The notes below the pieces were generated by a model. The model made no database searches. It saw nothing but the letters and a program-made list of their open reading frames with translations, and was not told where the DNA came from. This document shows positions 1-45,049 of a stretch of DNA of 45,049 nucleotides, in pieces. Origin of the DNA: Verrucomicrobiales bacterium (GTDB taxonomy: Bacteria; Verrucomicrobiota; Verrucomicrobiia; Limisphaerales; SXTU01); assembly GCA_005791875.1 (NCBI GenBank), contig SXTU01000257.1, positions 1-45,049 on the forward strand, given 5' to 3'. Each line of letters opens with the position of its first letter. Position 1 is the stretch's first letter. The position numbers and the translations under genes are program-made.

Positions 1-524
1 CCGGCCCACGCCGTCAGCGCCGCGCCGCCGTAGAGCAGCAGCAGCATCTCGAGAAACCACAGGTGGCCGGTCGGAATCGAGAAGATCGTCAGATTGCCAT
101 ACTGCGGCCGCGTCGGCCGCGTGGTGGCCCGCATTTCTGACCAGCCCCAGACCACGATGATGAGCGGCACCAGCGTGACCATGCCGAGGAGGAACGGAAC
201 GCCAATGCGTTTCCAGCGCTGCCTGAGAAAGTCCTTTGCCCCAAGCCGCTGCCATAACAGATGACCGAAGAATCCAGCGATGAAAAAGAAGAGCTGCATC
301 CGAAACCCGTGGATGACGCCGACCATGATGTCGAAGCCCAGGCTGCGGCCGACGTCGCGCGCGATCCACGGGATCGGCAGCGTCATGAACGAGAGCGCCG
401 CGTGCAGCACGATGCCCAGCAGCATGGCCACGGCACGGAGGTTGTCCAACGCATGGACGCGCTCCTCGCGCACCGGCATTGGCGGCGGCACGGCGGTCTC
501 AGGCGAGGCGGGGTTCGCAGTCAT
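1..524 (-). CDS. Acyltransferase family 3 (OpgC/MdoC-like) membrane protein, 3' end cut by window edge
   Basis: Reading the minus strand from ATG at 524 gives an open frame of about 174 residues that runs off the window. After a Pro/Ala-rich cytoplasmic start, residues 23-36 read RVHALDNLRAVAML, followed by a first membrane helix with His41 (LGIVLHAALSF). The family's putative catalytic His sits at this place in acyltransferase 3 proteins. A second conserved block, about residues 74-90 (FRMQLFFFIAGFFGHLL), and a third, GHLWFLEMLLLLY at about 153-165, also fit the glucan/O-acyltransferase group. Family members move acyl or succinyl groups onto periplasmic glucans or surface glycans from the inner membrane. 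The substrate cannot be told. No stop or frameshift is visible in the part present. The next gene pieces downstream of its start (735-1550) are decayed. Confidence 0.85.
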   Translation of the reverse strand, partial: MTANPASPETAVPPPMPVREERVHALDNLRAVAMLLGIVLHAALSFMTLPIPWIARDVGRSLGFDIMVGVIHGFRMQLFFFIAGFFGHLLWQRLGAKDFLRQRWKRIGVPFLLGMVTLVPLIIVVWGWSEMRATTRPTRPQYGNLTIFSIPTGHLWFLEMLLLLYGGAALTAWA

Positions 525-691
525 TTCGAGGATTTCACTGCCAAGAGCAGGCGGGCATTTCGAAGCCACGGCAATCTCAAAATGCCGGCGCAAAGACGAG
601 AGCGGATTCACGAAGCGGTGGCATGAAAATGGGGGCATGGGAATGAACCCTTGGGATTGGATTCCGTTGTCCCCATTCCCTTGCCACCCAA

Positions 692-709
692 GCCGGCTTG
701 GAAGCCGGC
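692..709. repeat. Short perfect hairpin in the 525-734 gap
   Basis: GCCGGCTT (692-699), a 2-base loop, then AAGCCGGC (702-709). It lies between the acyltransferase start (524) and the decayed locus. The rest of 525-734 shows no coding region I can support. The unit resembles intergenic GCCGGC palindromes and is not followed by a T-run, so it is more likely a REP-like element than a classical terminator. Confidence 0.55.
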
Positions 710-734
710 GCTCCGTCAACTGCAACGCTCCGGT

Positions 735-860
735 TTAGGCATGGCTCGGATGCAGGCGTTTCCACCTCTCGGCAAAGTGGAAATAGATCGCAGGGCCAAT
801 GGTGAAGAGCAGCACCGAGATGCCGCAGATCAGGCCAAGGAAGGTCATCGCAACGACCCA
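735..860 (-). pseudogene. C-terminal scrap of an integral membrane protein
   Basis: The last 41 codons before the TAA at 735-737 encode a convincing hydrophobic span ([18 protein letters not shown]) followed by a short polar tail ending [10 protein letters not shown]. Upstream in the same frame the translation turns into the antisense of a kinase fragment, so only the tail of a gene survives. No family was recognised. A very small intact membrane protein starting at the internal ATG (846-848) cannot be excluded. Its place beside two other broken genes favours a remnant. Confidence 0.45.
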
Positions 861-1196
861 GCCGTGGTGACGGTCTTCTCGGTCCTCGATGAGACTGACC
901 CGCCCGCGATCGTGATGGAGTTCGTAGAAGGCTTCGCGCTCGACCGCTTCGCGGCGCAACTTAACTTCGAACAGAAGGCACGGCTGCTGCGCGAGGTCGC
1001 ACGTGGACTTTCGGTGGCCCATGCGCGTGGACTCATTCATCGCGTTCTCAAGCCGGACAACGTGATCGTCGGGCTGGACTTGCGGCCCCGGATTCTCGAC
1101 TTCGGCCTCGCGCTCTCGTTGGAGGAGGCCAGCCGTCAGGGGCGCGAGTCCGAGGGCACGCCGCTCTACGCTTCGCCGGAGCAGGCGAAAGGGGAG
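852..1196 (+). pseudogene. Ser/Thr protein kinase core fragment, catalytic Asp lost
   Basis: This frame encodes about 115 residues clearly related to Hanks-type kinases: [11 protein letters not shown], then [11 protein letters not shown] (hinge), [19 protein letters not shown] (helix E), [11 protein letters not shown] (catalytic loop), ILDFGLA (DFG) and [14 protein letters not shown] (activation segment/APE). The N-lobe with its P-loop and Lys is missing, and everything after the APE region is missing. The catalytic loop reads HRV instead of HRD, so the invariant Asp is gone. The reading frame stays open from 651 to 1589, but before 852 and after 1196 it is the antisense of other gene scraps. 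I therefore treat the long frame as accidental. In Verrucomicrobiota such kinases often follow an ECF sigma gene in the same direction. Here the neighbouring sigma remnant points the opposite way, implying an inversion. Confidence 0.75.
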
Positions 1197-1205
1197 TCGC
1201 TCAGT

Positions 1206-1550
1206 CCCCGCGGCGAGCTCCAGTCCGTCCCAACTGGCCCGTTCCATGCCGCCCCCGTGGGGCTGGCGGTTCTTTCGGCGTGCCGTGCCGATGAGGATGC
1301 GCCGCATGGCCTCTGCTGCGGCGGCAAAAAAATGGCCGCGATTCTCCCAAGTGGGCTGGTTGTCACCGCCGAGCCTCAGCCAGGCTTCATGCACCAGCGC
1401 GGTGGCTTGCAGGGTTTGGCCCGGCGCTTCTCCCGCCATCTTGGAAGAGGCCAGCTTACGCAACTCCTCGTAAACCAGCGGCAGCAATTAATCGAGGGCA
1501 TGCTGGTCGCTTTCGCCGATGCGTTTGAGGATCAGAGTGATGTCGCTCAC
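1206..1550 (-). pseudogene. ECF sigma factor remnant with in-frame nonsense codon
   Basis: The minus strand from GTG 1550-1548 reads [20 protein letters not shown], then TAA (1490-1488), then [17 protein letters not shown] and, after a stretch with [31 protein letters not shown]. This is the sigma-70 region 2 of the ECF group often paired with protein kinases (the family usually reads [14 protein letters not shown]). The stop replaces a Glu-like codon, a single-base type change. A Shine-Dalgarno-like GGAAG (1561-1557) remains 6 bases before the GTG. Similarity ends at about 1206 (LDGLELAAG-like), where the sequence becomes the antisense of the kinase fragment, so region 4 is missing. The gene is thus broken twice. 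Re-initiation at the TTG right after the stop could make a region-2-only peptide, but this is unlikely. Confidence 0.8.
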
Positions 1551-1585
1551 GTGTGGCTTCCGGAGCGTTCAGCCGGTTTGACAGG

Positions 1586-2278
1586 CTAGTCAATGGTGAT
1601 GGCTTTCATGCGGGTCTCGAGTTCTAGGCGCAATTGTTCCCGCTCCGCATCCGTGGCTTCGCGAGGAATTCGCAACGGCTGGCCAAGCTGGACTTCGCAG
1701 CGGGCAAAGGGCAGCGGGACTTGGAAGCGGTCCCAGGTCTTGAGCCGCCACTTGCAGCTCAAGTGAAAGGACGCGGGGACAATGGTCATGCCGGTGAGTG
1801 CGGCGAGGGAGATGATGCCTTCCTGCACCACGTAGCACGGCCCGCGGGGGCCATCGGGTGTGATGGCGAGGTCACAGCCCTTGTCCGCTGCTGAGACAAG
1901 CTCGCGCAAGGCTTGCGGCCCGCGTCGGCTGCTGGAGCCGCGCACGGGGACAACTGCGAACAGCTCCAGCACGCGCGCAAGCATCCCGCCATCGCGGCTC
2001 GCGCTGACGAGGGCGGCGAGGGTGCGCTGTGGCTGGCGGGCTTGCACGTAGCGGCGGAAGAGGATGAGCGAGAGAGCGAGGCGGTTGTGCCAGAGACAGA
2101 AGATGACGGGCTGCTTGCCGCCATTCTCGAAGAGGTTTGTCTGGTCATACCAGCGCCAGCGAAGCGTCGTGGCGACGGAACTGGACACGAGCCAGATCAG
2201 CCGCGCCGCGAGCAGGCCGTGCCACTTCGCCCGGTGAGGGATGATGGGGCCGGAGGCGGGTGGTCGAGGGGCAGACAC
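1586..2278 (-). CDS. DUF374 family lysophospholipid acyltransferase-like protein
   Basis: This 230-residue protein starts at GTG 2278. A hydrophobic stretch (about residues 20-40) is followed by [10 protein letters not shown] (about 61-70), [14 protein letters not shown] (about 94-107), [18 protein letters not shown] (about 110-126) and [18 protein letters not shown] (139-156), then [11 protein letters not shown]. These are the hallmark blocks of the DUF374 branch of the LPLAT superfamily, where the usual His-x4-Asp motif is replaced by a WHxR-type motif. The family acts at the inner membrane and is thought to acylate lipid A or phospholipid precursors; the exact substrate is unknown. It is the last gene of the minus-strand ruvC-ruvA run. 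A heptad repeat pair lies between it and ruvA, so co-transcription is possible but not shown. Confidence 0.88.
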
Positions 2279-2304
2279 GGGGGGTCAACGGGGAACAAGA
2301 GGAA

Positions 2305-2405
2305 ACGTCCAACGTCCAACGTCCAACGTCCAACATTCGAAGGCGGTGGGGCACGAGAACGCCCACGTTGGACGTTGAGCGTTGAACGTTGAGCTTTGAA
2401 CGTTT
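2305..2405. repeat. Paired heptamer arrays (ACGTCCA x4 / ACGTTGA-type x6)
   Basis: Left arm: four exact tandem copies of ACGTCCA at 2305-2332. Right arm: about six heptamers at 2365-2405 (ACGTTGG, ACGTTGA, GCGTTGA, ACGTTGA, GCTTTGA, ACGTTTC), the inverted complement with decay. The arms could fold into a long hairpin in the gap between ruvA (stop 2420) and the DUF374 gene (start 2278). Confidence 0.9.
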
Positions 2406-2419
2406 CTCTCTCTTTTCAT

Positions 2420-3022
2420 TTAGCCCTTCTTCAATCCCGCACGCACGAGTTCTTCGACCGTCGCTTTCTCGCCGAGCATGGTCTGCGCGGCGCGGATGGA
2501 TTCGTGCGCTTCGGGCTGCTTGAAGCCCAGCGCCATGAGCGCGAGGACGGCGTCGTTGAGGCGCTGGTCGCCGGCGGACAATCCGCGCGCCGCGCTGCTG
2601 GCTTCCCATGCGCCGGCGGCTCCGATCTTGTCCTTCAGCTCAACGACGATGCGCTCGGCGGTCTTGCGCCCGACGCCGGAGATGGAGGAAAGGGACTTCA
2701 CGTCGCCGCTCGCCACCGCGCCGCGAAAGGCGACGGGGTTCATGCCGCTGAGGACGTTGAGGGCGATCTTTGGCCCGATGCCGCTGACGGTGTTGATGAG
2801 CATGCGGAACAATTCGCGTTCCGCCGCCGACATGAAGCCGTAGAGCACGTGGGCATCCTCGCGCACGACGAGATGGGTGAGGAGACGGACTTCTCCGCCG
2901 ACTGCGGGGAGCTTGTCGAAGGAGGAGAGCGGGATGAGCACGTCGTAGCCGACGCCGTGAACTTCCACGGTGATGAGAGTGGGCAACGCATCCACGAGCT
3001 TGCCGTGCAGAAAGGAAATCAT
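2420..3022 (-). CDS. ruvA: Holliday junction branch migration protein RuvA
   Basis: A 200-residue protein of normal RuvA length. Domain I begins MISFLHGKLVDALPTLITVE with VHGVGYDVLIPLSSF. Domain II carries two helix-hairpin-helix motifs, LINTVSGIGPKIALNVLSG and LSSISGVGRKTAERIVVEL. A linker is followed by domain III (DAVLALMALGFKQPEA...EELVRAGLKKG), which binds RuvB. RuvA tetramers hold the four-way junction while RuvB drives branch migration and RuvC cuts. ruvC lies upstream on the same strand with one small gene between. ruvB is not in this window. Start ATG at 3022. Confidence 0.97.
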   Translation of the reverse strand: MISFLHGKLVDALPTLITVEVHGVGYDVLIPLSSFDKLPAVGGEVRLLTHLVVREDAHVLYGFMSAAERELFRMLINTVSGIGPKIALNVLSGMNPVAFRGAVASGDVKSLSSISGVGRKTAERIVVELKDKIGAAGAWEASSAARGLSAGDQRLNDAVLALMALGFKQPEAHESIRAAQTMLGEKATVEELVRAGLKKG

Positions 3023-3076
3023 GCGGCGCTCTTGTAGCGGAGGAATGCGCTGCCTAGCAATGCGGAAGGACGGGCA

Positions 3077-3104
3077 AACGCGGAACGGGGAACGCGGAGC
3101 GCGG
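3077..3104. repeat. Single-arm heptamer array AACGCGG x4
   Basis: AACGCGG, AACGGGG, AACGCGG and AGCGCGG lie in perfect 7-base register between the ruvA start (3022) and the stop of the small membrane protein gene (3109). No inverted partner arm is visible. It may be half of the paired type seen elsewhere in the window. Confidence 0.75.
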
Positions 3105-3108
3105 AAAC

Positions 3109-3474
3109 TTAGCCGCAGTTCGACCCGGAGTCAGAGCTCGCCGGAGAACTGCCGGAGTAGAACGAGGAACTTGCGCTGCTGCCGCTGTCGGTGGATGGAC
3201 TGCTGCTTGGCGTGGAGTCGAATGCCGAATGGCTTGGGCCGGTATCCGTGGAGTGGCGGTGCGTCGGGTGATGGAGGTGGTAGAGGGGATTGGCCGGGTT
3301 CGTCATGGAGTCATCGCCGATGACAGGCGGAATGCCAGCGACTCCGTTGTCACCTGGAGGACGGGCAGAGGAGCGAGATGCCGCGCGGAACAACATGACC
3401 ATCACGGCGATCACCACTGCGAACGCGCACAACGCGGCGAAGACCACGAGGAGAAACATCCAAGTCATAGCCAT
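3109..3474 (-). CDS. Small single-span membrane protein with Ser-rich tail
   Basis: A 121-residue protein of unknown family. Residues 1-31 form one membrane helix (WMFLLVVFAALCAFAVVIAVMVMLF) followed by Arg residues, suggesting an N-out/C-in or signal-anchor topology. The tail is low-complexity: PPGDNGVAGIPPVIGDD, a His/Thr patch (HLHHPTHRHST), then a run dominated by Ser with Gly/Asp, ending SDSGSNCG. The gene starts 12 bases after the ruvC stop and precedes ruvA, so it is probably translated from the same transcript. The Ser-rich end resembles C-termini of TPM/holdase-type membrane proteins only in composition. Support is context, the open frame with a clear transmembrane segment, and the tight spacing. 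Confidence 0.7.
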   Translation of the reverse strand: MAMTWMFLLVVFAALCAFAVVIAVMVMLFRAASRSSARPPGDNGVAGIPPVIGDDSMTNPANPLYHLHHPTHRHSTDTGPSHSAFDSTPSSSPSTDSGSSASSSFYSGSSPASSDSGSNCG

Positions 3475-3486
3475 GATCGCAACGTG

Positions 3487-4104
3487 TCAGACGCGCTTGG
3501 CGGTGGCCAGTGAAAATCGGCTCGCGCTCTGCACGTGCGTGAGAGCGAGCGCGAGGGCGTCGGCGGCGTCGGGGTCTGGGAGTTCCGTGAGCTGCAACAT
3601 GCGCTGAACCATCTTCGCCACCGCGAGCTTCTGCGCCGCACCGTAGCCGACGATGGCCTGCTTCACCTTGCGCGGTGCGACCTCGAAGATTTCCAGCCCC
3701 GCCTCTGCCATCGCGACCAGTGCAGCGCCGCGCGCCTCGCCCATGATGATCGCGGTCTGCAAGTTCTGCGCGAAGAAGAGTCCTTCCACGATGCACACGG
3801 TCGGCTGGTGCTGGCGGATCACGTCGCGCAGCGTCGCGTGAATCTTCGCGAGGCAACGCGAGCGTTCCCAGCCCGCCGGACACTCGATGGTCCCGTGCGC
3901 CAGCGTGACCGGCTGCGGCTTCGCGACGCGGATGATGCCGAAGCCTGTCCCGCGCAGCGACGGGTCCACGCCGAGGATGACTTGATGGATGAGTGCGGAA
4001 GCGGTAGCTGGTGCTGCCGGCAAAGAAGTCGCGGTCCGCCGTTTGGCCCCGCTCAGGCGACGCTGCAACTGCTCAAACTCTTTCGGCGAGATGCCCACGC
4101 ACAC
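3487..4104 (-). CDS. ruvC: Holliday junction endonuclease RuvC
   Basis: The RuvC core starts at LIHQVILGVDPSLRGTGFG, carrying the first catalytic Asp. VCIVEGLFFAQN holds the catalytic Glu, and APRKVKQAIVGYGAAQKLAVAKMV is the DNA-binding/hydrophobic block. PDPDAADALALALTH carries the last acidic pair. RuvC resolves Holliday junctions as a dimer. The frame is open far upstream, but that part overlaps the toxin gene antisense, so it is not coding. I place the start at GTG 4104 (or GTG 4098), giving about 205 residues. The extra N-terminal segment, GISPKEFEQLQRRLS..., precedes the canonical start of the fold, where no ATG/GTG/TTG occurs. No strong ribosome binding site is visible. First gene of the ruvC-X-ruvA run. 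Confidence 0.93.
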   Translation of the reverse strand: MCVGISPKEFEQLQRRLSGAKRRTATSLPAAPATASALIHQVILGVDPSLRGTGFGIIRVAKPQPVTLAHGTIECPAGWERSRCLAKIHATLRDVIRQHQPTVCIVEGLFFAQNLQTAIIMGEARGAALVAMAEAGLEIFEVAPRKVKQAIVGYGAAQKLAVAKMVQRMLQLTELPDPDAADALALALTHVQSASRFSLATAKRV

Positions 4105-4160
4105 ACAGTGACAAAGCCGGTGAGGGCTGCGAAGCCTGAATTGCGTGCCGGACGGAGGCC

Positions 4161-4228
4161 GTGATGCGTGATGCGTGAGAAAAGAAGGCGGCCGGTCGCC
4201 CTCACGCAACACGCAACACTCATCACGC
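4161..4228. repeat. Paired heptamer arrays (GTGATGC / AACACGC)
   Basis: Left arm GTGATGC, GTGATGC, GTGAGAA (4161-4181). Right arm CTCACGC, AACACGC, AACACTC, ATCACGC (4201-4228). The arms are inverted and in 7-base register. They sit upstream of ruvC in the divergent gap (4105-4371) that also holds the promoter of the toxin-antitoxin/pilin block. Confidence 0.85.
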
Positions 4229-4289
4229 CTCCCCGGCCCCTCACCCGAACAGATGCGCTTGGAGCGCCGGCCTACAGTGAAAACCCGGT

Positions 4290-4318
4290 TTGACGGGAAG
4301 GCTTCGGCCGCGTAAATA
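4290..4318 (+). promoter_or_regulatory. Possible sigma-70 type promoter for the toxin-antitoxin/pilin block
   Basis: TTGACG (4290-4295) and TAAATA (4313-4318) are separated by 17 bases, about 54 bases before the toxin start. The -35 is 5/6 to consensus and the -10 is weak. Verrucomicrobial promoters are poorly characterised, so this is suggestive only. Confidence 0.35.
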
Positions 4319-4371
4319 CATTGTCGTGACACCGCAACGCCAATGGACATACAGCGCGAACCGGATGGTTT

Positions 4372-4665
4372 ATGGACTTTGACTGGAACAATCCTTCGTT
4401 CACCCCGGCGGACGGGCTGACGCTGCAGGACGTGGAAGAGTCCTTCGACGACGCGTTCGTGGTGCGGCTGCTGCCGGACTCGGCGCGGTTCGCGGGGCAG
4501 GCGCGATACTTCAATCTGGGCCGGTCGGCGAGCGGGGTGGGCGTGTTCAGTTTGTATCGGACAAACGGGAAGCAGGTGCGGGTGATTTTCGCCCGGGAGT
4601 TTTTGCAGGAAGAGCAGTTCTTCTACAAGCGGCGCGTGACGCAGTTGCTCGATCATAAAGACTGA
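4372..4665 (+). CDS. BrnT-like toxin of a type II toxin-antitoxin pair
   Basis: This 97-residue protein has the BrnT layout: FDWNNP near the start (family: F-x-W-D-x-x-K), a helix with LQDVEESFDDAFVV, then RYFNLGRSASGVGVFSLYR and RVIFAREFLQEEQFFYKRR near the end (family: R-x-I-S-A-R-x-x-x-x-x-E-x-x-x-Y). BrnT is a RelE-fold ribonuclease that blocks translation. The usual early His is not obvious, so the match is by pattern rather than active site. The antitoxin gene starts 2 bases after its stop, and the toxin-first order is the brnTA order. A competing upstream ATG (4365) hits a stop after five codons, which decides the start at 4372. Confidence 0.65.
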   Translation: MDFDWNNPSFTPADGLTLQDVEESFDDAFVVRLLPDSARFAGQARYFNLGRSASGVGVFSLYRTNGKQVRVIFAREFLQEEQFFYKRRVTQLLDHKD

Positions 4666-4667
4666 CC

Positions 4668-4952
4668 ATGACGGCGATTTCCAACTGGGATGCGGTGCCG
4701 GCCTTTCAAAGCGAGGTCGAGGAAGCGGACTACTGGAAGGAGCACCGGCTGGAGATGCGGCTGATGGATTCTTCGATGGTGGCGGGCGCGGAATCCACGG
4801 AGTCGGTGACGGTGACGTTGCGGATGGACCCGCGGATGCTCTCACGCATCAAGCGCCTGGCGCGGTCGCGGTATCTGAACTACCAGAGCATGGTGAAGCA
4901 GTGGTTGAGCGAGAGAATGGAGCAGGAAATTCGAGACCGAGGAACGAAATGA
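4668..4952 (+). CDS. CopG/BrnA-like ribbon-helix-helix antitoxin
   Basis: This 94-residue protein begins with the acidic, aromatic segment PAFQSEVEEADYWKEHRLEM, typical of CopG-type antitoxins that follow BrnT-like toxins. A ribbon-helix-helix DNA-binding domain follows: SVTVTLRMDPRMLSRIKRLA, then ARSRYLNYQSMVKQWLSERM. Such antitoxins bind the toxin through one part and repress their own promoter through the other. The stop (TGA 4950-4952) overlaps the start of the first pseudopilin gene (ATG 4949), so the antitoxin and the pilin-like gene are probably translationally coupled. That is unusual for a TA module and may place the surface apparatus under antitoxin autoregulation. Confidence 0.78.
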   Translation: MTAISNWDAVPAFQSEVEEADYWKEHRLEMRLMDSSMVAGAESTESVTVTLRMDPRMLSRIKRLARSRYLNYQSMVKQWLSERMEQEIRDRGTK

Positions 4953-5647
4953 AGATGAGCACCAAACAAAACTATTCGGGCGGGCGAAACACGGCGGGCT
5001 TCACGCTCATCGAGCTGCTGGTGGTCATCGGGATCATCGGGATGGTAGCATCGCTAATCGTGGTGGGTCTTGGAGCCGTGAACTACAAGAAGGGCGTGAG
5101 CGGAACCAAGGCTCAACTGGCCAAGCTGGAGTTGGCCATTGAAAGCTACAAATCCGTCTTCGGCTCCTATCCGCCTGATGATCCCGCCACGGCGGCGGCC
5201 ACGCCGCATTGGAATCCCCTGGCCTACGAGTTGGGCGGCGTGCGGCGCAGCGGCGTCAACTACACCGCCGAATCCGACCCGACACACACGGTCACACCGG
5301 CGATGCTGTCGAGCTACTTCAACTTGGGTGGACTGGTGAACGTGCAGCCCGCAGGCCCCTCCAAGCACAAATACGCCCTCAGCCTGCAGCGGATCGGAAC
5401 GGGAAAGACTGCGGACGCTGTCTTCATCACCAGCGGCGTGGCCGGCATGCCGGCTGCCCTATTTCTACAAGTCCCAGCTCAGAAGCCGGACACTAATGAT
5501 CTCGCCGGTGTTCCAGTGCCGGACATCGGGCTAAACGTCTGGAAATACCGGGTGTATCCGGCCGGCGGACACAATCCCAAGACCTACGACCTCTGGGCTG
5601 AGATTAGACAAAAGAAGGGCACCAACATCATCGGCAACTGGAAATGA
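4949..5647 (+). CDS. Prepilin-type pseudopilin (type II secretion/type IV pilus-like)
   Basis: A 232-residue protein. The leader of 17 residues ends GGRNTAG, followed by FTLIELLVVIGIIGMVASLIVV, the class III signal with Gly at -1 and Glu at +5 of the mature chain. A long N-terminal helix continues with AQLAKLELAIESYKSVFGSYPPDDP, typical of GspG-like major pseudopilins. Start ATG 4949 was chosen because GAGGAA (4939-4944) lies 4 bases upstream and the ATGA overlap with the antitoxin stop is preserved. The protein would be processed by a prepilin peptidase encoded elsewhere and assembled at the inner membrane. The C-terminal part (AEIRQKKGTNIIGNWK) resembles the end of the next gene, suggesting a duplicated pair. 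Confidence 0.88.
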   Translation: MKMSTKQNYSGGRNTAGFTLIELLVVIGIIGMVASLIVVGLGAVNYKKGVSGTKAQLAKLELAIESYKSVFGSYPPDDPATAAATPHWNPLAYELGGVRRSGVNYTAESDPTHTVTPAMLSSYFNLGGLVNVQPAGPSKHKYALSLQRIGTGKTADAVFITSGVAGMPAALFLQVPAQKPDTNDLAGVPVPDIGLNVWKYRVYPAGGHNPKTYDLWAEIRQKKGTNIIGNWK

Positions 5648-6450
5648 ACTCGGATTCCAACATGAAACATCATCCTCATCGCAACCACAGCACTCGGCGG
5701 GCCTTCACCTTGATCGAGCTGCTGGTCGTCATCAGCATCATCGGCATTCTGGCGGGACTCCTGATGCCCGCCTTGGCCGGGGCCAAGAAGCGAGCCAGGA
5801 TCGTGCAGACCCAGAAGGACATGGCCGATCTCAAAGGTGCCATCAGCGTGTATCAGCATGACTACAACCGCCTGCCAGCCTCGACGCCGGCGGCGCAGAT
5901 TGGCAGCGACTTCACGTATGGCACCACCCCCCCCGGCACAGGCTACGGGACGAACATCGTGAACAACAACAACGTGGGCTACCAGGCCAGCAATGCGGAG
6001 TTGATGGTGATCCTGACCGGCGGAGCCACGAACGGTTGGACAGGCGTGCCCATTGATCCCTCGGCACAGAACGACGGGCGTAATCCGCGCAAGAACCAAT
6101 ATTTCAACGCGAAGCCAGCACCGGGCGGCTCTGGAGCAGCAGCCGGCGCGGGCTTGGGCACCGACGGCGTCTTCCGCGATCCGTGGAGCAATCCCTACAT
6201 CGTCGGGCTGGACTTGAACTACGACAACTCGGTCAGCAACTCAGTCTATCGTTTGCAAGCTGTGTCGCAGATCGCAGTGAACAGCCCCGGCGGTTATTAC
6301 GGGCACACTGGCACAGGAAACGGCAACAACAACAACTACACCGTGCGCGACACCGTGATGATTTTCTCCTTCGGCCCGGACGGGATGTTTGACGCGGGCA
6401 CAAAGGCTGACGCGGTCCCGAACAAAGACAACGTCCTGAGCTGGAAATGA
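5644..6450 (+). CDS. Prepilin-type pseudopilin, GspG-like
   Basis: A 268-residue protein. The leader ends HSTRRA and the mature chain begins FTLIELLVVISIIGILAGLLMP, with Glu at +5 but Ala rather than Gly at -1. Residues after the helix (QTQKDMADLKGAISVYQHDYNRLP) match the GspG signature in which a Tyr-Pro-type turn follows the helix. The body is rich in Gly and Asn (NNNNVGY, GNGNNNNY). The end, RDTVMIFSFGPDGMFD...SWK, resembles the C-terminal strand of verrucomicrobial pseudopilins (DDVYSWGPDG type). Its ATG overlaps the previous stop by ATGA. ATG at 5662 is a possible alternative start. Likely a major or near-major subunit of the same fibre as the gene before it. Confidence 0.88.
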   Translation: MNSDSNMKHHPHRNHSTRRAFTLIELLVVISIIGILAGLLMPALAGAKKRARIVQTQKDMADLKGAISVYQHDYNRLPASTPAAQIGSDFTYGTTPPGTGYGTNIVNNNNVGYQASNAELMVILTGGATNGWTGVPIDPSAQNDGRNPRKNQYFNAKPAPGGSGAAAGAGLGTDGVFRDPWSNPYIVGLDLNYDNSVSNSVYRLQAVSQIAVNSPGGYYGHTGTGNGNNNNYTVRDTVMIFSFGPDGMFDAGTKADAVPNKDNVLSWK

Positions 6451-6454
6451 GTTT

Positions 6455-7462
6455 ATGAAGCTTGCCGGTCATCTTGTAGCCGCCGACGTGAGGACGCGGA
6501 GAGCGCTGGAAGAAGCGGATTCCACCTCCTCAGCTCGGCGGCTACGGGCGCGGCTGGCCTTCACGCTGATCGAGATGCTTGTGGTGCTGGGCATCATCGG
6601 CGTCCTGGCGGCGATGACCCTGCCGTCGTTTAAGAAGGCGGGCAAAGGCAACCTCACCGAGTCCGCCTCCCGGCAACTGCTGGATGATCTCGCCTACGCG
6701 CGGCTCAAGGCGCTGGGCACCCGCACCCCAGTGTATGTGGTCTTCTCGCCGGACCTGGCTTGGTTCGGAGCCTTGTCACCGGCCAACGTTCTTTTTCTCA
6801 CCACCAACTACGCCGCCAACAACGTCATCGGCGGGCAGTTGACTTCGTATGCGCTTTTTTCACCGCGCTCAGTCGGCGATCAGCCGGGCCAGAGCACGCC
6901 GCGCTATTTGACGGACTGGCGCTCCCTGCCAGACGGCGTCTTCATTCCTTGGGAGGCTTTCCGTCAAAACGCCATCTTCCACAATCTCACGGGCAGCCCG
7001 CAGACGGGCCAACTCATCCCGGTGGATGAGGTGCCGGGGGCGGTGTCGCTGCCGCTGCCGTTCATCGCGTTCGACGACCAGGGCCGCCTGTTCGGACGCA
7101 ACACAAACCTCACCGTCAGCCTTGTCGAAGGGAGCATCATGCATCCCAAGGACATCACCGGCCAGACGAACAGCGTGACCACCGTTGACCCGATCGCGAC
7201 TGCGCCACCGGTTGACAGAACCAACATCGTGTCGGGAATTGAGTATATGGTTCTCAACCAAAACCCGACTCCTGGAGCGCCGCTGTCGTCGGTCACCTAC
7301 CCAGGTGTCGGCACAGTCACAGCCGGCCGGACCTTCCTCGGCACTCTTGGCAACACCACCTACACCGTCGCAGCCGGTTCGCCCCGCGTGGTTCAGCACT
7401 ACGGCGTGCGGATCGAGTGGTCCACGGGCCGGGCCAAGGTCGTGAAACCTGAACTGCAATGA
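6455..7462 (+). CDS. Prepilin-like protein, Verru_Chthon cassette protein D-like (GspH-like)
   Basis: A 335-residue protein whose mature helix starts FTLIEMLVVLGIIGVLAAMTLP at residue 36, with Ala at -1 and Glu at +5. Then ESASRQLLDDLAYARLKALG follows, the GspH-type pattern of minor pseudopilins. The body is Pro/Thr/Asn-rich, and near the end HYGVRIEWSTGRAKV resembles the last strand of such proteins. The 35-residue leader is long because codons 8-31 are an inverted repeat (6476-6545). A normal leader can be recovered only by removing it. From memory, four-gene sets of one very large and three prepilin-type proteins in Verrucomicrobium and Chthoniobacter are called Verru_Chthon cassette A-D. 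The D assignment rests on size and order, not on a search. Confidence 0.75.
   Translation: MKLAGHLVAADVRTRRALEEADSTSSARRLRARLAFTLIEMLVVLGIIGVLAAMTLPSFKKAGKGNLTESASRQLLDDLAYARLKALGTRTPVYVVFSPDLAWFGALSPANVLFLTTNYAANNVIGGQLTSYALFSPRSVGDQPGQSTPRYLTDWRSLPDGVFIPWEAFRQNAIFHNLTGSPQTGQLIPVDEVPGAVSLPLPFIAFDDQGRLFGRNTNLTVSLVEGSIMHPKDITGQTNSVTTVDPIATAPPVDRTNIVSGIEYMVLNQNPTPGAPLSSVTYPGVGTVTAGRTFLGTLGNTTYTVAAGSPRVVQHYGVRIEWSTGRAKVVKPELQ
6476..6545. repeat. Palindromic element inside the leader of the D-like prepilin gene
   Basis: Left arm GTAGCCGCCGACGTGAGG (6476-6493); right arm CCTCAGCTCGGCGGCTAC (6528-6545). The arms pair at 16 of 18 positions. The whole element, including the central 34 bases, is read in frame as residues 8-31 of the prepilin leader. 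Similar GTAG...CTAC-ended palindromes occur between genes at 31494 and 36617. Confidence 0.85.
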
Positions 7463-8313
7463 ACTTGAACCCCCGTCAGCAACGCTCTGGACGTGACCAC
7501 GCCACGGTCTCCTCCCTCTCCCTTTGCGGAGCAAGGGGTGAGGGCCGGGGTGAGGGGTTTGGCGCGTCGGCGTTCGTGGCCGCACCCCTCATCCGGCCTT
7601 CGGCCACCTGCTCCCCTCGCTCCGCGAAGGGAGCAGGCAGCATCCGCACCCAACTGGCCTTCACCATGGTCGAGGTCGCCTTGAGCCTCGCCATCGTCGC
7701 CTTCGCCATGGTCGCCATCATCGGCGTCATGCCGGCGGGCCTCAACGTGCAGAAGGAAAACCGCGACGACACCGTGCTGTCGCAGGACTCCTCTATGATC
7801 CTCGAGGCCATCCGCGGCGGCGAGTCCAGCTCGAACCTCACCGCGCTCTCCACCGCGCTGGTCGGGCCGATCTACGGCGTCAACCTCAGCACCTACCCCT
7901 CCACGAACTCACCCCTCGACATCGTCAAGCGCCTCAGCATCCCGGCGTGGGACACCAGCGGCTTCACGACCGGCGCGACGGTGGCCGTCTCGGCGCGATT
8001 CCGGGCCATGAGCGGCGGGCTGGGCGACACCGCCGGGTCCGCGACGAACATGGCCTTCACCTACTACGTGCAGGTCCAGATCACGCGCTTCAACCCCGAC
8101 CCCTACACTCCCTTTTACAATCCCCTCGCGACGAACCTGCACGAGCTGAAGCTCACCTTTCAGTGGCCCGTGTATGACGATCCCGGCATCACCACCCCGC
8201 CCACGCGCGTCGGCAACCGCCAGCTCATACTGCGCTCGCTCATCAGCGGCCAGCTCGTCAACTGGACCAACGGCGGCTATTTCTTTCGGACCGAGAGCTT
8301 CAACGCCCAATAG
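7459..8313 (+). CDS. Prepilin-like protein, Verru_Chthon cassette protein B-like (GspI/PilV-like)
   Basis: A 284-residue protein. The mature helix begins FTMVEVALSLAIVAFAMVAI at residue 68 (Ala at -1, Glu at +5), then GVMPAGLNVQKENRDDTVLS. The M-V-E-V-A-L-S-L-A-I wording and the GLNxxKExxDxT continuation are, as I recall, characteristic of cassette protein B and resemble the PilV/GspI minor subunit. The leader is 67 residues, far longer than usual, because codons 18-60 are a palindromic repeat (7511-7637). The start ATG overlaps the previous stop (ATGA). The remainder is a beta-rich domain ending RQLILRSLISGQLVNWTNGG, with no catalytic motif. Function is inferred from family: a tip or priming subunit. 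Confidence 0.78.
   Translation: MNLNPRQQRSGRDHATVSSLSLCGARGEGRGEGFGASAFVAAPLIRPSATCSPRSAKGAGSIRTQLAFTMVEVALSLAIVAFAMVAIIGVMPAGLNVQKENRDDTVLSQDSSMILEAIRGGESSSNLTALSTALVGPIYGVNLSTYPSTNSPLDIVKRLSIPAWDTSGFTTGATVAVSARFRAMSGGLGDTAGSATNMAFTYYVQVQITRFNPDPYTPFYNPLATNLHELKLTFQWPVYDDPGITTPPTRVGNRQLILRSLISGQLVNWTNGGYFFRTESFNAQ
7511..7637. repeat. Palindromic element inside the leader of the B-like prepilin gene
   Basis: Left part 7511-7557 contains CCCTTTGCGGAGCAAGGGG (hairpin), then GAGGGCCGGGGTGAGGGG. Right part 7582-7637 begins GCACCCCTCATCCGG and ends with CTGCTCCC...GGGAGCAG (hairpin). The family signature GGGCCGGGGTGAGGGG is shared with the elements at 14397-14531 and 34035-34158. The whole element is read in frame as residues 18-60. 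Confidence 0.85.
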
Positions 8314-8322
8314 AACTCAGCC

Positions 8323-9507
8323 ATGAAAACCACGCCCCAGCTCTTCCAGCGCGCGGCCGCCCGCGCGGTGACGGTGCTGGAGCTGCTCGTCGCCATCAGC
8401 CTCGTCTCCTTCATCATCCTGGCGCTCTACCAGATGTTCGACCGCACGCAGGCACAGATGCGCCGCGCCGTGCGCGAGACGGACAAGTATGAGTCCGGCC
8501 GCTCGACCATGGACATCATCCGCCGCGACCTGACGCAGCTCGGCTACGTGAAGACGCTCTTCAACTCGGGCCACGGCGCCATCGCCACCAACTGGAACAA
8601 CATCCTTTTCGCACCAGCGGGCTACAGCGCGGCGACCTATTACCAGCCGGGCAGCCTAGTGAACAACGGCGTCAACTCCTACTTCGCCCTGAGCGGCAGC
8701 CTCAACAGCAACGTGCTCTCCTCCCCGACCGCTTGGGCGCTCGCCGCTCCGAACCTGCGCATCAGCAGCCTTTGGAATTCGCCCACCCCGACCGTGATGC
8801 TCAATGCTGGCGGCGCGATCCTCCAGACCAATTTCATCCACGACCTCTTCTTCATGTATTTCGACCCGAACATCCGCACGACAATCGTGGCGAGTGGATC
8901 GATTCAACCGGGCGTTAGCTATGTGGCCACCAACACGCTCACCTATCCACCTGGGGTCACAACCTACCTGGCGGGTGCTTCGTTTTACGGTATGGCGGGT
9001 TTCCCCAATTACGCTGGCGGCGCGAATCGCGCCCTTCAGATCGAGGGCGGCTGGCGGGCCGTCGGCTACCGCGTGGCCAGCTCCACCAACGCGCTCTACC
9101 CGCTCTCCACCACGCCGGGTCTGGGCACGCTCTACCGCTACGAGCTTGGCACCTACAACAACGACGCGACCCGGATGTGGTATGCGATCAACAACTTCGC
9201 CGCCAACACCCCCGCCTCGCAGACCAACCTCTTCCGGCGCGTCGCGGACAACGTCGTTCACTTCAAATGCACCGCGTATGCGAACAACTCGACCTTCCCC
9301 GTGAGCGGAGGCGACGTGCTGTTCTTCGGCACGAACGTCCCGCGTTACGTCGAGCTGGAGCTGGGCCTCCTCGACAGCAAGGTCGCCGCGCAGGCTCAAG
9401 GCATGGTCGCCGGCACGAACACCGCCGCCGCCGCCGCCTTCCTCTACTTGCAGGGCGACGCTGTCCAGATCTTCCGCCTCCAGCTTCCCGTCCGCATAGG
9501 CCAGTGA
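8323..9507 (+). CDS. Prepilin-like protein, Verru_Chthon cassette protein C-like (GspJ/PilW-like)
   Basis: A 394-residue protein. The leader MKTTPQLFQRAAARA is followed by VTVLELLVAISLVSFIILAL, with Glu at +5, Ala at -1 and Val instead of Phe at +1. Next comes YQMFDRTQAQMRRAVRETD and SGRSTMDIIRRDLTQLGY, the pattern of GspJ/PilW-type minor subunits, where an Arg-rich helix is followed by a disulphide-poor beta domain. The leader here has normal length, in contrast to the D- and B-like neighbours, which carry repeats. The stop (TGA 9505-9507) overlaps the start of the next gene (ATG 9507). It ends with VQIFRLQLPVRIGQ. It probably forms a tip complex with the B- and D-like proteins. Confidence 0.78.
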   Translation: MKTTPQLFQRAAARAVTVLELLVAISLVSFIILALYQMFDRTQAQMRRAVRETDKYESGRSTMDIIRRDLTQLGYVKTLFNSGHGAIATNWNNILFAPAGYSAATYYQPGSLVNNGVNSYFALSGSLNSNVLSSPTAWALAAPNLRISSLWNSPTPTVMLNAGGAILQTNFIHDLFFMYFDPNIRTTIVASGSIQPGVSYVATNTLTYPPGVTTYLAGASFYGMAGFPNYAGGANRALQIEGGWRAVGYRVASSTNALYPLSTTPGLGTLYRYELGTYNNDATRMWYAINNFAANTPASQTNLFRRVADNVVHFKCTAYANNSTFPVSGGDVLFFGTNVPRYVELELGLLDSKVAAQAQGMVAGTNTAAAAAFLYLQGDAVQIFRLQLPVRIGQ

Positions 9508-12500
9508 TGAAACTCACCTTCCCATCCCGTCCGGTCGCGACGCTGCGCAGCATGGTAGGGCGCGTCTGTCCCCAGCGCGCCGCCGCATCATCCGGCAACC
9601 CGAGCGGCGCGCTGGGACAGACGCGCCCTACCCGCCCTGCCTCCGGCGTCGCGCTCGTCGCCACGCTCATCATGCTTTCGCTGGTCACGTTCATGGTCGT
9701 GGCCTTCCTCGGCATCGCGCGCCGCGAACGCCGCTCCGTCGAGGCCACGCTGACTCAGGGCGAGGCGCGCAACGCTGCGGAATACGCGGTGCAGCGCGCG
9801 CAGGCCGACCTCGTCGCCCGCCTCATCGCCACTGGTGACAAATGGAACTACGGCCTGATGGTCCCGACGAACTACCAGAGCGGCAATTCTTTCACCTCCG
9901 GCGTCGCCAATGTGCTGAACGTGAACTCGGCTGAGGCCTACAGCACCTACTTTGCGAACCCAACCCCGGCAAACCTGGCGAACTATTTCCTCCGGAACAT
10001 CGCCAACCTGCAATACGACGCACGCGTGCCGGTCTTCTCCACGAACTTCACTAATGCTACGGCGTTCACGAACGGAGGCTTCTCCGCACCTCACTCGGCC
10101 GAAACCAACCAAGGGCGCTACTACTACGACTTCAACCGCAATGGATATTTCGAGCCGACCGACCGCTTCCAGTCCGGCGACCCACACTGGCTGGGCGTCC
10201 TTGAAAACCCCGGCCAGCCGCACGGGCCGAACAACCGCTTCCTCATCCGCTACACCTACCTGATGGCGCCGGCGGGCAAGACACTCGATCTGAACCTGAT
10301 TCACAACCAGGCCAAACTCCGCCCCGGCGTCAACTCCGAGGGCTACTACCGCAACCACAGCCTCGGCCCGCAGGAGATGAACACGGCCGCACTGCTCGCG
10401 GAGTTGAACCCGTATTGGGGCTGGTTCAATCCCGCGCCCGCCTACGACACGTTGGCTGCCAATCCGAGCGTGTATGTCTCCGCGCTGAACAACCGTAACC
10501 CCTTCCGCGACGCGCTCAACCTGCTCCTGTTCCGGAATAACGGCAGCTACAACAATTATCCCACGCTGGGCACGCTCTTCGGCGCAGCCGCGGCCACGGC
10601 GCTGACCAACGCGGAGTTCGACGTGCTGGCAAACGGCCCGCTGATGGGCAGCACCAATTTCACCGCCAACGTGGACGGCACCAACACCGTCTGGGTCGGC
10701 GGCACCAACACCGCCGCGGTCCCGCAGCAGTTCCACGACATGAACGAGCTGTTCCTCACCACGCGCAACTACACGCCGTTCACCACGAACCTCCATTATC
10801 TCGGCACCAACATCGCCGCGACCGCCGCCGGGGACCGTGACCGCCGCACGTTCTACGACCTCCTGAACGTCCTGGGCGTCGAGTCCGCACCCGTGGGCGG
10901 CAGGCTCAACGTCAACTGGTCCAACTCTGCCTTCAACCCCACCAACATCACCATCGGCTCCTCCGGCGGCGACCTCACCGCCTTCTCGGGATGGGACCCG
11001 AACTACTTCTTCTTCAACGCCGCCGAGTTGATGATCCGCGCGAGCTGCAGCCCGCAGATCTTCATGAACAACAACTGGACCGGGTTCGCCGGGACCGATC
11101 CGCTCGTGCTCGCCACGAACTGGTTCATGGGCGGCGGCTTCAACTTCAACTACGTCAACACCTACTACACCAACAGCGCCCTGCTCTTCCCGTTCCTCTA
11201 TGCGCCCGGCGTCGGGATCATCAGCAACGTCTATGCGGGATTCGTCGTGGACGTGAACCGCACGAACAGTGGCGGGATCAGCCTGAGCGTCACGAACATC
11301 CCCATCTACCCCTTCAGCTACTACTCGGGCGAAGTCCACCGGCTCCTCCAGTTCGCGGCGAACCTCTACGACGCCACCACCACCAACAACGCCTCGCCCG
11401 CCTACCCCACGCTCTTCCGTCCCTACTTCGCCTTCAACACGAACGGCTGGCCCAGCAACGACTTCATCAAGATCGTCGGCTACTGGACGAACGGCACGGA
11501 CACCAACCTGCTTGGCCTCCCAACGTATGAGCTCGCCGATCCAGACAGCCGGATGGCGCTCTACACCAACGCGGGAGGGATCACCGGGACGGGAGATGGC
11601 ACCAACTTCTCGTGTTTGATCGCCGGCACGCCGGTGATCATCGGTGCCAAGAAGGGCTACCCGAGCTTCAACGAGTTCGGCGTGCAGACGCTTTTCTCCG
11701 ACACGCGGCGGCTGGAGTTCGTGAAGACCAACGGGACGAACATCGGACCGATGGCACTGGCCGGCGGCAGACCGCTGGTGCAGACCAACCAGTCGCAGAT
11801 CATCGGACTGACCAACATCTTCGGCTTCGAGATGTGGAACTCCTACGCCTTGGCCTTCGGGCGTCCGTTGACACTGGTGGCGACGAACATCACCCGGATC
11901 GTTCTGACGAACGAGTTCGGCCCGGTTTACACGAACATCAGCACCAACGGCACGAACATCCTGATCCCCGCTGGCACATGGCCGGGCTTTGCCGGGAACA
12001 ACCCCAACAGCTTCAAGAGCTTCTTCTTCACGAACGTCCCCGCGCTGTCCACGAACATTGCGCGCGGCTACGCCTACGCGACGAACTACCCGCCGCTGGC
12101 CGGCTTCACCAACGGCGGCTTCATTCCCGCCAGCCCCAGCGGCCCCGGCAGCCCGAGCATCTTCAACCGCTCGAACGGCTTCCCGGAGATGCGGTTGGGC
12201 ATCACCATCACGAACACGCTTCTCTACGCGCTCTACGAAACCGCCAACAACCGCGTGGTGGACTTCGTCACCCTCACGAACCTCGTGGCCGGCATGGACC
12301 TCGCCACCGCGCTGCGCGTGACCAACAGCCCGACGGACCTCGGCGTGCGCTACTGGTTCACGAACCGCGCCGGGGCCACTGTCTTCGACCGCACGCTGGG
12401 CATCTCCAACCAGATCGCGATGTGCCTGGACACAAACGTCAACAACCAGACGACCAACCTCTGGCGGCAATATAGCTTGAACACTCCTGTCCTGCGGGAG

Positions 12501-14267
12501 ATTGACCGCTTCCGCCGCTTCATGGGCACCACCGGCGTCCTGCCGCCCAACCAGAGCCTGCCGCTGGGCGCGACCGTCCAGTCGCCCTTCAACCCCACGC
12601 GCGTCATCTCCTACACTGTCAGTTGGGAGGCCAACGACCCGCTCGTGCATTACACCACGCGCGACATGACGGACCCGTATCGCACCAGCACCGGCGACCA
12701 GGTCACGCCCATCGTCCCGCCCATCGCCATCGCGCCGCCCGCCGGCACCCTCTACCGCGTGGACTTCGGCCTGGTCAACGGCCGGCTCAACTTCGTCACC
12801 AACGGCGGGATCAACCGCTTCTATATGCCGTGGGGCCGCGCCCTCAACCCGGTCGGCACGCCGCTCGCGAACCTGACGAACTTCTACACCGTCGCCCCCG
12901 CCGCCTACGACCAGCGGCTCAAGGACGCCGGCGTGTTCAACTCCGACGCGTGGGATTTCCCGCAGCGCAAGTTCGCCAACCTCGGCTGGATCGGGCGCGT
13001 CCATCGCGGCACGCCGTGGCAGACGTTCAACCTCAAGTCCGACCAGCCCAACCCGACCAACTGGTTCTATTGGGCGCACAGCTCGGACAGCAGCCCGACC
13101 AACGACTGGCGGCTTGTGGACGTCTTCTCCGCCGCTCTCAATGCCGACTCCACGCGCGGTTTGCTCTCTGTGAACCAGACCAACCGCGCCGCGTGGGCTG
13201 CTGCGCTGGGCGGTGCGCTCGTGCTGACCAACAACGGGCTGCTGCCCGGGAACTGGCCGGTGGTCATCACGCCACAGACAGCGCAGCTCACCAACATCGT
13301 CGGCGACTACGCCTCCGGCATCATCAACGCCAAGCACCGCCTCCCGATGTGGAACCCGGCCGCGAACTACAGCCCGGGCGACATGGTGACCTACATGGTC
13401 GGCTTCTACGGGTCCGCGAACAACTATCTCGCCTTGAACGGCACGAACCAGGGCCTGAATCCTTTCGTTCAAGTCTCCGCCGGCAACTTCAGCTATTGGA
13501 CCAACGTCCCGACCTGGAACAGCCTCGCGTCCTACGCGCAGAATCAGGTCGTCGTCCATCAGGGAGTCGCCTACTACTCGCTCCAGCCGGCGAATGCTAA
13601 CCGCATTCCCTCGGCCACCATGCCGCCCACGTTCCCAGCTTGGTGGGACCTTTACTACCCGTCGCGCTCATTCAACAAGATCGGCAGCGTCCTGACCACG
13701 CACCAGATGAGCACTCTCTCGCCGTATCTGAATGTCGGCCAGCGATGGAACGGTGGTGCCTACGCCCAAGGCGCGCGGGTTTACTGGCAGGGCTGGTATT
13801 ATCAAGCGCTCCGCGCCGCGCCCGTCGGCAACCCGCCAAACCCCTATCTCAACTACTCCGACCCGCGCACGATGGCCCAATCCTACTGGTGGCCTCTGGA
13901 GTCCCCGCTCATCGCACGCAACGGCGGCACCATCGACGCCCTCAACGACGTCTTCGTCGAGCGCATCCCGCAGCAGACGCTCGGGCTGCTGACCCTGGAG
14001 CAAAGTCCGCGCATGGTCATCTACGGCATCGGCCAGTCGCTCAAGCCCGCCGAGCGGGGCATCTACGTCGGTGGTGCTGGCGGCGGCGTGTTTGCACAAA
14101 TGGTGACCAACTACCAGATCACCGGCGAGTTCGCCACGCGCACCTTGATCCGCATTGACGGCCTGCCGGAGCCGGGCCTCCTCCCGCGCCCGCTCCCCGC
14201 CAACGCACCGCCGCAATTTTTCCCCCGCATCGTCGTCGAGAGCCACAAGCAGATGCCGCCCAACTGA
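9507..14267 (+). CDS. Very large PilX/GspK-position protein, Verru_Chthon cassette protein A-like
   Basis: A 1586-residue protein with one membrane helix near the N-terminus (GVALVATLIMLSLVTFMVVA, from about residue 47), followed by FLGIARRERRSVEATLTQGEA and ARNAAEYAVQRAQADL. This is the PilX/GspK-type start: a helix lacking the F-T-x-x-E signature, then an Ala/Arg-rich helix. The rest is a long Asn/Thr/Tyr/Phe-rich domain with frequent T-N pairs and N-G-T sequons, and no catalytic motif I recognise. It matches cassette protein A by size and position. I chose ATG 9507, which overlaps the previous stop. Codons 16-42 are a palindromic element (9554-9632), so the original N-terminus was probably shorter. 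It likely spans the periplasm or outer surface as a tip or scaffold protein. Confidence 0.8.
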   Translation: MKLTFPSRPVATLRSMVGRVCPQRAAASSGNPSGALGQTRPTRPASGVALVATLIMLSLVTFMVVAFLGIARRERRSVEATLTQGEARNAAEYAVQRAQADLVARLIATGDKWNYGLMVPTNYQSGNSFTSGVANVLNVNSAEAYSTYFANPTPANLANYFLRNIANLQYDARVPVFSTNFTNATAFTNGGFSAPHSAETNQGRYYYDFNRNGYFEPTDRFQSGDPHWLGVLENPGQPHGPNNRFLIRYTYLMAPAGKTLDLNLIHNQAKLRPGVNSEGYYRNHSLGPQEMNTAALLAELNPYWGWFNPAPAYDTLAANPSVYVSALNNRNPFRDALNLLLFRNNGSYNNYPTLGTLFGAAAATALTNAEFDVLANGPLMGSTNFTANVDGTNTVWVGGTNTAAVPQQFHDMNELFLTTRNYTPFTTNLHYLGTNIAATAAGDRDRRTFYDLLNVLGVESAPVGGRLNVNWSNSAFNPTNITIGSSGGDLTAFSGWDPNYFFFNAAELMIRASCSPQIFMNNNWTGFAGTDPLVLATNWFMGGGFNFNYVNTYYTNSALLFPFLYAPGVGIISNVYAGFVVDVNRTNSGGISLSVTNIPIYPFSYYSGEVHRLLQFAANLYDATTTNNASPAYPTLFRPYFAFNTNGWPSNDFIKIVGYWTNGTDTNLLGLPTYELADPDSRMALYTNAGGITGTGDGTNFSCLIAGTPVIIGAKKGYPSFNEFGVQTLFSDTRRLEFVKTNGTNIGPMALAGGRPLVQTNQSQIIGLTNIFGFEMWNSYALAFGRPLTLVATNITRIVLTNEFGPVYTNISTNGTNILIPAGTWPGFAGNNPNSFKSFFFTNVPALSTNIARGYAYATNYPPLAGFTNGGFIPASPSGPGSPSIFNRSNGFPEMRLGITITNTLLYALYETANNRVVDFVTLTNLVAGMDLATALRVTNSPTDLGVRYWFTNRAGATVFDRTLGISNQIAMCLDTNVNNQTTNLWRQYSLNTPVLREIDRFRRFMGTTGVLPPNQSLPLGATVQSPFNPTRVISYTVSWEANDPLVHYTTRDMTDPYRTSTGDQVTPIVPPIAIAPPAGTLYRVDFGLVNGRLNFVTNGGINRFYMPWGRALNPVGTPLANLTNFYTVAPAAYDQRLKDAGVFNSDAWDFPQRKFANLGWIGRVHRGTPWQTFNLKSDQPNPTNWFYWAHSSDSSPTNDWRLVDVFSAALNADSTRGLLSVNQTNRAAWAAALGGALVLTNNGLLPGNWPVVITPQTAQLTNIVGDYASGIINAKHRLPMWNPAANYSPGDMVTYMVGFYGSANNYLALNGTNQGLNPFVQVSAGNFSYWTNVPTWNSLASYAQNQVVVHQGVAYYSLQPANANRIPSATMPPTFPAWWDLYYPSRSFNKIGSVLTTHQMSTLSPYLNVGQRWNGGAYAQGARVYWQGWYYQALRAAPVGNPPNPYLNYSDPRTMAQSYWWPLESPLIARNGGTIDALNDVFVERIPQQTLGLLTLEQSPRMVIYGIGQSLKPAERGIYVGGAGGGVFAQMVTNYQITGEFATRTLIRIDGLPEPGLLPRPLPANAPPQFFPRIVVESHKQMPPN
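9554..9632. repeat. Palindromic element inside the 5' end of the A-like gene
   Basis: Left arm 9554-9582 begins GGTAGGGCGCGTCTGTCCCC; right arm 9605-9632 is its complement with one missing base and ends GACGCGCCCTACC. A second copy with the same arm sequences lies between genes at 23560-23638. This copy is translated in frame as residues 16-42 of the cassette A-like protein. Confidence 0.92.
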
Positions 14268-14396
14268 TGAACGCCCGACTGCCAAATCTTGTGAACGCCG
14301 GCGAAATAGACTGGATGTCCCCTCGGTTGATGCGTGCGTCGCGCAGGGGCGCATCTCAATTTCTTGGTGCCACGCTTGGAAATTCAAACCCGTTCT

Positions 14397-14531
14397 CCCT
14401 CACCCCAGCCCTCTCCCGCTGGGAGAGGGAGCCGCTTCGGTCGCTTTCCGGAGATTCAGACGCGCCCGTTCCAACCACCGGCTGCCGACGATTCTCCCTC
14501 TCCCGGCGGGAGAGGGCCGGGGTGAGGGGGA
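14397..14531. repeat. Palindromic element in the 14268-14679 gap
   Basis: Left arm 14397-14430 (TCCCTCACCCCAGCCCTCTC... with its own small CTCTCCC/GGGAGAG hairpin) and right arm 14494-14531 (CTCCCTCTCCCGGCGGGAG... ending GGGCCGGGGTGAGGGGGA) are inverted copies. Same family as 7511-7637 and 34035-34158. The 412-base gap between the A-like gene and the giant exoprotein gene otherwise shows no credible gene. The element could act as a processing or termination hairpin between the two. Confidence 0.88.
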
Positions 14532-14679
14532 ACGCGTCCGCTCTACCGCGACGATCGTGCTTCACGAAAAGTCTCCCAGCCAGCCTGCAAGCAGGCGAGC
14601 TGCGCGCGTTCAGCAATAGACCGTATTGTCGGCCATCCTCCCTGGCTCGTAACCTCTCGGCACACTCGCGGAAGTGCGT

Positions 14680-17600
14680 ATGAAAAACCGAAACTGGTTT
14701 CTTCCCTGCCTGCTGCTGCTCATCGCGGCCGCGCTCCTCCTGCGTCAAGGCGAGCAGCGCCGCCAGCGCGAGTTGACCGGCAACACCACGAACGACACGC
14801 CCGCCCAGCCCGGCCTCTGGGAACGCTTCACCCGCCTGCCCTCAGTCCTCACCGGACGCAAGCCCGCCACTGCGGCGAAGGCTTCGCCCGGGTCTTCCAG
14901 CGCGCACATCACCTCCCTCGGTGATGACCGCCAATATCCCTTCCGCGTCCGCAACACCTCGAAGAAGGACTCCGAGCTGTTCCGCAGCGAGACCGCCGTG
15001 CTGATGCGCAACGCCCTCATCGAGACCCTTGAACCGGCGACGATGAACATCCCCGCGCACCTTCGCGCGCAGGGCGATCCCGGCAGCTACCTCGTGCAGG
15101 CGCGCGGGACGATTGACGACAAATTCCGCGCCATCCTGCGCGGCGTCGGCGCGGAGATCGTCAGCTACGTGCCGAACAACACCTACCTCGTCCGCGCCAG
15201 CGCGAACGACGCCCAGCAGCTCCGCATCTCCCCGCGCGTGCAGAGCGTCCTGCCCTTCGAGCCGTTCTACAAACTCGACATGACGCTTCTCCCGCTGGCC
15301 GTCCGCCGCGAGGCGATGCCCGCAGGCCGCTGGCTCAACCTCGTTCTCTTCTCCGGCACGCAGACGGCCGCGATGGAGCAGCTCCGCGCGCTCGGCGCTG
15401 AGGTGAAGGGCGAGCAGCCGTTCCCCTTCGGCCACGTCGTCACGATCGCGCCGCCCGCGAACAGCCTCGTCGCGATCGCGCAGTTGTCCGCCGTGCAGAA
15501 CATCGAGACGTATCACTCGCCGATCCTGATGAACGACCTCTCCCGCGTGCGCCTTGACGTGTCCACGAACACGACGGACGTCGCGCCTGCCGGCAACTGG
15601 TTGAGCCTGACTGGCAACGGCGTCACCGTCGGCGTCGTCGGCTCGGGCGTGGACCTCGCGCACACGGGCCTCATGGGCCGGATGTTCGCCAACACCGTCA
15701 GCGCCACCACCGACGTGGGCGGCCACGACACCTTCGTCGCCGGGCTGATCGCCGCCAACCACAGCACCACACCCGCCGCAACAAACGGCTCCATCGCCGG
15801 CGGCTCCTTCCGTGGCATCGCGTCCGGCGCGCTGCTCTTCCCCCTCTCGCTCTTCGACCGGGACTACACCAACTACGGCAACGTCTGGCTCATCACCAAC
15901 TCCGCGCTGGCCACGGACAAGCTGACCATCGTCAACAACAGTTGGGGCTACCCTGTCTCCACCTACGACATCAACTCCGCGCTCTTCGACGAGGCGGTGC
16001 GCGACTCCCTCCCTTTCCGCTCGCACGACCAGCCCATCACGCACGTCTTCGCCGCCGGCAATTCCGGCGGCGCGAACTCCGGCGGCACCGGCGGCGCGGC
16101 GGACACCATCGCCTCGCCCGGCAACGGCAAAAACGTCATCACCGTGGGCGCGTCGGAGCTGCTGCGCTTCGTTCCCAATTCGCTAAACTCCACCAATTTT
16201 GGCACCAACGACCCCATCGCCATCGCGCACTCCGACAGCCTGGACCAGGTGGCCGACTTCTCCAGCCGTGGCAACGTGGGCGTCGGCATCGAGGGCACGG
16301 CGGGCCGCTTCAAGCCCGACCTCGTCGCGCCCGGCGCGTATCTCGTCTCGCTCCGCGCCTCCACCTTCACGAACCTCCAGGAGACCGACGTGCAGAACAT
16401 GCTGGGTTCCTCGCAGTGGCGCTACGACTCCGGCAGCAGCTTCGCCGCCGCGAAGGTCTCCGGCGTGCTCGCGCTGATGCAGGAGTTCTTCGCCGTGAAC
16501 CACACCCGGACGAACAAGCCCTCGCTCAACAAGGCGCTGCTCATCAACCGCGCCCAGTCCCTCGGCCCGGCCTACGACTTGGCCGTCAACAACCCCGTCA
16601 CCCATCAGGGCTGGGGCATCCCCTCCCTCAGCAACACGGTGCCATCCACCGCAGCCGCGACCTTCGGCTTCCTGACCAACTCCTCCCCTGTCCCGCTGAC
16701 CGCTCGCATCGTCATCGTGGACGAAAGCTCCTACGGCACCAACCACCTCGCCTCCGGTCAGTATCACTCCTACAACGTGGCGGTGTCCGGCTCCCCCTCG
16801 CAGACGAACTTCCTGAAGATCACCCTCGCGTGGACCGACCCGGCGGGAAACCCCATCTCCTCCGCCAAGCTGGTCAACGACCTCGACCTCTACGTCACGA
16901 ACCTCGTCGCCGCCGGCTCCGTGTATGAGGGCAACAACTTCGCGCCCGGCACCACCTTCACCCAGCCCACGCCGCCGGGCAGCCAGAGCCAGCGCGACGC
17001 GGTGAACAACGTGGAGAACATCTTCATCCCGCTGACCAACACCGCCGCCACGACCTACCGCATCTACGTCATCGGCCGGAAGGTCAACGTCAACGCCGTC
17101 TCCGGCAACACCAACCAGGTCGCCCAAGACTACTCGCTCGTCATCTCCACCGACCAGACCACGCGGACCGTCGGTGTCCAGCCGACGCCCGGAGCCTACC
17201 CAGCCGGCTTCTTCAACTACACCAACCGCCTCGTCAACATCGTCACCAACGGCCTGCCCTACCTCAACGAGCGCGTGGGTGCGAACCCGGGCCTGTTCAG
17301 CGTGAACGGCACGGCCAACGCCAACACCAACGGCGTCACCAACCAGTGGAACTTCTACGTGTTCACGAACCAGAACTACGCCAGCGCGACCGCGACCAAC
17401 ATGGTCACGAACGTCGTCGCGGGGGTGACCAACATCACAACCAACGTGGTCCGCCTGCCCATCACCAACGGCGGTCCCTATGTCACGCTCTCCACCTTCC
17501 TGCCGCCCAACCTCGCCCGCAGCCGCATCAAGGAGGCCGACGTGGATATGTATGTCACCCGCAGCAGTCTGGCCTACCCGGGACTTTCCGGAGCTGGCGG

Positions 17601-20600
17601 GTTGACCAACCTTGATCCCCAGGTGCTCTCACACGCCAACACACTCCGCTCGACCAACCGCGGCGGCTACGAACTCATCGCTGTGACCAATTCTTCGACC
17701 GGTCCTCCCGGCGAGGTCTTCTTCGTCGGCATCAAGTCCGAGGACCAGCAGGGCGGCCAATACGGCTTCCTCGCCGCCGCCACGCAGTTGCCCTCCAGCA
17801 CCAACTCCACCAACGGCGGCGTGTTCATAGACCTGTTCCCCGTGCCTGCGGAAATCCCCGACGGCTCCCCCGAGGCCCCCGGCGGCATCATGCTCTTCGG
17901 CATCTGCACCACCAACATCACCATCCAGAGCCTTTCCAATTCCCTGACCTACGTGCATGAGAACCTCGGCGACCTCGTCGGCACCCTCACGTTCAACGGC
18001 ACTGTCATCACGCTCAACAACCACACCATCTCCCCCACCGCTGCGCCCGCCCCCGGCGGACTGGTGACGAACGTCCTGACCTTCGACGACTTCCGCAACC
18101 CGCCCGACGGCCCCGGGGACGTGACCGACCTCATCGGCCAGGACGCCATCGGCCTCTGGATTTTCGAGGTCTATGACAACGCGCCCTTCCAGACCGGGTC
18201 ACTGGACTATGCGAGCATCTACATAAGGCCCTACACCAACGCCTACAGCACGAACACCGGCGTCTTCTACCGCACCGTCGCGCTTCAGCAGGGCCAGTCC
18301 TTCGTGGACTTCCTCGACATCCCGACCTACGCGACCAACCTGGACGTGGACATCATCGGCGGTGGTCTCGCGGGCGTGCCCGGCCCCGCACCGCAGGGCC
18401 AGGGCGTGGACCTGCTCGCTGGCTCACCGGGCTTCATCCCGTCGTCCTTGGCCTACTCGATCGGCACGCTCGACCTCGACAATTCGGATTCCTTGCTTCT
18501 CCCGCACCTGCGCATCTCCTCCGTCGCCTCGCTCAACCTGACCAACAGCTTTGCCGCGCCTGCTGGGACCCCCTCGCTCACACCGGGCCGGTGGAATTTC
18601 CGCATCATCAACAACTCCGCCGGACTGCTCACCCTCACGATCCGCTACACGCTGGGCTTGGACCTCTCCACGTCCCTCACGGACCTGTCCTTCACGAACG
18701 CGCTTGCCCCGCTCTTCGACAACTCCGTCACCAACCTCTTCATCACCGCGGGGCAGGACCGCGTCGTCGCCGGCGTGGACGTGGGTCTGGCCATCAAGCA
18801 CCCGCGCGTCTCGGACCTCGTCATCCACCTCATCAGCCCGAGCGGCACCAAGGTCCTGCTCTTCGAGGACCGCTACGGCACCAACGGCCTGAGCGTCTCG
18901 AACCTCTACGCGAACTTCAGCGAGAACACGAACTTCTCGACCCACATTGACACCAACGGCTACGCGGCGCTGGGCTTCCACAACCTGGGCTACCTGATGC
19001 CCATGAAGTTCATCCCCGCGCCCTTCTCCGCCGTCATCTCCCCGCCGCTCCTCTTCACCAACGCGACCAACCTCACCTTCGGCTACCGGGACGGCCTCGG
19101 CAGGGTGAAGGAATCCCCCAGCGGCATGGCGCAGCTCGGTGGTTCCCTCTTCATGGCCGGCGTGGCGGACCGCAACAACACGAAGGACGGATTCCTCGTG
19201 TCCTACCAGACGCCGATCCTGACGAACGTCTCCACGAATCTTGTCTTCACCCAGTTCATTGCCGGCGTGCAGGTTTCGAGCAACCTCATCAGCTATCCCG
19301 TCACGAACTTCGCCGTGACAAATTTCTGGACCGGCCCATTCAGCGGCTATCGCGGCGCAGGCGTCGGCGGCACGGAGCCGCAGCAGACCTTCTTCAACGG
19401 CGTGGCGGTGACTGCGGACGGCGTGGTGGCCGTGGGCCAGACGCGCAACTGGTTCCCGCCCGTGCTGCACACTTGGAGCGGCACGAACTCGCCGCAAACC
19501 AACGACGTGGACCTGGGCTGCACCTCCGGGACGATCCAGTTCACCTTCGCAGGAGCCACCGCCAACCGGATGCTGATCGAGTATCAGGGGCTTTCGCTGA
19601 TGGATGCGAATGGGACCGCCGCCTACTCGACCAACATCCCGTTCAGTGGCGCGTCCCGCTTCATGCGGATCACGGCCAACCCCACGGCGGTAGCGGTCGG
19701 CTCCACATGGTCGAACACTCTCACTGTCTTGCGCAGCGGCGGAGTCAGCTACGCCGTGTCCGACTATGTGTCCGGTGCCGTGCCGGGCATCAGCGTCGCG
19801 CCCGCCACGCTCTCAGCGCCGCGCGGCGTCGCCCTCGACAGCACCGGCAACGTCTATGTGGCGGACTCCGGCAACGGCCGTATCCTCCGCCTGAGCCGCG
19901 CGCTGACCATCCCGTTCGCCGGGACAGACGGGACGTTCTCCCCCTTGAGCGTGGCCTTCCCGGTGATCACCGGATTGAGCAGCCCCGGCGGCGTGGCCAT
20001 CAACTCCACGAACGGCGACATCTACGTGGCCGACACGGGCAACCACCAGGTCAAGCGCTTCAGCAACGACGGCACGCTCCTCTACACATGGGGTGCTGCG
20101 GCCATGACCGCCGGCAGCGAGGACAGCGGCGCACCAGGCTTTCCCGATGGGCGCTTCAACGGCCCGCAAGGTCTCGCCCTCAGCAACAACGCCGTCCTGT
20201 TGGTGGCGGACACCGGCAACAACGTCATCCGCCAGATCGGCGGCGTCGCCCTGACCACGCTGACAACGCCAGTGGCCGTGGCTCCGTTGTCCGCTCCGAG
20301 GTCCGTGCTGGTGGCCGGCACGAATGTTTACGTCGCGGACACCGGCAACAACCGTATCAAGACTGTCAACGGACTTGGAAGCGTGCTCGCCGGTTCGGGA
20401 GTCGCAGGCTCGGTGGATGGCGTGGGCTTGGGAGCGACTTTCAGCGCGCCCTCCGGCATCACCCGCGATGGCTACGGCAACTTCTACGTGTCCGACGCCG
20501 GAACGCACCGCATCCGCCGCGTGACACCGCTGGGCCAGGTGGAGACGATCGCGGGCAGCGCGTCCGGCAACTCCCCCAACGCCGTCGGCACGCTGGCGCA

Positions 20601-23511
20601 GATGAACACGCCGCGCGGTCTGGCGGCGGATCACTTCGGCGCGATCTTCATCGCGGAAGGCTCGGCGAACAACAGCGTGAAGCTGATCGGGCCGTATCAG
20701 ACCCGCACCCCGACGAACTCCTTCGTGGCCATCTTCCCCTTCAACGGCCCGACCAACGCCCAGCCCGTCGGCACATCAGCAGTCGTCGTCGCGCGCGGCA
20801 TCACCGACTCCGTCTTCGGCCTTGAGCGCTCCGGCGCGGACAGCCGCGAGACGTTCAACGGCGTGGCCAGCAGCTCGGAGGGCGGCACGAACTTCTTCTA
20901 CGCCGTCGGCTCCGCGCAGTTCAGCACGAACAGCACGACCACCGCGTTCGGCCTGACGAACACCTTCGACCGAATGTTCCTCACCAAGTTCGGCACCAAC
21001 GGCCAGCCCATCTGGACGCGCGGCCACATGGCGGCGGCTTCCATCGGCGTGGTAACCAACGGCGGGCCGGGCCTGACGCGGGACATCACTTCGTTGCCGG
21101 TCGCCTTCGGCGGTTCGGGCTACACTGCCCCGCCTTACGCTGTTCTGTTCGACCCGCTGAATCTAAACCCTCTCAAGCGAACTATCGCGCTCACCGTCAC
21201 CGTCGCAGGCGGCGCGGTAACTCTCGTCACACCGACTGTAGGAGGGTTTCCAATCGTCGGCCCGTTCGTCTCCCCCCGTGTCTACATCGAAGCGCCCCAG
21301 ACGCCCAACATGCCGGGCAACGCTGTGGCCGTGGCTTACGGCACAAACGTCATCGCCGCCGGCTTCACGAACATTGACGCCGTGGTGATCTCGACCAACA
21401 ACGTGCCGTTCCTCATGTGTCTGGAGGCGACGAATGGCATGCCGCGCTGGGCGCTGGGATCCACGAATGCTTTCGGTGCTTCCACCAAAGGCCACTACAA
21501 CTCTGTGGCGGTCTCTGGAGACAGGATCATCGCAGTGGGGGCGGGGTATTCGCCCGGTGTGGGTTCGACTTGCCTCATGGATCTGTGGAGCCTGACCGGC
21601 TCCACGCAGAACGTGTCATTTGTCACCAACTATTTTGGTCTAGGACGCACCAGTTTTCTCAGTCAAGTCATAGCCATCGAAAGTTTGGATCGCGCTTATG
21701 CAGTGGGTTCGGTGATCAACGCCAATTCGACTTGGGACGCGTTCTTGATGGAAATTGACCTCACTGTCCTTGCGGGCTACCCGCCTTTCCTGACAAACAA
21801 CCCGATCGTTTCGGTTATCACAAACAACATCACCAACTTCACCATCGGCTTCCCCTCCACGAACATCGGCAAGGCCATCACGACGGATGGCGTGGACCTC
21901 TATGTCGCCGTGGAAGGCCCCGGCGAGAACCAGCCCAACGACCGTCAAGCCGCCGTCTTCCGTTACCGCGCGAAGAACTTCTACCTGCCGGAGGAGTCGC
22001 TCAACGCCTTCGTCGGCGAGCGCACATGGAACCCTTACACGCTCTACACTGCCGCCAATCCCACCGGCACCAACCTGACGAACAACACGTGGCGATTGCA
22101 GGTAGCCGACACCCGCGCCGGCGGCACCAACGGCACGGCGCAGGTCGTCTCGTGGAACCTGAACTTCTCCTACGCCGCCTCCAACACCACCGCCCTGACC
22201 GTGTCGCCGGGAGTGATCAATCCCATCGTGCTGCTCTCGTCCGCGCCCCAGTATTTCCGCGTGCCCGTGCCTTCCGCCGCCGGCATCGCGACGAACCTCG
22301 TGACCGCCAGCGGCCCGGTGCGCGTCACATTCCATCCCGCCTCCCTGCCCCTGCCCGGCGCGCCCGGCACGAAGGAGATGTTCAGCGGCGCGTCCACCGG
22401 CTCGTTCCTCGTCTCCACGAACACGAACTCGTCCGCGCTGCTGCGGCCTGGCAGCGCATATTACCTCGGCATCCAGGCGCTGAACCCGGCCGGCCCGGTA
22501 AACGTCTCGCTGAACATCAACTTCGACCAGACCTCGCTGCCGCCGGTGATCCCCGCGCTGGCAGACGGCACGCCGCTGCCCAGCTTCATCCCGCGCACAA
22601 CCGCGTTGAACCAGTTCAAGTTCACCGTGCCCGCCAATGCGAGCGCAGCAACCTTCGAGCTGCTCAACGCCAACGGCGACGTGAACCTCTACCTCCTCCG
22701 CTCGAACAGCCCGACCGCATCGCCGGGCGTCTCGCAGTTTGACTTCCGCAGCGCCAACCCCGGCACGCTCGCCGAGCAGATCTTCGTCGTCACCAACGGC
22801 ACGGCCAGCTCGCTCACGCCGGGCATCTGGTTCCTCGGCGTGCAGAACGCGGACAACTCGCCCGTGAACTTCACCGTGCGCGCCACCAGCCAGGCCGGCA
22901 CGCCCTACAACGTCGTGACCGCAGCCGACGCGCAGCCGTTCGCCGCCACCACCACGCCGGGCAACGCGCCCAACTCCGTCTTCAAGCTCACCGCACCCGC
23001 CAGCCAGAAGGCGCTGCTCTTCGAGGTGCGCAACCTCACCGGCCCGGGCGACCTCGTCGTTCGTCGCGGCACGTATCCCGTCGCCGGTGTGGTGGACGCC
23101 GCCGGCACGCGGCCCGGCGCGCTCCCGGAAGTGCTCGTGATCCGCACGAACGGCGCGTTGCCCAACCTGACGGGCGACTGGTATTTCGGCGTGGTGAACC
23201 CCGGCTCGGCCAACGTGAGCTACACGGTCATGGCACGCCAGCCAACGAACGGCGTTCTGTTGAGCGGCAACCCGATTCAAATCGTGCGCTCGCCCGCCTC
23301 CACCTCGCTCGTCACCGGGACGAACTTCGGCTTTGACCTCGAAGTGGTGCCCGGCGAGAAATACCAGGTGCAATACCGGACGAACCTCGCGACCGGCTCA
23401 TGGCTCGTGCTGACGAACATCACCGCGACATCAGACGGCCTCGTGAGCTTCCTCCACTCCGGCGCGCTCTCGAACCGGAACCTCTACTACCGCATCCAGG
23501 TCGTCCCCTGA
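14680..23511 (+). CDS. Giant exported protein: subtilisin-fold domain without catalytic Asp, P-type domains, NHL repeats, PPC-like tail
   Basis: A 2943-residue protein starting at ATG 14680, with GGAAG 5 bases upstream; an in-frame GTG at 14674 overlaps that site and is less likely. A signal/anchor helix (FLPCLLLLIAAALLL) is followed by an S8 fold at about 310-600. His349 (GHDTFVAG), Asn461 (FAAGNSGG) and Ser587 (GSSFAAAKVSG) are present. The position of the catalytic Asp is Gly321 (VGVVGSGVDLAH). Proprotein-convertase P-like domains lie near 1085-1180, 1343-1400 and 2443-2497. Six NHL-type propeller repeats (YVADTGNNRIK type) span about 1710-2004, and PPC-like beta domains about 2507-2857. 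The end reads YQVQYRTNLATGSW...YYRIQV, a common verrucomicrobial exoprotein tail. It is strongly rich in T-N. Likely a surface adhesin or enzyme served by the upstream pilin-like apparatus. Confidence 0.85.
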   Translation: MKNRNWFLPCLLLLIAAALLLRQGEQRRQRELTGNTTNDTPAQPGLWERFTRLPSVLTGRKPATAAKASPGSSSAHITSLGDDRQYPFRVRNTSKKDSELFRSETAVLMRNALIETLEPATMNIPAHLRAQGDPGSYLVQARGTIDDKFRAILRGVGAEIVSYVPNNTYLVRASANDAQQLRISPRVQSVLPFEPFYKLDMTLLPLAVRREAMPAGRWLNLVLFSGTQTAAMEQLRALGAEVKGEQPFPFGHVVTIAPPANSLVAIAQLSAVQNIETYHSPILMNDLSRVRLDVSTNTTDVAPAGNWLSLTGNGVTVGVVGSGVDLAHTGLMGRMFANTVSATTDVGGHDTFVAGLIAANHSTTPAATNGSIAGGSFRGIASGALLFPLSLFDRDYTNYGNVWLITNSALATDKLTIVNNSWGYPVSTYDINSALFDEAVRDSLPFRSHDQPITHVFAAGNSGGANSGGTGGAADTIASPGNGKNVITVGASELLRFVPNSLNSTNFGTNDPIAIAHSDSLDQVADFSSRGNVGVGIEGTAGRFKPDLVAPGAYLVSLRASTFTNLQETDVQNMLGSSQWRYDSGSSFAAAKVSGVLALMQEFFAVNHTRTNKPSLNKALLINRAQSLGPAYDLAVNNPVTHQGWGIPSLSNTVPSTAAATFGFLTNSSPVPLTARIVIVDESSYGTNHLASGQYHSYNVAVSGSPSQTNFLKITLAWTDPAGNPISSAKLVNDLDLYVTNLVAAGSVYEGNNFAPGTTFTQPTPPGSQSQRDAVNNVENIFIPLTNTAATTYRIYVIGRKVNVNAVSGNTNQVAQDYSLVISTDQTTRTVGVQPTPGAYPAGFFNYTNRLVNIVTNGLPYLNERVGANPGLFSVNGTANANTNGVTNQWNFYVFTNQNYASATATNMVTNVVAGVTNITTNVVRLPITNGGPYVTLSTFLPPNLARSRIKEADVDMYVTRSSLAYPGLSGAGGLTNLDPQVLSHANTLRSTNRGGYELIAVTNSSTGPPGEVFFVGIKSEDQQGGQYGFLAAATQLPSSTNSTNGGVFIDLFPVPAEIPDGSPEAPGGIMLFGICTTNITIQSLSNSLTYVHENLGDLVGTLTFNGTVITLNNHTISPTAAPAPGGLVTNVLTFDDFRNPPDGPGDVTDLIGQDAIGLWIFEVYDNAPFQTGSLDYASIYIRPYTNAYSTNTGVFYRTVALQQGQSFVDFLDIPTYATNLDVDIIGGGLAGVPGPAPQGQGVDLLAGSPGFIPSSLAYSIGTLDLDNSDSLLLPHLRISSVASLNLTNSFAAPAGTPSLTPGRWNFRIINNSAGLLTLTIRYTLGLDLSTSLTDLSFTNALAPLFDNSVTNLFITAGQDRVVAGVDVGLAIKHPRVSDLVIHLISPSGTKVLLFEDRYGTNGLSVSNLYANFSENTNFSTHIDTNGYAALGFHNLGYLMPMKFIPAPFSAVISPPLLFTNATNLTFGYRDGLGRVKESPSGMAQLGGSLFMAGVADRNNTKDGFLVSYQTPILTNVSTNLVFTQFIAGVQVSSNLISYPVTNFAVTNFWTGPFSGYRGAGVGGTEPQQTFFNGVAVTADGVVAVGQTRNWFPPVLHTWSGTNSPQTNDVDLGCTSGTIQFTFAGATANRMLIEYQGLSLMDANGTAAYSTNIPFSGASRFMRITANPTAVAVGSTWSNTLTVLRSGGVSYAVSDYVSGAVPGISVAPATLSAPRGVALDSTGNVYVADSGNGRILRLSRALTIPFAGTDGTFSPLSVAFPVITGLSSPGGVAINSTNGDIYVADTGNHQVKRFSNDGTLLYTWGAAAMTAGSEDSGAPGFPDGRFNGPQGLALSNNAVLLVADTGNNVIRQIGGVALTTLTTPVAVAPLSAPRSVLVAGTNVYVADTGNNRIKTVNGLGSVLAGSGVAGSVDGVGLGATFSAPSGITRDGYGNFYVSDAGTHRIRRVTPLGQVETIAGSASGNSPNAVGTLAQMNTPRGLAADHFGAIFIAEGSANNSVKLIGPYQTRTPTNSFVAIFPFNGPTNAQPVGTSAVVVARGITDSVFGLERSGADSRETFNGVASSSEGGTNFFYAVGSAQFSTNSTTTAFGLTNTFDRMFLTKFGTNGQPIWTRGHMAAASIGVVTNGGPGLTRDITSLPVAFGGSGYTAPPYAVLFDPLNLNPLKRTIALTVTVAGGAVTLVTPTVGGFPIVGPFVSPRVYIEAPQTPNMPGNAVAVAYGTNVIAAGFTNIDAVVISTNNVPFLMCLEATNGMPRWALGSTNAFGASTKGHYNSVAVSGDRIIAVGAGYSPGVGSTCLMDLWSLTGSTQNVSFVTNYFGLGRTSFLSQVIAIESLDRAYAVGSVINANSTWDAFLMEIDLTVLAGYPPFLTNNPIVSVITNNITNFTIGFPSTNIGKAITTDGVDLYVAVEGPGENQPNDRQAAVFRYRAKNFYLPEESLNAFVGERTWNPYTLYTAANPTGTNLTNNTWRLQVADTRAGGTNGTAQVVSWNLNFSYAASNTTALTVSPGVINPIVLLSSAPQYFRVPVPSAAGIATNLVTASGPVRVTFHPASLPLPGAPGTKEMFSGASTGSFLVSTNTNSSALLRPGSAYYLGIQALNPAGPVNVSLNINFDQTSLPPVIPALADGTPLPSFIPRTTALNQFKFTVPANASAATFELLNANGDVNLYLLRSNSPTASPGVSQFDFRSANPGTLAEQIFVVTNGTASSLTPGIWFLGVQNADNSPVNFTVRATSQAGTPYNVVTAADAQPFAATTTPGNAPNSVFKLTAPASQKALLFEVRNLTGPGDLVVRRGTYPVAGVVDAAGTRPGALPEVLVIRTNGALPNLTGDWYFGVVNPGSANVSYTVMARQPTNGVLLSGNPIQIVRSPASTSLVTGTNFGFDLEVVPGEKYQVQYRTNLATGSWLVLTNITATSDGLVSFLHSGALSNRNLYYRIQVVP

Positions 23512-23559
23512 CTTTGGTAGGGCCGCGCTGCTGCGCGGCTTAAGCCGTTGTCTCCTCAT

Positions 23560-23638
23560 GGTAGGGCGCGTCTGTCCCAGCGCGCCGGTTGGATGTCCGA
23601 ACAGTCTGACGGCGCGCTGGGGACAGGCGCGCCCTACC
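23560..23638. repeat. Palindromic element, second copy of the 9554-9632 family
   Basis: Left arm 23560-23587 (GGTAGGGCGCGTCTGTCCCA...) and right arm 23610-23638 (...GGCGCGCCCTACC) are near-perfect inverted copies. A smaller hairpin, GCCGCGC/GCGCGGC, precedes it just after the stop of the giant gene. The element fills most of the 188-base gap before the sugar kinase gene. No gene is seen in that gap. Confidence 0.9.
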
Positions 23639-23699
23639 CGCCAACGCGTCCGCATCATCATCGGGTTGCCAAACCCGCTCCCTCCGTCAGTCTTCCCTC

Positions 23700-24644
23700 G
23701 TGCAGATTCTTGTCATCGGTCTCAACCCCGCCGTGGACGTGGAGTGGCGCGTCGGCTCCATCCATTGGGATGAGAAGAACGTCGTGCTCAGTGAGCGCCG
23801 CTGGGCCGGTGGCAAGTCCGTAAACGTCGCCCGCTGGCTGCGACACTTGGGCGCACGGCTGAAGCTGCTGGTCCCTCTCGGCGGTGCGACCGGCACGGAG
23901 CTGCGCCGGCAGTTGCGCGCAGAAGGCGTTCCGCTGCGCGCTGTGCCGTTGCACGAGGCAACCCGTGCCAACGTCATGGTCACACAGGAGCACGGGCCGC
24001 AGCTCCGCTTCAACCCGCTCGGCCCGAAGCTTTCGGCGGACGAGTGGCGTGCCTTCTTCCACGCCGCCGGGCTGGAGATGAGGCGCAGTTCACTGGTCAT
24101 CCTCTCCGGCGCGCTGTGCCGGAACGCGCGGGCCACGGTGTATCGCGACCTCGTCCGCCTTGCGCACCGGCTCGGCGTGCGCGTGGTGGTGGACTGCGAC
24201 GGCCCGGCCTTCGCGGCGGGCGTGACGGCGAAGCCCTTCCTCGTGAAGCCGAACGAGTTCGAGCTGGCGCAGTGGGCGGGACGCAAGTTGGGTTCCGACG
24301 CCGCCGTGCTGCGTGCCGCGCGGGATCTCTCGCGGCAAACCGGCGGCTGGGTGCTGCTATCGCGCGACGCACGCGGCGGGTTGCTGGTGAACGAGGCGGC
24401 GTGTTTCGCGTGCTGCGCGATGGTGCCCCGCGTCCGCGCGCGAAACACTGTCGGAGCCGGGGACGCGCTGCTCGCGGCTGCTGCCGCTGAAATCTTGAAA
24501 GGCACGGAGCCGACGGAGTGGTTGCGCAACGGCCTGGCCACGGCGACCGCCGGGGTGCAATGCGTCGCAGGCGAACTGGCTTCGCGATCCGCGATCACAG
24601 CGATGCGGACGCGGGTTGAACCCGGGCCCGATGACGGGCGATGA
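23700..24644 (+). CDS. PfkB-family sugar kinase, 1-phosphofructokinase/tagatose-6-phosphate kinase-like
   Basis: A 314-residue protein starting at GTG 23700, which gives the canonical MQILVIGLNPAVDVEW start of the FruK/LacC branch. Residues 36-45 (AGGKSVNVAR) match the PfkB signature 1 (GGKGxNxA), with Ser in place of the usual Gly. KPNEFELAQWAG follows, and RNTVGAGDALLAA at 249-260 is signature 2, with catalytic Asp255 and the anion hole. The family phosphorylates fructose-1-phosphate, tagatose-6-phosphate or a related sugar phosphate using ATP. The exact substrate is not clear from the sequence. It stands alone on the plus strand, convergent with the esterase gene, so it is probably monocistronic. 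No PTS genes are nearby. Confidence 0.88.
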   Translation: MQILVIGLNPAVDVEWRVGSIHWDEKNVVLSERRWAGGKSVNVARWLRHLGARLKLLVPLGGATGTELRRQLRAEGVPLRAVPLHEATRANVMVTQEHGPQLRFNPLGPKLSADEWRAFFHAAGLEMRRSSLVILSGALCRNARATVYRDLVRLAHRLGVRVVVDCDGPAFAAGVTAKPFLVKPNEFELAQWAGRKLGSDAAVLRAARDLSRQTGGWVLLSRDARGGLLVNEAACFACCAMVPRVRARNTVGAGDALLAAAAAEILKGTEPTEWLRNGLATATAGVQCVAGELASRSAITAMRTRVEPGPDDGR

Positions 24645-24659
24645 CCGTCCGCGAGAAGC

Positions 24660-24747
24660 GCGGCCTTCAGGCCGCAGAAGCGTTCGCTAGGCAGTGGTGC
24701 TTCGAGCGCATTTTTCATGTCGAGGCCTGCTGCGGCATGAATGCCGC
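24660..24747. terminator. Two hairpins in a convergent gap
   Basis: GCGGCCTT/AAGGCCGC-type palindrome at 24660-24675 (centre CTTCAG) and GCGGCAT-GA-ATGCCGC at 24732-24747. They sit between the converging sugar kinase (stop 24644) and esterase (stop 24768) genes, where a bidirectional terminator is expected. There is only a short T-run (ATTTTTC) between the two hairpins. They may equally be REP-like units. Confidence 0.45.
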
Positions 24748-24767
24748 GCTCCTTTCCCCTGTCCGCC

Positions 24768-25646
24768 TCACTGCGCCGTCAACCCACGCAGCCGCAGCCA
24801 GTCGGCGGCGCGCAGCGGCCAGTCGGTCGGCCCGGTGGCGTTCGGGCGTGGACGCATGCCGAAGCCGTGGCCGCCCTTTTCGTAGATGTGGATCTCGGCA
24901 GGAGTTTTCCGAGTGATCAGGTCGAGATACAGCAGCGTGCTGCCCTGTGGAAGCGAGCCGGTGTCGTCGCCAGCCTGCGCGATGAAGGTCGGAGGCAGGC
25001 CCGCTTCGAGGCGGATGTCGGCGCGGATGGCCTTCGTCGCGGGGTCGTAGATTTTGTAGGGGTAGATGACGAGGAGAAAATCCGGCTTGTGCGAGGCGGC
25101 GGAAGGTTCGCCCGGGAACAGCCGCTCGTTCGTGGCAGCGATGAGCGACACCTGGCCGCCGGCGGAGAAGCCGAGCACGCCGATTTTTTTTGCGTCCAGT
25201 TTCATGGAAGCAGCTCGCGCTCGGACCTCGCTGACGGCGCGTTGCACGTCCTGCGCGGGACCGGCGTGCGGCTCCTTGTGCTTGGTGGTGGGCGTGCGAT
25301 GGGCGAGCTGGAAGGCCACGATGCCATGCCTCGCCAGCCACACGCAGGCCTCGGAGCCTTCATGCTCGTCCGCCAGCTTGCTGAATCCGCCACCGGGCAC
25401 GACGACCACAGCCACGCCGGTGCGGGTCACCCCAGCCGGGGGCTCATGCACGAACAGGCGCGGCTGCGACACATTGTATCGGCGTGAGGTGCCGTCGGCG
25501 CCCTTCTCGATTTTCTCCGGCGGGTCGGCGGGGACGGCCGGCTCGGGCATGCCGTTCGGCCAGAGGTTTATCTCCGGCAGTTGCGCGGCCTGGCCGAGCA
25601 CCGCCGTCAACACGCAGAGCAACCCGACATTCACGGTCGTGTTCAT
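24768..25646 (-). CDS. Secreted alpha/beta-hydrolase, acetyl-xylan-esterase/carboxylesterase-like
   Basis: From ATG 25646 the protein has 292 residues, beginning with a signal peptide (NTTVNVGLLCVLTAVLGQAAQ). An upstream ATG at 25670 would add eight charged residues before the signal, so I prefer 25646, which has a GAGAG-type site nearby. The mature part starts INLWPNGMPEP, typical of the BD-FAE/acetylesterase group. PGGGF (about 84-88) forms the oxyanion hole, GFSAGG holds the nucleophile Ser161, AGDD supplies Asp227 or Asp228, and GGHGFG supplies His260. It should cleave short acyl or aryl esters outside the cytoplasm, probably on plant-type polysaccharide. It is the last gene of the minus-strand run that begins with the PQQ-propeller genes. 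Confidence 0.9.
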   Translation of the reverse strand: MNTTVNVGLLCVLTAVLGQAAQLPEINLWPNGMPEPAVPADPPEKIEKGADGTSRRYNVSQPRLFVHEPPAGVTRTGVAVVVVPGGGFSKLADEHEGSEACVWLARHGIVAFQLAHRTPTTKHKEPHAGPAQDVQRAVSEVRARAASMKLDAKKIGVLGFSAGGQVSLIAATNERLFPGEPSAASHKPDFLLVIYPYKIYDPATKAIRADIRLEAGLPPTFIAQAGDDTGSLPQGSTLLYLDLITRKTPAEIHIYEKGGHGFGMRPRPNATGPTDWPLRAADWLRLRGLTAQ

Positions 25647-25712
25647 AATCTCTCGCTTCGCCATCCACATGCACCTGCCCCGAGGCCTCGCCGGAGGAGC
25701 GCCGCACTCCGA

Positions 25713-26795
<1,083 letters not shown>

Positions 26796-26828
26796 GGTGT
26801 CAGTTCAGGAATGAGTTGTGATGAAGGC

Positions 26829-28415
26829 TTACGGCTTCACGGCCTTCGCCTTCACGGAGTCGTGCAGGCCGAAGAGGTGTGAGTTGCTAGCGACGTAGAT
26901 GACGCCGTTCGCGATGACCGGCGTGGAGTAGATGGGCGCGCCGAGGTTGCACTCGCTGAGGACTTCGGCCTTCGGGCCGCCCTTCGCCGCGAGCACCACG
27001 AAGTCACCGTCCTCGTCGCCGACATAGACCTTGCCGTCGGCGACCATCGTGCTGCCCCACATGTGCGCCTTCATGTCGTGCTTCCAGTGCAGCTTACCCG
27101 TCTCGGAATCGAGGCAATACACGAAGCCAGAGAAGTCGCCGATGAAGAGCAGTCCGGTGGCGGGGTCAATCGAGACCGTCGAGATGCTGCGGTTGATACC
27201 CTTGAAGCTCCAGATGACGCCGGTCTTGGTGATGTCGCCGGTCTTGGTGGCATCGAGGCAAACGAGGTGGCCGACGCCTTCGCCGTGCTCGGGGTCCTGG
27301 CCGGTGGCGACGTAAATCCGGTTCTTCCAGAAGACCGGCGTGGCGATGATTTCGCTCGGGCCTTCAGCGGCGGGATACTTGATGGGCTTGCCGTCCTTGG
27401 CTTTGTATTCGGGCGGGTTGGCGTCGTATTGCCAGACCGTCTTGAGGAAGGAGCCGTCGGCTTCCTTCTTGGGCACGGCGTCGAAGGCGTAGCAGATGCC
27501 CTCGCCGCCGCCGAAGAAGATGAGGTCCTTGCCGTTGACCTTGCCGGTCGAGGGCGAACTCCATTGGCCGTGGAAGAGGCGGGAACCAATCTTCGCGTCG
27601 TCCTCGCCGAGGAGTTCGCCGGTCTTTTTGTTCACCGCCACAAGGCTGGGCGAGAGCGGGGAGGGGACGTTCACATGGGTCCAGTCCTGACCGTTGGAGG
27701 TGGAGACGTAGAGCACGTCGCCGATGATGAGGATGGAGCAGTTCGAGGCGTTGTGCGGGAAGACGCCCAACTCATCCATCATGTCGTAGCGCCAGATGAT
27801 GTCGGCGTCCTTCTCGCCGGGCGGGATGAGCGGAGCCTGCTTGCCGTCGGCACCGAGCACGTCCTGCACGACGTATTTGGCCTCGTCCTTGTAAGGGCCG
27901 TCGTTGCCGTTTGCCATGCCTTCGACGTCGAGGCAGAGGATTTCGCAGCGCGTGGTGACGACGTAGAGGCGGTTCCCCTCAATGACGGCGGAGGAGAAAA
28001 GGCCGAGGCTCTCCCAGTCGTTGACCTTGCCGGACTTGAGCTTCGAGACGACAAGCTGCCAGTTGAGATTGCCGGTCTTCTCATCAAGGCAGAACAGGAT
28101 GGAACGGTCGCCGAGATGGCGCTTGTCGCGCGGCACGTCGTTGTTGGTGCCGACGTAGAGGCGGCCATTGGCGATGGTGGGGTTGCCGTAGCTCTGCGAG
28201 CCGAGCTTCACGGTGAACTTCACGTTCTTCTGCGTGGCCGGGTCGTAGTTCTCGGTGCCCTTCACGAGCTTGCCCGGCTCAAACTTGTCGGGCAGGCCCT
28301 TGGCGGTTGCGAACATGTTGCGGTATTGCGTGCCGCCCCATTGCGTCCAGTCTTGGGCTTGGGTGATCAGGCCGCCCGCGAACAACGCGGCGGTTAGGAG
28401 GGAGAGATGTTTCAT
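26829..28415 (-). CDS. Exported PQQ-like beta-propeller protein
   Basis: A 528-residue protein with a signal peptide (MKHLSLLTAALFAGGLITQAQ) and then DWTQWGGTQYRNM, the usual opening W motif of verrucomicrobial and planctomycete PQQ-like propellers. Repeated blade motifs are visible: GRLYVGTNNDV, ILFCLDEKTGNLNWQ, LYVVTTRCEILCLDVEG, VAVNKKTGELLGEDD, GICYAFDAVPKK, LVCLDATKTGD, YCLDSETGKLHWKHD and KVYVGDEDGDFVVL. The general form is a strand followed by L-D-x-x-T-G-x-x-x-W. No conserved dehydrogenase catalytic residues were identified, so it may be a BamB-like scaffold or a sugar/alcohol binding protein rather than an enzyme. It lies 39 bases downstream of another PQQ-like gene and is probably transcribed with it. 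Confidence 0.88.
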   Translation of the reverse strand: MKHLSLLTAALFAGGLITQAQDWTQWGGTQYRNMFATAKGLPDKFEPGKLVKGTENYDPATQKNVKFTVKLGSQSYGNPTIANGRLYVGTNNDVPRDKRHLGDRSILFCLDEKTGNLNWQLVVSKLKSGKVNDWESLGLFSSAVIEGNRLYVVTTRCEILCLDVEGMANGNDGPYKDEAKYVVQDVLGADGKQAPLIPPGEKDADIIWRYDMMDELGVFPHNASNCSILIIGDVLYVSTSNGQDWTHVNVPSPLSPSLVAVNKKTGELLGEDDAKIGSRLFHGQWSSPSTGKVNGKDLIFFGGGEGICYAFDAVPKKEADGSFLKTVWQYDANPPEYKAKDGKPIKYPAAEGPSEIIATPVFWKNRIYVATGQDPEHGEGVGHLVCLDATKTGDITKTGVIWSFKGINRSISTVSIDPATGLLFIGDFSGFVYCLDSETGKLHWKHDMKAHMWGSTMVADGKVYVGDEDGDFVVLAAKGGPKAEVLSECNLGAPIYSTPVIANGVIYVASNSHLFGLHDSVKAKAVKP

Positions 28416-28454
28416 GTTGATTTCGAGTTGAGCAGAGTTGTCGTTAGGAGAGTT

Positions 28455-30791
28455 TTAGTTCGCCGTCACGCTGACGTTGTCGATGAACACGCGCATCTCC
28501 TGTGGCGCGAAGCCGTAGAGGCCGGGGCAGCCGCTCTGGTGCGCGACCTTGTGCGGCACTTCGATGTTCCACTCGGCGGGTTCCGAATCGCCGCGCTTCC
28601 ACGCCTTCGCGCGCACCACGCCGGAGCCGTCGGGCTTCACGTCCACGCGGGATTTGAGCACATACCACTCGTTGGGCTTCCACTTGAACGGCACGGCCAC
28701 CTTGAGCCGCTCCTGGTTCGAGTTCACCTCGATTTCCTGCGCGTTGCCACGCAGGACGATGAGGTAGCGCTGGTTGATTTGCCCGACCTCGGACATCTTG
28801 CGCGCTTTGCCCTCGCTCATCACGTCGGTCTGCACGGTGTAATTCTTCAAGCTCGGCTCGCCCATGAAGACCGTCGCGCGCTGGAAGAACTTGTTGTCAA
28901 TCGCCTTCACCAGCGCCTTCGTGTCGCCAGCCTCGCGCACCTCGAACTTGAAGCGCGGCCCAATCCACGGCAGCGGCGGATACGCGAACTTCACGCCCTC
29001 TTCCGTCTCGTGCACCACCGAGATGTCGAAGCCCTCGAAGTTCTCCTGGATGGGCAAGCCCGGTAGCACGCGCCCGCGAATGTAGCCGTGCATTCCATTC
29101 AGTGTCCCCTCGAACGCGCCCGCGCTCGGCACAACCTCAGGTCCGGCGACGAGCTGGCCGCTCGCGTTGAACGCGCCCTTCATGCTCGCGCGCACCTTGG
29201 CCGTTGGGGGGATGTAACCGACCCATTTCACCGTCTTGGGATCAATGTTCTCCTGCACGATGAAGCCGTTCGCATCGAGCGAGCGGATGCGGAACGAGGC
29301 GGCCTGGTTGGGCTTCAACAGCACTTCGCTGGGAATGACCTGCAACTGCGTCGCCTTGCCGGGCGCGGGCCACTTCTCGGCGGCCGGCTCAGGGGGCAGG
29401 CCGGGGTTGGTGCCGGGCTTGCCGAAGCAATAGAGCTTCTTGGTGGTCTGCATATACACCTTGCCGTTGTAAACCGATGGCGTGCCAAAGCAGCGGCCTT
29501 CGAGCGCGACGTGGCTGAGAATCTTCCCCTCCTTGTCGCTCGGCTCGATGATGTAGAACGCGCCGGTCGTGCCCGCATCAGCGTCGCCCGTGGCCTTGCT
29601 TGCGGGGTCCTCGAGCATCGGCACGTAGAGCTTGCCGTCCGCGTGGACGAGGCCGGCGTTGCGCTGTTCGATGCCCAGCTTCACGCGCCAGAGAATCTTG
29701 CCATTGTTCACGTCCACGCAGCAGAGGTCGCCCTTCTCCGCGACGACATAGACGCGGTCACCGACGATAATCGGATGGCTCGTGGAGGTGGAAATCTCCG
29801 GCGTATGCCACAACTCGACTGCCTGCCGCTCGACTACCACGGGTGCGTTCGTCGCGTGCGTCGGCTCCACCTGCGGGATCTTCATGCACACCATTTGGCC
29901 CGGCTCGTAGGGCGTGCCGAAGATGGCGACGACCTTGTCGTTGTTGTGGACGACGGCGGTGGAATTGATGCCCGCCTTGAAGAGCGGCACGCGCCAGATG
30001 GCCTCGCCCGTGCGCGCGTTTGCACAGAAGACGTTGCCATCGCCAGTCGCGGTGATGAAGACGCGCTTGCCCTTGAACCACGTCAGCACCGGGTGCGAGA
30101 AGGAGTTGTCCTTGGGCCGCTCGCCGGACCAGCTTGCCCAGACCAACTCGCCGGTCTTCTTGTCGAAGGCATACATGCGGTCGCCGGCCGCGCCTTGGTT
30201 ACCCCAGTTCGACGTGATGCCGCGCACGATGACGAGGTCCTTATCAATCACCGGCGACGCCGTGCGCGAGTTCGGGAACGTGAGCCGCCCGAACTGCTCC
30301 ATCATCGAGTAGCCCCACAGCTCCTTGCCGTCCGCCGTGAACGCCTTGAGCATCCCCTGTGTGCCGAGCATATAGACGTCGCCCGTCTCGGGGTCTACCG
30401 CCGGGCTACTCGTCGCGTAGCGCAGGTAAATCGTGTCCGAGAGGAAGTCCGTGTAGCGCTTCTCCCACAGCAGCTTGCCCGTCTCCGCATCGAAGCAGCG
30501 CACACCCTCCTGCAACTCCGCACCCTCGCCGAGGTAGCCCATGATGTAGAGCTTGCCGTTGGCGATGACCGGTGCGGACTGGCCGGGGAAGTCAGCGGTC
30601 CACAGCGGCTTCTTCGGGTCAATCGCGCTGGGCAAGCCCTTCTCTGCCGATGTGCCGTTCTGGTTCGGCCCGCGCCACGCGAGCCAGCCCTTCACAGGAC
30701 CGGAAGCGGCGGGAGCGGGAGCAGCGATGGCGGGCTGCGGCTTGGAACACGCACAGAGAAGGGCGACGGCGAGGAGGACGATTAGTTTCAT
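28455..30791 (-). CDS. PQQ-like beta-propeller lipoprotein with C-terminal sugar-binding-like domain
   Basis: From ATG 30791 the protein has 778 residues; the frame is open a little further upstream, but the lipoprotein signal MKLIVLLAVALLCACSKPQP decides the start. Cys15 in LCAC is the likely lipidation site. WLAWRGPNQNGTSAEKGLP is the classic opening of this family. Blades include LYIMGYLGEG, VRCFDAETGKLLWEKRY, VYMLGTQGMLKAF, MYAFDKKTGELVWASW and CCVDVNNGKILWRVKL. The last third (from about YFRIRSLDANG-like text to FIDNVSVTAN) is a separate beta-rich domain, with FKWKPNEWYVLKSRVD resembling LamG/DUF1080-type folds. First gene of the minus-strand run, divergent from the MarR gene across 167 bases. 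Confidence 0.87.
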   Translation of the reverse strand: MKLIVLLAVALLCACSKPQPAIAAPAPAASGPVKGWLAWRGPNQNGTSAEKGLPSAIDPKKPLWTADFPGQSAPVIANGKLYIMGYLGEGAELQEGVRCFDAETGKLLWEKRYTDFLSDTIYLRYATSSPAVDPETGDVYMLGTQGMLKAFTADGKELWGYSMMEQFGRLTFPNSRTASPVIDKDLVIVRGITSNWGNQGAAGDRMYAFDKKTGELVWASWSGERPKDNSFSHPVLTWFKGKRVFITATGDGNVFCANARTGEAIWRVPLFKAGINSTAVVHNNDKVVAIFGTPYEPGQMVCMKIPQVEPTHATNAPVVVERQAVELWHTPEISTSTSHPIIVGDRVYVVAEKGDLCCVDVNNGKILWRVKLGIEQRNAGLVHADGKLYVPMLEDPASKATGDADAGTTGAFYIIEPSDKEGKILSHVALEGRCFGTPSVYNGKVYMQTTKKLYCFGKPGTNPGLPPEPAAEKWPAPGKATQLQVIPSEVLLKPNQAASFRIRSLDANGFIVQENIDPKTVKWVGYIPPTAKVRASMKGAFNASGQLVAGPEVVPSAGAFEGTLNGMHGYIRGRVLPGLPIQENFEGFDISVVHETEEGVKFAYPPLPWIGPRFKFEVREAGDTKALVKAIDNKFFQRATVFMGEPSLKNYTVQTDVMSEGKARKMSEVGQINQRYLIVLRGNAQEIEVNSNQERLKVAVPFKWKPNEWYVLKSRVDVKPDGSGVVRAKAWKRGDSEPAEWNIEVPHKVAHQSGCPGLYGFAPQEMRVFIDNVSVTAN

Positions 30792-30922
30792 GGCCTGGGC
30801 TGACAAAGTTGGTCTGGCAAAGTGGCGGCTAAATTGGCAAACGCGCGCCGGGCTGCAACTAATTTTCTTCCCAGCGTTGGGATGATTTTCCACACTGACT
30901 GGCGTAGCGCAACCAAATACTA

Positions 30923-30939
30923 CGGATACGTATTATCCG
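30923..30939. promoter_or_regulatory. Candidate MarR operator in the divergent gap
   Basis: CGGATA (30923-30928), five bases, TATCCG (30934-30939): a perfect 6-base inverted repeat, AT-richer than its surroundings, 20 bases before the marR start. MarR-family dimers bind such palindromes and usually repress both divergent genes. The site overlaps a possible TATTAT-like -10. No binding data exist. Confidence 0.5.
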
Positions 30940-30958
30940 CACACCCGGTTTCCGACCT

Positions 30959-31474
30959 ATGGCCGCCCGCCCGAATTCAAAGCCCACCGCCCCGCCCGCC
31001 GCGCCGCCGATTGACTCGCCCGACCGCCGCCGCCTCCCGCCCCTGCTGCGCCGCGCGTGGTATGGCTTGAACCAAGCCTTCCGCCGCCGCATCGCACACA
31101 CCGGCGCTACCCCCGACCAGTTTACCGCCCTGCGCTGCCTCACCGAGGCCGATCCCAAGGGCATCACGCAAGGCGAGCTGACGCAGATGATGAGCAGTGA
31201 CCCGAACACCATCGCATCGCTGGTCGAGCGCATGGAGGCCGCCGGCTGGGTCGAACGCCGCCCGCACGAGAAGGACCGCCGTGCCTATCGCATACGGCCG
31301 AAGGCATCCGGCAAGCACCTCTACCAGGAGCTGCGCCAGCTCGCCATCAAGTTGCAGTCGGGCGTGCTGGCCGTGCTGCCCGAGGCGAAGCGCGAGGACT
31401 TTCTCACCCAACTCGCCGCCGTCGCCGACGCCTGCCGCGAGGCCGCCGAGCAATCGCCGAAGCGGGGGAAGTGA
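30959..31474 (+). CDS. MarR-family transcriptional regulator
   Basis: A 171-residue protein. A Pro/Ala-rich N-terminal tail (1-30) is followed by LRRAWYGLNQAFRRRIAHTG (dimer helix) and TPDQFTALRCLTEADPKGIT. The winged helix-turn-helix QGELTQMMSSDPNTIASLVER is followed by MEAAGWVERRPHEKDRRAYR, the DxRxxx wing signature of MarR. A long C-terminal dimerisation helix ends the protein. MarR proteins sense small aromatic ligands and repress nearby transport or catabolic genes. The divergent partner is the PQQ-lipoprotein/ligase/esterase run, making that its probable target. Start ATG 30959 is the only good choice; no clear ribosome binding site precedes it. Confidence 0.92.
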   Translation: MAARPNSKPTAPPAAPPIDSPDRRRLPPLLRRAWYGLNQAFRRRIAHTGATPDQFTALRCLTEADPKGITQGELTQMMSSDPNTIASLVERMEAAGWVERRPHEKDRRAYRIRPKASGKHLYQELRQLAIKLQSGVLAVLPEAKREDFLTQLAAVADACREAAEQSPKRGK

Positions 31475-31493
31475 CGGTGACGCGCTGACGCCT

Positions 31494-31551
31494 GCAGCGG
31501 CGGTCTGTGACCGCGGCCTTCGCGGGCTTGGCGCCCACACAACGCCGCTAC
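31494..31551. repeat. GTAGCGGCG-type palindromic element (decayed)
   Basis: Left GCAGCGGCGGTCTGTGACCG (31494-31513) and right end CGCCGCTAC (31543-31551). It shares the GCGGCGGTCTGTGAC core with the element at 36617-36666. It lies between the MarR gene and the DUF1549/1553 gene; no gene is seen in this gap. Confidence 0.65.
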
Positions 31552-31636
31552 AGCTTCAGACAGTGCCGCAGCCTTGGGAAAACTCCCGTTGCTTTCACGG
31601 TCACGCTGACGAAACTTGCCCGCGACTCACGGCACA

Positions 31637-33951
<2,315 letters not shown>

Positions 33952-33955
<4 letters not shown>

Positions 33956-35601
33956 AGCACGCATCGAACTCATCACTGGTAGGGCGAGAGTCCGTCGGGC
34001 CGGAGAGCAAAGGTGGGAAAGCGAGCGAACTCTTCTCCCTCTTCCCCATCGGGGGAGAGGGCCGGGGTGAGGGGCTAGCGCGCTCGGAAATCCAGACGTT
34101 TCGTTGCGCAAGCTGCCCTCCCCCTAACCCTAACCCTCTCCCCCGATGGGGGAGAGGGGACAGAAACTCGACCGCATCTCAGCCTGCCATTACGCCCGCG
34201 AACTCCCGCCGCTCCGCGCTTCGTCTCGGCGCACTGGGATTCGGCGCTTTGGCGATGGACTCGCTGCTCGCGCGCGAAGCCGGTTCCGCCACCTCGCCGT
34301 TCACCGCGAAGCCCGCGGCGTTCGCCCCGCCGGCAAAGTCCATCATCTTCCTGACGCAAGTCGGCGGGCCGAGCCAGATGGACCTCTTCGATCCCAAGCC
34401 GACGCTGGGCAAGTTCGATGGCACGGTCCACAGCGAGCGCGTCGAGATGTTCCAGAAAGGCAGTGAGGCCAACCGTGTTCTCGGCAGCCCGTGGCTATTT
34501 CAGTCCCGCGGCCAGTGTGGCATGGAGATTAGTGACGCCCTGCCCCACCTCGCCGGGTTGGCCGACAGCATGACGCTCGTGCGCTCGATGCACAGCGAGC
34601 ACAACAACCACGGCGAGGCACTCGTGCTGTTGAGCACGGGGAAAATCTTTCTCGGCCGTCCGTCGCTCGGCTCGTGGGTGAGCTACGCGCTCGGCACGGA
34701 AAATCAAAACCTCCCCGCCTACGTGGTGCTCCGCGATCCCGAAGGCTACAGCACGCACGGTGCGCTGCTTTGGCAGAACGCGTGGCTGCCAGCGGTGCAT
34801 CGCGGCACGGAGTTCAGCACGCGCGGCGCGCCGGTGTTGAACCTGCAGCCCGCGCAACCGGTCCCGGCGGAGTCGCGGCGAGACCAGCTTGAACTGCTGG
34901 CGAAGTTGAACCGCCGGCATCAACAGGCTTATCCCGCCGAGCCGGAGTTGGAAGCGCGCATCCGGAACTACGAACTCGCCGCGCGCATGCAGCTCGCCGC
35001 CACCAACGCCTTCAACCTCGACTCGGAGAGCGCGGCCACACGCCAACTCTACGGTCTGGACGATCCCATCGCTCGCGGCTACGGGCTGCGCTGCCTGGCC
35101 GCGCGGCGGCTCGTCGAGGCGGGCGTGCGCTTCGTGCAGGTCTTCACGCCCGTCAAGCCGTTCATCCAGCCGTGGGATTCGCATCGCAACGTGGACACGG
35201 AGATCGCCGACATCGCCGCGATGACCGACCTGCCGTCTGCCGCGCTCATCCGCGATTTGAAGGCGCGCGGGCTGCTCGACAACACCATCGTCATCTGGGC
35301 CGGCGAGTTTGGCCGGCAACCCGTCTCGCAGAATGGCATGGGCCGCGACCACAACCGCCACGCCTTCTCGCTGCTGCTGGCGGGCGGTGGCTTTAAGCGC
35401 GGCCATACCCACGGCGCGACTGACGAATTCGGCTACCGCGCGGTGAAGGATCGCGTCAGCGTGCCCGACCTGCACGCGACGTTACTGCGCCAGCTCGGCC
35501 TCGATCACACGCGTCTTTCCTTCCCGCACCACGGCCGCGATGAGACTCTCACCGACGCCGCAGTCACCGGCGCTCGCGTCGTCCACGAACTGATTTCTTA
35601 A
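33952..35601 (+). CDS. DUF1501 (sulfatase-like fold) exported protein with repeat-bearing N-terminus
   Basis: The probable start is GTG 33952, overlapping the DUF1553 stop as GTGA and giving 549 residues. A Tat-like signal, SRRSALRLGALGFGALAM, starts only at residue 85. The residues in between are encoded by palindromic repeats (33973-34158). The mature part has KSIIFLTQVGGPSQMDLFDPK, SMHSEHNNHGEALVLLSTG, VVLRDPEGYSTHG, RRLVEAGVRFVQV, DNTIVIWAGEFGRQPVSQ, GRDHNRHAFSLLLAGGGFK and VSVPDLHATLLRQLGLDH, all family hallmarks related to the alkaline-phosphatase/sulfatase fold. Members are Tat-exported and nearly always follow a DUF1549/1553 gene, as here. The precise enzyme activity is unknown. The normal short N-terminus (about 10-30 residues before the RR) has been replaced by about 80 residues. 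Confidence 0.88.
34035..34158. repeat. Palindromic element inside the DUF1501 N-terminus
   Basis: Left arm 34035-34074 (CTCCCTCTTCCCCATCGGGG... ending GGGCCGGGGTGAGGGG); right arm 34116-34158 (CCCTCCCCCTAACCCTAACC... ending GATGGGGGAGAGGG). It is the third member of the family at 7511 and 14397. It is preceded at about 33978 by another fragment beginning GGTAGGGCGAGAGTCCGTCG. Read in frame as residues 28-69. Confidence 0.88.
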
Positions 35602-35604
35602 GCC

Positions 35605-36621
35605 ATGCAACTGACCCTCCGCGAAATTGATCTGCCTCTCCGGCACGCCTTCACCATCTCGCAAGGCACAACCACGGTTCAGAAGAACCTCCTCGTCGAA
35701 CTGCGCGACGGGGGCTTCACGGGCTATGGCGAAGGTGCGTCGTCGCACGCTTACAAGGCCTTCACGGCGCCGGTCATGCGCGCCGATCTCGAAGCCGCCC
35801 GCGCGAGCATCGAGGCGGAGAAGCTCGACGACCCCGCCGCGCTGTGGGACCGGTTGCTCCCGGTCATCGGCCACAACCGCTTCGCCATGTGCGCGCTGGA
35901 CGAGGCGGCGCACGACCTGTGGGGTAAGCAGCGCGGCCAGCCGGTCTGGAAGCTCTGGGGACTCACGCAGCGCGGCGGCCCGTTGAGCAACTACACCATC
36001 GGCATTGATCCGATCGAGACGATGGTGGCGAAGATGCGCGAGTTCGACGGCTGGCCCATTTACAAGATCAAGCTCGGCACGGCGAACGATCTCTCCATCG
36101 TCCGCGAGCTGCGCAAGCACACGACTGCCACGTTTCGCGTGGACGCGAACTGCGCATGGTCGGTCGAGCAGACGCTGGCCTTCGCGCCGGAGCTGAAGGC
36201 GCTCGGTGTCGAGTTCATCGAGCAGCCGCTGCCGGCTGGCGAGTGGGCGGGGATGAAGCGGCTCTTCGCAGAGTCGGCCTTGCCCATCATGGCGGATGAA
36301 AGCTGCCTCGTGCCGGAGGACGTGGACCGTTGCGCCGGTTTCTTCCACGGCATCAACGTGAAGCTCACCAAGGCCGGCGGCCTCACGCCCGGTCGCCGGA
36401 TGCTGCACCGCGCGCGCGAGCTGGGCTTGCGCACGATGGTCGGCTGCATGTGCGAGTCGAGCGTGGGCATCTCCGCCATCGCGCAACTGCTGCCGCTGCT
36501 CGACTACGTGGACATGGACGGAGCGGTGCTAATCGCGATGGACATCGCGACCGGGGTGAGCGTGGAGATGGGCCGGGCGATTTTCCCGGCGGAGAATGGC
36601 AACGGCGTGCGGCTGCTGTAG
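35605..36621 (+). CDS. Dipeptide epimerase (enolase superfamily, L-Ala-D/L-Glu epimerase type)
   Basis: A 338-residue protein of normal length. The N-terminal cap begins LREIDLPLRHAFTISQGTT. The barrel carries YKIKLG (Lys154 and Lys156, the general base pair), FRVDANCAW (Asp180), FIEQPLP (Glu206) and MADES (Asp231), which bind Mg, and NVKLTKAGG (Lys253, second base). VDMDGAVL near the end is the D-x-D substrate clamp of the dipeptide epimerase subgroup. It would epimerise L-Ala-D-Glu or a related dipeptide released from peptidoglycan, in the cytoplasm. It follows the DUF1501 gene by 3 bases and is probably co-transcribed. Its TAG stop (36619-36621) lies inside a palindromic repeat. Confidence 0.9.
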   Translation: MQLTLREIDLPLRHAFTISQGTTTVQKNLLVELRDGGFTGYGEGASSHAYKAFTAPVMRADLEAARASIEAEKLDDPAALWDRLLPVIGHNRFAMCALDEAAHDLWGKQRGQPVWKLWGLTQRGGPLSNYTIGIDPIETMVAKMREFDGWPIYKIKLGTANDLSIVRELRKHTTATFRVDANCAWSVEQTLAFAPELKALGVEFIEQPLPAGEWAGMKRLFAESALPIMADESCLVPEDVDRCAGFFHGINVKLTKAGGLTPGRRMLHRARELGLRTMVGCMCESSVGISAIAQLLPLLDYVDMDGAVLIAMDIATGVSVEMGRAIFPAENGNGVRLL

Positions 36622-36666
36622 CGGCGGTCTGTGACTGCCGGACGGCGCTCACAGAGCGCCGCTACA
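36617..36666. repeat. Palindromic element in a convergent gap, provides a stop codon
   Basis: TGTAGCGGCGGTCTGTGA (36617-36634) pairs with TCACAGAGCGCCGCTACA (36649-36666) at 17 of 18 positions. It covers the end of the epimerase gene and almost the whole gap to the Trx/PDZ gene (stop at 36679). It could act as a bidirectional terminator, although no T-run is present. Confidence 0.9.
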
Positions 36667-36678
36667 GGACGCGTGCGG

Positions 36679-38061
36679 TTACTGCATCGGCAGCAGCAAC
36701 TCCACGCGCTTGTCGCCGCGCAGGACGGTGGCCTTGAGCTTCTCGCCGGGCTTGGTCTGCTGGAGGAGCTGGCCGATGAGTTCGCCCTCGGTGATGCGGG
36801 TGGACTTCCCGTTGAGTTCGAGAAGCACGTCGTCCTTCTGAAAGCCCGCGTTCTTCGCGGCGGCGTGCTTGCCGTATTGGCCGAGGCCTTTTACGTGGAG
36901 AGCCAGCTTGTCATTCGCCAGGCCGCGGGTGGCGCGGTCGGAGTCCGAAAGGTCCACGAGCGACATGCCGCCGAACGCCATCGCGCGCATCGGCCAGGTG
37001 CCGACGCGACGGGAGATGTCGGACTTCGTGCGCCAGCCAGTCGGCAGCTCCAGCAACAGCGCCACATCCTTGCCGCCACGCCGCACCTTCGCGCTGACCG
37101 TCGCGGTGTCTGCGGCGCGATGCAGCGCCCACGCGAAGTCGGCGATGGACAGGAGCAACTGGCCGCCGAGCATTGTGACATCGTCGCCTGCCTGCACGCC
37201 GGCCTTCGCCGCGATGCTGCCGGGCGCGACGGATTTCACCTTCGCGATGTGGTCGGGTTCAAGCGTCACACCGACGGTGTCCGGCATGGGCATCGGGTAG
37301 ATGAGGTCATTCGGCAGAGGCTTGCCGGCGTCACGGTAGTAGGAGCGATAGGCATCGCCGATCTGGTGGCAGTGGACGCAACTGCCGACGACCTTGCCCT
37401 CCCAGTCGAGGTCGCGCTTGTATCTGCCGGCGAGGAGCGGAATTTCAATCGGAGTCGCGAAAGGCGTTGGCCCGCCCTGCTTGCCGACGAGCGCGGCCTT
37501 GTTCACAGGATACGCGGTGTGGATGGCGAGCGCGGCTTCGAGCGAGCGCTGGTAGCCGACGGTGGTTTTCTCCTGCGGGTCCTTCTGGTGCGACCAAGAG
37601 CCGTAGCGGCCGTAGAGAGTGCCGTCGCCGTTGAAGAAGAGCGTGGAAAAGGACAGGTCGTAGTCGAACTGGAGCTTCGCCAGCTCGATGGCATTCGCGT
37701 TGATGAGCCGCACGCAGACGAACTGGTCGAGCAGCGGCATGAGGTTGGTGGACGTGAGCACGCTGGCGTCGAGACCCATGCAGGACAGGCACGGCACGCA
37801 GCGCAGCACGATGAGCAGCGGCTTGCCGGTGCGCTTGGCCTCGGCGAAACCTTTCTGCCAGTCGTTGTAAATCCAGCGGCTGTCGTTCTGCATGTCCGCC
37901 TTGTCCTTGCGGACGGCACCCTCGCGGTCCTTGACGGCATCGGCGAACGCGGTGGAGAGAAGCCCGCTCGCGAGGAGCGGCAGGAGGAAACGAAGTGGTT
38001 TGATAGTTCGAGTTTCTGTCTGGACGTTGGGGTCAGGCAAATCCTTCGTGGCTGAATTCAA
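36679..38061 (-). CDS. Exported thioredoxin-fold/PDZ protein with CXXCH motif
   Basis: Up to 460 residues. A hydrophobic signal (LRFLLPLLASGLLSTAFADA) starts near residue 23. The thioredoxin-like part, KGFAEAKRTGKPLLIVLRC..., has RCVPCLSCMG (Cys88, Cys91, Cys94), then LFFNGDGTLYGRYG. VGSCVHCHQIGD (Cys228, Cys231, His232) fits a heme c site. Two PDZ domains follow, one with APGSIAAKAGVQAGDDVTML and one with AGFQKDDVLLELNGKS. I recall a family called Trx7/PDZ (seleno)protein in Planctomycetota and Verrucomicrobiota; this would be a cysteine form. It probably acts in the periplasm on thiols or as a chaperone-like factor. The start is uncertain: TTG 38061 is the longest frame, TTG 38040 is an alternative, and no good ATG exists. 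It lies 8 bases after the coiled-coil gene stop. Confidence 0.78.
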   Translation of the reverse strand: MNSATKDLPDPNVQTETRTIKPLRFLLPLLASGLLSTAFADAVKDREGAVRKDKADMQNDSRWIYNDWQKGFAEAKRTGKPLLIVLRCVPCLSCMGLDASVLTSTNLMPLLDQFVCVRLINANAIELAKLQFDYDLSFSTLFFNGDGTLYGRYGSWSHQKDPQEKTTVGYQRSLEAALAIHTAYPVNKAALVGKQGGPTPFATPIEIPLLAGRYKRDLDWEGKVVGSCVHCHQIGDAYRSYYRDAGKPLPNDLIYPMPMPDTVGVTLEPDHIAKVKSVAPGSIAAKAGVQAGDDVTMLGGQLLLSIADFAWALHRAADTATVSAKVRRGGKDVALLLELPTGWRTKSDISRRVGTWPMRAMAFGGMSLVDLSDSDRATRGLANDKLALHVKGLGQYGKHAAAKNAGFQKDDVLLELNGKSTRITEGELIGQLLQQTKPGEKLKATVLRGDKRVELLLPMQ

Positions 38062-38069
38062 CGCGTGGC

Positions 38070-38981
38070 CTACAGCTTGATGATCTCCTCCATGCGGCGC
38101 TGAAGCCCGTCGAGGCGGTCGGCGATTTTGCGGAACTCCTTGCGGGTCTCGGCGTCCAGCTCGGCCTTGGCGGAATGGCCGTTGTCGGGCGCGACCTGCC
38201 GAGGCGGCGGCATCTGGAGCAGGCGGCTCTCGCTTTCAATCCGGGTGCGAAGCTGCGCGGACTCGGCGAGGAACTTCTCAGACAGCTGACGGAAGCGCGA
38301 CTCCTGCTGGCGCAGCTCGGCGGCGAGCGATTCACGCGCGGCCTGCGCGGCGCGGGACTGCTCGGCGGCGAGGGCGCTCAAGTCTGAGCGTAGTTCGGTG
38401 GTGTTCGCGGCCTGCGCCTGTGCAGACGCGGTCACAGCTTGGCGGAGCGCGCCGACTTGTTCCTGAATCTGCCCCAGCTCGGGAAGCGGCGCGGGCGTGG
38501 GTGCGGGCTGAACCTTTGCAGTGGCCGCGACCTCTTGTCGCAACGCGCCGACCTGCTGGTTGAGTTCGCCCAGCGCGCCACACATCGCGGCCTGGCCAGC
38601 GGCGGCAACCTCGCCTGCCGTGCGGTTTAGCGTCTCGATGCGTTCGTCCAACTGGCGCAGCTCGCCGCGCACGGCCTTGAACTCGGGCGTGAAGCTCGCG
38701 CCTTCTCGCAAGAGCTGCTCGGCCTGCTCCAGCGCGGGACGGATTGCGCCGAGGCGCTCCTTCAGCTCGTTGGTCTGCGCGATGACACTGGAGTTGATCT
38801 TCTGCAGGCCGATGTGCGCGCGACCGAGCTGCTCGGCCAAGTGGCCGGCTTGCGCGCGTCGCTCGCGGCGCAGGGACGAGGTGTGGTGGATGAGCGCTGC
38901 CCCGAACAGCAGCACGGCGAAGTTCAGCACGAGCAAGAGCGTGCCCAAGTGAGCGTTGAGGGCTGTGAGCGCGTCGGGCAT
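38070..38981 (-). CDS. Membrane-anchored coiled-coil protein
   Basis: A 303-residue protein from ATG 38981 (the frame extends 13 codons further without support). One membrane helix (LGTLLLVLNFAVLLFGAALI) near the N-terminus is followed by heptad-rich coiled coil: RRERRAQAGHLAEQLGRAH, NELKERLGAIRPALEQAEQL, then Ala/Gln/Glu-rich repeats with the near-duplicate QQVGALRQEVAATAKV and EQVGALRQAVTASAQA. The end is ETRKEFRKIADRLDGLQRR. There is no enzymatic motif. The shape is like RmuC-type or methyl-accepting-like scaffolds, but no family was identified. It is in the same run as the Trx/PDZ gene 8 bases downstream. Confidence 0.72.
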   Translation of the reverse strand: MPDALTALNAHLGTLLLVLNFAVLLFGAALIHHTSSLRRERRAQAGHLAEQLGRAHIGLQKINSSVIAQTNELKERLGAIRPALEQAEQLLREGASFTPEFKAVRGELRQLDERIETLNRTAGEVAAAGQAAMCGALGELNQQVGALRQEVAATAKVQPAPTPAPLPELGQIQEQVGALRQAVTASAQAQAANTTELRSDLSALAAEQSRAAQAARESLAAELRQQESRFRQLSEKFLAESAQLRTRIESESRLLQMPPPRQVAPDNGHSAKAELDAETRKEFRKIADRLDGLQRRMEEIIKL

Positions 38982-39089
38982 CGTGCTAGCGGATTCTGTT
39001 TTGCGAGGTGGGCAATGCAAGGAGTTTCCCCGGCACGGCCAACCAACGGCTGAAGAGCCGCCTTTTCCCGTAGTAACTACGCCGTCTCA

Positions 39090-39242
39090 TTAGCACCCGG
39101 CTTCAGCCCGGTGTGATTGAGGCCGAACGAGGCAAACCGTTTCAACGGTTTGTCCTTCGGCAAGCAAACGACTGGCAGTGGAAGCCGTTGAAACGGCTAT
39201 CCCCGGTGCCGCGCATGACACCGGGCTGAAGCCCGGTGCTAA
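39090..39242. repeat. Nested palindromes, ACCGGGCTGAAGCCCGGT type, in the 38982-39283 gap
   Basis: Outer arms TTAGCACCCGGCTTCAGCCC... (39090-39117) and ...GGGCTGAAGCCCGGTGCTAA (39215-39242) pair at 26 of 28 positions. Inner short hairpins are AAACCGTTTCAACGGTTT and AGCCGTTGAAACGGCT. This is a known-looking bacterial intergenic repeat style. The 302-base gap between the coiled-coil gene and moaE shows no gene. An unrelated short hairpin (CGTAGTAACTACG, about 39069-39081) precedes it. Confidence 0.88.
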
Positions 39243-39283
39243 GGAGAGGCTGCATGAAAGTGAGCGGCGCTCCGACCAACGAT

Positions 39284-39673
39284 TCACACAACAGGCTTCT
39301 TCCAGATCGGCACGACACGCTTCATCTCGTCAATGAGCCATTGGCATGCGGCGAAGGCCTCGCCCCGGTGCGGTGCGATGACCTCCACCCAGAGCGACGA
39401 CTCGTTGACCTTCACGACACCGAGGCGATGGACAAGCCGGAGGGACTCAACGGGCCAGCGGTGCTCCAACTCATCGAAGAGCTGGTGGAACTGATGCTCG
39501 GCCATCGGGCGGAAGCACTCGTATTCGATGGCGGAGATTGGCTGGCCGTCCTCGCTGCCGCGCACCACGCCGCTGAAATACACCGCCGCGCCCATGTCGC
39601 CGGTCATGCGCCGGGTGGCGACGAGGGCGGGTTCATCGAGGGGGTCGGGGGTGAGGGTGAGGGAGCGCTCCAA
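39284..39673 (-). CDS. moaE: Molybdopterin synthase catalytic subunit MoaE (short C-terminus)
   Basis: A 129-residue protein. GAAVYFSGVVRGSEDGQPISAI, YECFRPMAEHQFHQLFDEL, LRLVHRLGVVKVNESSLWVEV and APHRGEAFAACQWLIDEMKR are the MoaE blocks. VVPIWKKPVV carries the catalytic Lys pair. MoaE with thiocarboxylated MoaD converts precursor Z to molybdopterin. The protein stops right after PIWKKPVV, whereas E. coli MoaE runs on for about 20 residues, so the tail is short. The start is TTG 39673; an ATG-only start would lose the first strand. moaD lies immediately upstream on the same strand. The gap between them is wholly made of a heptamer array. Confidence 0.92.
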   Translation of the reverse strand: MERSLTLTPDPLDEPALVATRRMTGDMGAAVYFSGVVRGSEDGQPISAIEYECFRPMAEHQFHQLFDELEHRWPVESLRLVHRLGVVKVNESSLWVEVIAPHRGEAFAACQWLIDEMKRVVPIWKKPVV

Positions 39674-39677
39674 GGAA

Positions 39678-39702
39678 GTGATTAGTAATTAGTGCTTAGT
39701 CA
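39678..39702. repeat. Heptamer array (GTGATTA, GTAATTA, GTGCTTA)
   Basis: Three heptamers in register, 39678-39698, running into the moaD stop (TGA at 39702-39700). It occupies essentially the entire 26-base gap between moaD and moaE. Single arm only. Confidence 0.75.
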
Positions 39703-39945
39703 GCCGCCTTGAACCGGCGGGAACAGGCTGACTTCGTCGCCGTCTTTCAGCACGTAGTCGCGGGCTTGATACTCGACGCCGACGGCGATGAGGGTGGAGT
39801 TCTGCATGGCGATGAGTTTTGGGAAACGAGCGTGGAGGTGCTGGAGCAAGTCGCCGATGGTGGAGCCAAATGGCAGTTCCTCGCTCGCCTGGGTGCAGCC
39901 GGTGAGGTCTTTGAAGTAGGACCAGAATTGGATTCGGATGGTCAT
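39700..39945 (-). CDS. moaD: Molybdopterin synthase small subunit MoaD
   Basis: An 81-residue protein from ATG 39945 (the longer frame adds 7 residues encoded by a heptamer repeat, so I reject it). MTIRIQFWSYFKDLTGC begins the beta-grasp fold, with SEELPFGSTIGDLLQHLHARF in the middle and DYVLKDGDEVSLFPPVQGG at the end. The C-terminal Gly-Gly is adenylated by MoeB and thiocarboxylated. It donates sulphur to MoaE, encoded just downstream. Upstream neighbour: hpt. Confidence 0.93.
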   Translation of the reverse strand: MTIRIQFWSYFKDLTGCTQASEELPFGSTIGDLLQHLHARFPKLIAMQNSTLIAVGVEYQARDYVLKDGDEVSLFPPVQGG

Positions 39946-39953
39946 GGGCAAAC

Positions 39954-40024
39954 GCGTAATGCGCAATGCGCAAATCGTAAGGGCGGCAGGCTCAGGTTAC
40001 GCATTACGAATTACGCATTACTTC
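39954..40024. repeat. Paired heptamer arrays (GCGTAAT / TTACGCA)
   Basis: Left arm GCGTAAT, GCGCAAT, GCGCAAA, TCGTAAG (39954-39981). Right arm TTACGCA, TTACGAA, TTACGCA, TTACTTC (39997-40024). The arms are inverted and in strict 7-base register. They fill the gap between the hpt stop (40025) and the moaD start (39945). Confidence 0.92.
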
Positions 40025-40609
40025 CTACGCCCGATACATTTCAGGCCTCAAGACGCCCACGAACGGCAGGTTCCGATATCGCTCCGCGTAGTCGAGGCCG
40101 TAGCCGACGACGAAGAGGTCGGGGATGTCGAAGCCGGAGTAGTCGGCCTCGACCGGCTCAACGCGGCGGGCGCGCTTGTTCAGGAGCACGCAGGTCTTGA
40201 TCTGACGGGGGCGGAGCTGCTGGAGCTTGGCGATGACGGTGGTGAGGGTCTTGCCGGTGTCGAGGATGTCGTCCACTAGGAGCACGTCTCGATCACGGAC
40301 ATCGAGGCGGAGTTCCTTGGTGAAGACCAGCTCGCGCGAGACGGTGCCGCTGCCGTAACTGGACACCCCCATGAAATCCAGGCGCAGCGGCATGTTCAGG
40401 CTGCGAATGAGGTCGGCGAGGAACATGACCGTGCCGTTGAGCAGGGAGACGACGACGAGGTCGCGCCCGGCGAAGTCGCGCTCAATCTGCTTGGCCAGCT
40501 CGCGAACGCGGCGATGAATCTGCGTGCGGCTGATGAGGACGCATTCGATTTCCTTGCGCAGGCGCGGCGGTGCGCGGCGGACGAGGGAGAGCGGCGAGGG
40601 CTTTGTCAC
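40025..40609 (-). CDS. hpt: Hypoxanthine phosphoribosyltransferase
   Basis: A 194-residue protein starting at GTG 40609. CVLISRTQIHRRVRELAKQIE is the N-terminal HPRT segment, LVVVSLLNGTVMFLADLIR holds the PPi loop, and LRLDFMGVSSYGSGTVS is the flexible loop. DVLLVDDILDTGKTLTTV is the PRPP-binding motif, and VGYGLDYAERYRNLPFVGVL the purine-binding end. The enzyme makes IMP and GMP from salvaged bases and PRPP in the cytoplasm. The first 20 residues (PSPLSLVRRAPPRLRKEI) are more than the family needs. It lies between the large membrane protein gene and moaD, with heptamer arrays in both gaps, so this is a run of genes rather than a functional pathway. Confidence 0.95.
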   Translation of the reverse strand: MTKPSPLSLVRRAPPRLRKEIECVLISRTQIHRRVRELAKQIERDFAGRDLVVVSLLNGTVMFLADLIRSLNMPLRLDFMGVSSYGSGTVSRELVFTKELRLDVRDRDVLLVDDILDTGKTLTTVIAKLQQLRPRQIKTCVLLNKRARRVEPVEADYSGFDIPDLFVVGYGLDYAERYRNLPFVGVLRPEMYRA

Positions 40610-40624
40610 GGCGGTGAGGGGAGA

Positions 40625-40726
40625 GGATAGAAGATAGAGAAGAGAGGATCGCGCGGCGGGTTTACGTGGTTCGAGCGAGCTGGGGCATTCGGCAACAATT
40701 CTATTCTCTATCCTCTACTTTCTATC
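40625..40726. repeat. Paired heptamer arrays (GGATAGA / CTCTATC), donates a stop codon
   Basis: Left arm GGATAGA, AGATAGA, GAAGAGA, GGATCGC (from 40625). Right arm TTCTATT, CTCTATC, CTCTACT, TTCTATC (40699-40726). The TAG stop of the YfhO-like gene (40724-40722) lies within a heptamer of the right arm. The arrays occupy the gap between that gene and hpt (start 40609). Confidence 0.92.
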
Positions 40727-43418
40727 CTCCCTTCATCCCCTGCACTGGCGGCGCGCCGTCGGTCTGGCGCGTGAAGAGGACGAGGCCAAGCAGGGCCAGC
40801 GCGATGGCGATGGCGGTGGTCGTGACGTAGAGGCCGGTGATGGGCGGCTCGTATCGGAACTCGATCGTGTGCTTGCCGGCGGGCACCTGCACGCCGCGCA
40901 TGAGGTAGTTGCAGCGCAGCAACGTCGCGGGCTGGCCGTCCACGGTGACTACCCAGTTGGGCGAATGCTTGTCGTTCAAAAGCAACACGGAGGGCGCGGC
41001 GGCGGCGGCTTCGAGCTGGATGCGCTTGGGCGCGTAGGAAAGGAACTTCACATCGCCGGCGTTCGTGGCGGGCGTGCTCGTCGCGGCGGGCAGCGGCGCG
41101 GAGACGATGACAGACTCGTGCGGCTTGAAGAGCGAGTTCGTGAGCAGGCTGAGGGCTTCGGTGTCGTTCGTTGTGGCGAGCCAGTGGGTGAAGAGCTTGG
41201 CACGGGGCAGCGCGCCGGTGAACTCGATCAACGCGAACTGGCCGGTGCCGTTGGTGACGACGGTGACCATGTCCAGACGCGTGGCGTTGTTCACGCCCGG
41301 CTTGGGAACGATGTCAAAGGGCGTGTGGATGCGGAAGCGGTTCTGGCCGGGGTCGAGTTGTGCGGCGATAGAGCTGAGAAAGTTCGTGTCGTTCACGCCG
41401 AAGATGAAGCGGGTATTGGTCAGCTCCCACAGTCGCGTGAGTGTGTTGGCGCGGCCCAGCAGGACTTCACGGTAGGCTTTGTTCTCGGTGGTCGAGCGCG
41501 GCTCCTGCGTGATGTCGAGGCACTGGATGTTGTTGTAGAGGAAAAGGTGCTGGGTCCATTCCATCTGGTAGAGCTGCTGGAAGACTGCGAACTGCTGGTT
41601 GATCTGGAACGGCAGCGACTGCACGCGCCCCTCGTGCGGCGCACGCTTGAGCAGGTCCGTGATTGGGTTCGCGGCGTATTTGTCCTGATAGTTCCAATAG
41701 ACGATCCACGGCGTGTTGGCACGGGCGAGGTCCACGGCCATCAGCAAGCCAAGCGTCACGGCCGCCCAGCGCGCTCGTGCTCCGGACCAATATCCACTGA
41801 GCGCGACGGCGACGGCCCCGGCGGAGAGCGCGAGGTAGAAGACGAACCAGCCGACCTCGCCGATACTGTGCGACGCGATGGCCTTGGCCATGTCCGGGTT
41901 GAAGGCGACGGAGACGAGGTGTTTCTCGAGTTCCCGTCGCGCCGAACCGCAGAGCAGCAGGGCAAGCATGGCGAGCGCGACGACTCCGCTGCTGCCCAAC
42001 GCCCAGCGGCGCTCGAAACCGGTGACGGAGCTCCACCAGTTGGCGACGTGCTCGGTGAGCTTGGCATCCCCGGCGGCGGCGGGCTTGACGAACTGCTTCG
42101 CCAGCGCATGCAGCCCGTAGCCGCAGAGCACGATCAACGCGAGGTGGAACGTGTGCATGAACTTCACCGGGTTGCGGATGGTCGAGGCGTAGGGCAGCGC
42201 GTAGAAGAACTGGTAGAAGGGCGCGTGCTTGCCGAAGGCGAAGAGCATGGAAAGCAGCGCAATGCCCGCCCAGAACCAGACGAGTTTCCGCTCGGCATCG
42301 GCGAACGCGCCCTGCGGACGGCAGGCTTGCAAGAGGGAGAAGGCGGCGAGCAGCACGACGAGCACGCCACCGTATTCTCCGGAGCCGGAGTGGCGGAAGA
42401 GCGAAGGGTTGCCGAGCGCGGCCTTGGCCTGGGCGTCGCCCTTCGACGCCGCATCCTTGATCTGCGCGAGGTTGGGGTTCTCACCGACGGATCCCCAATA
42501 CGAGCCGCCGTCTGGCGTGTCCATGCGGTAGCCGAACAGCCCGGGGATGATGACGCGCAGCATCTCGATCTTCGGCAGGCTCCAGGTCGTCGCCTCCGCG
42601 TAGCGTCGGTCTTTCGACGCCTTGTCCTGCTCCATGCCGACGATGCCCTTGACCTGCGTGCTGATGAGCGTGCCGATGGTGTAAGTGGCGATGAAGCCCG
42701 CGCAAACAGCCACGAGCACGACGCGCCCGAAGCCTTGCGCCAGCCGCAAGCCCGGCGCGCCCTGCCCCGCCACCCACGCGAGGCAGATCGCGAACGCAGC
42801 GACCACGAGGCTGAAGATCGCCCCCGTGTCGAAACCCTCCATCACGCCGAGACCCGTGGCGAAACCCGCGAGCATTGTGAAACTCAACGCGCGTCGTCGT
42901 GTCGCCGCCATCAGCGCCGCGAGCGCGAGGAACACCGCCGCCATGCCCAGCACCCAGACGGACAAGCCCCACGCAGCAACGGAGAAACGATCTCCGTTCA
43001 GTCCCGCCGCGATGCCGCCCACGGTGCAGACCCACGGCGCGAAGCCGCATTGCCGGAAGAACACCCATGCCGCACAGCCCAGCAGCAGCAGCGAGAGCGG
43101 GACGATGAACTTCGCGTAGGCGACCGGGCTGAACACGCATCCCAGGAGGTTCGACAGGCTGGGCGCGGCGGCGACGCCTTCGTTGCCGACCCAGTTCAAG
43201 TCCAGCCACATTCCCGTCATCACCGATGGCATCCGACTCGATGCGGCTTCGGCTGCGCCGAGCGGGCCGTCGTTGGCGAAGTGGATGTATTCCGGCAGGA
43301 AACTTTTCGCGAAGAGCAGCACCAGCACGCCGGCAAGCGCGGCCAGCAATGCGAGGAATGCGGCGCGTCCGTTCTGCACGGGCGGCGCGGCGGCGGCGGG
43401 CGGAAGTGGGTTCGCCAT
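40722..43418 (-). CDS. Large polytopic membrane protein, YfhO/GT-C-like
   Basis: An 898-residue protein from ATG 43418 (a longer frame adds 21 residues without a signal). After a Pro-rich start come many membrane helices: AAFLALLAALAGVLVLLFA, a periplasmic loop FANDGPLGAAEAASSRMP, then LLGCAAWVFFRQCGF, GGIAAGLNGDRFSVAAWGLS, VVAAFAICLAWVA, VLLAAFSLLQACR, ALIVLCGYGLHALA and further helices. A long soluble section includes YQDKYAANPITDLLKRAPHEGRVQSLP. A beta domain (SYAPKRIQLEAAAAAPSVLLLNDKHSPNWVVTVDG...GVQVPAGKHTIEFRYEP) is followed by a last helix. This end matches the C-terminal part of YfhO family proteins, which help glycosylate lipoteichoic acid or similar surface polymers in other bacteria. 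The substrate is unknown. Confidence 0.8.
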   Translation of the reverse strand: MANPLPPAAAAPPVQNGRAAFLALLAALAGVLVLLFAKSFLPEYIHFANDGPLGAAEAASSRMPSVMTGMWLDLNWVGNEGVAAAPSLSNLLGCVFSPVAYAKFIVPLSLLLLGCAAWVFFRQCGFAPWVCTVGGIAAGLNGDRFSVAAWGLSVWVLGMAAVFLALAALMAATRRRALSFTMLAGFATGLGVMEGFDTGAIFSLVVAAFAICLAWVAGQGAPGLRLAQGFGRVVLVAVCAGFIATYTIGTLISTQVKGIVGMEQDKASKDRRYAEATTWSLPKIEMLRVIIPGLFGYRMDTPDGGSYWGSVGENPNLAQIKDAASKGDAQAKAALGNPSLFRHSGSGEYGGVLVVLLAAFSLLQACRPQGAFADAERKLVWFWAGIALLSMLFAFGKHAPFYQFFYALPYASTIRNPVKFMHTFHLALIVLCGYGLHALAKQFVKPAAAGDAKLTEHVANWWSSVTGFERRWALGSSGVVALAMLALLLCGSARRELEKHLVSVAFNPDMAKAIASHSIGEVGWFVFYLALSAGAVAVALSGYWSGARARWAAVTLGLLMAVDLARANTPWIVYWNYQDKYAANPITDLLKRAPHEGRVQSLPFQINQQFAVFQQLYQMEWTQHLFLYNNIQCLDITQEPRSTTENKAYREVLLGRANTLTRLWELTNTRFIFGVNDTNFLSSIAAQLDPGQNRFRIHTPFDIVPKPGVNNATRLDMVTVVTNGTGQFALIEFTGALPRAKLFTHWLATTNDTEALSLLTNSLFKPHESVIVSAPLPAATSTPATNAGDVKFLSYAPKRIQLEAAAAAPSVLLLNDKHSPNWVVTVDGQPATLLRCNYLMRGVQVPAGKHTIEFRYEPPITGLYVTTTAIAIALALLGLVLFTRQTDGAPPVQGMKGG

Positions 43419-43523
43419 AAGAGACGGGCAGCGGTTCCGCTGGCCGAGGCGCGACGGTAGCGGAACCGACCCTTGTTCCAAGCCGAAACTCGGGAATTGG
43501 CCTACCGGATTTAAGGCAGCGCG

Positions 43524-44099
43524 TTAAGGCAGCGCGACCGCGCGGGCCGCGCCGTCAATCTCCTGGAGCGGGCCGAGCGGCTTCTTCTTCTGCTCGTAAC
43601 GGTCGAGGTTCGGCTGACCGGACCAGAGCTTGTAGAGAACCTTGTCGTGGTTGAGGAGGATGAGCGCCTTGAAGTTCCAGCCCGTCTCGTGGGTCTTGCG
43701 GTTGAAGGCCAACATGTCCATCGCGAGGTTTCCATAGCGCTGGCTGTTCACAACGGTCAGGTCCAGCTCATAGGCCACCGACGATTCCTTTCCATCGAGC
43801 GACTGGCGCACGGGCGCGGGCAGGTCCTCCAGACGCACGGACTGGTTGGGCAGGAAACGGTTTTGGATGTCGAGGTAGTTCAGGATGCGGACGTTTGGGT
43901 TCACGTAGGGATCGAACCCGAGCGTGCGAAGCTCGGCGATGGTGGTCTGGCCGGGCGTGATGCCGTCGAACGCGGCCTTGGCGGCGGCGAAGTCCGGCCA
44001 GGGCGACTTGGCGACGCTGTGGCCGCTGGAGTGCATGGAGGCGCAACCGACGGCGAAGAGCATCGCCAGCGCGCAGGAGAGGAGCAGGAGTTTTTTCAT
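43524..44099 (-). CDS. Putative lipoprotein, function unknown
   Basis: A 191-residue protein with a lipoprotein signal (MKKLLLLSCALAMLFAVGCAS, Cys19 in AVGC). The mature part has AKAAFDGITPGQTTIAELRTL and GFDPYVNPNVRILNYLDIQ, with the G-x-T-x-x-E-L-x-x-L-G-F pattern of SmpA/OmlA (BamE-like) lipoproteins, but the rest does not convince me. ESSVAYELDLTVVNSQRYGN and FKALILLNHDKVLYKLWSGQ follow. A periplasmic or outer-membrane role is inferred. It is separated from the YfhO-like gene by 105 bases and divergent from secA. Confidence 0.7.
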   Translation of the reverse strand: MKKLLLLSCALAMLFAVGCASMHSSGHSVAKSPWPDFAAAKAAFDGITPGQTTIAELRTLGFDPYVNPNVRILNYLDIQNRFLPNQSVRLEDLPAPVRQSLDGKESSVAYELDLTVVNSQRYGNLAMDMLAFNRKTHETGWNFKALILLNHDKVLYKLWSGQPNLDRYEQKKKPLGPLQEIDGAARAVALP

Positions 44100-44310
44100 A
44101 ATGAGAGAGGTTGAATGAAAAGAACAGGAGGCCGGACGAGGCCGGCCCGCAGTCTCCGGCCTGTCCCTCCGAGCAGCACCAAAGACTGCGGGAACGTAGG
44201 CCGAACCGTCGGGAGCGCACTCGGGACTTGTCCTGATGGCGGGGGCGGGAACGGGGATTACCTTGGCCCTGAGCCGACTTGCAGGACGGCCGGTTCGGCG
44301 GGAGGGATTC

Positions 44311-44395
44311 GGAGCAGGATCAAGATCAGGAGCACGAGAAGACGGTGGCTCGCCGCCTCCTGCTCGTGATCCTGCTCCTGCTCCTGCTCATCGCG
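44311..44395. repeat. Inverted short-period repeat in the lipoprotein-secA gap
   Basis: Left GGAGCAGGATCAAGATCAGG (44311-44330), then AGCACGAG. Right CTCCTGCTCGTGATCCTGCT (44357-44376), then repeated CCTGCT hexamers to 44395. The arms are inverted complements; the period is nearer 6 than 7. The 354-base gap (44100-44453) otherwise holds only GC-rich sequence with a GGCCGG palindrome near 44133-44150. No gene is seen. Confidence 0.8.
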
Positions 44396-44453
44396 TTTTC
44401 TTCCCCTTTGACGCACCCCCTCCCATCCCGTAGCGTCACGCCCTCTTTCGATC

Positions 44454-45049
44454 ATGTTAGGAACCATCTTTAAGAAAATCTTCGGCTCAAAGAACGAACG
44501 CGAATTGAAGCGCCTGTGGCCGCTCGTGAAGCGTATCAACGAGCTGGAGGCCGCACTTCAGTCCCAGCCCGAGCAGGTCCTTCGGGACAAGACCGCCGCG
44601 TGGAAGACGAAGCTCTCCGCCATCAAGGACGATGCCGAGCTGGCGCGTGAGGTGGAAGCCGTCCTGCCCGAGGCCTTCGCCGTGGTGAAGAACGCCTGCC
44701 GCCGGATGTGCGGTTCGGACGTGATGGTGCGCGAGCATCCGCTGCGCTGGGAGATGGTGCCGTTCGACGTGCAGCTCATCGGCGGCATGGCACTGCACAA
44801 GGGGATGATCTCCGAAATGGCCACCGGCGAAGGCAAGACGCTCGTCGCCACGCTCCCGACTTACCTCAACGCGATCACCGGCCGCGGCGTCCATGTCGTC
44901 ACGGTCAACGACTACCTCGCCGCGCGCGACAGCGAGTGGATGGGCGCGGTCTATAAGTTCCTCGGCCTCACGGTCGGCTGCATCCTGCACGACCAGCCGC
45001 CACCCGTCCGCCGTGCGCAATACGCCTGCGACATCACCTACGGCACCAA
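44454..45049 (+). CDS. secA: Preprotein translocase ATPase SecA, 5' part only
   Basis: The frame from ATG 44454 runs off the window after 198 residues. [20 protein letters not shown] is the usual N-terminus, with [12 protein letters not shown] following. [35 protein letters not shown] comes next and [19 protein letters not shown] holds the Walker A motif. [19 protein letters not shown] and CDITYGT complete the early NBD1. SecA powers Sec-dependent export, which the many secreted proteins in this window would use. The frame is intact so far. No strong ribosome binding site is visible before the ATG. Confidence 0.97.

Follow-up and report, generated by a model that had tools for sequence, protein, structure and literature searches.

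What becomes of a gene pair that looks like a toxin-antitoxin (TA) module when it heads an operon of secretion genes? The question is raised by a locus in a 45,049-nucleotide stretch of DNA from a Verrucomicrobiales bacterium (the window, on contig C222 of a genome of 4.7 Mb and 314 contigs), where a BrnT-like gene (T) and a ribbon-helix-helix gene (A) precede a row of pseudopilin genes (table 1). A sequence-only reading had taken T, A, and the pilins as one chain that probably shares a transcript; if the antitoxin represses its own promoter, free toxin or proteolysis of the antitoxin would raise pilin expression, and the pair may protect the long cassette from deletion. When the open reading frames were re-read, the gene boundaries given there were confirmed, as were the 2-base gap between T and A (4666-4667) and the ATGA (4949-4952) shared by the TGA stop of A and the ATG start of pilin 1. 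Our results, all of them comparative, partly support the chain: its structure and autoregulation appear to hold, and the parts that depend on a toxin do not.

Table 1. Genes and putative regulatory features of the T-A locus; coordinates are those of the window.
Feature	Position	Strand	Basis and remarks
Promoter: -35 TTGACG (4290-4295), 17-bp spacer, -10 TAAATA (4313-4318)	4290-4318	+	Read by eye; conserved in relatives
Putative ribbon-helix-helix operator	4311-4354	+	CGTAAATACA (4311-4320), TGTCGTGACA (4322-4331), then two weaker units, the last TGGACATACA (4344-4353)
Toxin-like T (BrnT-like, without catalytic Lys-His dyad)	4372-4665	+	97 aa; PF04365 sub-threshold, hhalign, Foldseek
Antitoxin-like A (CopG/BrnA-like ribbon-helix-helix, putative DNA-binding)	4668-4952	+	94 aa; PF12441, 40.2 bits
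GspG-like pseudopilin 1	4949-5647	+	N_methyl PF07963, TIGR02532; ATGA overlap with A
GspG-like pseudopilin 2	5644-6450	+	N_methyl; TIGR01710 below its cut-off; ATGA overlap
GspH-like pseudopilin (Verru_Chthon D-like)	6455-7462	+	TIGR02596 and TIGR01708, both below cut-off
GspI-like pseudopilin (Verru_Chthon B-like)	7459-8313	+	TIGR02598 below cut-off; ATGA overlap
GspJ-like pseudopilin (Verru_Chthon C-like)	8323-9507	+	TIGR02599 and TIGR01711, both below cut-off
Large GspK-like protein (Verru_Chthon A-like), 1586 aa	9507-14267	+	TIGR02600 at N-terminus, below cut-off
Giant subtilase-family protein (Peptidase_S8, NHL, P-domain)	14674-23511	+	PF00082, 1.4e-33; syntenic in relatives; last conserved gene of the cluster

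The genes of the cassette are co-directional with short gaps, and overlaps recur along it (ATGA at 5644 and 7459; TGATG at 9505-9509), which gives it the usual look of one operon. Together with a single conserved promoter and the failure to find a terminator between antitoxin and pilin, this arrangement makes the claimed shared transcript a well-supported prediction. Prepilin N-terminal motifs (N_methyl above its cut-off in three window pilins) and GspE/GspF genes linked in relatives are those of a type II secretion/type IV pilus pseudopilin operon; a TA-less relative (L152) carries GspE-PilT-GspE-GspF (T2SSE/T2SSF domains). The gene types are those of the Verru_Chthon A-D cassette (TIGR02596/2598/2599/2600) and of the type II secretion (T2SS) pseudopilins GspG-K, to which the best N-terminal matches point. 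However, no window protein scores above the curated cut-offs of the Verru_Chthon A, B, C, and D models (all four match N-terminally and sub-threshold), and the locus differs from the known cassettes in having two GspG-like genes, a GspF neighbor in relatives, and the added T-A pair.

The locus was followed through 78 genomes of the order (phylum Verrucomicrobiota), which span 61 families; 52 of these genomes are of good quality. T and A are each present in 62 of the 78 genomes and in 47 of the 52 good ones, with one orthologue of each per genome; a few genomes have a second weak match to a true BrnT or BrnA-like gene. The two are side by side in all 60 loci fetched (∼60 families), and pilin 1 is the next gene in 59, the contig ending at that point in the remaining one. 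The same TA-pilin junction is thus found in relatives, where the sequence-only reading had suggested looking for it. Farther downstream, the order P1-P2-D-B-C-K-subtilase is kept as far as each contig reaches, although some weak members go undetected at individual loci. Upstream, GspF lies ∼100-400 bp before T in most loci with enough sequence (about 30), and a strong terminator hairpin separates GspF from T in 10 of 61 loci versus 0 of 305 shuffles. Recurrence of the pair, its order, and its pilin junction across the order is more than chance.

Within the window, the upstream surroundings of the pair are local in character. The T-A operon there has ruvC (3487-4047, minus strand) and ruvA (2420-3022, minus strand) as divergent neighbors. 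This linkage is specific to the window and was seen in none of the fetched relatives, which have GspF upstream. GspF is not adjacent in the window; the genus of the window has lost that neighbor.

The proposal that A and the pilin are translationally coupled fits mainly the genus of the window, where the ATGA overlap occurs in 9 of 10 members; over the order, a pilin start codon at -4 exists in 21 of 59 loci. The nearest possible pilin start is ≤20 nt from the antitoxin stop in 48 of 59 loci. Judging from these junctions, coupling by ATGA would be mostly a genus-level feature and operon linkage an order-wide one.

The pair is also under constraint. Identity of T across the set is 46-92%, and that of pilin 1 outside the genus is ∼30-40%. 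Estimates of dN/dS of about 0.10 for T and about 0.09 for A indicate purifying selection, and within the genus, pN/pS is 0.16 for T and 0.14 for A versus 0.38-0.46 for the pilins.

Neither the distribution nor the mobility of the pair is that of a type II TA module. True BrnT genes above the Pfam cut-off are patchy, with 13 in the same 78 genomes, and one from a sibling genome matches 884 plasmid records. T of the window (P0001) has two weak plasmid matches and no match among phages. Single-copy synteny and near-absence from plasmids and phages rule out a recent mobile insertion. The pair thereby departs from BrnT/BrnA of Brucella abortus (PF04365/PF14384; COG2929-COG5304): it is core and syntenic rather than patchy and mobile, and it has secretion genes as cargo on the same predicted transcript.

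Resemblance to BrnT/BrnA lies in the toxin-first order, the BrnT-like fold, the ribbon-helix-helix partner, and operator-like palindromes in the operon's own promoter. By sequence, T of the window is below the curated cut-off of the BrnT family (PF04365; 17.3 bits against 34.5). The model matches 44 of 61 T members at E ≤ 0.01, and one of them (G029) reaches 34.9 bits. A search of PDB sequences with the T or A profile gave no match. An AlphaFold (AF2) model of T, built from the 61-sequence alignment, has a pLDDT of 88; its best Foldseek matches in the PDB, none at E ≤ 0.001, are 7vd7_A, a Salmonella toxin-antitoxin complex (probability 1.00, TM 0.61), and BrnT itself (3u97; 0.97). Comparison of the T profile with seven true BrnT proteins of the order by hhalign gave 96.9% probability (E 2e-10). 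On account of these structural matches and the profile comparison, we regard T as a divergent relative of BrnT with a predicted BrnT/RelE-type fold. A of the window exceeds the cut-off of CopG_antitoxin (PF12441) of 28 bits, and all 61 A proteins match at E ≤ 0.001. Helices are predicted at 55-67 and 72-93 (moderate-confidence model). Most of the 21 invariant columns of A are in its ribbon-helix-helix region, which is nearly invariant across the order and beyond, unusual for an antitoxin.

The residues on which toxicity depends in relatives bear on whether T is a toxin. K16 and H17 of BrnT contribute to its toxicity, the equivalent residues in RelS (K9, H10) severely affect toxicity, and K17 and H18 of Aave_1720 also matter; the RelS paper names R72 of BrnT among the contributing residues as well (PMC13284704, PMC10714953). 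The Lys-His (KH) dyad is absent from all 61 T proteins, whereas all seven true BrnT proteins of the order carry it; in an alignment with these, T is three residues shorter at the KH site. Strong relatives of T elsewhere, in further families of the class and in one additional class, are KH-less as well. RelS of the RelS-RelI pair (Mycobacterium tuberculosis) and Aave_1720 of Aave_1720/1719 (Acidovorax) are, like T, BrnT-related and encoded ahead of their antitoxin; unlike T, they keep the dyad and are toxic (PMC13284704, PMC10714953). T keeps an arginine, R75, that aligns with the conserved arginine of the RIISAR motif of BrnT. Loss of the dyad makes effects of free toxin on pilin expression, and protection of the cassette by addiction, unlikely. 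We consider it rather probable, from these alignments, that T is non-toxic. Nevertheless, dyad loss does not prove inactivity because R45, R75, and Y85, among the 16 invariant columns of T, could form another RNase site.

The region upstream of T is consistent with autoregulation. A strict promoter scan of the window reports no promoter because it accepts only -10 boxes whose sixth base is T; by eye, only one promoter site is seen ahead of T. Across the order, 47 of the 58 loci that could be aligned carry a TTGACA box (≤1 mismatch, 16-18 bp spacing). Most loci share the layout TTGACA-N17-TGTAAATACA-T-TGTAATTACA-TTGCATGGGC...TTTACA ahead of T, and TGTAAATACA (≤1 mismatch) lies 44-71 bp before T in 49 of the 61 loci. 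These are TGTA-NN-TACA palindromes in tandem with an 11-bp period, or one helical turn, and in the window, the weaker units keep the register of the two clear ones. Tandem palindromes on such a helical period are the layout used by ribbon-helix-helix repressors. The putative operator covers the -10 box together with the probable start of transcription, so that a conserved palindromic site lies in the pair's own promoter, where an autoregulatory operator of a type II TA module would be sought. Autorepression, on which the earlier reading drew, is accordingly a well-supported prediction, with A as the putative binder of this site. Conservation across the order extends 3' of the two clear units to the stretch TTGCATGGGCGATTGATTTACA (window 4333-4354), which may represent further weak operator units or a leader element.

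The operator is essentially private to the locus. Its 20-mer occurs once in the genome of the window, even with three mismatches allowed. A looser pattern turned up in 47 of the 78 relative genomes, in nearly every case as a single copy ahead of T, versus two genomes for a reversed control; where a genome of the order has no T-A pair, the pattern is at control level. We considered a wider regulon of A, but the exact pattern occurs elsewhere in few relatives only, and on present evidence this is not a conserved regulon. Extra copies in G068 and G072 are at contig ends; that of G068, at the end of the GspF contig, is probably the same locus, and in G072 the same sequence is present twice. One relative (G059, L198:5056-5074) has another complete TTGACA-TGTAAATACAATGTATTCACA promoter-operator, located ahead of a putative secreted-protein operon that adjoins a GspD secretin; orthologues of the secreted-protein gene in other genomes are without it. 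In another (G057, L199:4917-4935), a perfectly palindromic copy (TGTAAATACAATGTATTTAC), preceded at 17 bp by a TTGACC box, lies away from the T-A locus and has no clear target gene. In other families of the class, matches to the operator are only at the level of the reversed-pattern control.

Three genomes (G012, G030, and G041) represent natural controls. In each, pilin 1 and the remaining cassette come straight after GspF, and T, A, and the operator are all missing. The sequence-only reading had named a cassette conserved without the pair as evidence against itself, and these three provide it: the pair is dispensable and not needed for the cassette to persist, which, along with the missing dyad, speaks against the idea that it protects the cassette from deletion. 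A GspF tree scatters them over three positions among genomes that have the pair, which points to independent losses; support for the branches is weak, however, and the starred branches force only one change. Many other T-less genomes are incomplete or without a recognizable pilin 1 match, and the three are the apparent losses seen where the cassette is kept rather than a total.

Relatives of the pair extend beyond the order. In a phylum-wide sample of 388 genomes, 50 have a match at E ≤ 1e-4, with ∼26 strong ones outside the order; the weakest matches are ordinary BrnT proteins. In another family of the class (G399), the pair is located between a GspF-preceded pilin and another pilin, and in another class (G081) it precedes GspG-, GspG-, GspH-, and GspJ-like genes. 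Conversely, in further families of the class (f63, f68, and f72; loci L321-L324 and L327-L334), the same KH-less pair has VanZ-like, MiaA-MnmA-MnmE, or glyoxalase genes as neighbors, and both the pilins and the TGTAAATACA operator are missing. The function of the pair may therefore be wider than the secretion operon.

We favor, as the better-than-even explanation, that a core, vertically inherited pair derived from BrnT/BrnA has been domesticated as a repressor and co-repressor controlling a type II secretion pseudopilin operon. A would occupy the tandem palindromes that span the -10 box and the start of transcription, thereby repressing the whole T-A-pseudopilin-protease transcript. T, no longer a BrnT-type RNase under this proposal, would bind A, presumably via the conserved N-terminal half of A, and tune repression as a co-repressor or anti-repressor depending on the T:A ratio. 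Feedback between T and A, along with anything that destabilizes A or titrates T, would then determine pseudopilin output.

Other explanations have to be weighed against this domesticated regulator. A working type II TA module could have settled in the secretion operon and been kept by addiction or by stabilizing the cluster. The BrnT-like fold of T, the toxin-antitoxin gene order, the ribbon-helix-helix antitoxin, and the autoregulatory-looking operator are all what such a module would have, but with the dyad missing throughout, a single-copy pair syntenic across ∼60 families, almost no plasmid or phage relatives, and the cassette kept in three scattered pair-less genomes, we find a working module unlikely. 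T might instead retain RNase activity through a rearranged active site (R45, R75, Y85, and E81, for example) and regulate chosen mRNAs, possibly the operon's own, without poisoning the cell. The invariant columns are compatible with such a site, as are the alignment of R75 with the conserved RIISAR arginine of BrnT and the contribution of a BrnT arginine (R72) to toxicity. Binding to A would explain that invariance equally well, however, and a dyad important in three relatives is missing; a retained RNase seems improbable to us. The pair could also have a housekeeping or regulatory role of its own across the class, in which case its position as the first genes of the pilin operon in the order would be secondary. 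Pairs beside VanZ, MiaA-MnmA-MnmE, or glyoxalase genes fit this explanation. Against it, the pilin linkage in a second family and in a different class suggests that the linkage is old, and the operator is tied to the promoter of the T-A secretion operon, leaving a class-wide role as very unlikely.

An extension of the favored explanation, which we offer tentatively and regard as possible rather than probable, is that T is a sensor subunit that monitors the secretion machine, through its state or the substrate load, and binds or releases A to adjust transcription of the whole operon. If true, a selfish TA module would have turned into a secretion checkpoint that is fixed throughout a bacterial order.

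A literature search turned up nothing on Verru_Chthon cassettes and nothing that describes a TA pair alongside pseudopilins, which is weak evidence as most subscription papers are outside its scope. It has long been debated whether chromosomal TA pairs can turn into ordinary regulators of their host, and few cases combine fixation with a lost catalytic motif, a conserved operator, and a defined operon as cargo. The T-A locus has all four, across ∼60 families. Annotation of its first gene as "BrnT toxin" can mislead on function. The locus also gives a direct handle on the control of type II secretion genes in a little-studied phylum.
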